A DNA stretch of 64,000 bases from Nocardioides albertanoniae (GTDB taxonomy: Bacteria; Actinomycetota; Actinomycetes; Propionibacteriales; Nocardioidaceae): positions 1,470,501 through 1,534,500 of the forward strand of contig NZ_VFOV01000001.1 of assembly GCF_006716315.1 (NCBI RefSeq), written 5' to 3'. Every line of letters begins with the position of its first letter. Within the stretch, counting starts at the first letter, position 1. Shown here piece after piece: positions 1 to 64,000 of the stretch. The position numbers and the translations under genes are program-made. The notes below the pieces were generated by a model that searched no databases, had not been told where the DNA came from, and saw only the letters and a list, made by a program, of their open reading frames with translations.

Positions 1-554
1 GTCAGATCGCGGGCACGCTGGCGGGGATGCCGTTCCTGACCGCCGGCACCTTCGTCGACGGCGACCTGCGGGTGGACCCGTTCGCGTTGGACCTGCCCGA
101 ATGGGTCGAGTCGCACGCCGAGCGTCTCGACTGGTCGACGGCGGACCTCGACGCGTTGCGCGACGTCGCCGCGAGCGCTCAGGACCTGCTCTACACGGTC
201 ACCCGGGTGAGCCTCGTGCACAGCGACCTCAACCCCAAGAACATCGTCGTCGACCCGCACTCGCTCCAGGTGCGGGCGGTGCTCGACTGGGAGTTCACCC
301 ACGCCGGCTCACCCTTCACCGACCTCGGCAACCTGCTCCGGTTCGACCGGGACGCGGCGTACGTCGCCGGCGTGCTGGAGGGCTACGTCGCCCAGCGCGG
401 CGGGAGCGCCCGGGCCGCGCTCGACCTGGCTCGCGCAGCGGACCTGTTCGCCCTGGTCGAGCTCGCGGCGCGGCGTACGGCCAATCCGGTCGCCGCGCGG
501 GCGCACGACCTCCTGCACACCATCGCCCGCCGCGAGGACATCCACGCAGACTAG
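1..554 (+). CDS. Aminoglycoside phosphotransferase-like kinase, C-terminal part
   Basis: The reading frame is already open at the left edge (codons begin at base 3), so the N-terminal half lies outside the window. The visible part has the catalytic loop of the APH/choline-kinase fold, HSDLNPKNIVVD, followed by the metal-binding DWE motif in AVLDWEFTHAGSPFTDLGNLLRF. These are the hallmark residues of ATP-dependent small-molecule kinases of this family. The substrate cannot be told from this fragment. Many actinobacterial members are not resistance enzymes, so a resistance role should not be assumed. The gene ends with TAG and is followed by about 36 bases of short GGCCCAGGTC-like repeats, then the end of a convergent regulator gene. 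Confidence 0.8.
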   Translation, partial: QIAGTLAGMPFLTAGTFVDGDLRVDPFALDLPEWVESHAERLDWSTADLDALRDVAASAQDLLYTVTRVSLVHSDLNPKNIVVDPHSLQVRAVLDWEFTHAGSPFTDLGNLLRFDRDAAYVAGVLEGYVAQRGGSARAALDLARAADLFALVELAARRTANPVAARAHDLLHTIARREDIHAD

Positions 555-590
555 GGCAGGTCGGCCCAGGTCGGCCCAGGCCAGCCCAGG

Positions 591-1517
591 TCAGGACAGG
601 GTGGCGGTGACGCTGGGGCGCGTGGTGACCGGCGGCTGGTCGGCGACGAAGTCGCTCAGGGGGCCGAGCACTCCGGTGTCGGTGCCGCTCACCGGTCGCA
701 GCACGCTGAGGTGGAGCGTAGCCGCGGTGTCGAGCCAGAGCCGGGTGAACTCGAACGAGACCTTGCCGAAGCGCGGGAGGTCGAAGTCGGTGGTGCTCGA
801 GCCGTCGCTGGCGATCTCGCCGCGCTGCCAGAGCTCGGCGAAGTGTGGTGACTCCGACTGCATCCGCTCCACGAAACGGGTCCACGACGGGTCGTCGAGG
901 TGGGCGGCCATCCCGGCCCGGAGCCGCGCGACCATCCGCGCGGTCACGGCCGGGTAGTCGCGATACGCCTTCGCCCAGTCGGGGTCGAGGAACGCCCGCA
1001 CCAGACAGTTGCGGTTCTCGACCGGCCCGTCGTCGAGGTCGGTGATCATGAACCGGTAGGCAGCGTTGCTGGCCAGGATGTCGTAGCGCGCGTTCTGCAC
1101 GCACGCCGGAAACGGCATCACCTGGGAGAGCAGCGCCAGGTGACCGGGGGTGACCACGGCGCAGCCGCTGGTGGCGCCCGCCGGGGCGGGGGAGTGGCCG
1201 GTGACCAGACGCCACAGATGGTTGCGCTCGTCGTGGTCGAGCTGCAGGGCGCCGGCGATCGCGTCGAGCACCTCGGGCGAGGGGTTGATGTCGCGGCCCT
1301 GCTCCAGCCAGGTGTACCAGGTCACGCCCACCTGGGCGAGCATCGCGACCTCCTCCCGCCGCAGCCCCGGCGTACGTCTGCGGCCGCCGCCGGGCAGTCC
1401 GACCCGCTGCGGCGTCAGCCGCTCGCGGCGGCTGCGCAGGAACGCGCCGATCTCCGTGCGGGCCGGCGAGGTCCCGGCACGGGTCGTCGACGCCGGTGGA
1501 GTTGTCGCAGTCACCAT
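591..1517 (-). CDS. MmyB-like helix-turn-helix transcriptional regulator
   Basis: The protein has 308 residues. An XRE-type helix-turn-helix lies near residues 20-95, with the family-typical LRREEVAMLAQVGVTWYTWLEQGRDINPSPEVLDAI. A C-terminal MmyB-type ligand-binding domain follows, with ILASNAAYRFMI, FLDPDWAKAYRDYPAVTARMVARLR and SFEFTRLWLDTAATLHL. Such regulators are common in actinobacteria and usually control an adjacent dehydrogenase or transporter. I chose the ATG that precedes VTATTPPAS; the frame stays open upstream but runs into the divergent MFS gene. It is divergent from the MFS transporter with 57 bases between the two starts, so it very likely represses or activates that pump. The ligand is unknown. 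Confidence 0.85.
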   Translation of the reverse strand: MVTATTPPASTTRAGTSPARTEIGAFLRSRRERLTPQRVGLPGGGRRRTPGLRREEVAMLAQVGVTWYTWLEQGRDINPSPEVLDAIAGALQLDHDERNHLWRLVTGHSPAPAGATSGCAVVTPGHLALLSQVMPFPACVQNARYDILASNAAYRFMITDLDDGPVENRNCLVRAFLDPDWAKAYRDYPAVTARMVARLRAGMAAHLDDPSWTRFVERMQSESPHFAELWQRGEIASDGSSTTDFDLPRFGKVSFEFTRLWLDTAATLHLSVLRPVSGTDTGVLGPLSDFVADQPPVTTRPSVTATLS

Positions 1518-1574
1518 GAGTACCAGGATAAACACGCTCTGGATACCTGGATAGATCCGGTCGAGAGTGGTGTC
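1518..1574. promoter_or_regulatory. Divergent promoter with three CWGGATA repeats
   Basis: This 57-bp gap separates the MmyB-type regulator from the MFS gene. It holds three same-direction copies of CWGGATA, at 1524-1530, 1539-1545 and 1547-1553 (TATCCWG on the other strand). I infer that these are the regulator's operator. Binding has not been shown. Confidence 0.4.
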
Positions 1575-3011
1575 GTGACCACAACTACGCTCCCTGCCAG
1601 CCCGACCCGGCAGCTGGACGCCATCGGTGCCGTCGCCCTGCTCGGCGGCGGTGCCATCGCGAACTACATCGTGGGCTGCGCCGCGGTGGCGCTGCCGAGT
1701 CTCGTGGCCGAGACCGGCATCGCGAGCGATGTCGCCGGGCTCGCGTTGTCGATCTTCTCCGTCGGGTTCGCCGCAGTGCTCGTGCTCGGCGGACGCCTGG
1801 GCGACAGGTTCGGCCGGCGCCGGCTCTTCGGGATCGGTCTCGCGGCGCTGGCGGTGACCTCTGTCGGGGTGGCCCTCGCGCCGACGTTCTGGATCCTGCT
1901 CGTCGCACGGATCCTGCAGGGCATCGCTGCCGGCCTGATGCTGCCGCAGGTGCTCTCGACGGTCCAGGCGACCACCTCCGGCCAGGAGCGCGTACGCCTC
2001 TCCGCCTGGTATGTGGTCACCGTGGCCCTGGGGGCGACCGCCGGGCAGCTCGTCGGCGGATCGCTCGCCGGAGCCGCGCCGTCGGGGTGGCGGCTCGCCT
2101 TCGGGTCGACGACGGTGCTGGCGGTGGCCGTCCTGGCGATGCTCGGCCGGGTCCCGGAGACCCGTGGTGGCGGGCGTGCCCGCCTCGACCCCGTCGGCGC
2201 GGTGGGGTTCGCGGTCGTGGTCGTCGCCGTGCTCGTGCCGGTCTCGTTGAGCCGCTCGCTGGGCTGGTCGTGGTGGTCGACCGCGGCGATCGTCGTCGCG
2301 GTGCTGGCGGCGGTGGCGTTCTGGCGCTGGGAAGGCCGGCTGCCGGTCGGCCAGGCGCTGGCGCCGCCGGTGCTGCTGAGGCAGCGGGTGCTGTTGATGG
2401 GGCTGGTGCTGACCGCTCTCTTCTTCACCGGCTACGGCGGCTTCGTGGCGGTCTTCGGCCTGATGACGCAGAGCGGGCTCGGCCTGAGCCCGATGGTCTC
2501 GGCGCTGTGCTTCGTGCCGTTCGCCACGGGCTTCATCGTGGCCTCGGCCGCCGGGCCGCGCTACAACCGCGGCCGTCGTCCGGCAGTCGTGATGGTCACC
2601 GGCGGGGTTGCTCAGGCGCTCTCCCTGCTGGGGCTCGCCTGCCTGATGGTGACGCAGTGGCCATCCCCCGACCAGTGGGTGCTGCAGCCGCTGCTGATCG
2701 TCCTGGGAGTCGCCCAAGGGGTGATGTACTCGCCGCTGATCGGGATGGTGATGGGCGCGGTCCCGCCGGAGACCGCGGGCCTCGCCAGCGGGTTGATCGG
2801 CACCGCCCAACAGCTCTTCACGGCGGTCGGTGTGGCCGTGCTCGGTCTCGTGTACGCCGGCCTGGCAGGTGTCTCCGGCGGAGTCGCGTTCGCCGGCTGC
2901 GTGGTCCTCCAGGCCGCCCTGGCGTTGGTCTTCGTCGCGCTCGCACGAGGCGTGAGACCCGTACGGCAGGTGAAACCCGGGGGAGATCCTGAGGTGGACT
3001 CACTATCCTGA
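1575..3011 (+). CDS. MFS drug-resistance-type transporter (DHA2-like)
   Basis: This is a 478-residue integral membrane protein with many hydrophobic segments. The first starts near residue 15 ([28 protein letters not shown]). The MFS signature loop between helices 2 and 3 is [17 protein letters not shown], and an antiporter-type motif C resembles [19 protein letters not shown]. Length and layout fit the 14-helix DHA2 proton-driven drug efflux group. The GTG start sits 57 bases from the divergent MmyB-type regulator gene, which likely controls it. The frame is open further upstream, but that part overlaps the regulator and lacks membrane character. The substrate cannot be predicted. proA begins four bases after the stop. 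Confidence 0.85.
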
Positions 3012-3015
3012 GGCT

Positions 3016-4266
3016 ATGAGTGCCGGAGCAGTGATCCAGGACGTCGCGACGAAGGCGCGGGAGGCGAGCTATCAGCTCGCGGTCGCGCCGCGCAGCGTGA
3101 AGGACAAGGCGCTGCACGCGATGGCAGACGCGCTGATCGACCGCTCCGCCGAGGTGCTCGCGGCCAACGCCGACGACGTCGCCCGCGCCGAAGGTGCCGG
3201 CAGCCCGGCCAACATCATCGACCGGCTCACCCTGACCCCCGAGCGCCTCGACGCGATCGCCGCTGCCCTCCGCGAGCTGGCCGCCCTGCCCGACCCCGTC
3301 GGAGACGTCGTACGCGGCGGCACCCTGGCCAACGGCCTCGAGCTGCGTCAGGTGCGGGTGCCCTTCGGTGTCGTCGGGATGATCTACGAGGCGCGGCCCA
3401 ACGTGACCGTCGACGCGGCCGGTATCTGCCTGAAGTCGGGCAACGCGGCGCTGCTGCGCGGCTCGTCCAACATCGCCGCCAGCAACGTGGCGATCGTCGG
3501 TGTGCTGCGCGACGCGGTCGTCTCGGCCGGTCTCCCCGCCGATGTCATCCAGGTCGTGCCCGGTGAGGGCCATGACTCGGTCAAGGCGCTGATGCGGGCC
3601 CGCGGCCTGGTCGACGTGCTCATCCCGCGTGGCGGGGCCGGCCTGATCCGCAGCGTCGTCGAGGAGTCGACGGTGCCCGTCATCGAGACGGGGGTGGGCA
3701 ACGTACACGTCTATGTCGACAAGGCCGCCGACTTGGCGAGGGCCGTCTCGATCGTGGTCAACTCCAAGACGCATCGCACCAGCGTGTGCAACTCCGCCGA
3801 GTCGCTGCTCGTGCACGCCGACATCGCCCAGGAGTTCCTGCCGATGGTGGTCCCGGCGCTGCAGGAGCAGGGTGTGGAGATCCACGGAGACAGTGCGTTC
3901 CAGGCCTTCGACCGTGTCCAGCCGGCCACCGACGAGGACTATGCGGCGGAGTTCCTGGCGCTGAAGATCAGCGCCGCCGTCGTACCTTCTCTCGACGCCG
4001 CCATCAGCCACATCCGTCGCTGGTCGAGCGGTCACACCGAGGCGATCCTGACCGAAGACCTCGGCGCCGCCCGGCGATTCACCGCGGCCGTCGACTCCGC
4101 GGCGGTGATGGTCAACGCCTCGACGCGGTTCACCGACGGCGGCGAGTTCGGCTTCGGCGCGGAGATCGGCATCTCGACCCAGAAGCTGCACGCCAGGGGC
4201 CCGATGGGGCTGCCGGAGATGACCTCGACGAAGTATGTCGTCACTGGGGACGGGCACGTGCGCTAG
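3016..4266 (+). CDS. proA: Glutamate-5-semialdehyde dehydrogenase (gamma-glutamyl phosphate reductase)
   Basis: This enzyme reduces gamma-glutamyl phosphate with NADPH to glutamate-5-semialdehyde in cytoplasmic proline synthesis. Its 416 residues match the usual ProA length. Recognisable stretches are [23 protein letters not shown] (substrate and cofactor region), [14 protein letters not shown], the catalytic cysteine in [13 protein letters not shown], and the C-terminal [22 protein letters not shown]. The ATG at 3016 is four bases after the MFS stop. A small membrane protein gene and nadD follow on the same strand. proB is not adjacent on the left and is not in the window. Confidence 0.97.
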
Positions 4267-4294
4267 CCCGGCGCGGGCAAGGTAATCTGTCGCC

Positions 4295-4456
4295 ATGGCG
4301 AACTCTGTAGTGTCGAGCATCATCACCTCCGCTGAGCACGGGGCCGAGCACGGGACCTCGGGCATCGAGTGGGTCATCGGTGGCGTCGCTCTGGCGATCC
4401 TCGTCTTCGCGGTCCTGGTCCTGGTCTGGTTCGCCGGTGGCCGTGAGCACTCCTGA
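4295..4456 (+). CDS. Small single-span membrane protein (53 residues)
   Basis: This short gene between proA and nadD encodes a 53-residue peptide. A polar N-terminus contains a repeated EHG motif ([11 protein letters not shown]). One strongly hydrophobic helix of about 22 residues follows ([20 protein letters not shown]), and the tail is short and basic (GGREHS). Codon third positions are G/C-rich as in the neighbours. It lies 28 bases after proA and 11 bases before nadD on the same strand, so it is probably co-transcribed. I recognise no family and assign no function. The single helix and lack of a cleavage motif suggest a bitopic inner-membrane peptide. Confidence 0.7.
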
Positions 4457-4467
4457 GCTCTGACCAG

Positions 4468-5148
4468 ATGGGCAGCGGGGGAGTGCCTGAGCCGGGGCTG
4501 GAGGGCCTGAACGGGCGGCGCCGTATCGGCGTGATGGGCGGCACGTTCGACCCGATCCACCACGGTCACCTGGTGGCCGCCTCCGAGGTGCAGTCGTTCT
4601 TCGACCTCGACGAGGTCGTCTTCGTGCCGACGGGCGACCCGTGGCAGAAGGCCGACCGCGACGTCTCCCCGGCCGAGCACCGCTATCTGATGACGGTCAT
4701 CGCGACCGCCGCCAACCCGCGGTTCACGGTGAGTCGGGTCGACATCGACCGGGCCGGCCGCACCTACACGATCGACACGCTGCGCGACCTCGCGAAGGCT
4801 CTGCCCGACGCCGAGCTCTACTTCATCACCGGAGCCGACGCGCTGGCCGAGATCTTCACCTGGCGCGACACCGACGAGCTCTTCGAGCTGGCGCAATTTG
4901 TGGGTTGCACCCGTCCGGGATACACCATGGACCCCGAGGTGATCGCCAAGATCCCCGCCGACCGCATCACGATGCTCGAGATCCCCGCGCTGGCGATCTC
5001 GTCCTCCGACTGCCGCGAGCGGCGGCATCGTGGTGAGCCGGTCTGGTATCTCGTCCCCGACGGCGTGGTGCAGTACATCGGCAAGCATGACCTCTACCGA
5101 CCCAAGACCGGTCAGAACGAGACCGGTCACATCAAGGACACACTATGA
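4468..5148 (+). CDS. nadD: Nicotinate-nucleotide adenylyltransferase
   Basis: NadD joins ATP and nicotinate mononucleotide to give deamido-NAD in NAD synthesis. The nucleotidyltransferase motif [15 protein letters not shown] carries the (H/T)xGH signature. Later motifs are [20 protein letters not shown] and ISSSDCRER (the ISSTxIR-like phosphate-binding element near the C-terminus). The 226 residues include about 20 extra N-terminal residues; a start closer to RRRIGVMGG is possible. The stop overlaps the start of rsfS by four bases, an arrangement typical of actinobacteria. Confidence 0.95.
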
Positions 5149-5519
5149 CCGCGACCGACCACGCTCTCGAGCTCACCATCACCGCCGCCCGGGCGGCCTC
5201 GGAGAAGAAGGCCGCCCACATCATCGCCTTCGACGTCAGCGACCAGCTGGCGATCACCGACACGTTCGTGCTCGCCTCCGCGCCCAACGAGCGCCAGGTG
5301 CAGTCGATCGTCGACGAGGTCGAGCTCAAGCTGCGTGGCCTCGACGCCAAGCCGCTGCGCCGCGAGGGCCACAAGGAGGGTCGCTGGGTGCTGCTCGACT
5401 ACGGCGAGATCGTCGTGCACGTGCAGCACGAGGAGGAGCGCCAGTTCTACGCCCTCGAGCGGCTCTGGCGTGACTGCCCGGTCGTCTCGCTGCCGGCCGA
5501 CATCGTCTCCGAGAGCTGA
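5145..5519 (+). CDS. rsfS: Ribosomal silencing factor RsfS
   Basis: RsfS binds ribosomal protein uL14 on the large subunit and blocks joining with the small subunit, saving energy on starvation. The 124-residue protein shows the DUF143/Iojap pattern: [40 protein letters not shown], then [40 protein letters not shown]. It is translationally coupled to nadD through an ATGA overlap and is followed after five bases by the phosphatase gene. Confidence 0.95.
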
Positions 5520-5524
5520 CCTCT

Positions 5525-6160
5525 GTGGTCGACTCCGCCCAGGCCCGCCGCATCCTCCTGCTCCGCCATGGTGTCACCGGGTGGAACGCCGACGGCCGCT
5601 ATCAGGGCCAGACCGACATCGAGCTCGCCGAGACCGGTCACCAGCAGGCCAAGGCCGCCGCTCACGCGCTCGGGACGACCTACGCCGTCACCCGCATCGT
5701 CTCCTCCGACCTGATGCGCACCCAGCAGACCGCGGCGTACGTCGCCGAGGAGACGGGCCGCGAGGTCGCCCTCGACCCGCGTCTGCGCGAGGTCTGCGCG
5801 GGCGAGGCCGAAGGGCTGAACCGCGCCCAGATCCTCGATCGCTTCGGTGAGATGCCGGCCAGTTGGGAGCCGTACGGCGGGGAGTCCTGGCCCACGGTGG
5901 CGGCTCGTTTCAGTGCCGCGGTCAACGATGTCGCGCAGTCCGTCGCACCCGGCGAGACCGTCGTGGTCGTCGCCCACGGCGGCGCCATCCGGCAGGGCGT
6001 GGCCGCTTTTCTCGGCTGGGACGCGTCCGTGGTCGCGACCCTCGCCCCGCTGCCGAACTGCTCCTGGATCGAGCTTCTCGCCAGCGACACCGCCCACGGC
6101 CTCATCCCGTCGGCGCCCTGGCGGCTGGCCACGTACGCAACAGGGGCCCCGATTTCGTGA
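5525..6160 (+). CDS. Histidine phosphatase family protein
   Basis: This 211-residue protein belongs to the phosphoglycerate-mutase-like superfamily. The catalytic histidine is in LLRHGVTGWNADGRYQGQTDIELAETG, and the second histidine is in VVVAHGGAIRQGVAAFLGW. It starts with GTG five bases after rsfS, so it completes the nadD-rsfS unit. Actinobacterial genes at this position are often annotated as phosphoglycerate mutase or alpha-ribazole phosphatase-like, but RHG proteins act on many phosphate esters and the substrate is unclear here. tRNA-Ala follows after 64 bases. Confidence 0.9.
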   Translation: MVDSAQARRILLLRHGVTGWNADGRYQGQTDIELAETGHQQAKAAAHALGTTYAVTRIVSSDLMRTQQTAAYVAEETGREVALDPRLREVCAGEAEGLNRAQILDRFGEMPASWEPYGGESWPTVAARFSAAVNDVAQSVAPGETVVVVAHGGAIRQGVAAFLGWDASVVATLAPLPNCSWIELLASDTAHGLIPSAPWRLATYATGAPIS

Positions 6161-6224
6161 TCGAAGAACCTCTCCGCTAATGTTCTTCTCGTTGCCCGGG
6201 AGTGATCATCCGGGACAACGCCAC

Positions 6225-6297
6225 GGGGGTGTGGCGCAGCTGGTAGCGCATCTGCATGGCATGCAGAGGGTCAGGGGTTCGAGTCCCCTCACCTCCA
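6225..6297 (+). tRNA. tRNA-Ala (anticodon GGC)
   Basis: A full cloverleaf can be folded over 73 bases. The acceptor stem GGGGGTG pairs with CACCTCC and contains the G3-U70 wobble that identifies alanine tRNA. The D stem is GCGC/GCGC. The anticodon stem TCTGC/GCAGA holds loop ATGGCAT with anticodon GGC, and the T arm is AGGGG-TTCGAGT-CCCCT. The discriminator is A and the next bases are CCG, so CCA would be added after transcription. Confidence 0.97.
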
Positions 6298-6311
6298 CCG
6301 AAGTAGCAGGT

Positions 6312-6345
6312 CAGGGCCGCGTTCCAAGTCTGGAACACGGCCCTG
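6312..6345 (+). terminator. Hairpin terminator after tRNA-Ala
   Basis: A 15-bp stem with one mismatch (6312-6326 against 6331-6345) closes a 4-base loop (AGTC). It begins 14 bases after the tRNA and contains no gene. No U-tract is obvious, which is usual in high-GC actinobacteria. Confidence 0.75.
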
Positions 6346-6464
6346 GTTCATTTGAGGCCGTGATGCCCGACGCGGGTCGGTGTCGGCGGTCTTGATGACC
6401 CCCGCCGCCCAAGAGATGGCGTGCCGTTCCGTTCCGGAAGGTTGATGCGTACGCAGGGCCGAGG

Positions 6465-6483
6465 TATGCATGAGTCATGCATA
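6465..6483. promoter_or_regulatory. Perfect 19-bp palindrome over the MarR start codon
   Basis: The site is TATGCATGA-G-TCATGCATA, with 9-bp arms that match perfectly around one central base. It spans the ATG of the MarR gene at 6477-6479. Size and symmetry suit a winged-helix MarR dimer, so it is probably the autoregulatory operator. Its position implies a leaderless or very short-leader transcript, because no ribosome binding site is clear upstream. Confidence 0.65.
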
Positions 6484-7010
6484 GGTCGCGTACGGCGAAC
6501 CTCCTCGGTGCTGCCGCCCAAGGTCTCTTCGACCACATGCGTGCGGGCATCTCGGGCGCGGCGCCTCTCAGCGACAGCGCAGCAGCGGCGTTGGTCCTGC
6601 TCTCCCAGCGCGGTGGGATCGGGGCCAGCGAGCTCGGCAGGCGGCTCGGGATCACCCAGTCGGCCGCGGTGCGGATGATCGAGGGGCTGGAACGAGACGC
6701 TCTTCTCCGTCGTGGTCCGCGGGCAGGCAGGAGCGTTGCCGTCGAGCTCACCGACCGAGGTCGCCGGATGGCCCAGGACCTCCTGGAGATCCGTGACCGC
6801 TCTCTGGAGCCGGTGGTGAGCTCGCTGACGACGGAGGAGCAGGAGCAGCTGGAGGCGCTCCTGGTGAAACTGTTGCCCTGGCTGCACCATCAGCCCGGGG
6901 ACGCCGACCGTCTGTGCCGGCTCTGCGACCGGGCGGCCTGCGTAACAGGTGGTGCGATCTGCCCGGTCGGGCAAGCGGAGCGAGACTCGCGGACGGAGCC
7001 GCGTGGGTGA
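6477..7010 (+). CDS. MarR-family regulator with cysteine-rich tail
   Basis: The protein has 177 residues. The winged helix-turn-helix lies about residues 35-105 (SDSAAAALVLLSQRGGIGASELGRRLGITQSAAVRMIEGLERDALLRR, then the wing GRSVAVELTDRGRRMAQDLL). After the usual dimer helix, the C-terminus carries CRLCDRAACVTGGAICPVG, four cysteines in a CxxC-x4-C-x6-C layout that could bind metal or react to thiol stress. Start choice follows the conserved N-terminus RTANLLGAAAQGLF and the palindrome over the ATG. The stop overlaps the GTG of the transporter remnant by eight bases, so the two form one unit and the regulator probably controls the transporter. Confidence 0.88.
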   Translation: MHRSRTANLLGAAAQGLFDHMRAGISGAAPLSDSAAAALVLLSQRGGIGASELGRRLGITQSAAVRMIEGLERDALLRRGPRAGRSVAVELTDRGRRMAQDLLEIRDRSLEPVVSSLTTEEQEQLEALLVKLLPWLHHQPGDADRLCRLCDRAACVTGGAICPVGQAERDSRTEPRG

Positions 7011-7847
7011 GCTCCTCGCACTGAGCGCGGCGGTCTTCTTCGGGCTCACCCACTTCGCCAACGGCCTGCTCGCCCGGCGGGCGGAGGCGATGGCGATCGC
7101 GCTGATCGCTCAGGTCGGAGGCAGCGTCTTCATCCTGATGTGCCTTCCGCTGTTCCCGGAAGCACGGCTCGACGCCGCGTCGATCCTGTGGGGTGCGGTC
7201 TCGGGCATCGGCACCGGGGTCGGGGTGGCCTTTCTCTATCGAGCCATGAGCGTGGGCGAGTTCAGCGTGGTCGTGCCGGTCAGCGACATCGCGGCCGTGG
7301 CGCTGCCGGTGCTGGCCGCGGTGGTTCTCTTCGGGGCCGTCCGGAGCTGATCGCCTGGGGCGGCATCGCGATCGCGCTGCCCGCTCTCTGGTTGGTCTCC
7401 CGGGCTGCGACGGGAACGGCCGCCGCGAGTCCTGGTTTCGCGACAGGAACGGTGAGCGCCTTGGTCGCCGGAGTGGGGTTCGCGCTGCAGTTTGTCGCGC
7501 TGCCGCTGGCCGAGGAGAGCGCGGGCATGTGGCCCATCGTGGCCAGCCGAGTGGCCTCTGTGGCCGTGATCGGGCTGCTGGTCGTCGGCAACCTGCCGGC
7601 GCTGAAGGTGCCACCGAAGATCGTCGTGGCAGCCGTCGGCGCCGGGGTGCTGGGCACCTTGGCACTGGTCCTCTACAGCCTCGCGACGCAGCAGCAGCTG
7701 GTCTCGCTCGCGGTCGTGCTGACCGCGCTCTACCCGGCGATCCCCGTGATCCTCGGCATGATCTTCCTCGAGGAGCGGCTCAGCACCCTCCAGGTCGTCG
7801 GCCTGATCCTCGCCGGCGCCGCGATCACGCTCATCACGCTCGGGTAG
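7003..7847 (+). pseudogene. EamA/DMT-family transporter with frameshift
   Basis: Two adjoining frames together spell one drug/metabolite-family transporter of about 280 residues with ten hydrophobic segments. Frame one starts at the GTG overlapping the MarR stop, runs VGELLALSAAVFFGLTHFANG to AAVVLFGAVRS, and stops at 7350. The rest continues in another frame as RPELIAWGGIAIALPALWLVS through the second EamA repeat (VVLTALYPAIPVILGMIFLEERLSTLQVVGLILAGA) and stops at 7847. The switch lies near 7325-7345, where one missing base would restore VLFGxRPELIAW. It may be a true inactivating mutation or a sequencing error in a G/C-rich run. Confidence 0.75.
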
Positions 7848-7944
7848 GCGTGTGCGCAGCTCGAGGGGCCTGGATCGTCGGGAACATCGTCCGTACGCTG
7901 TGCTGCACCGCCGCGCTCGTGGCGCTCGCCCGCGCGCTGGTGCT

Positions 7945-7978
7945 CCACGGCCGGCGTACGCGGTGACGCCGGCCGTGG
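7945..7978. terminator. Bidirectional hairpin between transporter remnant and gdhA
   Basis: Perfect 13-bp arms, CCACGGCCGGCGT and ACGCCGGCCGTGG, flank an 8-base loop. The hairpin lies between two convergent genes and ends seven bases before the gdhA stop, so it can serve both strands. Confidence 0.75.
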
Positions 7979-7985
7979 TCGGTGA

Positions 7986-9410
<1,425 letters not shown>

Positions 9411-9478
9411 TCATGAGCGCCCGCTCACTCCGGGACCTGGGGCACAGGATGAGATCTCCAGACCCGCTGCCCCACCGA

Positions 9479-9766
9479 TCAGCTGCCGCCGACGACACGA
9501 CGAGCCGGGCGTGCCGCCGAGCAGTCGGTGCACCACCGCCGGACGTCGTCGTGTCGAAGGTGCCAGAACGCATGCCAGCCGAGCGACGGTAGACCGCAGA
9601 GGGTCAGCTGGGTGCCGATGCGCTTGAGATGCGCCTCGCCCCACGGCGCCCGCGGGCCGGCACCAGCCGGCTCGCGGTGGCGCGCGACGATGATCCACCC
9701 GTGATCGGTCAGCGCTCGGTCAGCGTCGAGCGCCGAGCTCGGTGAGGTCGCCCGTGTCCGTGGCAC
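9479..9766 (-). CDS. Small hypothetical protein downstream of acs
   Basis: This 95-residue frame begins six bases after the acs stop on the same strand, so it is probably the last gene of that unit. The C-terminal half is rich in Trp, His and Cys (GLPSLGWHAFWHLRHDDVRRWCTDC), which is unlike a random frame of this GC content. It ends shortly after a CxxC and is followed by no clear hairpin. I do not recognise a family. The cysteine and histidine pairs could bind a metal. An alternative open frame at 9411-9698 on the same strand looks like a shadow because it is arginine- and proline-rich. Confidence 0.5.
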   Translation of the reverse strand: MPRTRATSPSSALDADRALTDHGWIIVARHREPAGAGPRAPWGEAHLKRIGTQLTLCGLPSLGWHAFWHLRHDDVRRWCTDCSAARPARRVVGGS

Positions 9767-9772
9767 GCGGGG

Positions 9773-11785
<2,013 letters not shown>

Positions 11786-11829
11786 GCGGGGTCCTGCTTT
11801 CTGGGTCTGGGTGGTGGGGAGGGGGCGGC

Positions 11830-12222
11830 TCAGCTGTCGGCGGAGGCCTCGAGCGCTGCGTACTCCTCATCGGTGAAGATGCGGGAGCGGATCAGGAAGC
11901 GGACCCCGAGCGGCGCCTCGAGCGAGAAGCCGGCGCCGCGGCCCTTGACGACGTCGATGGTCAGGTGGGTGTGCTTCCAGTACTCGAACTGGGCCTTCGA
12001 CATCCAGACCGGGACGGCGCGGTCGAGGCCGATGTCGAGGTCGCCGAGATGGATGTCGGCGCCGCCGAGCATGAACTCCCCGTCGGGGTAGCACATCGGC
12101 GCCGACCCGTCGCAGCAGCCGCCGGACTGGTGGAACATGACGGGGCCGGCCTCGGCGGTGAGGCGGCGGAGGAGCTCCGCCGCCTCACCCGTGAGGTCGA
12201 CCCGGTGCGGAAGGGTGCGCAT
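11830..12222 (-). CDS. DUF779 family protein
   Basis: The protein has 130 residues with the DUF779 pattern VMFHQSGGCCDGSAPMCYPDGEF near residue 30, then DIHLGDLDIGLDRAVPVWMSKAQFEYWKHTHLTIDVVKGRGAGFSLEAPLGVRFLIRSRIF. The clustered cysteines and histidines suggest metal binding. The family is repeatedly found next to ExaC-type aldehyde dehydrogenases, and here it starts 13 bases after one, so the two are co-transcribed. Its biochemical role is not established; an accessory role to the dehydrogenase is inference from context. Confidence 0.9.
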   Translation of the reverse strand: MRTLPHRVDLTGEAAELLRRLTAEAGPVMFHQSGGCCDGSAPMCYPDGEFMLGGADIHLGDLDIGLDRAVPVWMSKAQFEYWKHTHLTIDVVKGRGAGFSLEAPLGVRFLIRSRIFTDEEYAALEASADS

Positions 12223-12235
12223 CCGGGTCAGCGCC

Positions 12236-13759
<1,524 letters not shown>

Positions 13760-13794
13760 CTGAATGCTCCTGATGTCGGGACTCGGCGTCCTCT

Positions 13795-13847
13795 GTGACG
13801 CCGTTCACAGAACCGTAGGAGCCGTGACGTTGCAGACACGTTGCCGT
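13795..13847 (-). promoter_or_regulatory. Composite regulatory element upstream of exaC
   Basis: GTGACGCCGTTCAC lies at 13795-13808. Two GTTGC half-sites start at 13829 and 13840, exactly 11 bp apart. The same combination in the same order and orientation is found upstream of the GAF regulator gene (15089-15121). This suggests one protein recognises both. Confidence 0.55.
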
Positions 13848-13873
13848 CGTCCGCCCGAGATCGGGATCCCGTC

Positions 13874-15079
13874 CTAACGGGTAGGTGTGCCCATCAGCTC
13901 GTTGTCGAGCCGGGCCAGCTGGCCGGCCGCGAGCGCCCACATCGGCGAGCCCGGGGGCAGCAGATCGCGCTGACGGGTCCACATCTCGTAGTCGTCCGAG
14001 CCCCACGCCGAGCGGGTCCAGGCCGACATCAGGTCGGGCTGGCCGGCGTGCAGGATGGCGGCGCGCATCTGCTCGGTGAGAGCTTCCCGCAGGCGTACGA
14101 CACCGGGGGCTGTGGAGCGTGGCAGCAATGGTCCGCGGAAGGCTCGCAGGGCACCGGCGACGTCGCCGGAGGCGAGCAGCGCCTCGACCGCGAGCCAGTC
14201 GCCGCCGACGTCGGAGACGAGCCGGTAGGGACGCGAGGCGAAGAACGTGTCACCGAGCATGTGGCGCAGCCGGTTGAGCTCGGCGCGCAGGGTCGAGGAG
14301 CCGCCCTCGTCCTCGTAGAGCAGCACGCTGAGCTCGTCGCCGGAGAGGCCGCGCGGGGTGCTGGCGAGCAGCAGGATGAGCTCGCTGTGGCGTGGGGAGA
14401 GACGCATCCGGCCGGTGTGGCCGTGGTCGTCGTCGACCGTGAGCAGCGCGTCGTTGCGTCCGAGCGCCTCGATCGTGACGGTGGGACGTCCCGGCGACGC
14501 TGGTGGTTCCGAGACCAAGCGGTCGCGGGCGAGCTCGGTCTCCGCCAGTCGCACCGTGGCCCGGATGAGCGCCATCGTCTGGGGCACCACGATCTCGTCG
14601 CCGCCGGTGATGTCGAGCACGCCGAGCAGCTGCGAGCTGGTCGGGTCGTGGATGGGGGCGGCCGCACAGCTCCAGGGGCGCACGGCGTGACGGAAGTGCT
14701 CGCTGCGTACGACGCTGCTCGGCTGGTCGAGCCGCAGCGCGAGGCCTGGGGCGTTGGTGCCGGCGAGGCGCTCGTCCCAGTTGCTGCCCTCGACGAAGCC
14801 GATCGACTCGGTGCGGCGCAGCGCGGTGCTGGAGCCGCACACCCACAACAGCTGTCCGGCGTCGTCGGCGACCGCCATCACGGCGTCGCAGTCGCGGGCG
14901 GCCTGTCCGAGCACGTCGTCGAGGATCGGGAAGACCCGGGCGAGCCGATGCTCCGCGCGCGCCGAGTGGAGCGCCCCGCCGTCGAGGGTGATCGGCGCCG
15001 TCATCTCGTCGGCCGGCACCCCGGCCGCGGCCGAGCGGTGCCACGAGTCGGCGACCTCCGCGCGCATGCCCTTGTCCAT
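13874..15079 (-). CDS. GAF-domain transcriptional regulator (AcoR-like sensor with winged helix)
   Basis: The protein has 401 residues. A GAF sensor spans about residues 50-180 (DCDAVMAVADDAGQLLWVCGSS, then GTNAPGLALRLDQPSSVVRSEHF and SCAAAPIHDPTSSQLLGVLDITGG), the AcoR-type N-terminal layout. The AAA+ module of true sigma-54 activators is absent. Instead a winged-helix-like part follows (RLSPRHSELILLLASTPRGLSGDELSVLLYEDEGGSSTLRAELNRLRHMLG). I chose the ATG at 15079 rather than a TTG ten codons upstream, because the TTG lies inside a GTTGCAAC repeat. It sits between exaC, which it likely activates, and a divergent alcohol dehydrogenase. Confidence 0.82.
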   Translation of the reverse strand: MDKGMRAEVADSWHRSAAAGVPADEMTAPITLDGGALHSARAEHRLARVFPILDDVLGQAARDCDAVMAVADDAGQLLWVCGSSTALRRTESIGFVEGSNWDERLAGTNAPGLALRLDQPSSVVRSEHFRHAVRPWSCAAAPIHDPTSSQLLGVLDITGGDEIVVPQTMALIRATVRLAETELARDRLVSEPPASPGRPTVTIEALGRNDALLTVDDDHGHTGRMRLSPRHSELILLLASTPRGLSGDELSVLLYEDEGGSSTLRAELNRLRHMLGDTFFASRPYRLVSDVGGDWLAVEALLASGDVAGALRAFRGPLLPRSTAPGVVRLREALTEQMRAAILHAGQPDLMSAWTRSAWGSDDYEMWTRQRDLLPPGSPMWALAAGQLARLDNELMGTPTR

Positions 15080-15088
15080 CGATCCAGT

Positions 15089-15175
15089 GTGACACCGTTC
15101 ACGTTGCAACGGGGTTGCAACGTTTCTTTGCTTTGTCCGTCTGACCAGGGCAAAGCCTGCAACCGGATTGCAACC
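15089..15175. promoter_or_regulatory. GTTGCAAC repeat cluster in divergent promoter
   Basis: The gap between the GAF regulator and the alcohol dehydrogenase holds GTGACACCGTTCAC (15089-15102), then palindromic GTTGCAAC at 15103-15110 and 15114-15121 (11 bp apart). A second weaker pair follows, CTGCAACC at 15157 and ATTGCAAC at 15167. The first half serves the leftward regulator gene and the second half the rightward dehydrogenase. TTGCAA-type inverted sites are plausible targets for a GAF/AcoR-like protein; this is inference. Confidence 0.6.
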
Positions 15176-15250
15176 TGGGCGCGCCTACCGTGTGGCGTAC
15201 GTCACTAACCGCTCTGGCACCTGTGACATGCCGAGGAGGTCCTGTCCCCA

Positions 15251-16444
15251 ATGCTCACGCTCGATGCACCGTCGTCCCCCGCTCCCCGAGACGTTCGACG
15301 GCTGCTGAAGTTCCACGTGCCCGAGATGGTCTTCGGGCTCGGATCGCTGGCCGAGGCCGGTTTCTGCGCCGGCCGCCTGGGCGCGCGCCGGCCCTTCGTG
15401 GTGACCGATCCCGGCGTCATCGAGGCAGGGTGGGTCGACGAGCTGCTGGGCCATCTCGCCGAGGTCGGTCTGAAGCCGCACGTCTGGGCCGGGGTGACGC
15501 CGAACCCGAAGGACCACGAGATCGAGGCCGCCTATCGCGCCTACGCCGACTACGGCGGCGACGTCATCATCGGGATCGGCGGAGGTTCCGCTCTCGACGC
15601 CGCCAAGGGCGTCGCGATCGTCAGCGGCAACGGCGGCTCGATCCGCGACTACGCCGGCGTCGACCGTGCCGAGCAGCCGATCCCGCCCCAGCTGATGATC
15701 CCGACGACCGCCGGCACCGGGTCGGACGTCTCGCAGTTCTGCATCGTCACCGACACGGCCAACGCTGTGAAGATGACGATCATGGGCCGCTCCCTGGTGC
15801 CGGACATCTCGGTGACCGACCCGCGGCTGCTGAGCACGATGCCACAGGACCTCGCCGCCGCCACCGGGCTCGACGCGCTGACCCATGCGATCGAGTCGTT
15901 CGTCTCGTTGGGGCACAACCCGCTGGCCGACGGGCACGCGCTCTCCGCCGCACGCCTGGTCGCCAAGGCGCTGCGCCGCAACGTCGAGGTGCCCGGCGAC
16001 GAGCGGGCCCGGCTGTGGATGGCGCAGGCCAGCCTCGAGGCGGGGCTGGCCTTCTCCAACGCGATCCTCGGGGCGACCCACGCGATGAGCCACCAGGTCG
16101 GCGGCCTCTTCGACCTGCCTCACGGGGTCGTCAACGGCGTGCTGCTCCCGCACGTCATCCGGTTCAACGCCGACGTGGTCCCGGAGCGGTTCGCGATGCT
16201 GGCCGATGCGATGGGGCTCCGCGTCGAGGGTGTGCCCGACCGTGAGGCGGCCGAGCTGCTGGCTCACTACGTCCAGGACCTCGCGGCCTCGGTCGGGGCG
16301 CCGCGACGGCTCGGTGCCCTCGGCGTGACCGCCGCCGACATCGACCGGATGGCGCTGACCGCCACCCGCGACGCCTGCCTGGCCACCAACCCACGCGCCG
16401 CCGCGAAGGAAGACATCGCCGGCATCTTCCGGGACTCGCTGTGA
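15251..16444 (+). CDS. Iron-containing alcohol dehydrogenase
   Basis: This is a 397-residue group III dehydrogenase. The NAD-binding loop is GIGGGSALDAAKGVAI, followed by MIPTTAGTGSDVSQFCIV. The metal ligands lie in GLDALTHAIESFVS, AILGATHAMSHQVGG and FDLPHGVVNGVLLPHVI. Relatives include 1,3-propanediol dehydrogenase and the ErcA proteins encoded beside alcohol-sensing kinases. Its last bases overlap the start of the histidine kinase gene, and the response regulator follows, so it belongs to a sensing operon. It could be a catalytic enzyme for primary alcohols or diols, a regulatory partner of the kinase, or both. From memory, Mycobacterium smegmatis has the same order near its methanol dehydrogenase gene. 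Confidence 0.9.
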   Translation: MLTLDAPSSPAPRDVRRLLKFHVPEMVFGLGSLAEAGFCAGRLGARRPFVVTDPGVIEAGWVDELLGHLAEVGLKPHVWAGVTPNPKDHEIEAAYRAYADYGGDVIIGIGGGSALDAAKGVAIVSGNGGSIRDYAGVDRAEQPIPPQLMIPTTAGTGSDVSQFCIVTDTANAVKMTIMGRSLVPDISVTDPRLLSTMPQDLAAATGLDALTHAIESFVSLGHNPLADGHALSAARLVAKALRRNVEVPGDERARLWMAQASLEAGLAFSNAILGATHAMSHQVGGLFDLPHGVVNGVLLPHVIRFNADVVPERFAMLADAMGLRVEGVPDREAAELLAHYVQDLAASVGAPRRLGALGVTAADIDRMALTATRDACLATNPRAAAKEDIAGIFRDSL

Positions 16445-17859
16445 CCACTCAGCCGCGCCCGTTCTCGGCCGCCGACATCGCCCGGCGCCTGCCGGACCTC
16501 GCCGCGCTCACCGGGGTGCGCTCGGGCAAGCAGACCTACTACTCGGCCTACCAACGCTCCAACGAGCGTCTGCAGCTCACGGTCGCCGCGATGGACTCCA
16601 TCTCCGGTGCGCTGGTCCACTCCGTCGAAGGTCCGCGGGCGCTGCTGGAGAAGATCGTGCGGGTCGCCTCGCACCACTTCGACGCCCGCTGGGCCGCGCT
16701 GGCGCTGACCTCCCAGGCCCTGCCGTCGACCCGTCCGCGTTTCCTGGCGATCGACTCCGAGGGAGCCATGATCGACGCCGCCGCCGATCTGGCCGAGGAG
16801 GCGACCCGTGCCATCCAGCGCGTCGAGTCGGGCGACCTGCCGGCCCGGGCGACCCAGGACGACGACGGCGTGGTCGTGGTCCCGATGCTGCTTGACGGGC
16901 ACGCGATCGGCGGTCTGGTCGCCGCCCCGCGGGACGACCTTCCGCTCGAGACCCCGGACCTGTCGGTGCTCCACATCCTCGCCAACCTGGCCGCGGTCTC
17001 GTTGCACACCGGCGACCTCTATCGCACCGGTCTGGCCCAGCAGCGACGTGCGCACCAGCTCTTCGAGGAGGTCTCCGAGCAGGCGCGGCTGCTCTCGGTG
17101 CGCGACGAGGAGCTGCGGGCGGCCGAGCAGCGGCTCCGTGTGGCCGACCAGCGCGAGCTGCTGGAGAACGAGCGTCGGCGGATCGCGCTCGAGCTCCACG
17201 ACAGCGTCGCCCAGACGGTGCTCAGCGCGGGTCTGGTGGTGGAGATGCTCCGGGGCGACTTCATCGGGGACGCGAGCGGGGCAGGTCGGCGTGACGTACG
17301 TCCTGAGCTGGATCGGGCGCGCGACCTGATGTCGACCGCGACCGAGCAGCTCCGATCGGTGATCTACGCGCTGAACCACGAGCGTGGCGCCGAGAACGTG
17401 GCGAGCCTGCCCGAGCTGCTGGCCGAGATGGCCGCCCAGCACCGTCCTCACCTCAACGTGCGGCTGCGCGTCGAGGGAAGCCCGGTGCCGATGGGTACCG
17501 CCGCCGAGCACGCGTTGGCTAGGACTGCCGGCGAGGCGTTGTTCAACGTCGCGATGCACTCCGATGCCGGCAAGGCGCTGGTGCGGCTGCGCTACCTCGA
17601 GGACTGCGTCGTCCTCCGGATCGGTGATGACGGCAACGGCGACCCCGCCGCGATGCGTCGCACCGTACGTCTGGCCCGCCGCGGCGCCGCTGACGGACGA
17701 CATCGGGGCCTGCTCGGGATGGCCCTGCGAGCCGAGGGGCTGGGCGGCACCCTCTCGATCCGCCGCTCCCGGGCCGGTGGCGTCGCCATCGAGTCGCGGG
17801 TTCCCCTGTCGGGCGTCACGCCCGGCCCCACCCGTACGCCCGAGGAGAGTGATGCGTGA
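16441..17859 (+). CDS. GAF-domain sensor histidine kinase (MnoS-like)
   Basis: The protein has 472 residues and no membrane segments, so it is a cytoplasmic sensor. A GAF-like domain lies about residues 60-190. A coiled stretch (RDEELRAAEQRLRVADQRELLENERRR) leads to the HisKA_3 dimer helix IALELHDSVAQTVLS, with the phosphoacceptor His253. The HATPase domain includes EALFNVAMHSDAGKALVRLRY and IGDDGNGDPAAMRR. It overlaps the dehydrogenase gene by four bases and the LuxR-type regulator gene by four bases. Context and order resemble the MnoSR pair reported for methanol use in Mycobacterium smegmatis, so an alcohol-derived signal is likely. The ligand is unknown. Confidence 0.87.
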   Translation: MTTQPRPFSAADIARRLPDLAALTGVRSGKQTYYSAYQRSNERLQLTVAAMDSISGALVHSVEGPRALLEKIVRVASHHFDARWAALALTSQALPSTRPRFLAIDSEGAMIDAAADLAEEATRAIQRVESGDLPARATQDDDGVVVVPMLLDGHAIGGLVAAPRDDLPLETPDLSVLHILANLAAVSLHTGDLYRTGLAQQRRAHQLFEEVSEQARLLSVRDEELRAAEQRLRVADQRELLENERRRIALELHDSVAQTVLSAGLVVEMLRGDFIGDASGAGRRDVRPELDRARDLMSTATEQLRSVIYALNHERGAENVASLPELLAEMAAQHRPHLNVRLRVEGSPVPMGTAAEHALARTAGEALFNVAMHSDAGKALVRLRYLEDCVVLRIGDDGNGDPAAMRRTVRLARRGAADGRHRGLLGMALRAEGLGGTLSIRRSRAGGVAIESRVPLSGVTPGPTRTPEESDA

Positions 17860-18542
17860 TGAGTGCTCCGGCCATCGTCCCCGCCCGAGCTCAGCAAGGA
17901 GCGGGCACCATCGGCGTCGTCCTGGTCGACGACCATGCGATGGTGCGCCAGGGCCTGCGCTCGGTGCTCGAGCGCGAGGCCGACCTGCGGGTCGTGGGGG
18001 AGGCGGGCTCCTCGGCGCAGGCGCTGGCCGTCGTCGCCTCCACCGCGCCCGACGTCGTGCTGCTGGACCTGCGACTCTCGCCGTCGACCGACAACGAGGG
18101 GATCGACCTGTGCGCGCGCCTGCACCAGGCCCATCCCGAGGTCGCCCTGCTCGTGCTGACGACCGTGATCGACGACCAGCTCGTCCTCGAGGCCATCCAT
18201 CGGGGCGCGCGTGGCTATGTGGTGAAGGAGGTCGACACCTCCGAGCTGGTGCGAGCGATCCGGGCCGTCAACCGCGGTGAGAGCGCCTTCGACTCCCGCA
18301 GCGCCGCGGCCATGGTGCGGGGGATCAACGCCGAGTCGGCCGCGGAGAACCGGCAGCTGACCGAACGCGAGCAGGACGTCCTCCGCCTGCTCGCGCGCGG
18401 CCTGTCGAACCGCGACATCGGCAAGCAGCTCTTCATCTCCGAGACGACCGCCAAGTTCCACGTCGGCAACATCCTGCGCAAGCTGCAGGTCAGCCGGAGG
18501 GCGGAGGCCGTCTACGTGGCGAGCAAGGAAGGCTTCATCTGA
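17856..18542 (+). CDS. NarL/LuxR-family response regulator (MnoR-like)
   Basis: The protein has 228 residues. The receiver domain carries acidic residues in VVLVDDHAMVRQGL, the phosphoacceptor Asp71 in VVLLDLRLS, and the conserved lysine in GYVVKEVDTSELV. The LuxR helix-turn-helix follows (LTEREQDVLRLLARGLSNRDIGKQLFISETTAKFHVGNILRKLQV). It is translationally coupled to the kinase gene. Its likely targets are the alcohol dehydrogenase and mycofactocin genes to the right, possibly through the inverted repeat between mno and mftA. That target assignment is inference from neighbourhood. Confidence 0.9.
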   Translation: MMSAPAIVPARAQQGAGTIGVVLVDDHAMVRQGLRSVLEREADLRVVGEAGSSAQALAVVASTAPDVVLLDLRLSPSTDNEGIDLCARLHQAHPEVALLVLTTVIDDQLVLEAIHRGARGYVVKEVDTSELVRAIRAVNRGESAFDSRSAAAMVRGINAESAAENRQLTEREQDVLRLLARGLSNRDIGKQLFISETTAKFHVGNILRKLQVSRRAEAVYVASKEGFI

Positions 18543-18556
18543 GCCGCCCGCTGCAC

Positions 18557-18590
18557 GGTCCTGGGTCGGCCCTAGGGCCGGTCGAGGACC
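18557..18590. terminator. Bidirectional hairpin between response regulator and mftM
   Basis: GGTCCT (18557-18562) pairs with AGGACC (18585-18590) around an inner perfect GGCCCTAGGGCC palindrome (18568-18579). The mftM stop codon is inside the inner stem. It separates two convergent genes. Confidence 0.65.
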
Positions 18591-19474
18591 AGCCAGCCAC
18601 CGTGGTGGTCGTGGACCTGCCACCGCCAGCCGCTGTCGGTCGCCAGGTCGGCGAGGTCGTCCGCGCTGAACGTCCGGACATGACCGTACGCGGCGGTCGG
18701 CTCGTCCTCGTAGGGCACAGCGACGATCACCCGGCGCCGGGCCAGCCGCTGCATCTCCCGCACCACCGCCAGACCGTGCTCGGGCGGCAGGTGCTCGAGC
18801 AGATGAAGGGCCACCACGGTGTCGAAGGAAGCCGCGGGTCGCGGCACGCGCGCTGCGTCGCAGATCAGCGTGCCCAGGCTCAGGCCGAGACGCGGGGCGA
18901 CCTGCGCCAGCAGCCGCACCGTGTTCGGCGTGAGGTCGCTTGCCGTCACGTCGCGGTCGGCTGCGCAGAGGAGGCTGAAGAACCCGAAGCAGCTGCCCAG
19001 CTCGAGCATCGACCCGGGATCGATCAGCGACCGGGCGTGGGCGTAGACCGGTGCGTAGCCGGCCAGCGATCCTTCGGCCAGGCCGCTGTGGGGCTCCGGC
19101 ACGTCGCCGGTGACTGGCGCGGTCAGCCGGTCGAGGGTGTTGGCGTAGAAGAGCGTCCACGCGGTCAGCGGGTCGACCGCGGAGCTGATCACGATCCCGG
19201 TCAGCAGCCGCTCGAAGAGCTCGCTGCCTTCCAGCCACCCCGGTGCGAACAGCTCGGTGGCGAGCAGGCCCGCGAGGTCGTTGTCGATCTGGTCGGCGGG
19301 CAGGTCGTGCACCAGGTGGACACGATCGTGGTCGGCCCAGAACTCGAACGATCGGGTCCGGTGCGCCGCGGCCGGGCCGGGGCGTCCGCGCACGACCTCG
19401 ACCAGCTCGTCCCGGTAGGCGCCGGAGGCGGTGCCGACCAGCGGGTCGATCGGCGGCGGCGCGGCCAGGCTCAT
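18572..19474 (-). CDS. mftM: Mycofactocin glycan methyltransferase (MftM-like)
   Basis: This 300-residue class I SAM-dependent methyltransferase has the SAM loop SMLELGSCFGFFSLLCAADRDVTASDLTPNTVRLL near residue 155 and the later motifs SFDTVVALHLLEHLPPEHG and RVIVAVPYEDEPTAAYGHVR. The N-terminal third (FEFWADHDRVHLVHDLPADQIDNDLAGLLATELF and SAVDPLTAWTLFYANTLDRL) is not a general methyltransferase feature. The place between the alcohol-sensing genes and mno matches, from memory, the mycobacterial gene whose product methylates the glucose chain of mycofactocin. The assignment rests on context plus fold. It overlaps the VWA gene by four bases. Confidence 0.75.
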   Translation of the reverse strand: MSLAAPPPIDPLVGTASGAYRDELVEVVRGRPGPAAAHRTRSFEFWADHDRVHLVHDLPADQIDNDLAGLLATELFAPGWLEGSELFERLLTGIVISSAVDPLTAWTLFYANTLDRLTAPVTGDVPEPHSGLAEGSLAGYAPVYAHARSLIDPGSMLELGSCFGFFSLLCAADRDVTASDLTPNTVRLLAQVAPRLGLSLGTLICDAARVPRPAASFDTVVALHLLEHLPPEHGLAVVREMQRLARRRVIVAVPYEDEPTAAYGHVRTFSADDLADLATDSGWRWQVHDHHGGWLVLDRP

Positions 19475-21006
19475 CGCCCCACCTCGGTCATGTGGGAGGT
19501 GACCAGGTCGAGCCCGGCGAGGTCGCGCACGATGTGCACGCGATCGCAGTGGGTGGCGTACGCCGGCAGGTCGCAGCTGCCGAGCGTCCAGGAGTAGCGG
19601 GGCTCGGGGGTGATCCAGATCGTCTCGCGAGCCCGCCGGGTGATCTCCTCGAACGCCGTGGTGCCGGGATCGTTGCCGTTGCCGCGTCCGTCGCCGAGCA
19701 CGATCACAGTCGTACGCCGGTTGATACCGCCCCCGAACTCGTCGAGGAACTGGGTGAACGCGGACCCGTAGTCGGAGTCGGCGTCGACGTCGAGGATGCC
19801 GCCGGCGGGCAGCCCGGACAGGGTCAGCGACAGCGCCTCCTCCATCTGGTGCTCGGCGAAGAGGTCGGTGACCTCGACGAGGTCGGAGACGAACGCGAAC
19901 GTACGCACCTGCGAGGCCATCCCCTGCAGGCCGTGGACCAGCTGCAGGGTGAACCGCGCGGCGGCGCGTACGGACAACGAGACGTCGGCGAGCACCAGCA
20001 GGCGAGGGCGGTCGGTCACCTTGGCGATCGTCACCGGTCGGAACGGCACCCCGTCGCTGCGCAGGTTGCGCCGCATCGTCCGTGACCCGTCGATGCTGCC
20101 GCGCGCGGCCTCGTGGCGGCGAGCGCGGGGAGCGCCGTGCAGGCTGCGGATCAGCCGGCGCAGCGAGTCCTCGAGGCTGGCGCGCTCGAGCTCGCCGATC
20201 CGGTCGACCTCCCGGACCTTCGCCTCGCGAGACTCGATGGCGGCGTCGGTCGCCATCAGCTCCTCGAGGTGGGCCTTCAACGCGTCCGGCAGACCGTCGA
20301 GGAGCCCGGCGAGCGAGGATCGGAGGGCGTCGAGCTCGTCGGGCTCGAGGGTCGCACCGGGCGTATCTGCCTCGGTGTCGTCGAGCCAGGCCAGCAGGGC
20401 CATCTCCTCGGACACGCTGAGCTCGACGTCCATCTGCGTCCCCGACCTGTCGAGGAGCCGGCCAGGACGGCCCGGGTTGTGCAGCCGGGAGGTGTCGAGC
20501 TGGACGCGAGCAGCCTCGGTCCGTGCGCCGGCGCCGTCGTTGGACAGGACGATCTCGTCGGTCATGGCGGCCATGTCGAGCTTGTTGGCCTCCTGGTGCA
20601 GGTTGTACTGCTGGGAGAGGTCGTCGGGATCGAAGTAGTCCCGGATGTCGTCCGGCTTGCCGTGGCTGTGGCCCTGGCTCGGGGTCTTGCCCGGCTCCTC
20701 GGAGAGCACGAACTCCTCGAGATCGCCCTCGTCGGAGAGGTCGTCGTGGGCATGGGAGTGCTCGTGATCGTCGTCGGCGTCGAGCACCGGTCGCAGGTTG
20801 AAGAAGCGCTCGAAGGTCCGCTCGAAGGTGGCCTCGTCGCGCTGGTCCTTGATCAGGGTCACCCGCAGCGCGCTGCGCAGCAGCGACCGGTTCTCGAGCA
20901 CACCGGGCGCGCCCGCCGCGCGGGACGCGTCGACGACCTCGGAGATGCCGATCCGGACGCCTTGCAGCCGCAGCAGGCGTACGAAGCGGTGGAGTGCGCC
21001 GTCCAT
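19471..21006 (-). CDS. CoxE-like VWA-domain protein
   Basis: The protein has 511 residues. The N-terminus (FVRLLRLQGVRIGISEVVDASRAAG) and C-terminal von Willebrand A domain fit the CoxE family. The metal-ion-dependent adhesion motif is DVSLSVR near residue 340, with TTVIVLGDGRGNGNDPGTTAFEEI later. The middle is highly acidic and contains HEHSHAHDDLSDEGDLEEF. CoxE proteins work with MoxR/CoxD-type AAA+ ATPases to mature metalloenzymes. Here the AAA+ gene is 19 bases upstream and the metal-dependent methanol dehydrogenase gene precedes that, so the pair probably activates Mno. It overlaps mftM by four bases. Confidence 0.85.
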   Translation of the reverse strand: MDGALHRFVRLLRLQGVRIGISEVVDASRAAGAPGVLENRSLLRSALRVTLIKDQRDEATFERTFERFFNLRPVLDADDDHEHSHAHDDLSDEGDLEEFVLSEEPGKTPSQGHSHGKPDDIRDYFDPDDLSQQYNLHQEANKLDMAAMTDEIVLSNDGAGARTEAARVQLDTSRLHNPGRPGRLLDRSGTQMDVELSVSEEMALLAWLDDTEADTPGATLEPDELDALRSSLAGLLDGLPDALKAHLEELMATDAAIESREAKVREVDRIGELERASLEDSLRRLIRSLHGAPRARRHEAARGSIDGSRTMRRNLRSDGVPFRPVTIAKVTDRPRLLVLADVSLSVRAAARFTLQLVHGLQGMASQVRTFAFVSDLVEVTDLFAEHQMEEALSLTLSGLPAGGILDVDADSDYGSAFTQFLDEFGGGINRRTTVIVLGDGRGNGNDPGTTAFEEITRRARETIWITPEPRYSWTLGSCDLPAYATHCDRVHIVRDLAGLDLVTSHMTEVGR

Positions 21007-21025
21007 GACTCAGCTCCCTCGCGGA

Positions 21026-22318
21026 TCAGAACGGCCGGCGGCGGCTCGCGAACGCGCGAGCGCCCTGGCCGGCGGACACGGAGCGGGCCGGTCCCATGGT
21101 GCCGGTCCCGTAGTAGGCCTCGTCGTGGCGTCCCGGCTGGTCCTTCGCGCGCCGCTCGGCTACCCCGTCGGGCTCGTCCTGACCGCCCTGATGACTGTGG
21201 TCACCGTGGCTGTGGTCACCGTGGCTGTGGTCACCGTGGCTGTGGTCACCGTGGCTGTGGTCACCGTGGCTGTGGTCACCGTGGCTGTGATCGCCGTGCC
21301 CGTGACCATGTCCGTGACCGTGGCCCTGGTGGAGGTCCGGGTCGGCGTTCGGGTCGACCAGGCGTGGCAGCGCCTCGAGGGTGCGCTTGAGGTCGCGGTC
21401 GTACTTCACCACGACGTTCGCGGTCGCCGCGAGCGTCTCGGCGCTCAGCTCCTCGGCACCCAGGACCGCGAGGGTGCGCGCCCAGTCGACGGTCTCGGAG
21501 ATGCTCGGCGCCTTGCGCAGGTCGAGCTCCCGCAGGCCGCGTACGACGTCGACCAGCTGTCGCGCGAGCTCGTCGGACAGGCCCGTCTTCTTGGACCGGA
21601 TGATCTCCAGCTCACGCTCGGCGTCGGGGTAGTCGAGGAAGAGGTGGAGGCAGCGGCGCTTGAGGGCGGCGGAGAGGTCGCGGCTGTTGTTGGAGGTCAG
21701 GATGACGTAGGGGAGGTGGACGGCCTCGAAGGTGCCGAGCTCGGGCACGGAGACCTGATACTCGGCGAGCAGCTCGAGCAGCACGGCCTCGAGCGCCTCG
21801 TCCGCGCGGTCGACCTCGTCGATCAGCAGCACGACGGGTTCCTCGGAGCGGATGGCCTCCAGCAGCGGTCGCGCGGCGAGGAAACGCTCGGAGAAGAAGG
21901 CGCTCTCCTCGGTCGCGATCGCCTCCACCGCCGAGGTCAGATCGGGGGCGTCGGCGACCAGCGAGCCGATCTTCTCGCGCATGAGCTGGGTGTAGAGGAG
22001 CTGGCGGCCGTAGTCCCACTCGTAGAGCGCGGTGGTCTCGTCCTGGCCCTCGTAGCACTGCAGCCGCAGCAGTTTGCGGCCCGTCACGGCGGCCAGCGAC
22101 TTGGCGAGCTGGGTCTTCCCGACGCCGGCAGGGCCCTCCAGCAGGACCGGCTTGTCCAGATGGGTCTGGAGGAAGACGGTGGTGGCCAGGCGCTCGTCGG
22201 CCAGGTAGCCCTGGTCGGTGAACTGGTCGATGACGTCGGCGACGCTTTCGAAGCCTGCGTGCGTGGTGGGCTCGGGGACGTCGGCGGACTCGAGGGGTTC
22301 GACGGGCTGTGCGTTCAT
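21026..22318 (-). CDS. MoxR/CoxD-like AAA+ ATPase with histidine-rich tail
   Basis: The protein has 430 residues. Walker A is GPAGVGKT at residues 62-69, Walker B is VVLLIDEVDRADEALEAVLLELLAEYQ, and sensor-type ILTSNNSRDLSAALKRRCLHLFLDYPD follows, as in MoxR/CbbQ/CoxD chaperone ATPases. After the AAA+ lid, residues about 330-376 form an extreme His tract: (HG)n followed by seven DHSH units, encoded by a 15-bp tandem repeat. About 50 basic, Gly/Arg-rich residues end the protein. Such tracts bind Ni, Zn or Co in metallochaperones. The gene lies between mno and the CoxE-like gene, suggesting metal delivery to methanol dehydrogenase. Confidence 0.87.
   Translation of the reverse strand: MNAQPVEPLESADVPEPTTHAGFESVADVIDQFTDQGYLADERLATTVFLQTHLDKPVLLEGPAGVGKTQLAKSLAAVTGRKLLRLQCYEGQDETTALYEWDYGRQLLYTQLMREKIGSLVADAPDLTSAVEAIATEESAFFSERFLAARPLLEAIRSEEPVVLLIDEVDRADEALEAVLLELLAEYQVSVPELGTFEAVHLPYVILTSNNSRDLSAALKRRCLHLFLDYPDAERELEIIRSKKTGLSDELARQLVDVVRGLRELDLRKAPSISETVDWARTLAVLGAEELSAETLAATANVVVKYDRDLKRTLEALPRLVDPNADPDLHQGHGHGHGHGHGDHSHGDHSHGDHSHGDHSHGDHSHGDHSHGDHSHQGGQDEPDGVAERRAKDQPGRHDEAYYGTGTMGPARSVSAGQGARAFASRRRPF
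21192..21300 (-). repeat. 15-bp tandem repeat encoding (GDHSH)n
   Basis: Six identical 15-base units (TCACCGTGGCTGTGG on the + strand) run from 21201 to about 21290, with degenerate edges. Each encodes five residues, giving a DHSH array of seven copies. It is coding, in frame and multiple-of-three, so copy number can change without breaking the gene. Confidence 0.9.
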
Positions 22319-22408
22319 GGGTGCCTCCTGGGGCGACGGGGCAGCGGGCAGCGGATGGGCATGAGAGCGGGCATGTCGGTGGATCGAGATGTCTGGGAGG
22401 TCGTGGAG

Positions 22409-22455
22409 TCGGTCCGGCCCGGGGGCACATGCCCCGGCCTCCCAGGCCGGACCGA
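22409..22455. other. Nested hairpin between mno and the AAA+ gene
   Basis: Perfect 11-bp arms TCGGTCCGGCC (22409-22419) and GGCCGGACCGA (22445-22455) enclose a second hairpin GGGGC-acat-GCCCC (22422-22435). It is in the mno to AAA+ intercistronic gap and may stabilise the mno transcript end or reduce readthrough. Confidence 0.5.
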
Positions 22456-22464
22456 GCAGGTGGG

Positions 22465-22495
22465 GATCCCGCCGGCCGGGCCGACCGGCGGGATC
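22465..22495 (-). terminator. Hairpin just downstream of mno
   Basis: Perfect 11-bp arms GATCCCGCCGG and CCGGCGGGATC enclose a 9-base loop, starting eight bases after the mno stop. It is likely a partial terminator that lets mno be expressed more than the AAA+, VWA and mftM genes downstream. Confidence 0.6.
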
Positions 22496-22502
22496 GCGAC
22501 GA

Positions 22503-23795
22503 TCAGGTCAGCAGGTCGTCGAGGTCGCCGTTCATGGCGTGGTCGACGACGGGGCGGACCGTCTCGAAGGTGCACTCCTTGGCGTTGCCCGGGGTGCAGG
22601 CGTCGCCGAGGACGTGGTTGGTGATGCGGTCGACGTCGGCGGCGTCTCCCTTGATGACCTTCGCGTTCTCGTAGTACTTGGTCGGGCCCTCACCGAGGCG
22701 GTTCTTGGAGTAGCTGTCCTTGGTGACGTCGACGAAGCGCTCCGGGATCCCGACGTCGCGCAGCAGCCGGATCGCGGCCTCGAGCGCGGCGTCGGCCGCC
22801 TGCGGCTTGGTCATGCCGTGGGTGTCGATACCCATCGCCTCGGCGATGTCGGCGAACCGTCCGTACTGGGCCGGCATGTTGAACGCCCACACGCGGGGGA
22901 GCGCGATGGCGTTGTTCAGGCCGTGGTGGGTGTCGTAGAACGCCGAGACCGCGTGCGAGATCGAGTGGATGATCCCCAGACCGCCGGAGTTGAACGCCTG
23001 GGCGGCGATGTACTGGGCATACATCATGCCCTCGCGGCCCTTGAGGTCCTGACCGTTCCAGACCGCCTCGCGCAGGTTCTCCGCGGTCAGCTTGATGGCC
23101 CGGATCGCGTTGCCGAGCGAGGGCTCGAAGTTCAGACGCGAGACGTAGGGCTCGGAGGCGTGCGCGAGCACGTCGAAGCCGCACTGGGCGGTGTAGTCGA
23201 TCGGGCAGTCGAAGTAGAGCACCGGGTCGTCGATGGCGAGGGTGGCGACCGAGGCGTCGTCGAACGCGACGTACTTGTGCGGGTTGTCCGGGTCGGTGGT
23301 CGTGTCGGTGATGACGTACGCCCACGAGGTCTCCGAACCGGTGCCGGCCGTGGTGGACACGGCGATGTGCGGAGGGTTGTTGGGGTTCTCGGACTTGTTG
23401 AAGCCCTCGAACTCGTTGACGTTGCGGCCGTCGTGGGCCACCGAGACGCGGGCACCCTTGCAGGCGTCGTGCGAGGATCCACCGCCGATGGAGATGAACG
23501 AGTCGCACTTGTTCTGCTGGTACAACGCCACGGCGTCCATGGAGTTGTAGTCCTTGGGGTTGGACTCGACCTGGTCGTAGACCACCGCGTCGAGGCCGTG
23601 GTACTTCAGCGAGTCCACGATCTTCTGCACGATGTTCGTGCCCCGGAGACCGGACGTCATGACCAGCGGTTTGGTGAACCCGAGCTTGATCGCCTCGGGA
23701 CCGATCAGCTCGTGGGATCCGGGACCGAGCAGCGCCCGCGGGAACGGGTGGAACTCCTTGATCGGGAAGGGTTTGAGCAGCTCGTCAACCTGCAT
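22503..23795 (-). CDS. mno: NDMA-dependent methanol dehydrogenase (mycofactocin-linked)
   Basis: This 430-residue group III metal-dependent alcohol dehydrogenase oxidises methanol and short primary alcohols with a tightly bound nicotinamide. The dye NDMA is the usual artificial acceptor, and mycofactocin is the presumed natural one. The nicotinamide-binding loop is SIGGGSSHDACKGARVS, followed by VSTTAGTGSETSWAYVITD. Metal-binding residues are in CGFDVLAHASEPYVS and IIHSISHAVSAFYDTHHGLNNAIALP. Both length and the N-terminus DELLKPFPIKEFHPFPRALLGPGS match the actinobacterial Mno/Mdo group. A strong AGGAGG site precedes the ATG. It is divergent from the mycofactocin operon and followed by AAA+ and VWA maturation genes. 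Confidence 0.93.
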   Translation of the reverse strand: MQVDELLKPFPIKEFHPFPRALLGPGSHELIGPEAIKLGFTKPLVMTSGLRGTNIVQKIVDSLKYHGLDAVVYDQVESNPKDYNSMDAVALYQQNKCDSFISIGGGSSHDACKGARVSVAHDGRNVNEFEGFNKSENPNNPPHIAVSTTAGTGSETSWAYVITDTTTDPDNPHKYVAFDDASVATLAIDDPVLYFDCPIDYTAQCGFDVLAHASEPYVSRLNFEPSLGNAIRAIKLTAENLREAVWNGQDLKGREGMMYAQYIAAQAFNSGGLGIIHSISHAVSAFYDTHHGLNNAIALPRVWAFNMPAQYGRFADIAEAMGIDTHGMTKPQAADAALEAAIRLLRDVGIPERFVDVTKDSYSKNRLGEGPTKYYENAKVIKGDAADVDRITNHVLGDACTPGNAKECTFETVRPVVDHAMNGDLDDLLT

Positions 23796-24097
23796 TGGGG
23801 AACCTCCTGTTTGGACTGATGACGTGCTCGAACGTAAGCCGCGTCACAGCCACTGCGGGAGGCCTGGAAGCGCAAACCATCCGCTGCGAGCAGGGGGTCC
23901 TGATCGGTCGGCCCGGCGCCCTCCTGTCCGTTCGGAGAGGGGCCGCGGGACGAGGCTCGAGGCCGCTCGTCGAACCCCTCCGAACGGACAGGTCGATGTG
24001 CACTTCCGGACGGCGCTGAGCGTGGCCGTCGCTCTCTAACGTCGGTTTCGTCAGTGCATCGTCGACCGGTGCATCAACCACACGAAGGAGTCCTGAC
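23796..24097. promoter_or_regulatory. Divergent mno / mftA promoter region with paired 15-bp inverted repeat
   Basis: This 302-bp gap has no credible gene. CCTGTCCGTTCGGAG at 23923-23937 recurs inverted at 23978-23992 as CTCCGAACGGACAGG, a perfect match 55 bp apart centre to centre. Between them GACGAG and CTCGTC form a smaller inverted pair. The symmetric placement suits a regulator acting on both promoters, and the MnoR-like response regulator is the leading candidate. The mftA ribosome site AAGGAG lies at 24085-24090. Confidence 0.65.
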
Positions 24098-24202
24098 ATG
24101 TCCGCTCACCTCCCCAGCTCCACCGACGTCGACACAGACCTGATCGAGGAGGACCTCCTCGTCGAGGAGGTCTCGATCGACGGCATGTGCGGCGTCTACT
24201 GA
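24098..24202 (+). CDS. mftA: Mycofactocin precursor peptide MftA
   Basis: The precursor has 34 residues. The acidic leader (TDLIEEDLLVEEVSI) ends in the invariant core IDGMCGVY, whose final Val-Tyr pair is decarboxylated, crosslinked, excised and oxidised to give the cofactor. It has a good AAGGAG ribosome site and is followed after 13 bases by mftB. It is too short for routine gene calling but unmistakable by its C-terminus and neighbours. Confidence 0.97.
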   Translation: MSAHLPSSTDVDTDLIEEDLLVEEVSIDGMCGVY

Positions 24203-24215
24203 GAAGGACGAGACC

Positions 24216-24503
24216 ATGACCTCCTTCGACCCACAGGGCGCCTGGCGCCGCTCGCCCAGCGTCGTGATCCGGCCCGAGCCGTTCGGCGCCCTCGTCTACG
24301 ACTTCGGCTCGCGGCGGCTCTCGTTCCTCAAGGACCTTGCGCTCGTGCGGGTCGTGGAGGCGCTGGACGAGTCGGCCTCGGCACTCGGCGCGCTCGACGC
24401 CGTCGGTGTCGCCGAGGCCGACCGCCCGCAACACCTCGCGGCCCTCGCCGCCCTTGCCCGCTCCGGAATGATCAGCCAACGCCAGGAGGCGATCGCGTCA
24501 TGA
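24216..24503 (+). CDS. mftB: Mycofactocin biosynthesis chaperone MftB
   Basis: This 95-residue RRE-type (PqqD-like) peptide chaperone binds the MftA leader and presents it to MftC. The typical stretch is SPSVVIRPEPFGALVYDFGSRRLSFLKDLALVRVVEALDESASALGAL. It overlaps mftC by four bases. Confidence 0.95.
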   Translation: MTSFDPQGAWRRSPSVVIRPEPFGALVYDFGSRRLSFLKDLALVRVVEALDESASALGALDAVGVAEADRPQHLAALAALARSGMISQRQEAIAS

Positions 24504-25696
24504 CCCTGTTGGACCAGCACACCGAGAGGCAGCCCGTACCCCGGCTGATCGACCAGTTCGAGCACGGCCTCGACGCTCCGATCTGTCTGACCTGGGAGCT
24601 CACCTATGCCTGCAACCTGGCGTGCGTGCACTGCCTCTCGTCCTCCGGCCGCCGCGACCCGCGCGAGCTCTCCACCGACCAGGCCAAGGCCGTCATCGAC
24701 GAGCTGCAGCGGATGCAGGTCTTCTACGTGAACATCGGCGGAGGTGAGCCGACCGTACGTCCCGACTTCTGGGAGCTGCTCGACTACGCGGTCTCGCACG
24801 ACGTCGGCGTGAAGTTCTCGACCAACGGTGTACGCATCACCAAGGAGCGGGCTGCCCAGCTGGCCGCCTCGGACTACGTCGACGTGCAGATCTCGCTGGA
24901 CGGCGCGACCGCCGAGGTGAACGACGCGGTGCGCGGTCGCGGCTCCTTCGACATGGCCGTCCGGGCGCTCGCGAACCTCCAGGAGGCCGGCTTCACCGAC
25001 GCCAAGATCTCCGTCGTCGTCACCCGCGAGAACGTACGCCAGCTCGACGAGTTCCAGGAGCTGGCCGACCGGTACGGCGCGACCCTCCGCATCACCCGGC
25101 TGCGCCCCAGCGGTCGCGGCGCCGACGTGTGGGACGACCTGCACCCCACCGCCGAGGACCAGCGCTACCTCTACGACTGGCTGGTCGAGAAGGGCGAGCG
25201 CGTCCTGACCGGCGACTCCTTCTTCCACCTCGCCGCCTTCGGAGATGCCCTCCCGGGCCTGAACCTGTGCGGCGCCGGCCGTGTGGTCTGCCTGATCGAC
25301 CCGGTCGGCGACGTCTACGCCTGCCCGTTCGCGATCCACGACAAGTTCCTGGCCGGCAACCTGCTCACCGACGGCGGCTTCAAGAAGGTGTGGCAGGAGT
25401 CCACACTCTTCCGTGAGCTGCGCGAGCCGACCTCCGGCGGCGCCTGCATGTCGTGCTCGGCGTACGACGCGTGCCGCGGCGGCTGCATGGCGGCCAAGTT
25501 CTTCACCGGTCTGCCGTTGGACGGGCCGGACCCGGAGTGCGTCAAGGGCAACAGCCAGGTCGCGCTCGCCAACCGGGACGGCTCCGGTCTGCCGCAGCCG
25601 TCCCAGGACCACTCGCGGTCCGACGCGGTCCTGCTGGGTATGCCCGGCAGGCCGACCAAGCTGCCCGACCGGTTCTGCAACGAGAGCCCTGTATAG
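24500..25696 (+). CDS. mftC: Mycofactocin radical SAM maturase MftC
   Basis: MftC uses S-adenosylmethionine and iron-sulfur clusters to decarboxylate the C-terminal Tyr of MftA and then form a Val-Tyr crosslink. The 398-residue protein has the radical SAM motif CNLACVHC with Cys38, Cys42 and Cys45. The SAM-binding NIGGGEPTVRPDF follows. A SPASM domain for extra clusters includes LCGAGRVVCLIDPVGDVYACPF and CMSCSAYDACRGGCMAAKFF. Gene order and overlap with mftB support the call. mftD follows after 11 bases. Confidence 0.97.
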   Translation: MTLLDQHTERQPVPRLIDQFEHGLDAPICLTWELTYACNLACVHCLSSSGRRDPRELSTDQAKAVIDELQRMQVFYVNIGGGEPTVRPDFWELLDYAVSHDVGVKFSTNGVRITKERAAQLAASDYVDVQISLDGATAEVNDAVRGRGSFDMAVRALANLQEAGFTDAKISVVVTRENVRQLDEFQELADRYGATLRITRLRPSGRGADVWDDLHPTAEDQRYLYDWLVEKGERVLTGDSFFHLAAFGDALPGLNLCGAGRVVCLIDPVGDVYACPFAIHDKFLAGNLLTDGGFKKVWQESTLFRELREPTSGGACMSCSAYDACRGGCMAAKFFTGLPLDGPDPECVKGNSQVALANRDGSGLPQPSQDHSRSDAVLLGMPGRPTKLPDRFCNESPV

Positions 25697-25707
25697 GAGT
25701 CAATGTC

Positions 25708-26880
25708 ATGTCGAAGATCTGGTTCGAGACCGTCCTCGAGGCCCAGCGCCGGGCGAAGAAGCGTCTCCCGAAGTCCGTCTACAGCGCGCTGCTCGCGGGC
25801 TCGGAGCGCGGGGTCAGCTATGACGACAACACCGCCGCGTTCGCCGAGCTCGGCTTCGCGCCCCACTGCGCAGGACTGTCGGACAAGCGCGATCTGGCCA
25901 CTACCGTCATGGGCGAGGAGATCTCGCTGCCGGTGATCTGCTCGCCGACCGGCGTACAGGCCGTGCACCCGGACGGCGAGGTCGCCATCGCCCGCGCGGC
26001 TGCCGCCCGCGGCACCATCACCGGCCTGAGCTCGTTCGCGAGCAAGCCCGTGGAGGAGGTGGTCGCGGCCAACCCTCAGACGTTCTTCCAGATCTACTGG
26101 CTGGGCAGTCGTGACGCGATCCTCAAGCGGATCTCGCGGGCCAAGGAGGCCGGTGCCCGCGGTCTGATCCTCACCACCGACTGGTCCTTCTCGATGGGGC
26201 GTGACTGGGGCAGCCCGGCGATCCCGGAGAAGCTCGACCTGAAGGCGATGGTGCGTTTCGCGCCCGAGACGCTCGCCCGGCCGAAGTGGCTCTCCAGCTT
26301 CGCGCGCGCCGGCTACGTCCCCGACCTGACGGTGCCCAACCTGGTCGACCCGGGGGAGGAGGCGCCGACCTTCTTCGGCGCTTACTACGAGTGGATGCAG
26401 ACGCCGCTGCCCACCTGGGAGGACCTCGCCTGGCTCCGTTCGCAGTGGGACGGCCCGGTCATGCTCAAGGGGATCTGCCGCGTCGACGACGCCAAGCGTG
26501 CCGTCGACGCCGGCATGACGGCGATCTCGGTCTCCAACCACGGCGGCAACAACCTCGACAGCACGCCGGCACCGATCCGGGTGCTGCCCTCGATCGCCGA
26601 CGCCGTAGGTCACCAGGTCGATGTCGTGCTCGACGGCGGCGTACGCCGGGGGAGCGACGTCATCAAGGCGGTCGCCCTCGGCGCCCGTGCCGTGATGATC
26701 GGTCGCGCCTACCTGTGGGGGCTGGCCGCGAACGGCCAGGCCGGGGTGGAGAACGTCCTCGACATCCTGCGCAGCGGCGCCGACTCGGCGCTGCTCGGCA
26801 TGGGGAAGTCGAGCCTGGCCGAGCTCAGCGCCGACGACATCGTGATCCCGTCTGGGTTCACCCGCACCCTGGGCGCCTGA
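25708..26880 (+). CDS. mftD: Pre-mycofactocin synthase MftD (FMN-dependent)
   Basis: This 390-residue member of the FMN-linked alpha-hydroxyacid oxidase fold oxidatively deaminates the AHDP intermediate to give the redox-active pre-mycofactocin. Family motifs are PVICSPTGVQAVHPDGEVAIARAAAARGT near the N-terminus, AISVSNHGGNNLDSTPAPIRVLP with the catalytic His-Gly-Gly, and the FMN phosphate region VVLDGGVRRGSDVIKAVALGARAVMIGRAYLWGLAA. The ATG at 25708 starts SKIWFETVLEAQRRAKKRLP. mftE begins one base after the stop. Confidence 0.96.
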   Translation: MSKIWFETVLEAQRRAKKRLPKSVYSALLAGSERGVSYDDNTAAFAELGFAPHCAGLSDKRDLATTVMGEEISLPVICSPTGVQAVHPDGEVAIARAAAARGTITGLSSFASKPVEEVVAANPQTFFQIYWLGSRDAILKRISRAKEAGARGLILTTDWSFSMGRDWGSPAIPEKLDLKAMVRFAPETLARPKWLSSFARAGYVPDLTVPNLVDPGEEAPTFFGAYYEWMQTPLPTWEDLAWLRSQWDGPVMLKGICRVDDAKRAVDAGMTAISVSNHGGNNLDSTPAPIRVLPSIADAVGHQVDVVLDGGVRRGSDVIKAVALGARAVMIGRAYLWGLAANGQAGVENVLDILRSGADSALLGMGKSSLAELSADDIVIPSGFTRTLGA

Positions 26881-26881
26881 G

Positions 26882-27601
26882 ATGGAGCTCGCGCACGCCA
26901 CCTGGCCCGAGGTCGGTGAGGACGTCGAGGTCGTCGTGGTGCCGACGGGCTCGTGCGAGCAGCACGGTCCGCACCTCCCGTTCGCGACCGACGCCGCGGT
27001 GGCGGCTGCCGTCGCTGAGCGCACGGTGACACGGCTGGTGGCCGCCGGGGTCCACGCGGTCCTGGCGCCGGCGTTGCCCTACGGGGCGAGCGGCGAGCAC
27101 GAGCACTTCCCGGGCACCGTCGACATCGGCCATGACGCCCTGCACTCCGTGGTGCTCGAGCTCGGCCGCTCGATCTCGCGGTGGGCGGACCGGATCGTCT
27201 TCGTCAACGGCCATGGTGGCAATGCGCCCGCGGTGGCCAGCGCCGTGCGGCGGCTGGTCTACGAGGGCCGCGACGCTGCCTGGATCCCGTGCGAGGTCGC
27301 AGGTGGGGACGCCCACGCCGGCCGCACGGAGACCTCGCTGGTGTCGGCGCTCGCGCCGGGGGACGTACGTCATGAGCGGGCCGAGGCCGGCGCGACCGAG
27401 CCGGTCGACCTGCTCCTGCCGATGCTGCGCGCCGGGGGAGTCCGGGCCGTGTCTCCCAACGGGGTGCTCGGTGATCCGGCGGGCGCCTCTGCGCAGGAAG
27501 GTGAGCGGCTCCTGTCCGAGCTGGTCGATGCGGCGGCCGATGCCGTGCTGATCGGCCGGGCGGACGGTGCCGGACGGTTGCGGGTGGCGGCGTCGGTATG
27601 A
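26882..27601 (+). CDS. mftE: Mycofactocin precursor peptidase MftE
   Basis: This 239-residue creatininase-family metallopeptidase cuts the modified MftA to release the crosslinked dipeptide-derived product. Metal-binding motifs are VVPTGSCEQHGPHLPFATDAAVA, PYGASGEHEHFPGTVDIG and FVNGHGGNAPAVASAVRRL, with TETSLVSALAP later. It starts one base after mftD and overlaps the SDR gene by four bases. Confidence 0.95.
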   Translation: MELAHATWPEVGEDVEVVVVPTGSCEQHGPHLPFATDAAVAAAVAERTVTRLVAAGVHAVLAPALPYGASGEHEHFPGTVDIGHDALHSVVLELGRSISRWADRIVFVNGHGGNAPAVASAVRRLVYEGRDAAWIPCEVAGGDAHAGRTETSLVSALAPGDVRHERAEAGATEPVDLLLPMLRAGGVRAVSPNGVLGDPAGASAQEGERLLSELVDAAADAVLIGRADGAGRLRVAASV

Positions 27602-28386
27602 CACCCGGTCCGGTCGCACTCGTCAGCGGTGCCGCGGGCGGCATGGGCGGCGCGATCGTCGCCGGCCTCGTGGAGGACGGCTTCCACGTCGTCGGTGTCG
27701 ACGCGTGCGCGCCGATGCCCGGGGCCGCGTCCCGACCCGGCCGCGAGCAAGCCCTTCGTGACCTCGAGTCCAGGTCGCCCGGTCGGGTCGACACCGCGAT
27801 CATCGACGTACGTCACGGTGCGGCGGTGGGTCGCCTGATCGAGTCCATCGACTCTGCCCACCAGCGGCTGGACGTGGTCGTCGCCGCCGCGGGGGCGGTC
27901 GCTGGAGGACACGCGATGTGGGAGGCGCCCGAGGGCGAGCTCGACGTCATGCTCGACGTCAACCTGCGCGGGGTCTGGAACCTCGCCGCGGCTGCGGTGC
28001 CGCTCATGCTCCGGGCGGAGCCGCCACGCTCGGGGCGGTTCATCGCGATCGCCTCCGCGGCCGGCCATCGGGGTCTGCAGCAGCTCACGGCGTACGGCGC
28101 CAGCAAGCACGCGGTGGTGGGACTCGTCAGTGGCCTCGCTGCCGACCTGCGCGGCAGCGGGATCACGGCGACCGTGGTGTCGCCGGGCAGCACTCGGACC
28201 GAGATGCTCGCCGCGACCGCTGCCCTCTACGGCCTCGACTCCGTCGAACCGTTGGCCGAACGTCACCTCGTCGAACGCGTCCTCGAACCCGACGAGATCG
28301 CCGACGCGGTGCGCTGGCTCAGCTCGCCGCGATCGGGTGCGGTCACCGGTGCGGTGCTCCATGTCGACGGTGGGTTCACGACATGA
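27598..28386 (+). CDS. SDR-family oxidoreductase of the mycofactocin cluster
   Basis: This 262-residue short-chain dehydrogenase has the cofactor motif SGAAGGMGGAIVAGL, an AAAGAV turn, the catalytic YGASKHA (Tyr and Lys) and a C-terminal VTGAVLHVDGGF. It is coupled by overlaps to mftE and mftF, so it is part of the biosynthetic operon. SDRs at this position form a subgroup thought to hold NAD tightly and pass electrons to mycofactocin. Whether it works in cofactor synthesis or as a cofactor-using alcohol dehydrogenase is not settled by sequence. Confidence 0.88.
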   Translation: MTPGPVALVSGAAGGMGGAIVAGLVEDGFHVVGVDACAPMPGAASRPGREQALRDLESRSPGRVDTAIIDVRHGAAVGRLIESIDSAHQRLDVVVAAAGAVAGGHAMWEAPEGELDVMLDVNLRGVWNLAAAAVPLMLRAEPPRSGRFIAIASAAGHRGLQQLTAYGASKHAVVGLVSGLAADLRGSGITATVVSPGSTRTEMLAATAALYGLDSVEPLAERHLVERVLEPDEIADAVRWLSSPRSGAVTGAVLHVDGGFTT

Positions 28387-29873
28387 TCCGCGAGCTGCCC
28401 CGTGGGACGGTGCTCAGGCTGCTCCAGAGCACGTGGCGCGGTGAGGAGGGCCGGGCGCTCTACGGTGGCGCGCCCGCCCGGATGCTGTTCCTGAAGGCGG
28501 CCGCGGTCGAGGCGCTCGGCGAGGGCGAGATGGTCGTCGACTCGCCGCGAACCGCTCGGCTGGGCCGTCTGCTCCTGGACCGAGGTCTTGCCGAGATCGC
28601 ATGGTCTCCGCGGCGCGCGGGCAGTGCGGACGTCACCGTCGTCGTTCCGGTCAAGGACCGGCCCGCCGCCCTGGCCCGGCTGCTGGAGGCGCTGGCGGGG
28701 CTCCACATCATCGTGGTCGACGACGGATCGTCCGACCCCGTCGAGACCGAGCAGGTCGCGGCGGCCGCCGGCGCCGACCTGCTGCGCCACGACCAGTCCC
28801 GCGGCCCCGCCGCGGCCCGGAACACCGGGCTGAGGGCGGTACGCACGGAGCTGGTCGCCTTCATCGACTCCGACGTCGTCCCGGTCGATGGCTGGCTGGA
28901 GCCGCTGCTCGTCCAGGTCGGTGACCCGGCCGTCGGGATCACCGCTCCGCGCATCGTCGCGCTCGAGCGCGGGCTCGGGCCGGGCGTACGCCTGAGCCGC
29001 ATCGACCGCTACGAGTCGGTGCGTTCCTCGCTGGACCTCGGCGCGGCAGCCGCCCTGGTCGTGCCCGGCGGACCGGTCCCGTATGTGCCCTCCGCCTGCC
29101 TGGTCGGCCGAACGGCCGCGTTCGGGGAGGGGTTCGACGAGGCGATGAGGGTCGGAGAGGACGTCGACCTGGTCTGGAGGACCGTCGAGCAGGGGTGGCT
29201 CGTCCGCTACGTGCCCGAGTCGCGGGTCGCGCACGAGCACCGGGGCACGGCGGCCGGCTGGCTCACCCGCAAGGCGTTCTACGGCACCAGCGCGGCGCCC
29301 CTCGCGATGCGTCACCACGACGCGGTCGCGCCGGTGATCGTCGCGCCCCTCACGGTCGCGGTCGGTCTTGTCCTGGTGGCGCAGCGCCCGTGGGCGCTGG
29401 GCATCGGCGCCGGGATCGGTGCCGCGGTGCTCGCGAGGACCGCGCGCTCCATGCGACAGAGCGAACACCCCGGGATCGTCGCTGCCCGTCTCGTGCCGTA
29501 CGGCCTGGCGGCCTCGGCCAAGCAGTGTGCCGCGGCGATGAACAGACACTGGTGGCCGGTCATGATCCCGGCCGCCCTGGCGTCGCGGCGGATCCGGCGC
29601 GCCTGGGTCGCCGCGGCCCTGCTCGACGGGCTGGCCGACTGGTCACGATCCCGACCCGACCTGGACCCGCTCACCTACACCGCTCTGCGCCGCCTCGACG
29701 ACCTCGCCTACGGTGCGGGGCTGTGGTGGGGCGCCGTCCGGCACTCCACCACGGCCCCGCTCCGGCCGGCGCTGTCGCGCCCGTTCAGGCGCGGACCGGG
29801 GCACCGAGCGGAAGGGCGCGGCCTCCGGTGGCCTGGGACATGGCGTCGAGGAACAGGTACGCCCCCACGATGA
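28383..29873 (+). CDS. mftF: Mycofactocin glycosyltransferase MftF
   Basis: This 496-residue family 2 glycosyltransferase adds the beta-1,4-glucose chain to mycofactocin. The nucleotide-sugar core is VTVVVPVKDRPAALARLLEALAGLHIIVVDDGSSD, followed by SRGPAAARNTGLRAV, the metal-binding FIDSDVVPVDGWL and an EDVDLVWRTVEQGW motif. Hydrophobic stretches near residues 310-360 suggest membrane association. The ATG overlaps the SDR stop by four bases. The last 30 residues are arginine-rich, low in complexity and antisense to the acetate transporter gene, with an 89-base tail-to-tail overlap. Confidence 0.95.
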   Translation: MIRELPRGTVLRLLQSTWRGEEGRALYGGAPARMLFLKAAAVEALGEGEMVVDSPRTARLGRLLLDRGLAEIAWSPRRAGSADVTVVVPVKDRPAALARLLEALAGLHIIVVDDGSSDPVETEQVAAAAGADLLRHDQSRGPAAARNTGLRAVRTELVAFIDSDVVPVDGWLEPLLVQVGDPAVGITAPRIVALERGLGPGVRLSRIDRYESVRSSLDLGAAAALVVPGGPVPYVPSACLVGRTAAFGEGFDEAMRVGEDVDLVWRTVEQGWLVRYVPESRVAHEHRGTAAGWLTRKAFYGTSAAPLAMRHHDAVAPVIVAPLTVAVGLVLVAQRPWALGIGAGIGAAVLARTARSMRQSEHPGIVAARLVPYGLAASAKQCAAAMNRHWWPVMIPAALASRRIRRAWVAAALLDGLADWSRSRPDLDPLTYTALRRLDDLAYGAGLWWGAVRHSTTAPLRPALSRPFRRGPGHRAEGRGLRWPGTWRRGTGTPPR

Positions 29874-30378
29874 CGAACGCGAACACGGTGTAGCCGCCCA
29901 GCTGGGTGAGGAGCGTGCTGGCCTGCGCGGTGCCGAGGAGCACCAGCAGCAGCGCCAGGTCGATCAGCCCGAAGAGCACCGTGAAGGCGCGCGGCAGCCG
30001 CAGGGTGGCCAGGGTGAGCAGCACGATGACGGCGAGCCAGGATCCGAGGAACAGCTCCTGGGTCCGGGCCGTGTCGGCGGCCTGGATGCCGAACCAGCCG
30101 TGGGTCAGGCCCAGCACGAGGGCGGCGTAGCTCGACCAGAACCCGGTGAAGATGCCGAAGATGGCGGCCACGGCGTTCTGGTTGAGACGGGTCGCCCAGA
30201 TCGCGGCGATGCCCTGCCCGAATGCGGTCGCCGTGGCGATGATCGGGATGGACGCCGCGACCGCGGTTGCGGGGACGAAGCCGGTCAGCACGAGGCCGAG
30301 GGCCACGGAGCCGACCAGGAAGGTCGGGACCCCGATGAGGGCGGGATTGCCGTCGGGGACGGTGGTTTCAGCGGACAT
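29785..30378 (-). CDS. Acetate uptake transporter (GPR1/FUN34/SatP family)
   Basis: This 197-residue protein has six hydrophobic helices. The family signature NPALIGVPTFLVGSVALGLVL lies near the N-terminus, and FGQGIAAIWATRLNQNAVAAIFGIFTGFWSSYAALVLG in the middle is typical. It likely takes up acetate or related short acids by proton symport. I chose the ATG at 30378, which has a GGAGG site six bases upstream, over a TTG four codons further out. The context of poxB, adk and acs supports an acetate role. Its 3' end overlaps the end of mftF. Confidence 0.88.
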   Translation of the reverse strand: MSAETTVPDGNPALIGVPTFLVGSVALGLVLTGFVPATAVAASIPIIATATAFGQGIAAIWATRLNQNAVAAIFGIFTGFWSSYAALVLGLTHGWFGIQAADTARTQELFLGSWLAVIVLLTLATLRLPRAFTVLFGLIDLALLLVLLGTAQASTLLTQLGGYTVFAFVIVGAYLFLDAMSQATGGRALPLGAPVRA

Positions 30379-30602
30379 GAGAACCTCCAAGGATTGATGT
30401 CCTTGTCACTGTCCCGACCTGGGGTCCGCTGCACACCCTGCGAGCAGGTCGCAGTTGGCCCTGCCTGGTCGGAGGGTATCGACCCGCCCGAGGGCGAGGC
30501 TCCCCATCGTGCAACGTGACTGCAGCGGTGCGGCGCCTAGCCTGCGACCAGGTGTGATCGCCGGGCCTCCGGCGCGAGTGACGACGAAAGGCTCCCCACC
30601 GC

Positions 30603-31184
30603 ATGCGACTGCTTCTGATGGGCCCGCCGGGTGCGGGCAAGGGCACCCAGGCCACCACGATCGCCGCTCGTTTCGGCGTGCCGGCGATCTCGACCGGTGA
30701 CATCTTCCGGGCGAACGTCGCCCAGCGCACCGAGCTGGGCGTGCTGGCCGACGCCTACATGAGCGCGGGCGACTACGTGCCCGACGAGGTCACCAACGCG
30801 ATGGTCGCCGACCGGCTCGCCGAGGCCGACTGCGCCGACGGCTTCCTGCTCGACGGCTATCCGCGGACGCCCCAGCAGGTCGCCGAGCTCGACGCGATGC
30901 TGGAGCGGTGCGGTGTCGAGCTCGACTCGGTAGTGCTGCTCGAGGCCGACTCCGAGGAGCTCGTACGCCGCCTGCTGCTCCGGGCGCAGGAGCAGGGGCG
31001 TGCCGACGACACCGAACCGGTCATCCGCCGGCGGCTCGAGGTGTACGCCGCCGAGACGGAGCCGTTGGCCGCTGCGTACCTCGATCGGGGTGTGCTCGTC
31101 AGCGTCGACGGCCTCGGTTCGATCGAGGAGGTCGCCGAGCGGATCATGGCTGTCCTGGCCCCCGAACCGGTGGTCGTGGAATAG
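30603..31184 (+). CDS. adk: Adenylate kinase, short form
   Basis: The enzyme interconverts ATP, ADP and AMP. The 193-residue protein has the P-loop [15 protein letters not shown] at residues 7-21, the AMP site [10 protein letters not shown] and the [17 protein letters not shown] motif. Residues between [18 protein letters not shown] show a short LID without zinc cysteines. It is ten bases upstream of a pyruvate oxidase gene rather than beside secY, so it may be a second copy linked to acetate metabolism, where Acs produces AMP. Confidence 0.93.
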
Positions 31185-31193
31185 GTTGGCAGC

Positions 31194-32918
31194 ATGTCGA
31201 CCGTCGCAGAGCAGATCGTGGCCACGCTCACCGCCAGCGGCATCCGCCGCGTCTACGGCATCCCGGGGGACTCGCTCAACGGATTCACCGATGCGCTGCG
31301 GAAGGACGGCACGATCGAGTGGGTGCACGTCCGCCACGAGGAGGCGGGTGCGTTCGCGGCGGCCGCCGAGGCCGCGACGACCGGCGAGCTGGCGGTGGCG
31401 GCCGGCAGCGCCGGACCGGGCAACCTCCATCTGATCAACGGCCTCTACGACGCCAACCGCTCACGGGTGCCGGTGCTGGCGATCGCCGCCCACATCCCCA
31501 GCGCCGAGATCGGCACCGGCTACTTCCAGGAGACCCACCCGCAGGAGCTGTTCCGCGAGGCCTCGGTCTACACCGAGTACGTCGCCAGCCCGAGCCAGAT
31601 GCCGCACGTGCTCGAGGTCGCGATGCGCGCCGCCATCGAGAAGCGGGGCGTCGCGGTCGTGGTGATCCCGGGCGACGTGGCCCTCGCCGAGGCCGTCACC
31701 AAGCGGGTCACCGCGATCACCCCGAGCCTGTCACGGACCGTGCCGGCCTCCGGCGAGATCGAACGAGCGGCCGCCGCCCTCAACGACGGCAAGCGGGTCA
31801 CGATCCTCGCCGGCGCGGGCACCGCGGGCGCCCACGACGAGCTGATCGCGCTCGCCGACGCGCTGGGCGCGCCGATCGTGCACGCGCTGCGGGGCAAGGA
31901 GCACGTCGAGTACGACAACCCCTTCGACGTCGGCATGACCGGCCTGCTCGGCTTCGCCTCCGGCTACCGGGCGATGGACCGCGCCGACACGCTGCTGATG
32001 CTGGGCACCGACTTCCCCTATCGGCAGTTCTTCCCCGAGCACGCGACCACGATCCAGGTCGACATCCGCGGCGAGCAGATCGGCCGGCGCCACCCCGTCG
32101 ACATCGGTCTGGTCGGGAGCGTGAAGGACACCGCCCGGGCCCTGCTCCCGCTGCTGGAGCGCCAGACCGACCGGGACCATCTCGACGACTCGCTCGATCA
32201 CTACCGCAAGACCCGGGCCAGCCTCGACGAGCTCGCGACGCCCTCGAAGCGTGGCAAGGCGATCCACCCGCAATACCTCACCAGGCTCGTCGACCAGGCG
32301 GCCGCGGACGACGCGGTCTTCGTGCCCGACGTCGGCTCGCCGGTGGTGTGGGCGGCGCGCTACCTGACCATGAACGGCCGCCGCCGGCTGATCGGGTCCT
32401 TCACCCACGGCTCGATGGCCAACGCGCTGCCGCACGCGATCGGCGCCCAGGCCGCCCACCGCGACCGGCAGGTCATCGGCCTGGCCGGTGACGGTGGCCT
32501 GACGATGCTCCTGGGCGAGCTGATCACGCTCGTCCAGAACAAGCTGCCCGCCAAGCTCGTGGTCTACAACAACTCCTCGCTCAACTTCGTCGAGCTGGAG
32601 ATGAAGGCCGCCGGGTTCGTCAATTACGGCACCGACCTGGCCAACCCCAACTTCGCCGACGTGGCGCGCGCGATGGGCATCCACGCGCGCCGTGTCGAGC
32701 ACGCTGAGGAGCTTCCCGACGCCGTCGCCGAGATCCTCGCCCACGACGGCCCGGCGCTCCTCGACGTGATCACCGAGCGGCAGGAGCTCTCGATCCCGCC
32801 CGCGATCACCGCCGAGCAGGTCAAGGGGTTCACCCTGTACGCGTTGCGCACGGTGCTCTCCGGGCGGGGCGACGAGCTCTTCGACCTCGCCAGGGCCAAC
32901 CTTCGTCAGCTGTTCTGA
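31194..32918 (+). CDS. poxB: Pyruvate dehydrogenase (quinone) / pyruvate oxidase
   Basis: This 574-residue thiamine-diphosphate enzyme decarboxylates pyruvate to acetate and passes electrons through FAD to the quinone pool. The N-terminal domain has RRVYGIPGDSLNGFTDALR and the TPP-activating glutamate in HVRHEEAGAFAAAA. The TPP-binding motif is IGLAGDGGLTMLLGELITLVQNKLPAKLVVYNNSSLNFVELE. The C-terminal helix DELFDLARANLRQLF resembles the membrane-docking tail of PoxB. It is co-oriented with adk. The last 13 bases overlap the convergent TetR gene. Confidence 0.92.
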   Translation: MSTVAEQIVATLTASGIRRVYGIPGDSLNGFTDALRKDGTIEWVHVRHEEAGAFAAAAEAATTGELAVAAGSAGPGNLHLINGLYDANRSRVPVLAIAAHIPSAEIGTGYFQETHPQELFREASVYTEYVASPSQMPHVLEVAMRAAIEKRGVAVVVIPGDVALAEAVTKRVTAITPSLSRTVPASGEIERAAAALNDGKRVTILAGAGTAGAHDELIALADALGAPIVHALRGKEHVEYDNPFDVGMTGLLGFASGYRAMDRADTLLMLGTDFPYRQFFPEHATTIQVDIRGEQIGRRHPVDIGLVGSVKDTARALLPLLERQTDRDHLDDSLDHYRKTRASLDELATPSKRGKAIHPQYLTRLVDQAAADDAVFVPDVGSPVVWAARYLTMNGRRRLIGSFTHGSMANALPHAIGAQAAHRDRQVIGLAGDGGLTMLLGELITLVQNKLPAKLVVYNNSSLNFVELEMKAAGFVNYGTDLANPNFADVARAMGIHARRVEHAEELPDAVAEILAHDGPALLDVITERQELSIPPAITAEQVKGFTLYALRTVLSGRGDELFDLARANLRQLF

Positions 32919-33478
32919 CCCTCGCGGAACATCATCGACGCGGCTTCTCGGACGATGTCGGTCAACGCGTCGGGGGAGTGGGTGCTGATGGCGCCGCCGG
33001 CCGCCAGCGTCGCGAAACCGTGCACGAGCGCCCAGGCGCCGAGCTCGGTCACCTCGGGGGAGACCTGGTCGGTGTAGGTCGTCGCCGCGCGGGCGGATCC
33101 GCTCAGGAGCGACCACGTCAGCTGGCGCGCCTCGAGCACGGACGGGTCGTCCACGTCGAACAGGTCGGGCCGGAACATGACCTCGAAGTGGGCTCGATGA
33201 TCGAGCCCGAACCGCACGTACGCCGCGCCCAGGTCGGCCATCGACCCTCTCTCGCTCTCGAGCCGCTCGGCGAGCAGGGCGAAGCCTTCTGCCGCGAGCG
33301 CGGTGAAGACGCCCCGCTTGGAGCCGAAGTGGTGTGCGGGGCCGGCGTGGGAGACGCCCGCTCGACGGGCGAGGTCGCGCAGGCTGAGGGCCGATGGGCC
33401 CGACTCGGCGATCACCTCGACCGCGGCGTCGAGGACGGCACGCCGTAGCGAGCCGTGGTGGTAGCGGTCCGTGGGCAT
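32906..33478 (-). CDS. TetR-family transcriptional regulator
   Basis: This 190-residue repressor type has an N-terminal helix-turn-helix, GSLRRAVLDAAVEVIAESGPSALSLRDLARRAGVSHAGPAHHFGSKRGVFTALAAEGF. The C-terminal half (DLGAAYVRFGLDHRAHFEVMFRPDLF, then ELGAWALVHGFATLAAGG) is a TetR ligand-binding domain of the WHG type. It is divergent from the DoxX gene over a clear palindromic operator, so it should repress that gene and itself. Despite lying within 10 kb of mftA, it does not look like MftR, which is normally adjacent to mftA. Confidence 0.9.
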   Translation of the reverse strand: MPTDRYHHGSLRRAVLDAAVEVIAESGPSALSLRDLARRAGVSHAGPAHHFGSKRGVFTALAAEGFALLAERLESERGSMADLGAAYVRFGLDHRAHFEVMFRPDLFDVDDPSVLEARQLTWSLLSGSARAATTYTDQVSPEVTELGAWALVHGFATLAAGGAISTHSPDALTDIVREAASMMFREGQNS

Positions 33479-33534
33479 GGGGCGACTCTAGGCGACCGAT
33501 CTAGGCATTGACAAGATTTACGGTGACCGGCAGT

Positions 33535-33549
33535 CTTGTCAGTGACAAG
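33535..33549. promoter_or_regulatory. TetR operator palindrome
   Basis: CTTGTCA-G-TGACAAG is a perfect 15-bp palindrome 23 bases ahead of the DoxX ATG. A further half-site TGACAAGA occurs at 33509-33516 beside a TTGACA -35-like sequence. It lies in the divergent gap, as expected for autoregulation. Confidence 0.65.
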
Positions 33550-33571
33550 TTTCCGGAGAAGGGTAGATCCG

Positions 33572-34051
33572 ATGGCACCGCTGGTGATTCTGATGGTTGT
33601 CACGGCCCTGGTGCGGTTCACGCCGCTGGGTGGTGCGCGCACCTGGGCCAACGCGTCGAGGTTCGGGCTCGCCGCCATGTTCACGGCCACCGGGATCGCC
33701 CACTTCGTGGGCATGCGCGAGGAGCTGATCGCGATGGTGCCGCCGTCGCTGCCCGAGCCCGGGCTGCTGGTCTCGGTGACCGGCGTGCTCGAGCTGCTCG
33801 GCGCGATCGGTCTGCTGGTGCGGCCGACGACCCGGGCGGCGGCGATCGCCCTCGGGCTGATGCTCGTCGTGATGTTCCCCGCGAACGTCTACGCCGCCAC
33901 CCACGGGCTCATCACCGAGTGGGTCGACCACCTGATCCCGCGCACGCTGCTCCAGATCGTCTTCCTCGTCGCGATCGCGGTCGTGGTCCGTGGGGAGTCG
34001 CGCTCCGGGGCAGGCCGTGACCTGGCGCCGCAGCCCGTGCGGACGACCTGA
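33572..34051 (+). CDS. DoxX-like membrane protein
   Basis: This 159-residue protein has four hydrophobic helices of the DoxX type: LVILMVVTALVRF, ASRFGLAAMFTATGIAHFVG, LLVSVTGVLELLGAIGLLV and AAAIALGLMLVVMFPANVYAATH, with TLLQIVFLVAIAVVV at the end. The conserved FTATGIAHFVG and LELLGAIGLL stretches fit this family. I chose the internal ATG that has a GGAGAAGG ribosome site; the upstream start lies inside the TetR operator. Probably repressed by the divergent TetR protein. Function is not known. Confidence 0.8.
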   Translation: MAPLVILMVVTALVRFTPLGGARTWANASRFGLAAMFTATGIAHFVGMREELIAMVPPSLPEPGLLVSVTGVLELLGAIGLLVRPTTRAAAIALGLMLVVMFPANVYAATHGLITEWVDHLIPRTLLQIVFLVAIAVVVRGESRSGAGRDLAPQPVRTT

Positions 34052-34113
34052 TCCGTCGGTCGCCGGGGCGGGCATCACTGCCCTCCTCGGCGGCCGCGTG
34101 CGAGGATCGCTGC

Positions 34114-35322
34114 GTGCTGCACTCACTCGCTGGTCGGGCCGAGAGCCCGATGCAGGCGCGCATCCTCGAGCTGCTCCGTGATGAAGGTCCCCTCTCGCGG
34201 GTGCAGCTGGCCGACCGGATGGGCGTCTCGCGCACGACGATCGCGGCCGAGGTCACCCGGCTGGGCGAGCTGGGGCTGGCCCAGGAGGTGGGCCGCGCCG
34301 CCTCCAACGGTGGGCGACGCTCGAAGCTGGTCGACCTCGACCCCGACATCCGCTTCCTCGGCATCTCGATCGGCGCCACCGGGCTCTCGGTCGGCATCAC
34401 CGACGGTCGGCTGGCCGTGCTCGCCGCTCGTTCGGTCGACTGCGACATCCGTCAGGGGCCCGAGATCGTGCTGGCCGTGGCGCTCGACGAGGCGCGCGCG
34501 GTGATGGCCGAGGCCGGCGTGGACGAGCCGCTCGGCGCCGGCATCGGCGTGCCTGGTCCCGTCGACTTCCATCGGGGAGTGTCGGTCTCGCCGCCGATCA
34601 TGCCCGGCTGGGACGGCTATCCCGTGCGCGACGCCGTGGCCCGCGAGCTCGGCTGCCCGGTGGTGCTCGACAACGACGTCAACGTCTTGGCGGTGGGGGA
34701 GCAGCACGCCGGTGTCGCCCGCGCCGCCCGCGACTTCCTCTACGTCAAGATCGGCACCGGCATCGGCTGCGGGATCGTCGTCGACGGCGACCTCTACCGC
34801 GGGGTGGACGGGTGCGCCGGCGACATCGGCCACATCCGGATCAGCGACGACGGCCCGTTGTGCGCGTGCGGCAACACCGGCTGTCTCGAAGCCTACGCCG
34901 GCGGTGCCGCACTCGCCCGTGACGCGCGCGCCGCCGCCAGGACCGGCCGCAGCCCGGTGCTGGCCGAGCTGCTGGAGGCTCAGGGTGAGCTGAGCGCCGC
35001 GGACATCGGCGTCGCGGTCGCGCGCGGAGATGCGTACGCCCTCCAGCTCATCCGCGACAGCGGCCACGGGGTCGGGCAGGTCCTGGCCAGCCTGGTCTCG
35101 TTCTTCAACCCCAGCCTGATCGTCATCGGCGGCCGGGTCACCGGTCTGGGCCATGCCCTGCTCGCCGAGATCCGCAGCGTCACCTACCGGCGCTCGCTGC
35201 CGCTGGCCACCGGCAACCTGCCGATCGTGATCAGCGAGCTCGGCGACCAGGGTGGGGTCATCGGTGCGGCCAGGCTGATCAGCGGCTCGGTGTACGCGCC
35301 GTTCCACGACGCTCGCGCCTGA
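34114..35322 (+). CDS. ROK-family transcriptional regulator
   Basis: The protein has 402 residues. An N-terminal winged helix (QARILELLRDEGPLSRVQLADRMGVSRTTIAAEVTRLGELGLAQEVG) precedes a ROK sugar-kinase-like domain (GAGIGVPGPVDFHRGVSVSPPIMPGWDGYPV, DNDVNVLAVGEQHAG, KIGTGIGCGIVVDGDLYRG). The zinc motif is CACGNTGCLEAYAGG. It precedes a sugar ABC importer on the same strand, with an operator-like repeat in the 217-bp gap between them, so it most likely represses that operon in response to a sugar. The GTG start is inferred from the position of the helix-turn-helix. Confidence 0.9.
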   Translation: MLHSLAGRAESPMQARILELLRDEGPLSRVQLADRMGVSRTTIAAEVTRLGELGLAQEVGRAASNGGRRSKLVDLDPDIRFLGISIGATGLSVGITDGRLAVLAARSVDCDIRQGPEIVLAVALDEARAVMAEAGVDEPLGAGIGVPGPVDFHRGVSVSPPIMPGWDGYPVRDAVARELGCPVVLDNDVNVLAVGEQHAGVARAARDFLYVKIGTGIGCGIVVDGDLYRGVDGCAGDIGHIRISDDGPLCACGNTGCLEAYAGGAALARDARAAARTGRSPVLAELLEAQGELSAADIGVAVARGDAYALQLIRDSGHGVGQVLASLVSFFNPSLIVIGGRVTGLGHALLAEIRSVTYRRSLPLATGNLPIVISELGDQGGVIGAARLISGSVYAPFHDARA

Positions 35323-35405
35323 CCCGAGCAGAGCGCGCGGGCCCGCATGGCCCGCTTCGGAACGCCCTCGGGAGAGGCGTCTCTGGACTTTGTCCGAGAA
35401 CTTGC

Positions 35406-35426
35406 CAAAGTTTGACTACAACTTTG
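35406..35426. promoter_or_regulatory. Probable ROK operator ahead of sugar ABC operon
   Basis: CAAAGTT (35406-35412) and AACTTTG (35420-35426) form a perfect 7-bp inverted repeat with a 7-base spacer. ACTTTG recurs at 35388-35391 (partly) and near 35471. AT-rich CAAA-N-TTTG sites are typical for ROK/NagC/XylR repressors, and this one stands out in GC-rich DNA. Confidence 0.6.
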
Positions 35427-35539
35427 AGAAATGTGTCGCGAACCTCTTGTGCTCGCTCGGCACGGCCCTTACTTTGAGCGAGATGGCGCTGTGATCGTCA
35501 TCACAGGAGGGCCGTTGCCGGCCCCGAGGAAGGGGTCCG

Positions 35540-37084
35540 ATGACCGAGCAGTCCGGTGCGCAGCCACAGGGCGCAGAGCCAGGTGAGCTCTTGCGCATGC
35601 GTGGCATCGTCAAGCGGTTCCCCGGCGTGCTGGCACTGAGCGGCGTCGATCTCGACGTGCGTGCAGGCGAGGTGCACTGCCTGCTGGGCCAGAACGGAGC
35701 GGGGAAGTCGACGCTGATCAAGGTGCTCTCGGCGGCCTACCAGCCCGAGGAGGGCGAGATCGCCTGGGCCGGTGAACCGGTCCGGCTCGCGACGCCGGTC
35801 GCGGCGATGAGGCTCGGCATCAGCACGATCTACCAGGAGCTCGACCTCGTGCCCGGCCTCACCGTCACCGAGAACGTCTTCCTCGGTCGCGAGCTCTCTC
35901 GCGGCGGTTTCACGCGTACGTCGGAGGCCACCGGCCGCGTCCGCGACATCCTTCGGCGCCTCGGTCACTCCGAGGTGGACCCGAGCGCGCTGGTCGGCGA
36001 CCTCTCGCCGGCCGCGCAGCAGATCGTCAGCATGGCGCGCGCCCTCTCCCACGACACCCGGCTGCTGATCCTCGACGAGCCGTCCGCGGTGCTCGACCAG
36101 GAGGAGGTGCGCAACCTGTTCCGGGTGATCCGCGACCTCACCGCCGAGGGTGTCGCGATCGTCTACATCTCCCACCGCCTCGAGGAGATCCGCGAGATCG
36201 GCGACCGGATCACCGTGCTCAAGGACGGCCGCACCGTCGCCACCGGCCTTCCCGCCCAGGACACCCCGACCGCCGAGCTGATCAAGCTGATGACGGGCCG
36301 TGCGATCGAATACGTCTTCCCGCCCCGTCCCGAGGGTGACCGCTCGGCCGCCGACCCTGTCCTGGAGGTGCGCGAGCTGGCCGGCGAGGGTCGTTTCCGT
36401 GACGTCACCTTCGACGTACGCGCGGGTGAGATCGTCGGCCTGGCCGGGCTCGTCGGCTCGGGCCGCTCCGAGATCCTGGAGACGGTCTACGGAGCGCGCA
36501 GGGCCTCGGCCGGCACCGTCAGCGTGGCCGGACGGAAGCTGCGCAAGGGATCCGTGCGCGCCGCGGTCGCGGCCGGCGTCGGCCTCGCTCCGGAGGAGCG
36601 CAAGAGCCAGGCGCTGCTGCTCGACCAGGCGGTCTACCGCAACATCACGGTCTCCTCGCTGGGCCGGTTCGCCCGCGGCGGCTTCCTCGACGACTCCGCC
36701 GAGCGCGCGCGGGCCGAGGAGCTCAGCGGCTCCCTCGACGTACGCCCGACGGGTGTCGAGCGGCCGGTGCGCACCCTGTCCGGCGGCAACCAGCAGAAGG
36801 TGGTGCTGGCTCGCTGGCTGCTGCGCGAGTGCAAGGTGCTGCTCCTCGACGAGCCGACCCGCGGCGTCGACGTCGGCGCCCGCAGCGAGATCTACAAGCT
36901 GATCCGCCGGCTGGCCGACGACGGCGTCGCCGTCGTGGTCGTCTCCAGCGAGGTCGAGGAGGTGCTCGGCCTGGCCGACCGGGTGCTGGTGGTGCGCGAG
37001 GGCCGCGTCGTGCACGAGGGGCCGGCCACCGAGATCGACGAGTCCGGGGTCCTCGACCTCGTGATGGAAGGAGAGGTCGCATGA
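35540..37084 (+). CDS. Sugar ABC transporter ATP-binding protein (two-domain)
   Basis: This 514-residue RbsA/XylG-type protein carries two ATPase domains. The first has Walker A GQNGAGKST, signature LSPAAQQIVSMARAL and Walker B LLILDEPSAVL. The second has a degenerate Walker A (GLVGSGRSE) but a full LSGGNQQKVVLARWL signature and VLLLDEPTRGVD. This asymmetry is normal for carbohydrate importers of the CUT2 class. It overlaps the permease gene by four bases. Uptake of a monosaccharide or polyol is expected; which one is not clear. Confidence 0.93.
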   Translation: MTEQSGAQPQGAEPGELLRMRGIVKRFPGVLALSGVDLDVRAGEVHCLLGQNGAGKSTLIKVLSAAYQPEEGEIAWAGEPVRLATPVAAMRLGISTIYQELDLVPGLTVTENVFLGRELSRGGFTRTSEATGRVRDILRRLGHSEVDPSALVGDLSPAAQQIVSMARALSHDTRLLILDEPSAVLDQEEVRNLFRVIRDLTAEGVAIVYISHRLEEIREIGDRITVLKDGRTVATGLPAQDTPTAELIKLMTGRAIEYVFPPRPEGDRSAADPVLEVRELAGEGRFRDVTFDVRAGEIVGLAGLVGSGRSEILETVYGARRASAGTVSVAGRKLRKGSVRAAVAAGVGLAPEERKSQALLLDQAVYRNITVSSLGRFARGGFLDDSAERARAEELSGSLDVRPTGVERPVRTLSGGNQQKVVLARWLLRECKVLLLDEPTRGVDVGARSEIYKLIRRLADDGVAVVVVSSEVEEVLGLADRVLVVREGRVVHEGPATEIDESGVLDLVMEGEVA

Positions 37085-38154
37085 GTAGCGAGACCCCCAC
37101 GACGCCGACCGCGCCGACGGCGCCGCCCGCGGCGGAGAGCGCCCGTGTCGAGCGTGAGGCCGTACGCAGCGACGAGATCGCCGACCAGGGGTTCCTGCGC
37201 ATGGTGCGCACCACCGCCGGGCGCGATCTCGGCCTGGTCATCGCGCTCGCGCTGCTGTGCCTGGTCGGCGTCGTCACCGGGGGCGACCGGTTCGCAGACA
37301 TCGACAACGTGATGACGATCCTGCGGCTCGCGGCCGTGATCGGTGTGGTCAGCATCGGGATGACGTTCGTGATCGCCGGCGGCGGGATCGACCTCTCGGT
37401 CGGAGCGATCGTCGCGCTCTCCTCGGTCTGGTGCACCGCGCTGTCGACGCAGGTGATGGCCACCGACTCCCACTGGTCGGTCATGGCGCTCACCGCGGTG
37501 CTCGTCGGCGCCGGCTGTGGTCTGGTCAACGGCCTGCTGATCGCCTACGGAGGGGTGGTGCCGTTCATCGCCACCCTGGCGATGCTGGCCAGCGCCCGGG
37601 GGCTCGCCGAGCTCATCTCCGACCGCAAGACGCAGATCGTCGACGTGCCGGGTTTCCGTGAGGCGATGTCCGGTGATCTCCTCGGCGTGCCGGTGCTGGT
37701 GTGGATCTTCGCGATCGTCGCCGCGCTCGGCTGGGTGCTGCTCAACCGCACCACCTTCGGGCGACGCACGCTCGCGGTCGGCGGCAACGCCGAGGCCGCC
37801 CGGCTGGCCGGCATCAGCGTCAAGCGCCACACGATGATGCTCTACGTGCTCCTCGGCGCCTGCTGCGGCATCGCCGCGATCATGCTGGTCTCGCGCACCA
37901 CCACCGGCAGCTCGACCCACGGCACCCTCTACGAGCTCGACGCGATCGCCGCCGTCGTCATCGGCGGCACGCTGCTCTCCGGCGGTCGCGGCACCATCGT
38001 CGGCACCGTGCTCGGCGTGCTGATCTTCACGGTGCTGTCGAACATCTTCACGCTCAACAACCTCTCGTTCTCGGCCCAGTCGGTCGTCAAGGGCCTGATC
38101 ATCGTGGTCGCCGTGCTCCTGCAGCAGCGCCTCGCGCGACGCACCAGCCCCTGA
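37081..38154 (+). CDS. Sugar ABC transporter permease
   Basis: This 357-residue permease of the RbsC/XylH class has a ~45-residue polar N-terminal extension rich in Thr, Pro and Ala before the first helix (LGLVIALALLCLVGVVTGG). Class motifs are GGGIDLSVGAIVALSSV and TTFGRRTLAVGGNAEAARLAGISVKR, with many hydrophobic helices. It is coupled by overlap to the ATPase gene and followed by the binding protein gene. Confidence 0.93.
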   Translation: MSSETPTTPTAPTAPPAAESARVEREAVRSDEIADQGFLRMVRTTAGRDLGLVIALALLCLVGVVTGGDRFADIDNVMTILRLAAVIGVVSIGMTFVIAGGGIDLSVGAIVALSSVWCTALSTQVMATDSHWSVMALTAVLVGAGCGLVNGLLIAYGGVVPFIATLAMLASARGLAELISDRKTQIVDVPGFREAMSGDLLGVPVLVWIFAIVAALGWVLLNRTTFGRRTLAVGGNAEAARLAGISVKRHTMMLYVLLGACCGIAAIMLVSRTTTGSSTHGTLYELDAIAAVVIGGTLLSGGRGTIVGTVLGVLIFTVLSNIFTLNNLSFSAQSVVKGLIIVVAVLLQQRLARRTSP

Positions 38155-38210
38155 CGTACGCCTGCCTCTCTCCCTCTCGGCACCGCCAGCCCACAGCAAG
38201 GAGCCTCATC

Positions 38211-39284
38211 ATGATTTCACTGCCGACGATCTCTCGGCCGACCCGCAACCTGCGGCGCCTCGGCGTCGCCCTGGCCGCCGGCGCCACGCTGATCAGCCTC
38301 AGCGCCTGCATGCCCAGCAACGACCCGCCCGAGAAGGACACCGGCGGCGGCACCTCGGAGGCCAAGGCCGGCTCCAACGACGAGAAGGGCGACACCGTCG
38401 TCATCGGCTTCTCCGCCCCGGCCGCCGACCACGGCTGGATGGCGGCCATCACCGACGCCGCCGAGGCAGAGGCCGAGAAGTACGACGACATCGACCTCCG
38501 CGTCGCCGAGGGCACCAACGACGTCAACCTGCAGATCAGCCAGGTGGAGACGTTCATCAACGAGAAGGTCGACGCGATCGTGCTGCTGCCGTTCGACGGC
38601 GCCGCGATGACGCCGGTGGCCCTCAAAGCCATGGAGGCGGGCATCCCGGTCATCAACGTCGACCGCGAGTTCGACGACCCCAACGCCGCCCGGGCGACGA
38701 TCCTCGGCGACAACTACGGCATGGGCGTCTCCGCCGGCCAGTACGTCTGCAGCGAGGCCGGCGACAACAGCGACGCCGTCGTCGCCGAGATCGCCGGCAT
38801 CGACTCGCTCCCGCTGACCCAGGACCGCAGCAAGGGCTTCGCCGACGCGCTCAAGAAGTGCGGTCTGAAGGTCAACAACCGGGTCGCGGCCGAGTTCACG
38901 GTCGAGTCGGGCGAGAAGGTGGCGTCCAACCTGCTCCAGGCCGCGCCGAAGATCGACTTCCTCTGGAACCACGACGACGACCAGGGCGTCGGCGTGCTGG
39001 CCGCGATCGAGAACGCCGGCCGTGACGAGTTCACCATGATCGGCGGCGCGGGCTCGCGCAACGCGATGGACGCCATCAAGTCGGGCGACGGCGTGCTCAA
39101 GGCGACCGTCATCTACCCCTCGACGCAGGGCGCCGACGGGATCAGGACGGCTCGCCTGCTCGTGCAGCAGAAGGCGATGTCCGACCTCGTCGAGAACGAG
39201 GTGCCGCGCAGCATCCAGCTCTTCGCCCCGGTGGTGACCGAGGAGAACGTCGACGACTACATCGACGCCGCCTTCGCCTCCTGA
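38211..39284 (+). CDS. Sugar-binding lipoprotein of ABC importer
   Basis: This 357-residue secreted binding protein has a signal peptide with basic N-region (RPTRNLRRLG), hydrophobic core and lipobox LSAC (lipidated Cys near residue 33). A Gly/Lys/Glu linker follows. The mature part fits the periplasmic-binding-protein-like I fold: VVIGFSAPAADHGWMAAITDAAEAEAEKY, VDAIVLLPFDGAAMTPVALKAMEAGIPVINVDREF and LWNHDDDQGVGVLAAIENAGR. AAGGAG precedes the ATG. It delivers the sugar to the two preceding membrane components. Confidence 0.93.
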   Translation: MISLPTISRPTRNLRRLGVALAAGATLISLSACMPSNDPPEKDTGGGTSEAKAGSNDEKGDTVVIGFSAPAADHGWMAAITDAAEAEAEKYDDIDLRVAEGTNDVNLQISQVETFINEKVDAIVLLPFDGAAMTPVALKAMEAGIPVINVDREFDDPNAARATILGDNYGMGVSAGQYVCSEAGDNSDAVVAEIAGIDSLPLTQDRSKGFADALKKCGLKVNNRVAAEFTVESGEKVASNLLQAAPKIDFLWNHDDDQGVGVLAAIENAGRDEFTMIGGAGSRNAMDAIKSGDGVLKATVIYPSTQGADGIRTARLLVQQKAMSDLVENEVPRSIQLFAPVVTEENVDDYIDAAFAS

Positions 39285-39300
39285 TCACGATCGACCACAC

Positions 39301-39320
39301 CCCCGCGCTCGGGCGCGGGG
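39301..39320 (+). other. Intercistronic hairpin after sugar-binding protein gene
   Basis: CCCCGCG and CGCGGGG enclose a 6-base loop, 17 bases after the stop. It probably stabilises the binding-protein message or attenuates transcription into the dehydrogenase gene. Confidence 0.55.
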
Positions 39321-39350
39321 ACACCACCTGAGACGAAGGGACGAGGTCAC

Positions 39351-40565
39351 ATGACCGAGGCCACGACGACCACGACGACGACCGGCCCGACGACCGGCGG
39401 GCAGCGTCAGCTGTCGGTGGGCATGATCGGCTACGCCTTCATGGGCGCGGTGCACTCCCATGCCTGGCGCAGCGCCCACCGCTTCTTCGACCTGCCGCTG
39501 CAGCCACGGATGAGCGTGGTCTGCGGGCGCGACGCCGCCAAGGTCGAGCAGGCGGCGGCCACGATGGGCTGGCAGGAGAGCGAGACCGACTGGCGCCGGA
39601 TGATCGAGCGTGACGACGTCGACCTGGTCGACATCTGCACCCCCGGCGACACCCACGCCGAGATGGCTATCGCCGCGCTCGCGGCCGGCAAGCACGTGCT
39701 GTGCGAGAAGCCGCTGGCCAACTCCGTCGAGGAGGCCGAGCGGATGGCCGAAGCGGCTGCCGAGGCGGCCACCCGCGGGGTGCGGGCGATGGTCGGGTTC
39801 ACCTATCGTCGTGTCCCGGCGATCGCGCTGGCCCGCAAGCTCGTCGGCGACGGCCGGCTCGGCGAGGTGCGGCACGTGCGGGCGCAGTATCTCCAGGACT
39901 GGCTCGCCGACCCCAGCTCTCCGCTGTCGTGGCGGCTCGACAAGACCAAGGCCGGCTCGGGGGCGCTCGGCGACATCGGCGCGCACGTCATCGACCTGAC
40001 CCAGCACATCCTCGGCGACACCATCGGTGAGGTGAGCGGCCAGCTCGAGACGTTCGTGAAGGAGCGGCCGGTCGCGACGGACTCGGCCGGGCTCTCCGCG
40101 ACCGCCGGCACCGAGCGCGGCCCGGTCACCGTCGACGACGCGGCGGTCTTCATCGCCCGCTTCACCGGCGGCGCGCTCGGCGTCTACGAGGCGACCCGGT
40201 TCGCCACCGGACGCAAGAACGCGATCCGCATCGAGATCAACGGCTCGCTGGGCAGCCTCGCCTTCGACTTCGAGGACATGAACGTCCTGCACTTCCACGA
40301 CGCCACGATCGACGACGAGGAGGGCGGCTTCCGCCGCATCGTCGTCACCGAGCCCGGTCACCCCTACGTCGGGGCGTGGTGGCCGCCGGGGCACGGCCTC
40401 GGCTACGAGCACGGCTTCACCCATCAGGTCGTCGACCTCATGCGGGCGATCGCCGCCGACACCGACCCGAGTCCGACCTTCGCCGACGGGCTCCAGGTGC
40501 AGCGGGTGCTCGCCGCGGTGGAGACCAGCTCCGAGACGCGGGCCTGGCAGACCATCACCGGCTGA
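39351..40565 (+). CDS. Gfo/Idh/MocA-family oxidoreductase
   Basis: This 404-residue NAD(P)-dependent sugar dehydrogenase has a variant Rossmann start (GMIGYAFMGAVHSHAWRSA), the catalytic-lysine motif LCEKPLANSVEEAERMAEAA and VGFTYRRVPAIALARKLVG. The C-terminal domain ends in a family-typical DGLQVQRVLAAVETS. A Thr-rich N-terminal tail of about 20 residues is unusual. It sits in the sugar importer operon and precedes a TIM-barrel isomerase, a pairing common in oxidation of non-standard sugars, inositols or 3-keto sugars. The exact substrate is unknown. Confidence 0.9.
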   Translation: MTEATTTTTTTGPTTGGQRQLSVGMIGYAFMGAVHSHAWRSAHRFFDLPLQPRMSVVCGRDAAKVEQAAATMGWQESETDWRRMIERDDVDLVDICTPGDTHAEMAIAALAAGKHVLCEKPLANSVEEAERMAEAAAEAATRGVRAMVGFTYRRVPAIALARKLVGDGRLGEVRHVRAQYLQDWLADPSSPLSWRLDKTKAGSGALGDIGAHVIDLTQHILGDTIGEVSGQLETFVKERPVATDSAGLSATAGTERGPVTVDDAAVFIARFTGGALGVYEATRFATGRKNAIRIEINGSLGSLAFDFEDMNVLHFHDATIDDEEGGFRRIVVTEPGHPYVGAWWPPGHGLGYEHGFTHQVVDLMRAIAADTDPSPTFADGLQVQRVLAAVETSSETRAWQTITG

Positions 40566-40622
40566 GCCGGTCGCCCCGATCAGGGGCGGGCGGCGTACGA
40601 GATCTTTCAGGGAAGGAACAGC

Positions 40623-41630
40623 ATGACTCGACCGATCACCCTCTTCACCGGACAGTGGGCCGACCTGCCCTTCGAGAAGGTGTGCGAGCTCGCCTCCGGC
40701 TGGGGATACGACGGGCTCGAGATCGCCTGCTGGGGCGACCATCTCGACGTGTGGCGGGCCGCGGAAGACGACTCCTATGTCCAGGCCAAGCTCGACCTGC
40801 TCGAGCAGCACGGGCTGAGCGTCTACGCGATCTCCAACCACCTCAAGGGTCAGGCGGTCTGCGACGACCCGATCGACGAGCGCCACCGCGCGATCCTGCC
40901 CGACCGCATCTGGGGCGACGGCGAGCCCGAGGGCGTACGCCGCCGGGCGGCCGAGGAGATGGAGATGACCGCCCGCTCGGCGCAGCGGCTCGGCGTCAAG
41001 ACCGTCGTCGGGTTCACCGGCTCCTCGATCTGGAAGTACGTCGCGATGTTCCCGCCGGTGACCGAGGAGATGGTCGCCGCGGGCTACCGAGACTTCGCCG
41101 ACCGCTGGAACCCGATCCTCGACGTCTTCGACGAGTGCGGGGTGCGGTTCGCCCACGAGGTGCACCCCTCCGAGATCGCCTACGACTACTGGTCGACGGT
41201 CGCGACGCTCGAGGCGATCGGTCACCGCGAGACCTTCGGGCTCAACTGGGACCCGTCCCACATGGTCTGGCAGCAGGTCGACCCGGTCGCGTTCCTGTGG
41301 GACTTCCGCGACCGGATCTACCACGTCGACTGCAAGGACACGAAGATGCAGACCGGCAACGGCCGCAACGCCCGGCTGTCCTCGCACCTGCCGTGGGCCG
41401 ACCCGCGCCGCGGCTGGGACTTCGTCTCCACCGGTCACGGGGACGTGCCCTGGGAGCAGTGCTTCCGGATGCTCAACGCGATCGACTACGCCGGCCCGAT
41501 CTCGGTGGAGTGGGAGGACGCCGGGATGGACCGTCTGCGCGGCGCCCCCGAAGCCCTCGAGTTCGTGCGTGCGCACGCCTTCGATGCGCCCGAGGCGGCC
41601 TTCGACGCGGCGTTCAGCACCACCGACTGA
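40623..41630 (+). CDS. Sugar phosphate isomerase/epimerase (TIM barrel)
   Basis: This 335-residue protein of the xylose-isomerase-like TIM-barrel family (AP endonuclease 2-like) shows [39 protein letters not shown] (metal-binding Glu/His), [18 protein letters not shown] and [11 protein letters not shown], with the final glutamate in [11 protein letters not shown]. It likely isomerises, epimerises or dehydrates the keto product of the preceding dehydrogenase. It is the last gene of the importer operon. Confidence 0.88.
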
Positions 41631-41658
41631 TCTGACTCACGGCCGACTCACGACCCGC

Positions 41659-42033
41659 TCACACCCACGGCACCAGCCCGAACCTGCCCCAGGCGACGAA
41701 GAGGAGAGCAGCGAGGAAGACCAGGTCGCCGAGGAACTCCTTGGGCTCGTTGCGGCGTACGCGCTCGGTGGCGGCGCCGGCCATGTAGAGCGCCATCGCG
41801 GAGGCGGCGATCGGCACGAGCACCGGGGCGATGTCGAGCAGCCCCGGCAGGAGGAGGCCGAGGCCACCGAGCGTCTCCGTGACGCCGATGCCGTTGACCT
41901 GCCGGGCGCTGAAGTCGTGCGCCCAGGGCTGCTTCGCCGCATAGCGTTCGTGGGGCCAGGTCAGCTTCACGATGCCGCCGACGGTGTAGGCGAGGCCGAG
42001 GACGATCGCGACGATCCAGAGTGCGATGTTCAT
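41659..42033 (-). CDS. DoxX family membrane protein
   Basis: This 124-residue protein has four helices: IALWIVAIVLGLAYTVGGIVKL, NGIGVTETLGGLGLLLPGL, LVPIAASAMALYMAGAA and FLGDLVFLAALLFVAWGRFGL. I chose the ATG with the AGGAGA site over an upstream start 22 codons earlier that is hydrophilic. It stands alone between a convergent isomerase and a divergent epimerase gene. Function is unknown; the family is found in the cytoplasmic membrane. Confidence 0.82.
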   Translation of the reverse strand: MNIALWIVAIVLGLAYTVGGIVKLTWPHERYAAKQPWAHDFSARQVNGIGVTETLGGLGLLLPGLLDIAPVLVPIAASAMALYMAGAATERVRRNEPKEFLGDLVFLAALLFVAWGRFGLVPWV

Positions 42034-42155
42034 GGTTCTCCTGTGGTGGAAGATTGATCTGTTGCCCTTGAGACGGGGCAGGCCGTGATCGTGTGACATC
42101 GCCGGTGCCGGGGGAGTGGTTGTACGTCGGCCCGATCCGAGCGACGCTGTGACCT

Positions 42156-43475
42156 ATGACGTCTCCACTGGTTCGGTCCCACACGCTGACCACGCGAGTC
42201 GAGGCGCCGCTCGAGGATGTGTTCGCCTGGCACGGGCGGCCGGGTGCGATCCACCGGCTGATGCCGCCATGGATGCCGGGCAGCGTGCGCGCGGAGGCGA
42301 GCGACCTGGCCGACGGCACGGCGGTGCTCTCGCTCGCCCCCGGCGTCGACTGGGTGGCGCGGCACGACCCCGAGGCCTACGACCCTCCCCACCTCTTCAC
42401 CGACCGGCTCGCCTCGCTGCGGCCGCTGTCATGGACTCATCGGCACGAGTTCGCCGCCGACGGCGAGGAGACGCTGGTCACCGACAGGATCGAGACGAGC
42501 GCCCCCGGCGGGACGGTGGACCGGATGCTCGCCTACCGCCACGAGCAGCTGGCGGCTGACCTGCGGACCCACCGCAGGGCGTACGCAGCGGGCAAGGCCC
42601 TCACGATCGCGGTCACCGGGTCGAGCGGCACCGTCGGGCGAGCTCTGGTGCCGCTGCTGACCACGGGCGGGCATCGGGTGGTCCGGCTGGTCAGAGGCAC
42701 CCCGACCGGGGCCGACGAGCGCCGCTGGGACCCCTCCGCGCCCGACCCGGGTCTCCTCGACGGTGTCGACGCGGTCGTCCACCTGGCCGGTGCCTCCATC
42801 GCCGGTCGCTTCACCGAGGCGCACAAGGCGGCGGTGCGCGACTCCCGGATCGAGCCCACGCGGCTGCTTGCGGAGGCCGCGGCACGCAGCGGCGTACCGA
42901 CCTTCGTCTGCGCCTCCGCGATCGGGATCTACGGTGCCGACCGGGGCGACGAGGTGCTCACCGAGGCGTCGTCGAGGGGCTCCGGCTTCCTCGCCGACGT
43001 GGTCGCCGACTGGGAGGCCGCGAGCCGCGTGGAGGGGCCGCGGGTGGTCAACGTGCGCACCGGCATCGTGCAGACTCCGGCGGCGGGAGCGCTGCGGCTC
43101 CAGCGTCCGCTCTTCGCCGCCGGCCTGGGTGGCCCGATCGGCGGCGGCGACCAGTGGCTGAGCTGGATCGCCATCGACGACCTCGTCGACATCTACCACC
43201 GGGCGATCTTCGACGACACGCTCGTCGGGCCGGTCAACGCGGTCGCACCCGAACCGGTCACCGGCCGGGTCTACGCGCAGACCCTCGCCCGCACACTGCA
43301 CCGCCCGGCCCTGCTGCCGACCCCGGCCCTCGGTCCTCGCCTCCTCCTCGGCGCGGAGGGCGCGCAGGAGGTCGCCCTGGCGAGCCAGCGCGTCGAGCCG
43401 GCGGCTCTCGGGAGCCACCACGCGTTCCGCCACCAGGGGCTGGAGGCGGCCCTGCGCCACGTGCTCGGGCGGTGA
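42156..43475 (+). CDS. SRPBCC domain fused to TIGR01777-type NAD-dependent epimerase
   Basis: The protein has 439 residues with two parts. Residues 1-145 look like an SRPBCC (START-like) ligand pocket (VRSHTLTTRVEAPLEDVFAWHGRPGAIHRLMPPW). From about residue 150 the extended-SDR epimerase of the SulA/YfcH type follows: IAVTGSSGTVGRALVPLLTTGGHRVVRLVRG, VVHLAGASIAGRFTEAHKAAVRDSRIEPTRLLAEA, and a modified YGAD in place of the usual YGDRG region. No operon partner is evident. The substrate is unknown. Confidence 0.88.
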   Translation: MTSPLVRSHTLTTRVEAPLEDVFAWHGRPGAIHRLMPPWMPGSVRAEASDLADGTAVLSLAPGVDWVARHDPEAYDPPHLFTDRLASLRPLSWTHRHEFAADGEETLVTDRIETSAPGGTVDRMLAYRHEQLAADLRTHRRAYAAGKALTIAVTGSSGTVGRALVPLLTTGGHRVVRLVRGTPTGADERRWDPSAPDPGLLDGVDAVVHLAGASIAGRFTEAHKAAVRDSRIEPTRLLAEAAARSGVPTFVCASAIGIYGADRGDEVLTEASSRGSGFLADVVADWEAASRVEGPRVVNVRTGIVQTPAAGALRLQRPLFAAGLGGPIGGGDQWLSWIAIDDLVDIYHRAIFDDTLVGPVNAVAPEPVTGRVYAQTLARTLHRPALLPTPALGPRLLLGAEGAQEVALASQRVEPAALGSHHAFRHQGLEAALRHVLGR

Positions 43476-43606
43476 GGCCGGGAAGCGCCAGGCACGTGAC
43501 CGCATCGGGTCCGGACTCGGGCGACGAGCGGCTCTGCGGCCGGAAGCTCCGTCGCAGGTGCATGCCGCTACGGGACGTGAGGGAAGAACCCTCTTAGGAT
43601 CACCCC

Positions 43607-44626
43607 ATGGTCCCGCCTGAGTCGAAGAACGCGCCGAGCATGGCTGATGTCGCGGCCCGGGCCGGGGTCTCCCATCAGACCGTGTCGCGGGTGGTCAACG
43701 GCTCCGATGCCGTGCGCGGCGAGACCCGTGACCGGGTGCAGGCGGCGATCGACGACCTCGGCTACCGGCCCAACAAGTCGGCGCGGGCGCTGGTGACGCG
43801 ACGGTCCGGACGCCTCGGGGTGCTCTACACGCAACCGCATCTCTACGGTCCCAGCACTCTCGCCGCCTCGATCCATCAGGCGGGTCAGCAGGCGGGCTAC
43901 GACATCATCCTGAGCCCGGTGCCCCACCTGGAGGCCACCTCGGCGGAACGCGCGATCGAGGCGCTGCTCGACGACGCGGTCGAGGCGGTCCTGCTCGGGG
44001 TCGCGCACCAATCGTTCGAGGAGCTGGTCGTCCAGCTCTCCTCCAAGGTGCAGGTGGTGATGATCCACAGCGACCCGCGCGAGGGCGTGCGCTCGGTCGG
44101 GATCGATCAGCACGCCGGAGCGGTGCTGGCCACGCAGTATCTGCTCGATCTCGGTCACCGCAACATCGCCCATGTCGGCGGCCCGATCGGCTGGATCGAC
44201 GCCAAGCAGCGCCGCGAAGGATGGCTGACGGCGCTCAAGGACAACGGTGTGGGCCCAGGTCTCGAGATCACCGGCGACTGGTCGAGCAGGAGCGGCTACG
44301 AGGCCGGCGCCCGGATCGCCGGCGACGACTCGGTCACCGCGGTGTTCGCGGCCAACGACTCGATGGCGCTGGGGGTGATCCGGGCGCTGCACGAGGCCGG
44401 GCGCCGGGTGCCGCAGGACGTGAGCGTCGTCGGCTTCGACGACGTGCCCGACGCCGCCTATCTCTGGCCGCCGCTGACGACCGTACGCCAGGACTTCGAG
44501 GCGCTCGGTGCGCTCGCCGTCGACGTCGCCACGACGGCGATCGCCCAGGGCACGGTCGAGGTGCCCACGCTGATCGCCCCCGAGCTGGTCGTGCGCTCCT
44601 CGGCGGCTCCTCACCAGCCCCGATAG
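43607..44626 (+). CDS. LacI-family transcriptional regulator of the arabinose genes
   Basis: The protein has 339 residues. The helix-turn-helix is MADVAARAGVSHQTVSRVVNGSDAVRGETRDRVQAAIDDLGYRPNKSARALVT, and the sugar-binding domain includes GYDIILSPVPHLEAT, HVGGPIGWIDAKQRREGW and TAVFAANDSMALGVIRALHEAGRRVPQDVSVVGFDDVPDAAYLWPPLTTVRQDF. It is immediately upstream of the araB-araD-araA operon, whose promoter carries a LacI-type operator, so it is the probable arabinose repressor. Confidence 0.9.
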   Translation: MVPPESKNAPSMADVAARAGVSHQTVSRVVNGSDAVRGETRDRVQAAIDDLGYRPNKSARALVTRRSGRLGVLYTQPHLYGPSTLAASIHQAGQQAGYDIILSPVPHLEATSAERAIEALLDDAVEAVLLGVAHQSFEELVVQLSSKVQVVMIHSDPREGVRSVGIDQHAGAVLATQYLLDLGHRNIAHVGGPIGWIDAKQRREGWLTALKDNGVGPGLEITGDWSSRSGYEAGARIAGDDSVTAVFAANDSMALGVIRALHEAGRRVPQDVSVVGFDDVPDAAYLWPPLTTVRQDFEALGALAVDVATTAIAQGTVEVPTLIAPELVVRSSAAPHQPR

Positions 44627-44688
44627 CGGCCCGATAGCGGCTCGGATATCGACCGCCCTGCCGGGGCGTGTGGGTGACCTGCGTCATA

Positions 44689-44702
44689 TGTTAGCGTTCA
44701 CA
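44689..44702. promoter_or_regulatory. LacI-type operator ahead of araBDA
   Basis: TGTTAGCGTTCACA is a near-palindrome of the TGTnAnCGnTnACA class recognised by LacI-family proteins with a central CG. It lies 47 bases upstream of the araB start and 63 bases after the LacI gene stop. Confidence 0.7.
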
Positions 44703-44748
44703 TCGCTTCGCCCCCACTTCGAGTCCCGGATCAGAGAACGGAGCCGCG

Positions 44749-46395
44749 ATGACGCAGCGAGCAGACAGCCCGCCCGACCTCACGGAGACCGCGCTCGGCA
44801 TCGAGCTCGGGTCCACCAACATCAAGGCATGCCTGATCGGACCCGACAACGCGCCGATCGCCACCGGCTCCCACCTGTGGGAGAACGAGCTCGTCGACGG
44901 CCTGTGGACCTACTCGCTCGAGGCGGTCTGGGCCGGTGTGCAGGGTGCGGTCGCCGCGCTCGGTGAGGAGGTCGAGCGTCGCTACGGCACGCGGCCGACG
45001 ACCTTCGGGTCGATCGGGGTCTCGGCGATGATGCACGGCTATCTCGCCTTCGACGCCGCCGGCGAGCTGCTGGTGCCGTTCCGCACCTGGCGCAACACCA
45101 ACACGGCCGCCGCTGCCGCGGAGCTGTCGCAGACCTTCGGCGCCAACATCCCGCTGCGCTGGTCGGTCGCCCACCTCTACCAGGCGATCCTCGACGACGA
45201 GCCACACCTGCCGCGGATCGCCTCGCTGACCACCCTGGCCGGCTACGTCCACCGCGCACTCACCGGGCGCCACGTGCTGGGGGTCGGCGATGCGTCCGGC
45301 GTCTTCCCGATCGATCCGGTCACGGGCACCTATGACGCGCGGATGCTGGGCTCGCTCCGTGACGTGGTCGCCGCCCGCCGTCCGGGCTTCGAGGTCGAGC
45401 ACCTGCTGCCCGAGGTGCTGCTCGCAGGTGCCGACGCCGGCCGGCTGAGCGAAGCGGGCGCCGCCCTGCTCGATCCGTCCGGCACGCTGCGCCCGGGCAT
45501 CGCGCTGTGCCCGCCCGAGGGCGACGCCGGCACCGGGATGGTCGCCACCGACTCGGTGGCGCGCCGCACCGGAAATGTCAGCGCCGGCACCTCGATCTTC
45601 GCGATGGTCGTGCTCGAGGAGCCGCTGGTCACCTCCCACCATGCGATCGACGTCGTCACCACGCCCGCCGGCGACCCGGTCGCGATGGTGCACTGCAACA
45701 ACGGCGCCAGCGAGCTGAACGCCTGGGCCGGGGTGTTCGGCGAGTTCGCCGCCGCGCTCGGTCACCCGAGCGACCCGGACGCCGTCTTCGAGGCCCTGCT
45801 CACCGCGGCCCTGAAGGGATCCCCCGACGGTGGCGGGCTGCTGGCCTACAACTATCTGGCGGGCGAGCCGATCACCGGCCCCGATGAGGGCAGGCCGCTG
45901 TTCGTACGCACCCCCGACAGCCGGCTCGACCTCGCCGAGTTCGCCCGCGCCCAGGTCTACGGCGTCTTCGGCACCCTCGCCCTCGGCATGCGGGTGCTCG
46001 CCGAGCAGGGCGTCGAGATCGACGCGATGTTCGCCCACGGCGGCCTGTTCCGCACCGCGGGTGTCGCTCAACGTCTGCTGGCCGCCGCCATCGGCGCCCC
46101 GGTGGCGGTCGGCCGCACCGCCGGCGAGGGCGGCGCGTGGGGGATCGCGGTCCTGGCTGCGTACGCCCGGGCGGTCGCGGTCGAGGGCGACCTGACCCTG
46201 AGCGCCTATCTCGCCGAGCGCGTCTTCGGTGACGTCGACCTCGAGGTCGTCGAGCCGGATGAGGCAGACGTCGCGGGGTTCGGGACCTACCTCGAGCGCT
46301 ACGAGACCGGGCTGGACATCGAACGTGCCGCGGTGGCCTCGCTCGCGCGTTGCCCCGAAACCAGCACAGAACCCAGCACCCGAGGAGGCCGGTGA
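44749..46395 (+). CDS. araB: FGGY-family kinase, probable L-ribulokinase
   Basis: This 548-residue FGGY sugar kinase has the N-terminal phosphate loop LGIELGSTNIKACLIG and IGVSAMMHGYLAFDAAGELL. GVGDASGVFPIDPVTGTYD and the C-terminal MFAHGGLFRTAGVAQRLLAAAIGAPVAVGRTAGEGGAWGIAVLAAY follow. Between LacI and araD-araA it is very likely L-ribulokinase, which phosphorylates L-ribulose. Sequence alone would also allow xylulokinase. The stop overlaps the araD ATG by one base. Confidence 0.85.
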   Translation: MTQRADSPPDLTETALGIELGSTNIKACLIGPDNAPIATGSHLWENELVDGLWTYSLEAVWAGVQGAVAALGEEVERRYGTRPTTFGSIGVSAMMHGYLAFDAAGELLVPFRTWRNTNTAAAAAELSQTFGANIPLRWSVAHLYQAILDDEPHLPRIASLTTLAGYVHRALTGRHVLGVGDASGVFPIDPVTGTYDARMLGSLRDVVAARRPGFEVEHLLPEVLLAGADAGRLSEAGAALLDPSGTLRPGIALCPPEGDAGTGMVATDSVARRTGNVSAGTSIFAMVVLEEPLVTSHHAIDVVTTPAGDPVAMVHCNNGASELNAWAGVFGEFAAALGHPSDPDAVFEALLTAALKGSPDGGGLLAYNYLAGEPITGPDEGRPLFVRTPDSRLDLAEFARAQVYGVFGTLALGMRVLAEQGVEIDAMFAHGGLFRTAGVAQRLLAAAIGAPVAVGRTAGEGGAWGIAVLAAYARAVAVEGDLTLSAYLAERVFGDVDLEVVEPDEADVAGFGTYLERYETGLDIERAAVASLARCPETSTEPSTRGGR

Positions 46396-47084
46396 TGAGC
46401 GGCTTACCCGTCGCGCTTCGCGCCGCCGTCGAGGCCACCAAGGAGCGCGTCGCGTCGCTCCACGCCGAGCTGCCGCGCTGGGAGCTGGTCGTGTGGACCG
46501 CGGGCAACGTCTCCGAGCGGGTGCCCAACCCCGACGGTGACGACCTGCTGGTCATCAAGCCCTCCGGGGTCGCCTACGACGACATCACCGCCGAGGCGAT
46601 GGTCGTGTGCGACCTGGCCGGCAACCTCGTCGAAGGTGAGCGGTCGCCTTCATCGGACACGGCCGCCCATGCGTACGTCTATGCCCAGATGCCCGAGGTC
46701 GGGGGAGTGGTCCACACCCACTCCACCTACGCCACCGCCTGGGCCGCCCGCGGGGAGGAGATCCCCTGCGTGCTCACGATGATGGCCGACGAGTTCGGCG
46801 GCCCGATCCCGGTAGGCCCGTTCGCGATCATCGGCGACGACTCGATCGGACGCGGCATCGTCGAGACGCTGCGGGGGTCGCGGAGCCCGGCGGTGCTGAT
46901 GCAGAACCATGGTCCGTTCACGATCGGCCAGGACGGTCGAGCGGCCGTCAAGGCCGCAGTGATGTGCGAGGAGGTGGCTCGCACCGTGCACATCGCCCGC
47001 CAGCTCGGGCAGCCGCTGCCGATCGAGCAGAGCGCCGTCGACTCGCTCCACGACCGCTATCGATTCGTCTACGGCCAGCACTGA
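46395..47084 (+). CDS. araD: L-ribulose-5-phosphate 4-epimerase
   Basis: This 229-residue class II aldolase/epimerase converts L-ribulose 5-phosphate to D-xylulose 5-phosphate. Motifs are TAGNVSERVPNPDGDDLLVIKPSGVAYDDITAEAMVVCDL, the zinc ligands in VVHTHSTYATAWAARG, and LMQNHGPFTIGQDGRAAVKAAVMCEEVARTVHIARQLG. The ATG at 46395 follows an AGGAGG ribosome site and overlaps araB. Confidence 0.95.
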   Translation: MSGLPVALRAAVEATKERVASLHAELPRWELVVWTAGNVSERVPNPDGDDLLVIKPSGVAYDDITAEAMVVCDLAGNLVEGERSPSSDTAAHAYVYAQMPEVGGVVHTHSTYATAWAARGEEIPCVLTMMADEFGGPIPVGPFAIIGDDSIGRGIVETLRGSRSPAVLMQNHGPFTIGQDGRAAVKAAVMCEEVARTVHIARQLGQPLPIEQSAVDSLHDRYRFVYGQH

Positions 47085-47126
47085 GCTGTCTGCACCGACC
47101 TGTCCGCACCGAGAGGGAACCCCCAC

Positions 47127-48653
47127 ATGAGCATGCCCACAGCACCGAAACCCTATGGCGACCGCGAGGTCTGGTTCTTCACCGGCAGCCAGGACCTCTA
47201 CGGCGAGGAGACCCTGCGCCAGGTTGCCGACCAGTCCCAGGAGGTGGCCCGGGCGCTCGGCGCATCGGGTGACGTCCCCGCGAACGTCGTGTGGAAGCCC
47301 GTCCTGAAGGACGCAGCGTCCATCCGCCGGGCGATGCTGGAGGCCAACGCCGACGACAACGTCCTCGGTGTCATCACCTGGATGCACACCTTCAGCCCGG
47401 CCAAGATGTGGATCGCCGGCCTGGACACGCTGAGGAAGCCGCTGCTGCACCTGCACACCCAGGCCGACGTCGAGCTCCCCTGGTCGGAGATCGACATGGA
47501 CTTCATGAACCTCAACCAGGCCGCCCACGGTGACCGTGAGTACGCCTACATCGCCACCCGCCTCGGCGTCGCCCGCACGACCGTCGTCGGCCACGTCTCC
47601 AACCCGGCCGTCACCCGCCGCGTCGGCACCTGGGTCCGGGGCGCCGCCGGCTGGGCCGCCACCCACGGGCTCAACTTGGTGCGCTTCGGCGACAACATGC
47701 GCAACGTCGCGGTCACCGAGGGCGACAAGACCGAGGCCGAGCTGCGCTTCGGCGTCTCGGTCAACACCTGGGGCGTCAACGACCTGGTCTCCGCCGTCGA
47801 GGCTGTCGACGAGGCAGCCGTGGACGCGCTCGTCGCCGAGTACGAGGACCTCTACGACGTCGTCCCCGAGCTCCGCCGGGGCGGCGAGCGTCACGACTCG
47901 CTGCGCTATGCCGCCCGCCAGGAGATCGCCATGGAGGCGTTCCTGGTGGAGCGCGACGCCAAGGCGTTCACCACCAACTTCGAGGATCTCGGCGGCCTGC
48001 GCCAGCTGCCCGGCATCGCCGTGCAGCGGCTGATGGGCAAGGGCTACGGCTTCGGCGCCGAGGGCGACTGGAAGACCGCCGTCCTCGTACGTGCCGCCAA
48101 GGTGATGGGGGAGGGCCTGCCCGGCGGCGCCTCCCTGATGGAGGACTACACCTACGACCTCACCCCCGGCGCCGAGGTGATCCTCGGCGCGCACATGCTC
48201 GAGATCTGCCCGTCGCTGACCACCTCTCGTCCGAAGGTGGAGATCCACCCGCTCGGGATCGGCGACCGCGAGGACCCGGTGCGGATGGTCTTCGACGCCG
48301 ACGCCACCGAGGGCGCCGTCGTCGTCTCCCTGGCCGACATGCGTGACCGGTTCCGGCTGACCGCCAACGTCGTCGACGTCGTACGTCCGACCCAGGCGCT
48401 GCCCAACCTCCCGGTCGCACGCGCCGTCTGGGCCCCGCGTCCGGACTTCACCACGTCGGCCGAGGCCTGGCTGACCGCCGGCGGCGCCCACCACACGGTG
48501 ATGTCAACCGCCGCCGGGATCGAGGCCTTCGAGGTCTTCGCAGACATCGCCCGCACCGAGCTGCTGGTCATCGACGAGTCCACGACCCGGCGTGGGTTCG
48601 CCGACCAGGTGCGCTGGAACCAGGTGTTCTACCGGGTCGCCCAGGGTCTGTAG
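47127..48653 (+). CDS. araA: L-arabinose isomerase
   Basis: This 508-residue AraA isomerises L-arabinose to L-ribulose. The N-terminus [28 protein letters not shown] and [28 protein letters not shown] are diagnostic. Metal and catalytic residues are in [22 protein letters not shown] and [28 protein letters not shown]. It closes the araB-araD-araA operon. An arabinose importer is not in this operon; the ABC system at 35.5-39.3 kb is a candidate. Confidence 0.97.
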
Positions 48654-48751
48654 CAGCCGCTTCCGCCCGAGGGCTAGGCTCACGGTCATGAACACCGGGA
48701 CGGCCCTGCGCCACGCACGGATGGGTTACCCCGTCCTCCTCTGAGCGGCGT

Positions 48752-48771
48752 GCGGGCCGCATCCGGCCCGC
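48752..48771 (+). terminator. Hairpin downstream of araA
   Basis: GCGGGCC and GGCCCGC enclose a 6-base loop, about 100 bases after araA and 90 bases before the hydrolase ATG. It probably ends the arabinose operon. The rest of the 208-bp gap shows no gene I can support. Confidence 0.45.
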
Positions 48772-48861
48772 CGTTCCAGACAGGGCCGTACGCTGCCGGG
48801 CGTGGTCCGCCTCCGTCGTGTTGATCGCATGCTCGAGACATCAACCACGACAGGAGAACCC

Positions 48862-49599
48862 ATGCCCACCACGATGTTGCAGATCCCCACCCCCGACGGC
48901 GAGGCTGCCGCCCTGGCCGCCTACCCCGACGACGGCGAACAGCACCCAGGGGTGCTGATGTATGCCGACGCCTTCGGCATCCGGCCCGCGCTGCGCGAGA
49001 TGGCCCGAGAGCTGGCCGGCCACGGCTACTACGTGCTCGTTCCCCACTTCTTCTACCGGCATGGCCCGGTGCCGGTGGTCGAGCTGCCCGAGCACATCGG
49101 AGAAGAGGTGCGGCCCGGGCTCATCGCCCAGCTGATGCCCTTGATCGAGGCGCACACCGTCGAACGTGTGCTGAGCGACGCCGACGCCTATCTCGAGTTC
49201 CTCACTGCCCAGCCAGAGGTCGGCGACGGACCCGTCGCCGTGACCGGCTACTGCATCGGCGGGCTCCTGGCGACGCGCACCGCCGCGGCCCACCCCGGCC
49301 GGGTGGCCGCGCTCGCCGCGTTCCACGCTCCCGTCGGTGCGGCCGGGCCGGACGCCTTCGCCGAGATCACCGCACAGGTGCTTTTCGGGCACGCCGCGAG
49401 CGACCTGAGCAACGATGAGCTCGGCGAGCTCAACCAGGGGCTGGCCGCCGCGAAGGTCGACCACACCTCCGAGATCTATCCCGGCACCGTCCACGGCTTC
49501 ACCATGTCGGATACCGACGCCTTCGACCCTGTGGGACTGCAGCACCACTGGGACCGCCTGCTTCCACTCCTCGAGCGGAACCTGGCCGGCGCCCGCTGA
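48862..49599 (+). CDS. Dienelactone hydrolase family protein
   Basis: This 245-residue alpha/beta hydrolase has the cysteine nucleophile Cys131 in VTGYCIGGLLATRTAAAHPGRVAAL and the catalytic histidine in YPGTVHGFTMSDTDAF. The PGVLMYADAFGIRPALREMARELAGHGYYVLVPHFFYR stretch is typical of the family. I chose the ATG with an AGGAGA site; an upstream frame extension is unlikely. Many such proteins act on unknown esters or lactones, and in this neighbourhood a sugar-acid lactone is possible, but that is speculation. It is convergent with an FAD oxidase gene. Confidence 0.88.
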   Translation: MPTTMLQIPTPDGEAAALAAYPDDGEQHPGVLMYADAFGIRPALREMARELAGHGYYVLVPHFFYRHGPVPVVELPEHIGEEVRPGLIAQLMPLIEAHTVERVLSDADAYLEFLTAQPEVGDGPVAVTGYCIGGLLATRTAAAHPGRVAALAAFHAPVGAAGPDAFAEITAQVLFGHAASDLSNDELGELNQGLAAAKVDHTSEIYPGTVHGFTMSDTDAFDPVGLQHHWDRLLPLLERNLAGAR

Positions 49600-49617
49600 G
49601 CTCCTCGACGGCCGGCC

Positions 49618-51042
49618 TCATGAACGGCTGGCTTCCCGAACGGGGAAGAGCTTGCGAGGATTCATCACCCCGTCGGGATCGATCGCCTGCTTGACGGCCC
49701 GCAGGAGGTCGATCTCGACCCCCGTCTTGTACGCCGCAGCAGCATCCCGCTTGAGCGCACCGATCCCGTGCTCGGCGGAGATGCTGCCGCCGAGCACGGT
49801 GACGGCCTCGTAGATCATCCGGGTCAGCGTGGGAGCCGCCCGCCTCAGCGCCGCGTCGTCACCGACCGGGGCGGAGAGGTTGTAGTGCAGGTTGCCGTCC
49901 CCGACGTGCCCGTACGTCACCAGCCTCAGCCCCGGCAGCGCGGCGAGCAGTGTCGGGCCGACCTCGGCGACGAACCGGGGCAGAGCCCTGATCGGCACGG
50001 TGATGTCGTGCTTGAGGGTCGCGCCCTCGCTCTTCTGGGCCTCCGAGACCCCTTCGCGCAGCGCGCACAGCGACTCGCGCTGGGCGGGGCTGCCGGCGAC
50101 CACGGCATCGAGCAGAAGCCCCTGCGAAGCGGCGGCCTCGAGGGCCGTCTCGAGCCGCTCGTCGACATCGGTGGAGGTGCCGGCGAGCTCGACGAGCCCG
50201 TACCACTCGTGCCGCTGCGAGAACGGGTCACGCAGGGCGGGCAGGTGGGTGAGGACGAGGTCGACGGCTTGGCGGCCGAGCAGCTCCCAGGTGGTCAGCT
50301 GGCCGCCGCCGTGCTTGCGCAGGAGGGGCAGGAGCGTGGTCGCCGCCTCGACCGAATCGAGAGCGACGAGGGCCGTCGCGCGTCGCGGGGTCGCGGGCAG
50401 CAGTCGGAGCACGGCTGCCGTGACCACCCCGAGGGTGCCCTCGGACCCGATGAAGAGCTGCTTGAGGTCGTAGCCGGTGTTGTCCTTGCGCAGCGGCCGC
50501 AGCCCGTCCCAGACGCGGCCGTCGGGGAGCACCACCTTGAGTCCGAGCACGAGCTCGCGCATCATCCCGTAGCGCAGCACCGCGGTGCCGCCGGCGTTGG
50601 TCGCGATCGTGCCGCCGATGGTGCACGAGCCCTCCGAGCCGAGCGAGAGCGGGAAGAGCCGCCCGGCGGCCGCGGCGGCCTCTTGCACGGTGGCCAGCGG
50701 GGTGCCGGCCTCGACGACAAGGGTGTCGGCGACCGGGTCGACCTCCCGCACGCGCCGCATCCGGCCCAGCGAGAGCACGACCTGGCTGCCGTCGGGGTCG
50801 GGCACCCCGCCGCCGACGAGGCCGGTGTTGCCGCCCTGCGGGACGACGCCCACGCCTGCCTCCGCGCAGAGCCGGACGGCCGCGGCCACCTCGGCGGTCG
50901 ACGCCGGGCGCACCACCGCGAGGGCGCTGCCGGTGAAGCTGCCGGTCCAGTCGGTGACGTACGCCGCCATGTCGGTCGGATCGGTCAGCACGGCGCCCTC
51001 GCCGATCGCGGCGCGCAGCTCTGAGAGCAGATCACTGGTCAC
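49618..51042 (-). CDS. FAD-binding oxidoreductase (D-2-hydroxyacid dehydrogenase type)
   Basis: This 474-residue FAD-linked oxidase of the GlcD/D-lactate/D-2-hydroxyglutarate dehydrogenase family shows the FAD-binding PQGGNTGLVGGGVPDPDGSQVVLSL, TIGGTIATNAGGTAVLRYGMMRELVLGLKVVLPDG and FIGSEGTLGVVTAAVLRL. The C-terminal metal-site motifs are YGHVGDGNLHYNL and SISAEHGIGALKRD, ending VMNPRKLFPV. It oxidises a D-2-hydroxyacid and passes electrons to an acceptor. The divergent talarate dehydratase gene suggests a link to sugar-acid use. D-2-hydroxyglutarate is one alternative. Confidence 0.88.
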   Translation of the reverse strand: MTSDLLSELRAAIGEGAVLTDPTDMAAYVTDWTGSFTGSALAVVRPASTAEVAAAVRLCAEAGVGVVPQGGNTGLVGGGVPDPDGSQVVLSLGRMRRVREVDPVADTLVVEAGTPLATVQEAAAAAGRLFPLSLGSEGSCTIGGTIATNAGGTAVLRYGMMRELVLGLKVVLPDGRVWDGLRPLRKDNTGYDLKQLFIGSEGTLGVVTAAVLRLLPATPRRATALVALDSVEAATTLLPLLRKHGGGQLTTWELLGRQAVDLVLTHLPALRDPFSQRHEWYGLVELAGTSTDVDERLETALEAAASQGLLLDAVVAGSPAQRESLCALREGVSEAQKSEGATLKHDITVPIRALPRFVAEVGPTLLAALPGLRLVTYGHVGDGNLHYNLSAPVGDDAALRRAAPTLTRMIYEAVTVLGGSISAEHGIGALKRDAAAAYKTGVEIDLLRAVKQAIDPDGVMNPRKLFPVREASRS

Positions 51043-51134
51043 GCTCTGGACTCCTCGATACTCGTCGGATAGGTTCTCAACTCATCATACAACTGAGCCG
51101 ATTGCCACTTCTTCCCACCGAGGAGCACCCCGCC

Positions 51135-52253
51135 ATGGCCGACCGCATCACCTCGCTGACCCTCTCCCACGTCGTCCTCCCGCTCGAGAACCCGGTCAGT
51201 GACGCCAAGGTGCTCACCGGTCGGCAGAAGCCGCTCACCGAGACCGTGCTGCTCTTCGTCGAGGTGACCACCGAGCAGGGCTTCGAGGGGATGGGCTTCA
51301 GCTACTCCAAGCGCGCCGGTGGCCCGGCGCAGTATGCGCATCTCAAGGAGATCGCCCAGGTCGCCATCGGCCAGGACCCTTCCGACATCGCGAGGATCTA
51401 CGAGTCGTTGATGTGGGCCGGCGCCTCCGTCGGCCGCAGCGGTGTGGCGACTCAGGCGGTGGCCGCTCTCGACGTGGCGCTCTACGACCTCAAGGCTCGC
51501 CGCGCCGGCCTGCCGCTGGCCAAGCTGCTCGGCGCTCACCGCGACTCCTGCCGCGTCTACAACACCTCCGGCGGCTTCCTCCAGGCGAGCGTCGAGGAGA
51601 TCAAGGAGAAGGCGACTGCGTCGCTGGAGTCCGGCATCGGCGGCATCAAGATCAAGGTGGGCCAGCCCGACTGGGCCGAAGATCTGCGCCGGGTCGCCGC
51701 GATCCGTGAGCATCTCGGCGAGGTGCCGCTCATGGTCGACGCCAACCAGCAGTGGGACCGGGCCCGCGCCCGCCGGATGTGCCGCGAGCTCGAGCAGTTC
51801 GACCTGATCTGGATCGAGGAGCCGCTCGACGCCTGGGACGCGGTCGGTCACGCGGATCTGTCGCGCACCTTCGACACCCCGATCGCCACCGGCGAGATGT
51901 TGACCTCGGTGCCGGAGCACATGGCGCTGATCGACGCCGGCTACCGCGGCATCGTGCAGCCCGACGCTCCGCGCATCGGCGGCATCACCCCGTTCCTGAA
52001 GTTCGCCACCCTCGCCACCCACGCCGGTCTCGCGCTCGCGCCGCACTACGCGATGGAGATCCACCTGCACCTCGCCGCGACCTACCCGACCGAGCCGTGG
52101 GTCGAGCACTTCGAGTGGCTCAACCCGCTCTTCGAGGAGCGCATCGACATCCACGACGGTCGGATGTGGGTGCCCGACCGTCCCGGTCTCGGCTTCACCC
52201 TCAGCGACCAGATGCGCAAGCACACCGTGGAGACGGCTAAGTTCACAGCATGA
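51135..52253 (+). CDS. L-talarate/galactarate dehydratase-like enolase superfamily enzyme
   Basis: This 372-residue enzyme of the mandelate racemase subgroup dehydrates aldarates to 5-keto-4-deoxyglucarate. Active-site elements are the catalytic KIKVG lysine motif in GIGGIKIKVGQPDWAEDLRR, metal ligands in PLMVDANQQWDRARARRM, IWIEEPLDAWDAVGH and IATGEMLTSV, and the base histidine in ALAPHYAMEIHLHLAATYPTEPWVEHF. The C-terminal RPGLGFTLSDQ is typical of the talarate/galactarate branch. I chose the ATG with GGAG upstream at 51120s over an ATG 11 codons earlier. A GntR regulator gene overlaps its stop by four bases. Confidence 0.87.
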   Translation: MADRITSLTLSHVVLPLENPVSDAKVLTGRQKPLTETVLLFVEVTTEQGFEGMGFSYSKRAGGPAQYAHLKEIAQVAIGQDPSDIARIYESLMWAGASVGRSGVATQAVAALDVALYDLKARRAGLPLAKLLGAHRDSCRVYNTSGGFLQASVEEIKEKATASLESGIGGIKIKVGQPDWAEDLRRVAAIREHLGEVPLMVDANQQWDRARARRMCRELEQFDLIWIEEPLDAWDAVGHADLSRTFDTPIATGEMLTSVPEHMALIDAGYRGIVQPDAPRIGGITPFLKFATLATHAGLALAPHYAMEIHLHLAATYPTEPWVEHFEWLNPLFEERIDIHDGRMWVPDRPGLGFTLSDQMRKHTVETAKFTA

Positions 52254-52933
52254 CGATCAGTGCCGGGCTCGCCGACCGCGTCGTCTCCGGGATCAAGGAC
52301 CAGATCCTCGCCGGAGACCTCGCGCCCGGGGCGAAGCTGCCCTCGGAGTCCGACCTGGTCGAGGCCTACGCGGTCTCGCGGACGGTCGCGCGGGAGGCAG
52401 TCACACGCCTGCGCGCCGAGGGACTGGTCGAGACGTTCCAGGGGCGCGGCTCGTTCGTGCTCGCGGTGCCGGCCCCGTCGCCGTTCGCGCTGGAGTCCTC
52501 GGCGATCCGTACGCAGCGCGACGTGCTCGACATGGTCGACTTCCGGCTCGGCGTCGAGACGGAGGCGGCAGCGCTGGCTGCGGCTCACATCGACGAGGAC
52601 ATGTCGCGCTCGATCGAGGAGGCTCGCCGCGCCCTGGCGACCGCGCACCCGGACGCCGCGGTCGAAGCCGACTTCGCGTTCCACCGCGCCATCGCCGCCG
52701 CGACCCGAAACCGTTTCTATCTCGACCTGATGGACTCGCTGGGTCCGATGATGATCATGATGCCGCGCACCCGGTTGGGTGGTGCCCACTCCCACAGCGA
52801 CGCCCTGCACATCGATCGGGTGCAGCGCGAGCACGACAACATCGCCGCGGCCGTGCTGGCCGGCGACTCGGAGACCGCGCGGGCGGCGATGCGCGTCCAT
52901 CTCGGCAGCACCCGCAGGCGTCTCCATCCTTGA
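52250..52933 (+). CDS. FadR/GntR-family regulator (FCD domain)
   Basis: The protein has 227 residues. The GntR winged helix is LADRVVSGIKDQILAGDLAPGAKLPSESDLVEAYAVSRTVAREAVTRLRAEGLVETFQGRGSFV. The FCD ligand domain (MVDFRLGVETEAAALAAAHI and ADFAFHRAIAAATRNRFYLDLMDSL, later HDNIAAAVLAGDSETARAAMRVHL) provides Asp/His metal ligands that bind organic acids. It is coupled to the talarate dehydratase gene and likely regulates it, the divergent FAD oxidase gene, or the uronate operon beyond the palindrome. The probable inducer is an aldarate or uronate. Confidence 0.92.
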   Translation: MTISAGLADRVVSGIKDQILAGDLAPGAKLPSESDLVEAYAVSRTVAREAVTRLRAEGLVETFQGRGSFVLAVPAPSPFALESSAIRTQRDVLDMVDFRLGVETEAAALAAAHIDEDMSRSIEEARRALATAHPDAAVEADFAFHRAIAAATRNRFYLDLMDSLGPMMIMMPRTRLGGAHSHSDALHIDRVQREHDNIAAAVLAGDSETARAAMRVHLGSTRRRLHP

Positions 52934-52947
52934 CCGACGCCGACCCC

Positions 52948-52991
52948 TGCTTTCGCGATCTGACTGACCGGTCAGTCAGATCGCGAAAGCA
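52948..52991. terminator. 44-bp perfect palindrome between convergent genes
   Basis: The two 22-bp arms (52948-52969 and 52970-52991) are exact reverse complements with no spacer. CCCC before and CGGGG after extend the stem with one bulge. It lies between the GntR and uronate dehydrogenase stops, so a bidirectional terminator is the simplest reading. The central TGACTGACCGGTCAGTCA could also be a protein site. Confidence 0.75.
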
Positions 52992-53002
52992 CGGGGCAGC
53001 GG

Positions 53003-53854
53003 CTACTTCATGTGCTGTCCCAGCGGGGTGAGGCAGAACTTTCCACCGGCCAGCCGTTCCTCGAGGCCCTGCGGTTCGTCGTCGACCGCGTCGCCGAGCA
53101 GCTCCGCGGCATAGACCTCGGAGTCGTCCTGCGGGTGATAGCCGATCGCCTCGCCGGCCGCCAGCGACCACCAGCTCCGTGTGTTGCGGGAGATGCCCCA
53201 CACGATCCGGAAGCCGGGCTCGCGAGCCTCGCCACCGTCCGCTTCGGACAGGCAGGCCTCGAAGAGTCGGGCGCCGTCGGCGGGCGACATCCAGGTCCAC
53301 AGCGAGCGGCGGTCCCACGGCTTCTCGAAGCAGGAGCCGATCCGCAGGCAGGTGACGTCGATCCCGTAGCGGTCGTGGAACAGGCTGCCGAGCCCCTCCA
53401 TCGCGACCTTGCTGACCCCGTAGTAGGTGTCGGGCCGGGGGAGGCGATCGGCCGGCAGGTCACCGTCGAAGGCGTCGTCCATGCCGTAGAAACCGACCGC
53501 GTGGTTGCTCGAGGCCAGCACGACCCGAGGCACCCCGGCGTCCCGGGCTGCCTCCAGCACCACCCGGGTGCCGTCGATGTTGACGGCGAGGATGTCGGCC
53601 CACGGAGCCTCGACGCTGATCCCGCCGAGGTGGATGATCGCGTCCACGCCGGCACAGGCCTCGCGCATCGCGACCTCGTCGGTCACCGACGCCTCGACGA
53701 TCTCGACGGCCTCGCCCGCGGCGGCCGGCTCGGGGCGTACGACGTCGAGCAGCCGCAGCGTGCGGCCCGCACGGGCCAGGCGCGGGCGCATCAGGCGGCC
53801 GACGCCGCCGTTGGCACCGGTGATGAGGACGGTCTGGGCGTGGGTGTCGGTCAT
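53003..53854 (-). CDS. Uronate dehydrogenase-like NAD-dependent oxidoreductase
   Basis: This 283-residue extended SDR shows the Rossmann motif VLITGANGGVGRLMRPRLARAG, DAIIHLGGISVEAPWADILAVNIDGTRVVLEAA, VLASSNHAVGFY and the catalytic YYGVSKVAMEGLGSLFHDRYGIDVTCLRIGSCFEKPWDRRSLWTWMSPAD, which matches uronate dehydrogenases. These oxidise D-galacturonate or D-glucuronate to the aldarate lactone. I chose the ATG at 53854 (TDTHAQ...); the frame runs further but that part is the TRAP gene antisense shadow. It ends the operon that encodes the TRAP transporter, and its product is the substrate class of the neighbouring dehydratases. Confidence 0.88.
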   Translation of the reverse strand: MTDTHAQTVLITGANGGVGRLMRPRLARAGRTLRLLDVVRPEPAAAGEAVEIVEASVTDEVAMREACAGVDAIIHLGGISVEAPWADILAVNIDGTRVVLEAARDAGVPRVVLASSNHAVGFYGMDDAFDGDLPADRLPRPDTYYGVSKVAMEGLGSLFHDRYGIDVTCLRIGSCFEKPWDRRSLWTWMSPADGARLFEACLSEADGGEAREPGFRIVWGISRNTRSWWSLAAGEAIGYHPQDDSEVYAAELLGDAVDDEPQGLEERLAGGKFCLTPLGQHMK

Positions 53855-53916
53855 GGTTCCTTCCGGTTCGGGGCTGGATCTAGGGCTGAGTCGAGGGCTG
53901 TGTCGAGGGCTGGGCG

Positions 53917-54972
53917 TCAGGCCGTACGAAGCTCTTCGACGACGTCGAGATAGTCGCCGAGCTCGGCTCCGTGCTTCTCGATGACCGACGCGGTCGCCTC
54001 GCGCCACGGGCCGAGGTCGTCGATCTCGGTCACGTTGACTCCTTCGGCACGGAGCTTCTTCAGGTCGGTGGTCACCTGCGCGTCCCACTTCTCCCGCTGG
54101 AACGGCACCGCCTCGTCGGCAGCCTTCTGCAGGATCTCCTGGTCCTCGGTGGGCAGCCCGGCCCAGACGTCCTTGTTGACCACGAGGAGCTCGGCGACCC
54201 GCATGTGCTGGTCGAGCGTGAAGTTCTTCGCGACCTCGAAGTGGGAGGCGGAGTAGTAGGACGGCTCGTTGTTCTCGGCACCGTCGAGCAGTCCGCTCTG
54301 CAGCGAGCTGTAGACCTCGCCGTAGTCCATCGGGGTGGGCGAGCCGCCCAGCGCCTTGATGAAGTCGATCTGCACCTGCGACTCCTGGATGCGGAACTTG
54401 AGGCCCTTGATGTCCGCGGGAGTCTTGACGACCTTCTTGGTGGTGTAGAAGCTGCGGGCGCCGGGGTCGAAGTAGCCGAGCCCCTTGAAGCCGGCGCCGT
54501 CGAGCTCGCCGAGCAGCTTCTTGCCGCTCTCGCTCTCCAGGAAGCGCCACAGGTGGTCGGCGTCGTCGAAGAGGTAGGGCAGGCTGAACAGGCCCATCGA
54601 GGTGACGAACTCGCTCATCGGCGCCGAGCTGATCCGGGTCATCTCGATCGCACCCATCTGCACCTGCTCGATCGCGTCGGACTCCTCGCCGAGCTGGGCG
54701 TTGGCGAAGACCTGGATCTTGATCCGGCCGTCGCTGTACTTCTCGACCAGCTCGGCGAACTTCTTGTCGCCCAGCGTGGTCGGGTAGTCGTCGGGGTGCG
54801 TCTCGGCCAGCCGGAAGGTGGTCTTCCCGCCGCCGGCGCCGGCACCGGCGCCGCAGGCGCTGAGCGCGATCCCGCCGGCGACGGCAGCGGCGCCGAAGGC
54901 GCCGGCCTTGAACAACGTACGGCGGTCGACCGGTCCGTAGAGGGATCTACCGGGTGTGAGGGTGGTGTTCAT
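53917..54972 (-). CDS. TRAP transporter substrate-binding protein DctP
   Basis: The protein has 351 residues. A twin-arginine signal (VDRRTLFKAGAFGAAAVAGGIALSACG) carries a lipobox cysteine near residue 40, so it is probably a Tat-exported lipoprotein. The mature domain has the DctP fold: KTTFRLAETHPDDYPTTLGDKKFAELVEKYSDGRIKIQVFANAQLGEESDAIEQVQMGAIEMTRIS and GAENNEPSYYSASHFEVAKNFTLDQHMRVAELLVVNKDVWAGLP. The conserved substrate-carboxylate arginine is expected near KFRIQESQVQIDFIKALGG. It captures an organic acid, likely a uronate, given the adjacent uronate dehydrogenase. Confidence 0.92.
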   Translation of the reverse strand: MNTTLTPGRSLYGPVDRRTLFKAGAFGAAAVAGGIALSACGAGAGAGGGKTTFRLAETHPDDYPTTLGDKKFAELVEKYSDGRIKIQVFANAQLGEESDAIEQVQMGAIEMTRISSAPMSEFVTSMGLFSLPYLFDDADHLWRFLESESGKKLLGELDGAGFKGLGYFDPGARSFYTTKKVVKTPADIKGLKFRIQESQVQIDFIKALGGSPTPMDYGEVYSSLQSGLLDGAENNEPSYYSASHFEVAKNFTLDQHMRVAELLVVNKDVWAGLPTEDQEILQKAADEAVPFQREKWDAQVTTDLKKLRAEGVNVTEIDDLGPWREATASVIEKHGAELGDYLDVVEELRTA

Positions 54973-55008
54973 CGGGGTTCCTTTCGATGGTGACTACTAC
55001 GTGGCGCG

Positions 55009-56304
55009 TCACTGGCCCAGGGCGTCGGGGAGCGCGAGCGAGAAGAACGGGACGTACGTGATCAGCAGCAGGACGATGAGCATCGGGACGAGGAAGAGGC
55101 CGACGGTCCTGATGACCTTCTCGATGGACGTACGTCCGATGGCACAGCCGACGAAGAGGACGTTGCCGACCGGCGGGGTGATCAGGCCGATGGCGAGGTT
55201 GAAGACGAGCATGATCCCGAACTGCACCGGGTCCATGCCGATGCCGGTGGCGACCGGCAGCAGGATCGGCGTCATGATCACGATCAGCGGCGCCATGTCC
55301 ATGATCGCCCCGAGCACGAGCAGCAGCAGGTTGACCAGCAGCAGCAGCACGACGATGTTGTCGGAGATGCCCAGCAGCGCGTCGGTGGCCAGCGCCGGCA
55401 CCTGCAGGAAGGCCAGGAAGTAGCCGAAGGCACCGGCCGCCGCGATGATGAACAGCACCACGCCGAGGGTGCGCAGGGCGCTCTGCAGGATCGGGACCAT
55501 CGCCTTGATCGGCAGGTCGCGGTAGACGAAGAAGGTCAGCACGAAGGCGTACAGGCAGGCGATCGCCGCCGACTCGGTCGCGGTGAAGACGCCGCTGAGG
55601 ATGCCGCCCAGGATGATCACCGGCATCAGCAGGCTGAGCAGCCCGTCGGCGACGATCTTGGGGACGTCCTTGAGCGGGACCAGCTCCTCCTTGGGGTAGC
55701 CACGCCTGACCGCCAGCACGTAGGCCATCACCATGAGCGCCGCGCCGAGCAGGATCCCGGGCAGGATGCCGGCGGTGAACAGGGCACCGATCGAGACGCC
55801 GCCGGCGGCCATCGAGTAGATGATCAGGTTGTGGCTCGGCGGGATCATCACCGCCTGAGTGGCCCCGGAGACGGTGACCGCGACCGCGTAGTCGGTGTCG
55901 TAGCCCCGCTTCTTCATCATCGGGATGGTCACCGAGCCGATCGCGGAGACGTCGGCGACCGACGAGCCGGACAGCGCACCGAAGAACGTCGAGGCGCCGA
56001 TGTTGACCATCCCGAGCCCGCCGCGCACCCAGCCCACGAGCAGGCCGGCCAGTGCGATCAGCCGCCGGGAGATGCCGCCGGCGCCCATGATCTCGCCGCC
56101 GAGGATGAAGAACGGGATGGCCAGCAGGGCGAAGGTGTCGAGGCCGGCGACCATCCGCTGGCCGACCGTGGTCAGCGGGATGCCGAGGTAGATCGCCTCG
56201 GCGATGGCCGCCAGGGCGAGCGCCAGGGCGACCGGGATCCGGAGGAGGACGAGGGCCGCGAAGCCGCCCAGCAGGATGGCGATGGCAAGTGGATCGACAG
56301 GCAT
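55009..56304 (-). CDS. TRAP transporter large permease DctM
   Basis: This 431-residue DctM-type membrane subunit has about 12 hydrophobic segments. Class motifs include FFILGGEIMGAGGISRRLIALAGLLVGWVRGGLGMVNIGASTFFGALSGSSVADVSAIGSVTIPMMKKRGYD and MDPVQFGIMLVFNLAIGLITPPVGNVLFVGCAIG. It uses a sodium or proton gradient. The dctQ gene lies 24 bases upstream and dctP 36 bases downstream. Confidence 0.95.
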   Translation of the reverse strand: MPVDPLAIAILLGGFAALVLLRIPVALALALAAIAEAIYLGIPLTTVGQRMVAGLDTFALLAIPFFILGGEIMGAGGISRRLIALAGLLVGWVRGGLGMVNIGASTFFGALSGSSVADVSAIGSVTIPMMKKRGYDTDYAVAVTVSGATQAVMIPPSHNLIIYSMAAGGVSIGALFTAGILPGILLGAALMVMAYVLAVRRGYPKEELVPLKDVPKIVADGLLSLLMPVIILGGILSGVFTATESAAIACLYAFVLTFFVYRDLPIKAMVPILQSALRTLGVVLFIIAAAGAFGYFLAFLQVPALATDALLGISDNIVVLLLLVNLLLLVLGAIMDMAPLIVIMTPILLPVATGIGMDPVQFGIMLVFNLAIGLITPPVGNVLFVGCAIGRTSIEKVIRTVGLFLVPMLIVLLLITYVPFFSLALPDALGQ

Positions 56305-56328
56305 GGGCTCCAGCTATCTTTCGGTGGC

Positions 56329-56838
56329 TCAGTCGGTCTCGGTCGCATCCTCGGGCTCGGCGTACCGCTGGGTGCTGATGCCGAAGGCCTGGAGGAGGGT
56401 GTAGAGCGTGAGCATGACGCCGGTGACCGGCATCATCAGGTAGGGGACGCTGCGCGGCAGTCCGGTGCCGGGCAGGGTGGCGTGCCGGGCATCGATCACG
56501 AAGCTGGTGCCCTGGACGATCAGGTAGATGCCGAAGCCGAGCACGAGCAGCTGGACCAGGCGGCCGATCCCCGACCGGAACGTCGCCGGGAACCTGTCGA
56601 CGACGAAGGTGACCGCGATGTGGGCGCCCTCCCGGAAGCCGATCGTGGCGCCGAGGAAGCCGATCCAGACCAGCAGGATCCGTGCGCTCTCCTCGCTCCA
56701 GCTGGGCGAGCTGCTGAGCAGCTCGCGGCTGAACACCTGCCACAGCACGATCAGCAGGGTCGCGGTCAGGCACAGCAGGCTGAATGCCTCGAAGGTCGTG
56801 TCGAGGGCGCGCCAGGCGCGCTTGAGCGTGCGGGTCAT
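56329..56838 (-). CDS. TRAP transporter small permease DctQ
   Basis: This 169-residue protein has four hydrophobic helices. It shows the DctQ pattern FEAFSLLCLTATLLIVLWQVFSRELLSSSPSWSEESARILLVWIGFLGATIGFREGAHIAVTFVVDRFP. The start overlaps the stop of the upstream uncharacterised gene by four bases, so the transporter is transcribed with that gene. Confidence 0.93.
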   Translation of the reverse strand: MTRTLKRAWRALDTTFEAFSLLCLTATLLIVLWQVFSRELLSSSPSWSEESARILLVWIGFLGATIGFREGAHIAVTFVVDRFPATFRSGIGRLVQLLVLGFGIYLIVQGTSFVIDARHATLPGTGLPRSVPYLMMPVTGVMLTLYTLLQAFGISTQRYAEPEDATETD

Positions 56839-58016
56839 CCCACCCTCCTCTGAGGTGTTCTGGTGGCCTCGGCGAGCAGGTGCTGCCGGTCGGGGCCGGC
56901 GAGACCGAGGTGGTAGAGGTGCAGCTCACCGATGCCGGCGCCGACCAGCGAGTCGAGATGGGCCGCGAAGGCGTCGTCGCCGGTGGGCGGTAGGACGGTG
57001 ACGTACGCCGCGGCGACCGCGCGGCCGGCGACCGTGTCGGCCAGCCGGCGCCCGGTCTCCACCGAGGCCTCGGTCGTCGGCCAGCAGGCGGCGATCACCA
57101 CGTCGACGTCGTCGGGCGCGGTCGGGGTGAGGCCCGGGTTGGCGCCGGTGGCCCAGGGGTCGGGCTGGGCGTGGAGGGCGATGTCGACATCGGGGGAGAC
57201 CTCGCGCACGGCCGCGATCACCCCGTGGCGGAGCTGGTCGGCGGCGTCGTGGCGCGAGGCGAGGATCGTGGCGAGGGTCGCCGTGGGCATCTCGTCGCCG
57301 CCGGTCGCGGCGCGGAGGGCGGCGACGGTGGCCTCCGCATCGAGCCCGCGCGCGGCCCAGTCCGCGCGGCAGCCGTCGCAGCAGCAGATCGAGAGCAGCT
57401 GCTGGGTGGCGGCGTCGTAGGCGCCGTCGGTCTTCTCGTGGTGGCCACCGTGGGCGAACCCGAGCTGACCGCACGCCTCGAGGATCACCGTCGAGGCCGG
57501 GGTGCCGCGCACGGCCTCGGCCGCCAGCGTCTCGGCGTAGCGCCGCACGTCGTCGTGGCGTGCGCACAGGGCATAGGGGTAGGGCTCGTCGAAGCAGTTG
57601 CGCACCGCGAGCTTGGGGTGGTCCTGGCCGAGGCGGCTGGAGTGGGTCAGCACGATCCACGCGGCCACCTCGATGCCGGCGCCGCTGATGATCCCCGCGG
57701 CCTCGCCGAAGGGGTCGGCCAACGCAGCGCCGTTCTCGCGGACCCAGTCGGCAGCCGCCGGCACCAACCGAGCTCCGTTCCAGGCCTCGATGCGCACCGG
57801 GCGGTAGAGCGCGGCGCTGCGGGCCTCGACGATCCGGTGCTCCGGATGGAGCGGGGTCGCGGCGCGGGTGGTGTGGTACGCCGCCGCGAGGGCGACCTTC
57901 GAGACCCCGAGGGCTCGCGCCCGGTCGACGAACGTGGGATCGCCGATCACGTCCCAGGGGTAGGCATACCCGACGACCGGCACTGTCCCGGTCGGGTCCG
58001 GCTCGGTCTGGGTCAC
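56835..58016 (-). CDS. Uncharacterised 393-residue protein of the TRAP operon
   Basis: I do not recognise this gene. It is the first of five co-directed genes (this, dctQ, dctM, dctP, uronate dehydrogenase). No signal peptide or membrane helix is seen, so it is probably cytoplasmic. It starts VPVVGYAYPWDVIGDPTFVDRARALGVSKVALAAAYHTTRAATPLHP, and later has NCFDEPYPYALCARHDDVRRYAETLAAEAVR, VILEACGQLGFAHGGHHEK and a cysteine cluster SICCCDGCRADW. Alternating hydrophobic strands and helices suggest a TIM barrel, perhaps a hydrolase- or isomerase-like fold. A role in uronate or glycuronide use is inferred only from the operon. Confidence 0.8.
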   Translation of the reverse strand: MTQTEPDPTGTVPVVGYAYPWDVIGDPTFVDRARALGVSKVALAAAYHTTRAATPLHPEHRIVEARSAALYRPVRIEAWNGARLVPAAADWVRENGAALADPFGEAAGIISGAGIEVAAWIVLTHSSRLGQDHPKLAVRNCFDEPYPYALCARHDDVRRYAETLAAEAVRGTPASTVILEACGQLGFAHGGHHEKTDGAYDAATQQLLSICCCDGCRADWAARGLDAEATVAALRAATGGDEMPTATLATILASRHDAADQLRHGVIAAVREVSPDVDIALHAQPDPWATGANPGLTPTAPDDVDVVIAACWPTTEASVETGRRLADTVAGRAVAAAYVTVLPPTGDDAFAAHLDSLVGAGIGELHLYHLGLAGPDRQHLLAEATRTPQRRVG

Positions 58017-58149
58017 GGGGTCTGCTCCTGCCAGGCGAAGTTCCGTGGGCGGGGCCGAATGTGGCCCCGATCACAGGAGACTGTCAGGATGTGCGATTCG
58101 TGTCCAAGCCACATATCGCATCAGGCAATACCGTGAGGGCATCGACGCC

Positions 58150-58170
58150 GGGCGAGCGCAGCGAGCGCCC
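58150..58170 (-). terminator. Hairpin downstream of glucarate dehydratase
   Basis: GGGCG and CGCCC pair around an 11-base loop rich in GCGAGCGCAGCGAGC-type repeats, six bases after the gudD stop. The 159-bp gap to the TRAP operon also holds TGCGAT (58092) and ATCGCA (58115) as an inverted pair upstream of the uncharacterised gene. Confidence 0.5.
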
Positions 58171-58175
58171 CGAGG

Positions 58176-59465
58176 TCACCAGCGTGCGGTGTTCGGAGTG
58201 AAGTCGGGCACCACCGAGCGCATGTAGACCGTGTCCTCACGGCGGCGGACGCCGCAGCTGAGGTAGCGCTCGTGCAGCTCGCCGAGCAGGTCCCGATCGA
58301 GCTCCACGCCCAGCCCGGGCCCGGTCGGCACCGCGACGGAGCCGTCGGTGAAGTCGAGCACCCCGGGGCGTACGACGTCCTGGGCCATTCCCGAACAGGT
58401 CTTCCACGGGTAGTGGGTGTCGCAGGCGTAGGTCAGGTTGGGGGTGGCGGCGGCGAGGTGGACCATCGCGGCCAGCGAGACGCCGAGATGGGAGTTGCTG
58501 TGCATCGAGAGGCCCATCCCGAAGGTCTCGGTGATGCCGGCCAGCAGCGCCGAGCGGCGCAGACCACCCCACAGGTGATGGTCGGAGAGCACGATCTGCA
58601 CGGCGTCGGCCGCGACCGCCGGCGCGAGATGCTCGAAGGCGATCACGCACATGTTGGTCGCCAACGGCACGTCGGTGCTGGCCGCGACCCGCGCCATCGC
58701 GTCGATCCCGGGGGTGGGGTCCTCGAGATACTCCACGACCCCGGCCAGGCGCTCGGCCACCCTGATCGATGTCTCCGGCGTCCAGGCGCCGTTGGGGTCG
58801 AGCCGCAGCGGCAGCCCGGGGAAGGCCGTACGCAGTGCCTCGATCGCCGCGCACTCCTCCTCGGGCGGGAACACCCCACCCTTCAGCTTGAGCGAGCCGA
58901 AGCCCCAGCCGTCGACCATCCGCTTCGCCTGGGCGACGATCTGGTCGGGGTTCAGGGCCTCGCCCCACTCGTCGGGCCCGTTGTCGGTGGAGCCCGGATG
59001 GCCCGCCCACTTGTAGAACAGGTAGCCGCTGAACGGCACCCGGTCGCGCACGGCGCCGCCGAGCAGGTCGCTCACCGGCCGGTCGGCCTCGCGGGCGACC
59101 AGGTCGAGGCAGGCGACCTCGAACGGGGAGTAGACGGTGTCGACGGCCGAGTCGACGTCGAGCATGCCGCCGAAGGATGCGCCGGCCCCGCCGGTCTCCT
59201 TGCCGAGCACGTCGGCGACGAGCCGGTAGAGACCATGGGTGTCATAGGGGTCGTGGCCGGGCAGCACGTCGGCGACCGCCTCGAGCCGGGCGAGATGGGT
59301 CTCGTCGGCGTAGGTCTCGCCGAGCCCGACCAGGCCGGAGTCGGTATGCAGCTCGAGGATCGCGCGCAGGGCCCACGGCTGGTGCACGCCGACCACGTTG
59401 AGCAGTGGCGGGTCGGCGAAGGCGACGGGGGTGAGGACGACACGGGAGATGCGGTTGATCGTCAT
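58176..59465 (-). CDS. gudD: Glucarate dehydratase
   Basis: This 429-residue enolase superfamily enzyme converts D-glucarate (and L-idarate) to 5-keto-4-deoxyglucarate. Active-site pieces are FGSLKLKGGVFPPEEECAAIEALRTAFP (lysine base), LRLDPNGAWTPETSIRVAERL, VEYLEDPTPGIDAMARVA and ATNMCVIAFEHLAPAVAADAVQIVLSDHHLWGGLRRSALLAG, the latter with the catalytic histidine in SMHSNSHLGVSLAAMVHLAAATPNLTYACDTHYPW. It overlaps the TctA gene by four bases, so it is made with its likely transporter. Confidence 0.95.
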   Translation of the reverse strand: MTINRISRVVLTPVAFADPPLLNVVGVHQPWALRAILELHTDSGLVGLGETYADETHLARLEAVADVLPGHDPYDTHGLYRLVADVLGKETGGAGASFGGMLDVDSAVDTVYSPFEVACLDLVAREADRPVSDLLGGAVRDRVPFSGYLFYKWAGHPGSTDNGPDEWGEALNPDQIVAQAKRMVDGWGFGSLKLKGGVFPPEEECAAIEALRTAFPGLPLRLDPNGAWTPETSIRVAERLAGVVEYLEDPTPGIDAMARVAASTDVPLATNMCVIAFEHLAPAVAADAVQIVLSDHHLWGGLRRSALLAGITETFGMGLSMHSNSHLGVSLAAMVHLAAATPNLTYACDTHYPWKTCSGMAQDVVRPGVLDFTDGSVAVPTGPGLGVELDRDLLGELHERYLSCGVRRREDTVYMRSVVPDFTPNTARW

Positions 59466-61000
59466 ACCTTGACCTCGGAGTCGCTGTCGGAGTCGTGATC
59501 GGAGTCGGCCCCGGTGGCCGTCCGGCGGCGGGCGAGGTAGGCCTTGAGCGCGGGCCAGAGCGCGACCAGGACGAAGGCGGCCATGATCGTGCCCGAGATG
59601 GGCCGGGTGAAGAAGCCGGAGGGGTCGCCGTCGAAGATCAGCATCGAGCGCCGCACGCTGGACTCCACGATCGAGCCCAGCACGAAGGCGAGCACCAGCG
59701 GGCCGGGCTCGAAACCGGTCTTCTTCATCAGGTAGCCGATCAGGCCGAAGACGATCATCACGAAGATGTCGAAGACGGAGTTGTTGATCGTGTAGACACC
59801 CAGGATCGTGATCAGCGCGGTGATCGGCGCCAGGATCGCCGGACGCACCCGCAGGATCCGCACGAAGATGCCGACCAGCGGGATGCTGAGCGCGAGCAGG
59901 ATCAGGTTGCCGATGTACATCGAGTTGATGACGCCCCAGAACAGGTCGGGGCGCTCCTCGACCAGCTGCGGCCCGGGCGAGATGCCCAGGATGAGCAGGG
60001 CGCCGAAGAGCATCGCCATCGACGCGTTGGCCGGGATGCCGAGGGTCAGCAGCGGGATGAAGGAGGAGGTGGCGGCCGCGTTGTTGGCGGTCTCGGGGGC
60101 GGCGACGCCTTCGACCGCACCGCGCCCGAAGCGCTCGGGGTGCTTCGAGATCCGCTTCTCCGCCGCGTACGCCGACAGCGAGGCCATCACGGCGCCGCCT
60201 CCGGGCAGCACGCCCAGCACGAAGCCGATCACCGAGCCACGGCCGATGGCGCCCGAGGACTGCTTGAGGTCCTTGCGAGAGGGCCAGATGTTGGCCACCG
60301 CGGCAGGAACGTGCGGCTTCCCGTGGCGCTCCTCGAGGTTGTAGAGGATCTCGCCGACGCCGAAGAGACCCATCGCGACGACCACGAAGTCGATGCCGTC
60401 GGTCAGCTGCAGGTTGCCGAAGGTGAACCGCTCGGCGCCGCTGAAGCTGTCGCGGCCGATCGTGGCCAGCAGCAGGCCGACGGCGGCGGCGACCATGGCC
60501 TTGAGCTTGTTGCCGTTGCCGATGGTCGCGACCAACAGCACGCCGAGGAGTGCCAGCGCGGCGTACTCCGGCGGGCCGAAGTCGAGCGCCCAGCCGGCGA
60601 TCAGCGGGGCGAGCAGGGTGAGGCCGAGGATCGAGACGGTCGCGCCGACGAAGGAGCCGATCGCGGCCACCCCGAGCGCGGTGCCGGCGCGGCCCTGTTT
60701 CGCGAGGGCGAAGCCGTCGAAGACCGTGACCACCGAGGATGCCTCGCCCGGGAGCCGGAGCAGCACGGAGGTGATGGTGCCGCCGTACTGCGCGCCGTAG
60801 TAGATGCCGGCCAGCATGATGATCGCCGAGACCGGGTCGATGCTGTAGGTGATCGGCAGCAGGATCGCGATCGTGGCCGCCGGACCGAGCCCGGGGAGCA
60901 CGCCGATGAGCATGCCGATCAGCACGCCGACCAGGCAGTAGAGCAGATTCTGGGGTTCGGTGACGAGCGAGAAGCCGTCGAGGAATGCGTTGACGTCCAT
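59462..61000 (-). CDS. Tripartite tricarboxylate transporter permease TctA
   Basis: The protein has 512 residues with many membrane helices. The TctA family signature is GVLIGMLIGVLPGLGPAATIAILLPITYSIDPVSAIIMLAGIYYGAQYGGTITSVLLRLPGEASSVVTVFDGFALAKQGRAGTALG. The second repeat has VIGFVLGVLPGGGAVMASLSAYAAEKRISKHPERFGRGAVEGVAAPETANNAAATSSFIPLLTLGIPANASMAMLFGALLI. The C-terminus is a hydrophilic Asp/Ser tail. I chose the ATG preceding DVNAFLDGF. It likely imports an aldarate with TctB and TctC. Confidence 0.95.
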   Translation of the reverse strand: MDVNAFLDGFSLVTEPQNLLYCLVGVLIGMLIGVLPGLGPAATIAILLPITYSIDPVSAIIMLAGIYYGAQYGGTITSVLLRLPGEASSVVTVFDGFALAKQGRAGTALGVAAIGSFVGATVSILGLTLLAPLIAGWALDFGPPEYAALALLGVLLVATIGNGNKLKAMVAAAVGLLLATIGRDSFSGAERFTFGNLQLTDGIDFVVVAMGLFGVGEILYNLEERHGKPHVPAAVANIWPSRKDLKQSSGAIGRGSVIGFVLGVLPGGGAVMASLSAYAAEKRISKHPERFGRGAVEGVAAPETANNAAATSSFIPLLTLGIPANASMAMLFGALLILGISPGPQLVEERPDLFWGVINSMYIGNLILLALSIPLVGIFVRILRVRPAILAPITALITILGVYTINNSVFDIFVMIVFGLIGYLMKKTGFEPGPLVLAFVLGSIVESSVRRSMLIFDGDPSGFFTRPISGTIMAAFVLVALWPALKAYLARRRTATGADSDHDSDSDSEVKV

Positions 61001-61011
61001 GGGGGATCCGC

Positions 61012-61572
61012 TCAGAACAGGTGGGGCAGCGGGATGCGCAGCCCGTAGAGGAACAGGAAGTAGAACGCGGCGACAGTGACCACGGAGGTGATGATCGTGC
61101 TGCGCCAGGACTCGCCGCCGAGCCACCTCAGCCAGATCACGCACAGCAGCAGCGACGGGATCTCGAAGCCGACCGCGGGCATCAGCACGCCGAGGCCGAC
61201 GAAGGTGGCCAGCCCGACCACGGGCAGCATGCTGGAGCGGGTGAACGCCTCGCTGTCGCTCAGGTTGCGGCCGACCATGAGCAGCCCGAGCGCCAGCAGG
61301 GTGATGGCCATGCTGACCACGAACGGCCACAGGCCAGGGCCAGGCTGGCGCGGCGAGCCGAGGCCGTAGCCGTAGGCGAGCACCGCGCCACCGATACCGA
61401 CGACGAGAGCGACGAGCGCACCCACGATCTGGTACGCCGGGCCACCCGCCGGAGGGCGTTCGTCCTCCAGGTCGTGGGCCACCTCGGCCCGGATCTCGGC
61501 CAGGATGTCCTGGCCTTCGGTGTCATCGGTGCCGGGATCAGGCGTAGGGGTGCGTTCGTCGCTCATCGTCAT
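61012..61572 (-). CDS. Tripartite tricarboxylate transporter small subunit TctB
   Basis: This 186-residue protein starts with a ~45-residue acidic cytoplasmic segment, then four helices: YQIVGALVALVVGIGGAVLAYGYGLG, LWPFVVSMAITLLALGLLMVG, SMLPVVGLATFVGLGVLMPAVGF and STIITSVVTVAAFYFLFLYGLRIPLPH. This fits TctB. It lies between tctC and tctA. Confidence 0.9.
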   Translation of the reverse strand: MTMSDERTPTPDPGTDDTEGQDILAEIRAEVAHDLEDERPPAGGPAYQIVGALVALVVGIGGAVLAYGYGLGSPRQPGPGLWPFVVSMAITLLALGLLMVGRNLSDSEAFTRSSMLPVVGLATFVGLGVLMPAVGFEIPSLLLCVIWLRWLGGESWRSTIITSVVTVAAFYFLFLYGLRIPLPHLF

Positions 61573-61614
61573 CCTGTCGTCCTTCGTACGCTCGCGTGCG
61601 CGGGTCAGCGGGGG

Positions 61615-62610
61615 TCAGCTGGCGCCGAGGTCGAGGTCGTACTTCTCGACCAGGTCGGCGAACCGCTTCCTGTCCTTCTCGAGCTGGTCGACCACCTCGT
61701 CGCCGGAGAGCTCCATCGGCGTCAGGCTGTTCTGCTTGTTGAAGTCCTGGTAGGCCTTGGTCTCGAACGTCGCCTCCATCGCTTCGGTGACGGTGTCCTT
61801 GACCTCGTCCGGGGTGCCCTTCGGCACGGTCATGAAGCGATACTGCGCGACCTCCACGTCGAGACCCTGCTCCTGGGCGGTCGGCACGTCCGGCAGGTAT
61901 TCCACCCGCTCGGGGCCGAAGACGCTCAGCGGAGTCAGCTTGCCCGACTCGATGTTCTCGATCGCCTCGCCGACCTGGAGGCAGGCGGTGTCGACCTGGT
62001 TGCCGAGCACGGCCGTCAGGGCCGGGGCGCCGCCGTCGAACGGCACCGCCTCGGCGTCGGCTCCGGCCGAGGCGTACGTCAGGCCGCAGGAGACCTGGGC
62101 GCCGGTGCCGACGCCCGTGGTGCCGTAGGTCAGCTTCTTCTTCGCCTTCTTGATGTCGTCGAGCGAGGTGATGCCGCTCTTGGGGCCGGTGACCATGACG
62201 TAGTCGTCGCGGGAGACACCTTTGATGACGTCGAAGTCGTCGAGATCGGTCACCTCGTCCTTGCTGACCGCGAGCGGGGTGATCGCGAAGAGGGAGGCGT
62301 TCTGGATCGCGATGGTCTGGCCGTCGGCCTTGGCCTTGGAGACCTTGTTGGCGGCGAGCGCACCGTTGGCGCCCTCCTGGTTGATGACCGGGAAGGAGGC
62401 ACCGAGCTCGTCGGAGAGGCCCTTGGAGACCGCGCGGCTGATCAGGTCGCTCGACCCGCCGGGGGAGGCTCCGACGTACATCTCGACGTTGCCGGACGGG
62501 TACTTCTCCTCGCCGCTGCTGCCGCCCGCAGTGTTGGAGACGCCGCAGGCCGAGAGGGCCAGAGCCGCGACGCCGGCGGTCGCGACGAGAAGGGGAGTGG
62601 TCGTGCGCAT
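61615..62610 (-). CDS. Tripartite tricarboxylate transporter substrate-binding lipoprotein TctC
   Basis: This 331-residue Bug/TctC-type protein has a signal peptide with lipobox LSAC near residue 22. The fold-typical motifs are VEMYVGASPGGSSDLISRAVSKGLSDELGASFPVINQEGANGALAANKVSKAKADG and VPFDGGAPALTAVLGNQVDTACLQVGEAIENIESGKL, with the ligand-binding loops. I chose the ATG whose product begins RTTTPLL. It opens the tctC-tctB-tctA-gudD operon and likely binds glucarate or a related diacid. Confidence 0.92.
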   Translation of the reverse strand: MRTTTPLLVATAGVAALALSACGVSNTAGGSSGEEKYPSGNVEMYVGASPGGSSDLISRAVSKGLSDELGASFPVINQEGANGALAANKVSKAKADGQTIAIQNASLFAITPLAVSKDEVTDLDDFDVIKGVSRDDYVMVTGPKSGITSLDDIKKAKKKLTYGTTGVGTGAQVSCGLTYASAGADAEAVPFDGGAPALTAVLGNQVDTACLQVGEAIENIESGKLTPLSVFGPERVEYLPDVPTAQEQGLDVEVAQYRFMTVPKGTPDEVKDTVTEAMEATFETKAYQDFNKQNSLTPMELSGDEVVDQLEKDRKRFADLVEKYDLDLGAS

Positions 62611-62762
62611 CGTTGCTCCTTGGTCCTGGTGGCCGCGCTCGCTCGACATGATGAGGACGCGGCGTCGTGTGACCCCCGACACTAGGAGCCTTGTCGATAC
62701 CGGTCCAAGGCCGTTTCAGCATGGAGTGTTCCACCTGGCGCATCGTCGTCTACTGTGGCCGG

Positions 62763-63674
62763 ATGATCACGCTCGACCAGGTGCGTTCGTTCGTAGCGGT
62801 CGCCGAGGAGCTCCACTTCGGCCGCGCAGCAGAGCGGCTGCGGATGACGCAGCCTCCGCTCTCCCGCCAGATCCAGAAGCTGGAGAAGGCCGTCGGCGCC
62901 CAGCTCCTCGAACGCGACAACCGCCGGGTCGCCCTGACCGGCGCCGGCGCGGCCTTCCTCGACGAGGCCTACCGGATGCTCAACCTGGTCGAGAGCGCCG
63001 GCGACCTGGCCCGCCGTGTCGATGCCGGTGCCGCCGGGATGGTCCGGCTCGGCTTCACCGCGGTCTCGGCGATCTCGCTCCTCGGCCCGCTGCTGCGCCG
63101 GCTCACCGCCGAGCTCCCCGACGTGGAGGTGCGCCTCTCCGAGCGGGTCACCCTCGCCCAGGTCGACGGCATCCGCCACGGCGAGCTCGACATCGGCCTC
63201 GCCCGACCGCCCTTCGACACCGAGCTGCTCTCCTCCCGCGTCGTCTCCCGCGAGCCCCTGATGGCCGTGCTCCCGCACGACCACCCGCTCGCCGAGCTCG
63301 ACCGCCCCCTGACGCCGCAAGACTTCGAGGGCCAGGTCGTCATCGGCTACCACCCGCAGCAGTCGCGCTACTTCCACGAGCTCACCGTGCGTTTCCTCGC
63401 CAACGCCCACCCCCGCATCGAGCAGCGAGTCCACCAGGTGCTCACCGCCATGCTCCTCGTCTCCGCCGACCGAGGCATCGGCTTCGTCCCCGCCTCCGCC
63501 GCCTCCCTCCACGTCGAAGACGTCGTCCTCCGTCCCCTCGAGCACGGCGGCGGCGACACGCGCCTCGACAAAGACCCCGAACGTCCCGTCGAGCTCCACG
63601 CGATCTGGGCGCGTGGTTCGGTGAGTCCGGTCGTACGGAGGGTGCTGGATGTGATCGTCGAGATGAACCGTTAG
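62763..63674 (+). CDS. LysR-family transcriptional regulator
   Basis: The protein has 303 residues. The helix-turn-helix is MITLDQVRSFVAVAEELHFGRAAERLRMTQPPLSRQIQKLEKAVGAQLLERDNRRVALTGAGAAFLDEA, and the LysR substrate domain includes VRLGFTAVSAISLLGPLLRRLTAELPDVEV and LDIGLARPPFDTELLSSRVVSREPLMAVLPHDHPLA. It is divergent from the tctC-B-A-gudD operon over a 152-bp gap, so it most likely activates that operon in the presence of an aldarate. Confidence 0.93.
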   Translation: MITLDQVRSFVAVAEELHFGRAAERLRMTQPPLSRQIQKLEKAVGAQLLERDNRRVALTGAGAAFLDEAYRMLNLVESAGDLARRVDAGAAGMVRLGFTAVSAISLLGPLLRRLTAELPDVEVRLSERVTLAQVDGIRHGELDIGLARPPFDTELLSSRVVSREPLMAVLPHDHPLAELDRPLTPQDFEGQVVIGYHPQQSRYFHELTVRFLANAHPRIEQRVHQVLTAMLLVSADRGIGFVPASAASLHVEDVVLRPLEHGGGDTRLDKDPERPVELHAIWARGSVSPVVRRVLDVIVEMNR

Positions 63675-64000
63675 TTGGGGTGCTGAGGGGCCTTGGGGTG
63701 AATCGGCGTTGCTGTGCTTGGGCTGCGGGCTTGTTGCTGCGGTGTCGGTGTTTGCCGCCGACCCGTACGCGGAGGGTGTTCACGCCGGCACCCGGAGTAA
63801 AGGACGGCCTGCGGCCGCCGGCTTCGCCGGTCGCCTTCGGCGATCCTTGACACCGGGCACCGCCGAGAAATTTTGGCTGTCTATCGGGTCGGCGGCAGGG
63901 GTCTGGCACGCCACATTCGGGTTGAGTGCCGGGTCGAGAATGGGGGCAGGTCTAGCTGCCCGCAGGGGTGGTCGCGGGGCGCTGTACTAGACGATGACGC
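63675..64000. other. Gap at right edge with cloverleaf-like repeat element
   Basis: No gene can be supported in these 326 bases; the open frames present are arginine/glycine-rich shadows. From 63800 to 63848 an outer stem AAGGA/TCCTT encloses three successive hairpins: GGCC-tgc-GGCC, CCGGC-ttc-GCCGG and TCGCC-ttc-GGCGA. The arrangement looks like a dispersed intergenic repeat or a small structured RNA. Confidence 0.55.

Follow-up and report, generated by a model that had tools for sequence, protein, structure and literature searches.

Among the described systems that resemble the gene pair analyzed here, NorQ/NorD consists of an AAA+ ATPase of the same kind and a VWA protein in which, likewise, a flexible linker joins the N-terminal domain to a VWA domain bearing a MIDAS site. 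Its client is cytochrome c nitric oxide reductase, a membrane enzyme that receives iron, whereas the putative client in the window (the whole stretch of DNA analyzed, 64,000 nucleotides of Nocardioides albertanoniae) is an Fe-type alcohol dehydrogenase (Fe-ADH); the window pair also differs in carrying His tracts on both partners, and it shares 14–16% identity with NorQ/NorD in the aligned part. Pairs of the CoxD/CoxE and MoxR kind resemble it through a match of the VWA protein to Pfam VWA_CoxE. In addition, a His-poor sister pair has already been named MadB/MadC in NCBIfam (NF047784/NF047783). Among the matches listed, three loci (L091, L092, and L094) lie above the MadB cut-off, and in these the AAA+ and VWA genes stand in the same order beside a paralogous Mno that is 62–66% identical to the one in the window, with H-x-H in neither protein, followed in L091 and L094 by an Fe-ADH, MadS, and MadR; the window proteins score below both cut-offs. 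The open-access text available to us gave no origin for the name Mad. For the dehydrogenase itself, the nearest solved relative is Mdh of B. methanolicus (query-normalised TM-score of 0.82–0.84 for the top two matches). Mdh has an activator protein, a Nudix hydrolase, which differs from an AAA+/VWA motor.

In the window gene calls, the minus strand carries, in this order, Mno (22503–23795), an NDMA-dependent methanol/alcohol dehydrogenase of the group III Fe-ADH fold (TIGR04266, 680.9 bits vs. a cut-off of 625), an AAA+ ATPase of the NorQ/CbbQ/MoxR kind (21026–22318; 430 aa, 47.1 kDa), a CoxE/NorD-like VWA protein (19471–21006; 511 aa, 56.3 kDa) and the mycofactocin oligosaccharide methyltransferase MftM (18572–19474; NF041255, 315.3 vs. 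200), the last two genes overlapping by 4 bp. A preliminary description had placed these four genes in one block, and its genes and coordinates agree with ours. The block converges with three plus-strand genes (15251–18542) for a second Fe-ADH (15251–16444; PF00465/PF25137, with 453.4 bits for the ErcA model, under its 550), a MadS/MnoS-like histidine kinase (16441–17859; NF047786, 457.4, under the cut-off of 500), and a MadR/MnoR-like response regulator (17856–18542; NF047785, 337.3 vs. 300). On its other side, also on the plus strand, lie what we take to be the precursor peptide gene mftA (24098–24202), whose product ends in SIDGMCGVY, and the radical SAM maturase gene mftC (24500–25696; TIGR03962, 658.7 vs. 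265), downstream of which follow mftD, mftE, an SDR gene, and mftF.

The AAA+ gene is linked to Mno far above chance. It was located less than 300 bp downstream of Mno (gaps being measured between matched stretches) in 51 of 52 distinct Mno loci from three genome samples, which overlap and have related member genomes, and the 52nd locus stops at a contig edge. For the AAA+ gene, the co-occurrence that the preliminary description had proposed to survey is borne out. As a control we used the Zn-alcohol dehydrogenases of TIGR03989, which we take to be NDMA-dependent, mycofactocin-linked enzymes of the nicotinoprotein type. Matches to this model were present in 28 of the 34 genomes searched, and none of the 100 loci (98 above cut-off) had an AAA+ gene within 500 bp when AAA+ matches at E 1e−90 or better were considered in 33 genomes. 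In a class sample of 295 genomes, AAA+ matches of at least 600 bits to our own profile occurred in nine genomes, always beside Mno, and were absent from all 282 Mno-less genomes, at most six candidates per genome being scored in one scan and five in the other; the 600-bit line is our own choice, and a similar AAA+ gene elsewhere scores 564. A pair common in genomes without mno would have told against the preliminary description, and a search for such cases brought up none with AAA+ proteins of the window type. One exception (L107) has Mno and the AAA+ gene with no neighbouring VWA gene. A dedication of the AAA+/VWA pair to Mno is well supported.

The association does not depend on mycofactocin. 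Nine genomes encode a distant Mno and no mycofactocin maturase above cut-off (best scores of 115 bits vs. 265 for MftC and 289 vs. 470.85 for MftD), and in eight of them the AAA+ gene lies beside Mno, the ninth being interrupted by a contig end. Because these genomes keep the neighbourhood, the AAA+ gene follows the dehydrogenase rather than the cofactor, and a role of the pair in the making or transfer of mycofactocin was rejected.

The best profile match of the AAA+ protein was PF07728 AAA_5 (56.8 bits), with only 32 bits for the MoxR-type model PF07726 and 378.7 for NF047784 MadB, below its cut-off of 475; the nearest PDB sequences were Midasin, NorQ, and CbbQ. The Walker A motif G..G.GKT was found in 114 of 116 AAA+ rows, the two shortened pieces L018 and L144 being likely misses, and G62–G65, G67–T69, D167–E168, and R221–R222 are invariant in an alignment of 20 rows (A1). 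AAA+ relatives some 300 aa long occur widely across the phylum, with at least one more in the window's genome among the matches listed. On the A1 profile, AAA+ proteins of the window type generally reach at least 600 bits (one has 564), and other, CoxD/MoxR-like AAA+ proteins located away from Mno reach about 309–408 among the matches listed; since the Mno-adjacent AAA+ proteins of the MadB type (386–429) overlap this lower range, score alone fails to separate the types. The VWA protein matched PF05762 VWA_CoxE with 107.8 bits (cut-off 26.4) and NF047783 MadC with 291.9, under the cut-off of 600. Its MIDAS motif DVSLS (residues 341–345; 19972–19986, minus strand) recurs as D[VI]S.S in 115 of 116 VWA rows. 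The VWA protein has a NorD-like fold: the best Foldseek matches of its model, which is of middling quality (mean pLDDT 68), are chain G of NorQD entries, but other VWA domains reach the same Z.

The His-rich tail of the AAA+ protein that the preliminary description had pointed out is real: it is an (HG)n-(GDHSH)7 tract with 20 His in residues 321–385 (21164–21358, minus strand). Within it, a 15-bp unit is repeated 6.9 times at 21195–21298 with 97% matches; this (GDHSH)7 array looks recent. The VWA protein has a His cluster of its own, HEHSHAH...GHSH (residues 81–115; 20662–20766, minus strand), formed by H81, 83, 85, 87, 113, and 115 and situated in a linker predicted to be disordered (77–118, 133–196). 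Both traits were followed in the window and 134 loci (80 + 11 + 14 + 29, the 80 being the best 80 listed), from which 19 rows were removed (six with identical Mno, five with Mno < 400 aa, four without Mno, two without AAA+ or VWA, and two with VWA < 400 aa); after further removal of L018 and L144, in which the AAA+ protein is cut short, the 116 remaining rows became 114. At least three consecutive GDHSH units were found only in the window, and H-x-H was present in the AAA+ tail in 99 of the 114 loci. Because H-x-H tails of unlike sequence recur in this way, His composition appears to be kept, and chance repeat slippage was set aside as the origin of the tail. The two tracts are present or absent jointly: in 15 of the 114 loci neither protein contains H-x-H, and these loci include those above the MadB cut-off, which are still beside Mno. 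The tracts are thus dispensable on an evolutionary scale, and the tail is not supported as the defining feature of the system. Each His trait needs about four changes on the tree, and of three pairs on supported branches two agreed, none opposed, and one showed no difference, a number too small for significance. In one set, T237 and V395 of Mno split the His-bearing (74/74) from the His-less rows (10/10), which was discounted as evidence because the His-less rows form few clades (three changes).

In Mno, D208, H212, H281, and H291, which we take to be the metal ligands, are invariant in an alignment of 29 rows (A3) and were aligned to Mdh (8zwd). An insert of roughly 25 residues (about 358–386) precedes the C-terminal helices and is missing from Mdh and from the second Fe-ADH of the window; it sits just ahead of the conserved C400 segment. 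Telling against a metal-loading motor, ordinary Fe-ADHs, to our knowledge, share the metal ligands of Mno, some of them (FucO, Mdh) are active without such a motor, and the family is thought to load its metal unaided. The second Fe-ADH is a possible second client. In the best 80 loci as retrieved, short contigs included, a gene with at least 45% identity to it was found in 51, and since it shares the cluster there, Mno may not be the sole client; as sole client itself it was rejected, Mno being present in 79 of the same 80.

By published annotation, the window shares its gene set with the mno operon MSMEG_6242–6236 and MnoSR of Mycolicibacterium smegmatis, which encodes Mno, an ATPase AAA, a hypothetical protein, a 1,3-propanediol dehydrogenase, MnoS, the SAM-dependent methyltransferase MSMEG_6237, and MnoR (PMC11303327, PMC7174638, PMC6529628). 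This is another organism, likened by annotation, and its AAA+ protein may be of either subtype. MSMEG_6237 is presumably MftM, and the second Fe-ADH is probably the counterpart of MSMEG_6239. Expression of MSMEG_6240–6242 was down 24–28-fold in a zur mutant and was lowered by zinc excess, two milder values being bracketed in the source table (PMC7174638); because that table holds no predicted Zur site for these genes, the effect of zinc may be indirect. MSMEG_6242 was indispensable for ethanol use (PMC6529628), and MSMEG_6241 and MSMEG_6242 rose together when mycofactocin was missing (PMC8406134). MSMEG_6241 was overexpressed in one rifampicin-sensitivity test (PMC6529629), and the other data that we met on MSMEG_6240/6241 concern expression or abundance (PMC7174638, PMC8406134, PMC6529629). 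In the open-access literature, as far as its text was accessible, we found no functional test of MSMEG_6240/6241 or MadB/MadC on Mno.

Taken together, these observations suggest that the AAA+/VWA pair is a machine, so far unstudied, for bringing Mno into its active state or maintaining it there, most likely by metal loading. We give about even chances to a NorQD-like motor that opens Mno so that its active-site metal can be inserted, exchanged or repaired. By analogy with NorQ, the AAA+ protein would make a ring in which the VWA domain is seated, with its MIDAS site gripping Mno; ATP turnover would then twist the linker joining the N-terminal and VWA domains, which would open a Mno subunit and give access to the metal site at D208/H212/H281/H291. 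Both His tracts, the AAA+ tail and the cluster in the VWA linker, may lie on the same ring face and keep metal at hand, as a helpful store and not as the motor itself. Insertion or repair of the metal had been suggested in the preliminary description, and it fits the NorQD-like fold, the paired His tracts, and the link between zinc and expression of the M. smegmatis genes (PMC7174638), while the complex of the pair with Mno, the transfer of metal, and the identity of that metal are what we infer.

Other activities of the motor were weighed against metal loading. Rubisco activases eject inhibitory sugars, and the motor might similarly open Mno to load, eject or repair a tightly bound NAD(P). 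We consider this unlikely, although CbbQ is among the nearest solved AAA+ relatives, the Mno-specific insert lies directly ahead of the C400 segment, and some mycofactocin-linked dehydrogenases hold non-exchangeable NAD (PMC3023750). The TIGR03989 Zn-ADHs do without an adjacent AAA+ gene, and because of this the loading of nicotinamide, which the preliminary description had offered besides metal, is disfavoured as a general task. A chaperone that would assemble or disassemble the Mno decamer, comparable to RavA, which binds decameric LdcI, seems quite unlikely. We take Mno to be a decamer, which would suit such a chaperone, but the related Mdh (8zwd, 10 chains) has no known need for a motor. 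The cage that RavA, a MoxR ATPase, forms with its decameric enzyme (PMC6987120) and the joint rise of MSMEG_6241 and MSMEG_6242 without mycofactocin (PMC8406134) are consistent with a chaperone.

It is conceivable, if highly improbable, that the His tracts detect or sequester zinc and so act as a buffer or brake that prevents wrong-metal Mno; the response to zinc excess (PMC7174638) and the His-rich composition of tails of unlike sequence agree with this, but the pair persists beside Mno without His tracts. Hardly credible is a redox role, in which the pair would pass on electrons from Mno as the large one of the three components that make up the dye-linked methanol dehydrogenase of Amycolatopsis methanolica. 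The high-mass component has subunits near 44 and 72 kDa, to be compared with 47.1 and 56.3 kDa for the AAA+ and VWA proteins of the window, but no redox domain match was obtained in either of these two proteins. Moreover, mycofactocin and MftG already provide a route to respiration (PMC11778925).

A dedicated motor would matter for actinobacterial oxidation of methanol and ethanol, which Mno carries out with mycofactocin. If the motor is needed for activation, Mno expressed alone may be a half-made enzyme, and the pair would have to be included when methylotrophy or glycol use is engineered; the system would also offer a new client for testing the poorly understood mechanism of metal insertion by MoxR/VWA systems. 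More tentatively, the pair could be an ATP-driven, NorQD-like insertase for the Fe-ADH fold, tuned by zinc, with His tracts feeding the mouth of the ring, and the missing factor by which mycofactocin-linked ADHs become active in other hosts.

Finally, the non-coding stretches were inspected. An MnoR palindrome in the mno/mft promoter region, where inverted repeats are present, was considered and set aside, since the accessible text gave no published motif for comparison. No intrinsic terminator is listed in the gap between mno and the AAA+ gene, where hairpins free of a T-run are common; in the window, a strong one occupies 22464–22495 (minus strand), and the gap folds with z < −2 (30 mononucleotide shuffles per gap) in 67 of the 86 loci, out of 114, that have a usable gap.

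The minus strand, read from 23795 to 18572, carries mno (22503-23795), the gene of an AAA+ ATPase (21026-22318), the gene of a CoxE-type VWA protein (19471-21006) and mftM, in this order. The last three look co-transcribed, since the AAA+ and VWA genes are spaced by 19 bp and the VWA gene overlaps mftM by 4 bp. The gap between mno and the AAA+ gene measures 184 bp and holds a strong hairpin lacking a T-run (22464-22495, minus strand); this gap folds at z < -2 in 67 of 86 testable loci (mononucleotide shuffles), and with such a hairpin the cell may make far more Mno than motor. Divergent from mno lies the mycofactocin cluster (mftA, mftB, mftC, mftD, mftE, an SDR gene and mftF), in which mftA (24098-24202, 34 aa, ending in MCGVY) and mftB (95 aa), together spanning 24098-24503, are easily overlooked, both being under the 100-aa limit of the ORF list. 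A second iron-type alcohol dehydrogenase (Fe-ADH), a MadS-like kinase and MadR are convergent with the mno block, and a regulator with a GAF domain, weakly similar to DhaR (64.8 bits; 13874-15109, minus strand), is divergent from the second Fe-ADH. Just beyond the mycofactocin cluster, at 29785-32918, we found an acetate-transporter-like protein (28.9 bits, below the cut-off of 50), an ORF judged by eye to be adenylate-kinase-like, and a quinone-dependent pyruvate dehydrogenase (955.5/792). The closest named relative at the mno locus is Nocardioides phosphati (Mno 94%).

At least 593 stretches matched the peptide patterns; a relative was encoded by 487 of them, of which the best 80 were retained. 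Of these best-scoring loci, 79 had mno immediately upstream in the same orientation (in the remaining one the match begins 94 bp from the contig end), and the VWA gene then followed the AAA+ gene in all 80. Because these loci had been picked by similarity, genome surveys free of such a choice were added, with Mno counted over the TIGR04266 cut-off in the class survey (295 genomes). The latter yielded 14 Mno loci in 13 genomes, all with the AAA+ gene directly downstream, and AAA+ proteins reaching at least 600 bits on their own profile occurred at nine loci, all adjoining Mno. In the order of the sampled genome G491 (248 genomes) the AAA+ gene stood beside Mno at 34/34 loci, and in the phylum survey (296 genomes) at 17 of 18 (E 1e-80 or better), the Mno gene of the eighteenth extending to the contig edge. 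The association of the pair with mno anticipated in the preliminary description was borne out from both sides: 51 of 52 distinct Mno loci, in 51 genomes, have the AAA+ gene at gaps of 15-295 bp, a pooled count from overlapping surveys whose related genomes are not independent observations, and the window-type AAA+ (≥ 600 bits) was found in 0/282 Mno-less genomes of the class survey, with at most six candidates per genome scored. The link extends over Mno proteins that are only ~50% identical. The VWA gene adjoined the AAA+ gene at 12 of 14 loci of one fetched set, the exceptions being L107, with a weak VWA match several kilobases off, and L109, explained by a contig edge; in a further set all three genes were present at 29/29 loci. 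On genomic grounds, the pair very likely serves Mno.

The preliminary description had also considered that the pair loads the bound nicotinamide of Mno. This idea lost ground with the TIGR03989 Zn-alcohol dehydrogenases, which we take to be NDMA-dependent: in 34 Mno genomes, none of their 100 loci was within 500 bp of the listed AAA+ genes (two had one at ~3 kb), and therefore a tightly bound nicotinamide or a mycofactocin link alone does not require the pair. MftC exceeded its cut-off in 42 of the 51 Mno genomes. The other nine all come from a single family in another class; their Mno-like proteins score 360-536 bits, no MftC candidate exceeds 115 bits, and MftD over the cut-off is absent. 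Eight of them keep the AAA+ gene beside the dehydrogenase (the ninth is a contig-edge case). Judged by gene neighbourhood, the AAA+ gene tracks the iron-type dehydrogenase, not the cofactor. The best single reading, with roughly an even chance of being right, is that the pair acts on Mno by metal insertion or exchange; a cofactor activase of Mno ranks below it as unlikely, and assembly of the Mno decamer would be a slightly less probable task still. The distant Mno-like loci are L097 and L102-L109 (genomes G200, G174, G194, G216, G062, G232, G125, G145 and G155, the last being the contig-end case); L097, L102-L106 and L108 have the VWA gene, and several of these dehydrogenases have a longer C-terminus.

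Mno has the Fe-ADH fold, with B. methanolicus Mdh as top structural matches (TM 0.82-0.84), and all four metal ligands. Directly ahead of its C-terminal helices and the conserved C400 is an insert of ~25 residues, present in all Mno types compared (shorter in L110), which might serve for docking or as a lid. The second Fe-ADH of the window differs in lacking this insert; encoded in the cluster at 51/80 loci as fetched, this enzyme is possibly an additional client, though not the constant one.

The AAA+ tail has 20 histidines in residues 321-385, partly coded by a 15-bp tandem array of 6.9 copies, and among 114 distinct loci the window alone has three or more consecutive GDHSH units. H-x-H occurs in this tail at 99 loci (in those, median 11 histidines, range 4-21). 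The histidine cluster of the VWA protein, HEHSHAH...GHSH (residues 81-115), falls inside predicted disorder (77-118 and 133-196 at pLDDT < 50, AlphaFold). The two tracts appear linked yet dispensable, because both proteins have H-x-H at 98 of the 114 loci and neither at 15, with the AAA+ protein alone at one. Each trait takes about four changes on the Mno tree, and an independent-pairs test gave two agreeing, no opposing and one undecided pair, too few for significance. In one set, every histidine-bearing row has T237/V395 in Mno, and all rows without H-x-H have V/I at position 237 and I/M at position 395, a split that probably reflects shared ancestry.

Published values for M. smegmatis, whose pair could be of the histidine-bearing or histidine-less type, connect these genes to zinc (PMC7174638). 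In the zur mutant MSMEG_6240, MSMEG_6241 (ATPase AAA) and MSMEG_6242 (Mno) changed -24.4-, -24.6- and -27.6-fold; the three changed by -4.6 to -6.4 in the smtB mutant and by -3.0 to -4.6 in zinc excess, where the values of MSMEG_6240 and MSMEG_6241 are bracketed in the source. MSMEG_6239 changed -4.7-fold in the zur mutant and is classed as zinc-independent, and MSMEG_6237 was up 7.4-fold with a zinc chelator and down 11.2-fold in zinc excess. The zinc effect on these genes may be indirect, since the published table gives them no predicted Zur site (PMC7174638), and shut-off at high zinc would fit protection from the wrong metal equally well. The MSMEG_6236-6242 cluster is reported as responsive to ethanol and mycofactocin (PMC6529628), MSMEG_6241 as up together with MSMEG_6242 in mft mutants (PMC8406134), and the operon as under MnoSR control (PMC11303327).

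The pair is already in the public record as annotation, because NCBIfam holds MadB (NF047784) and MadC (NF047783), a histidine-poor sister pair adjoining a paralogous Mno at L091, L092 and L094; the AAA+ and VWA proteins of the window score below both cut-offs. In the open-access literature searched we found no study on the effect of the pair on Mno, and what is new against other MoxR AAA+/VWA pairs is the client family and the histidine tracts on both partners. The paralogous, MadA-like Mno has its own AAA+/VWA pair at L091, L092, L094, L113, L129, L136 and L140 and is 61-66% identical where measured; both Mno types are present in genome G255.
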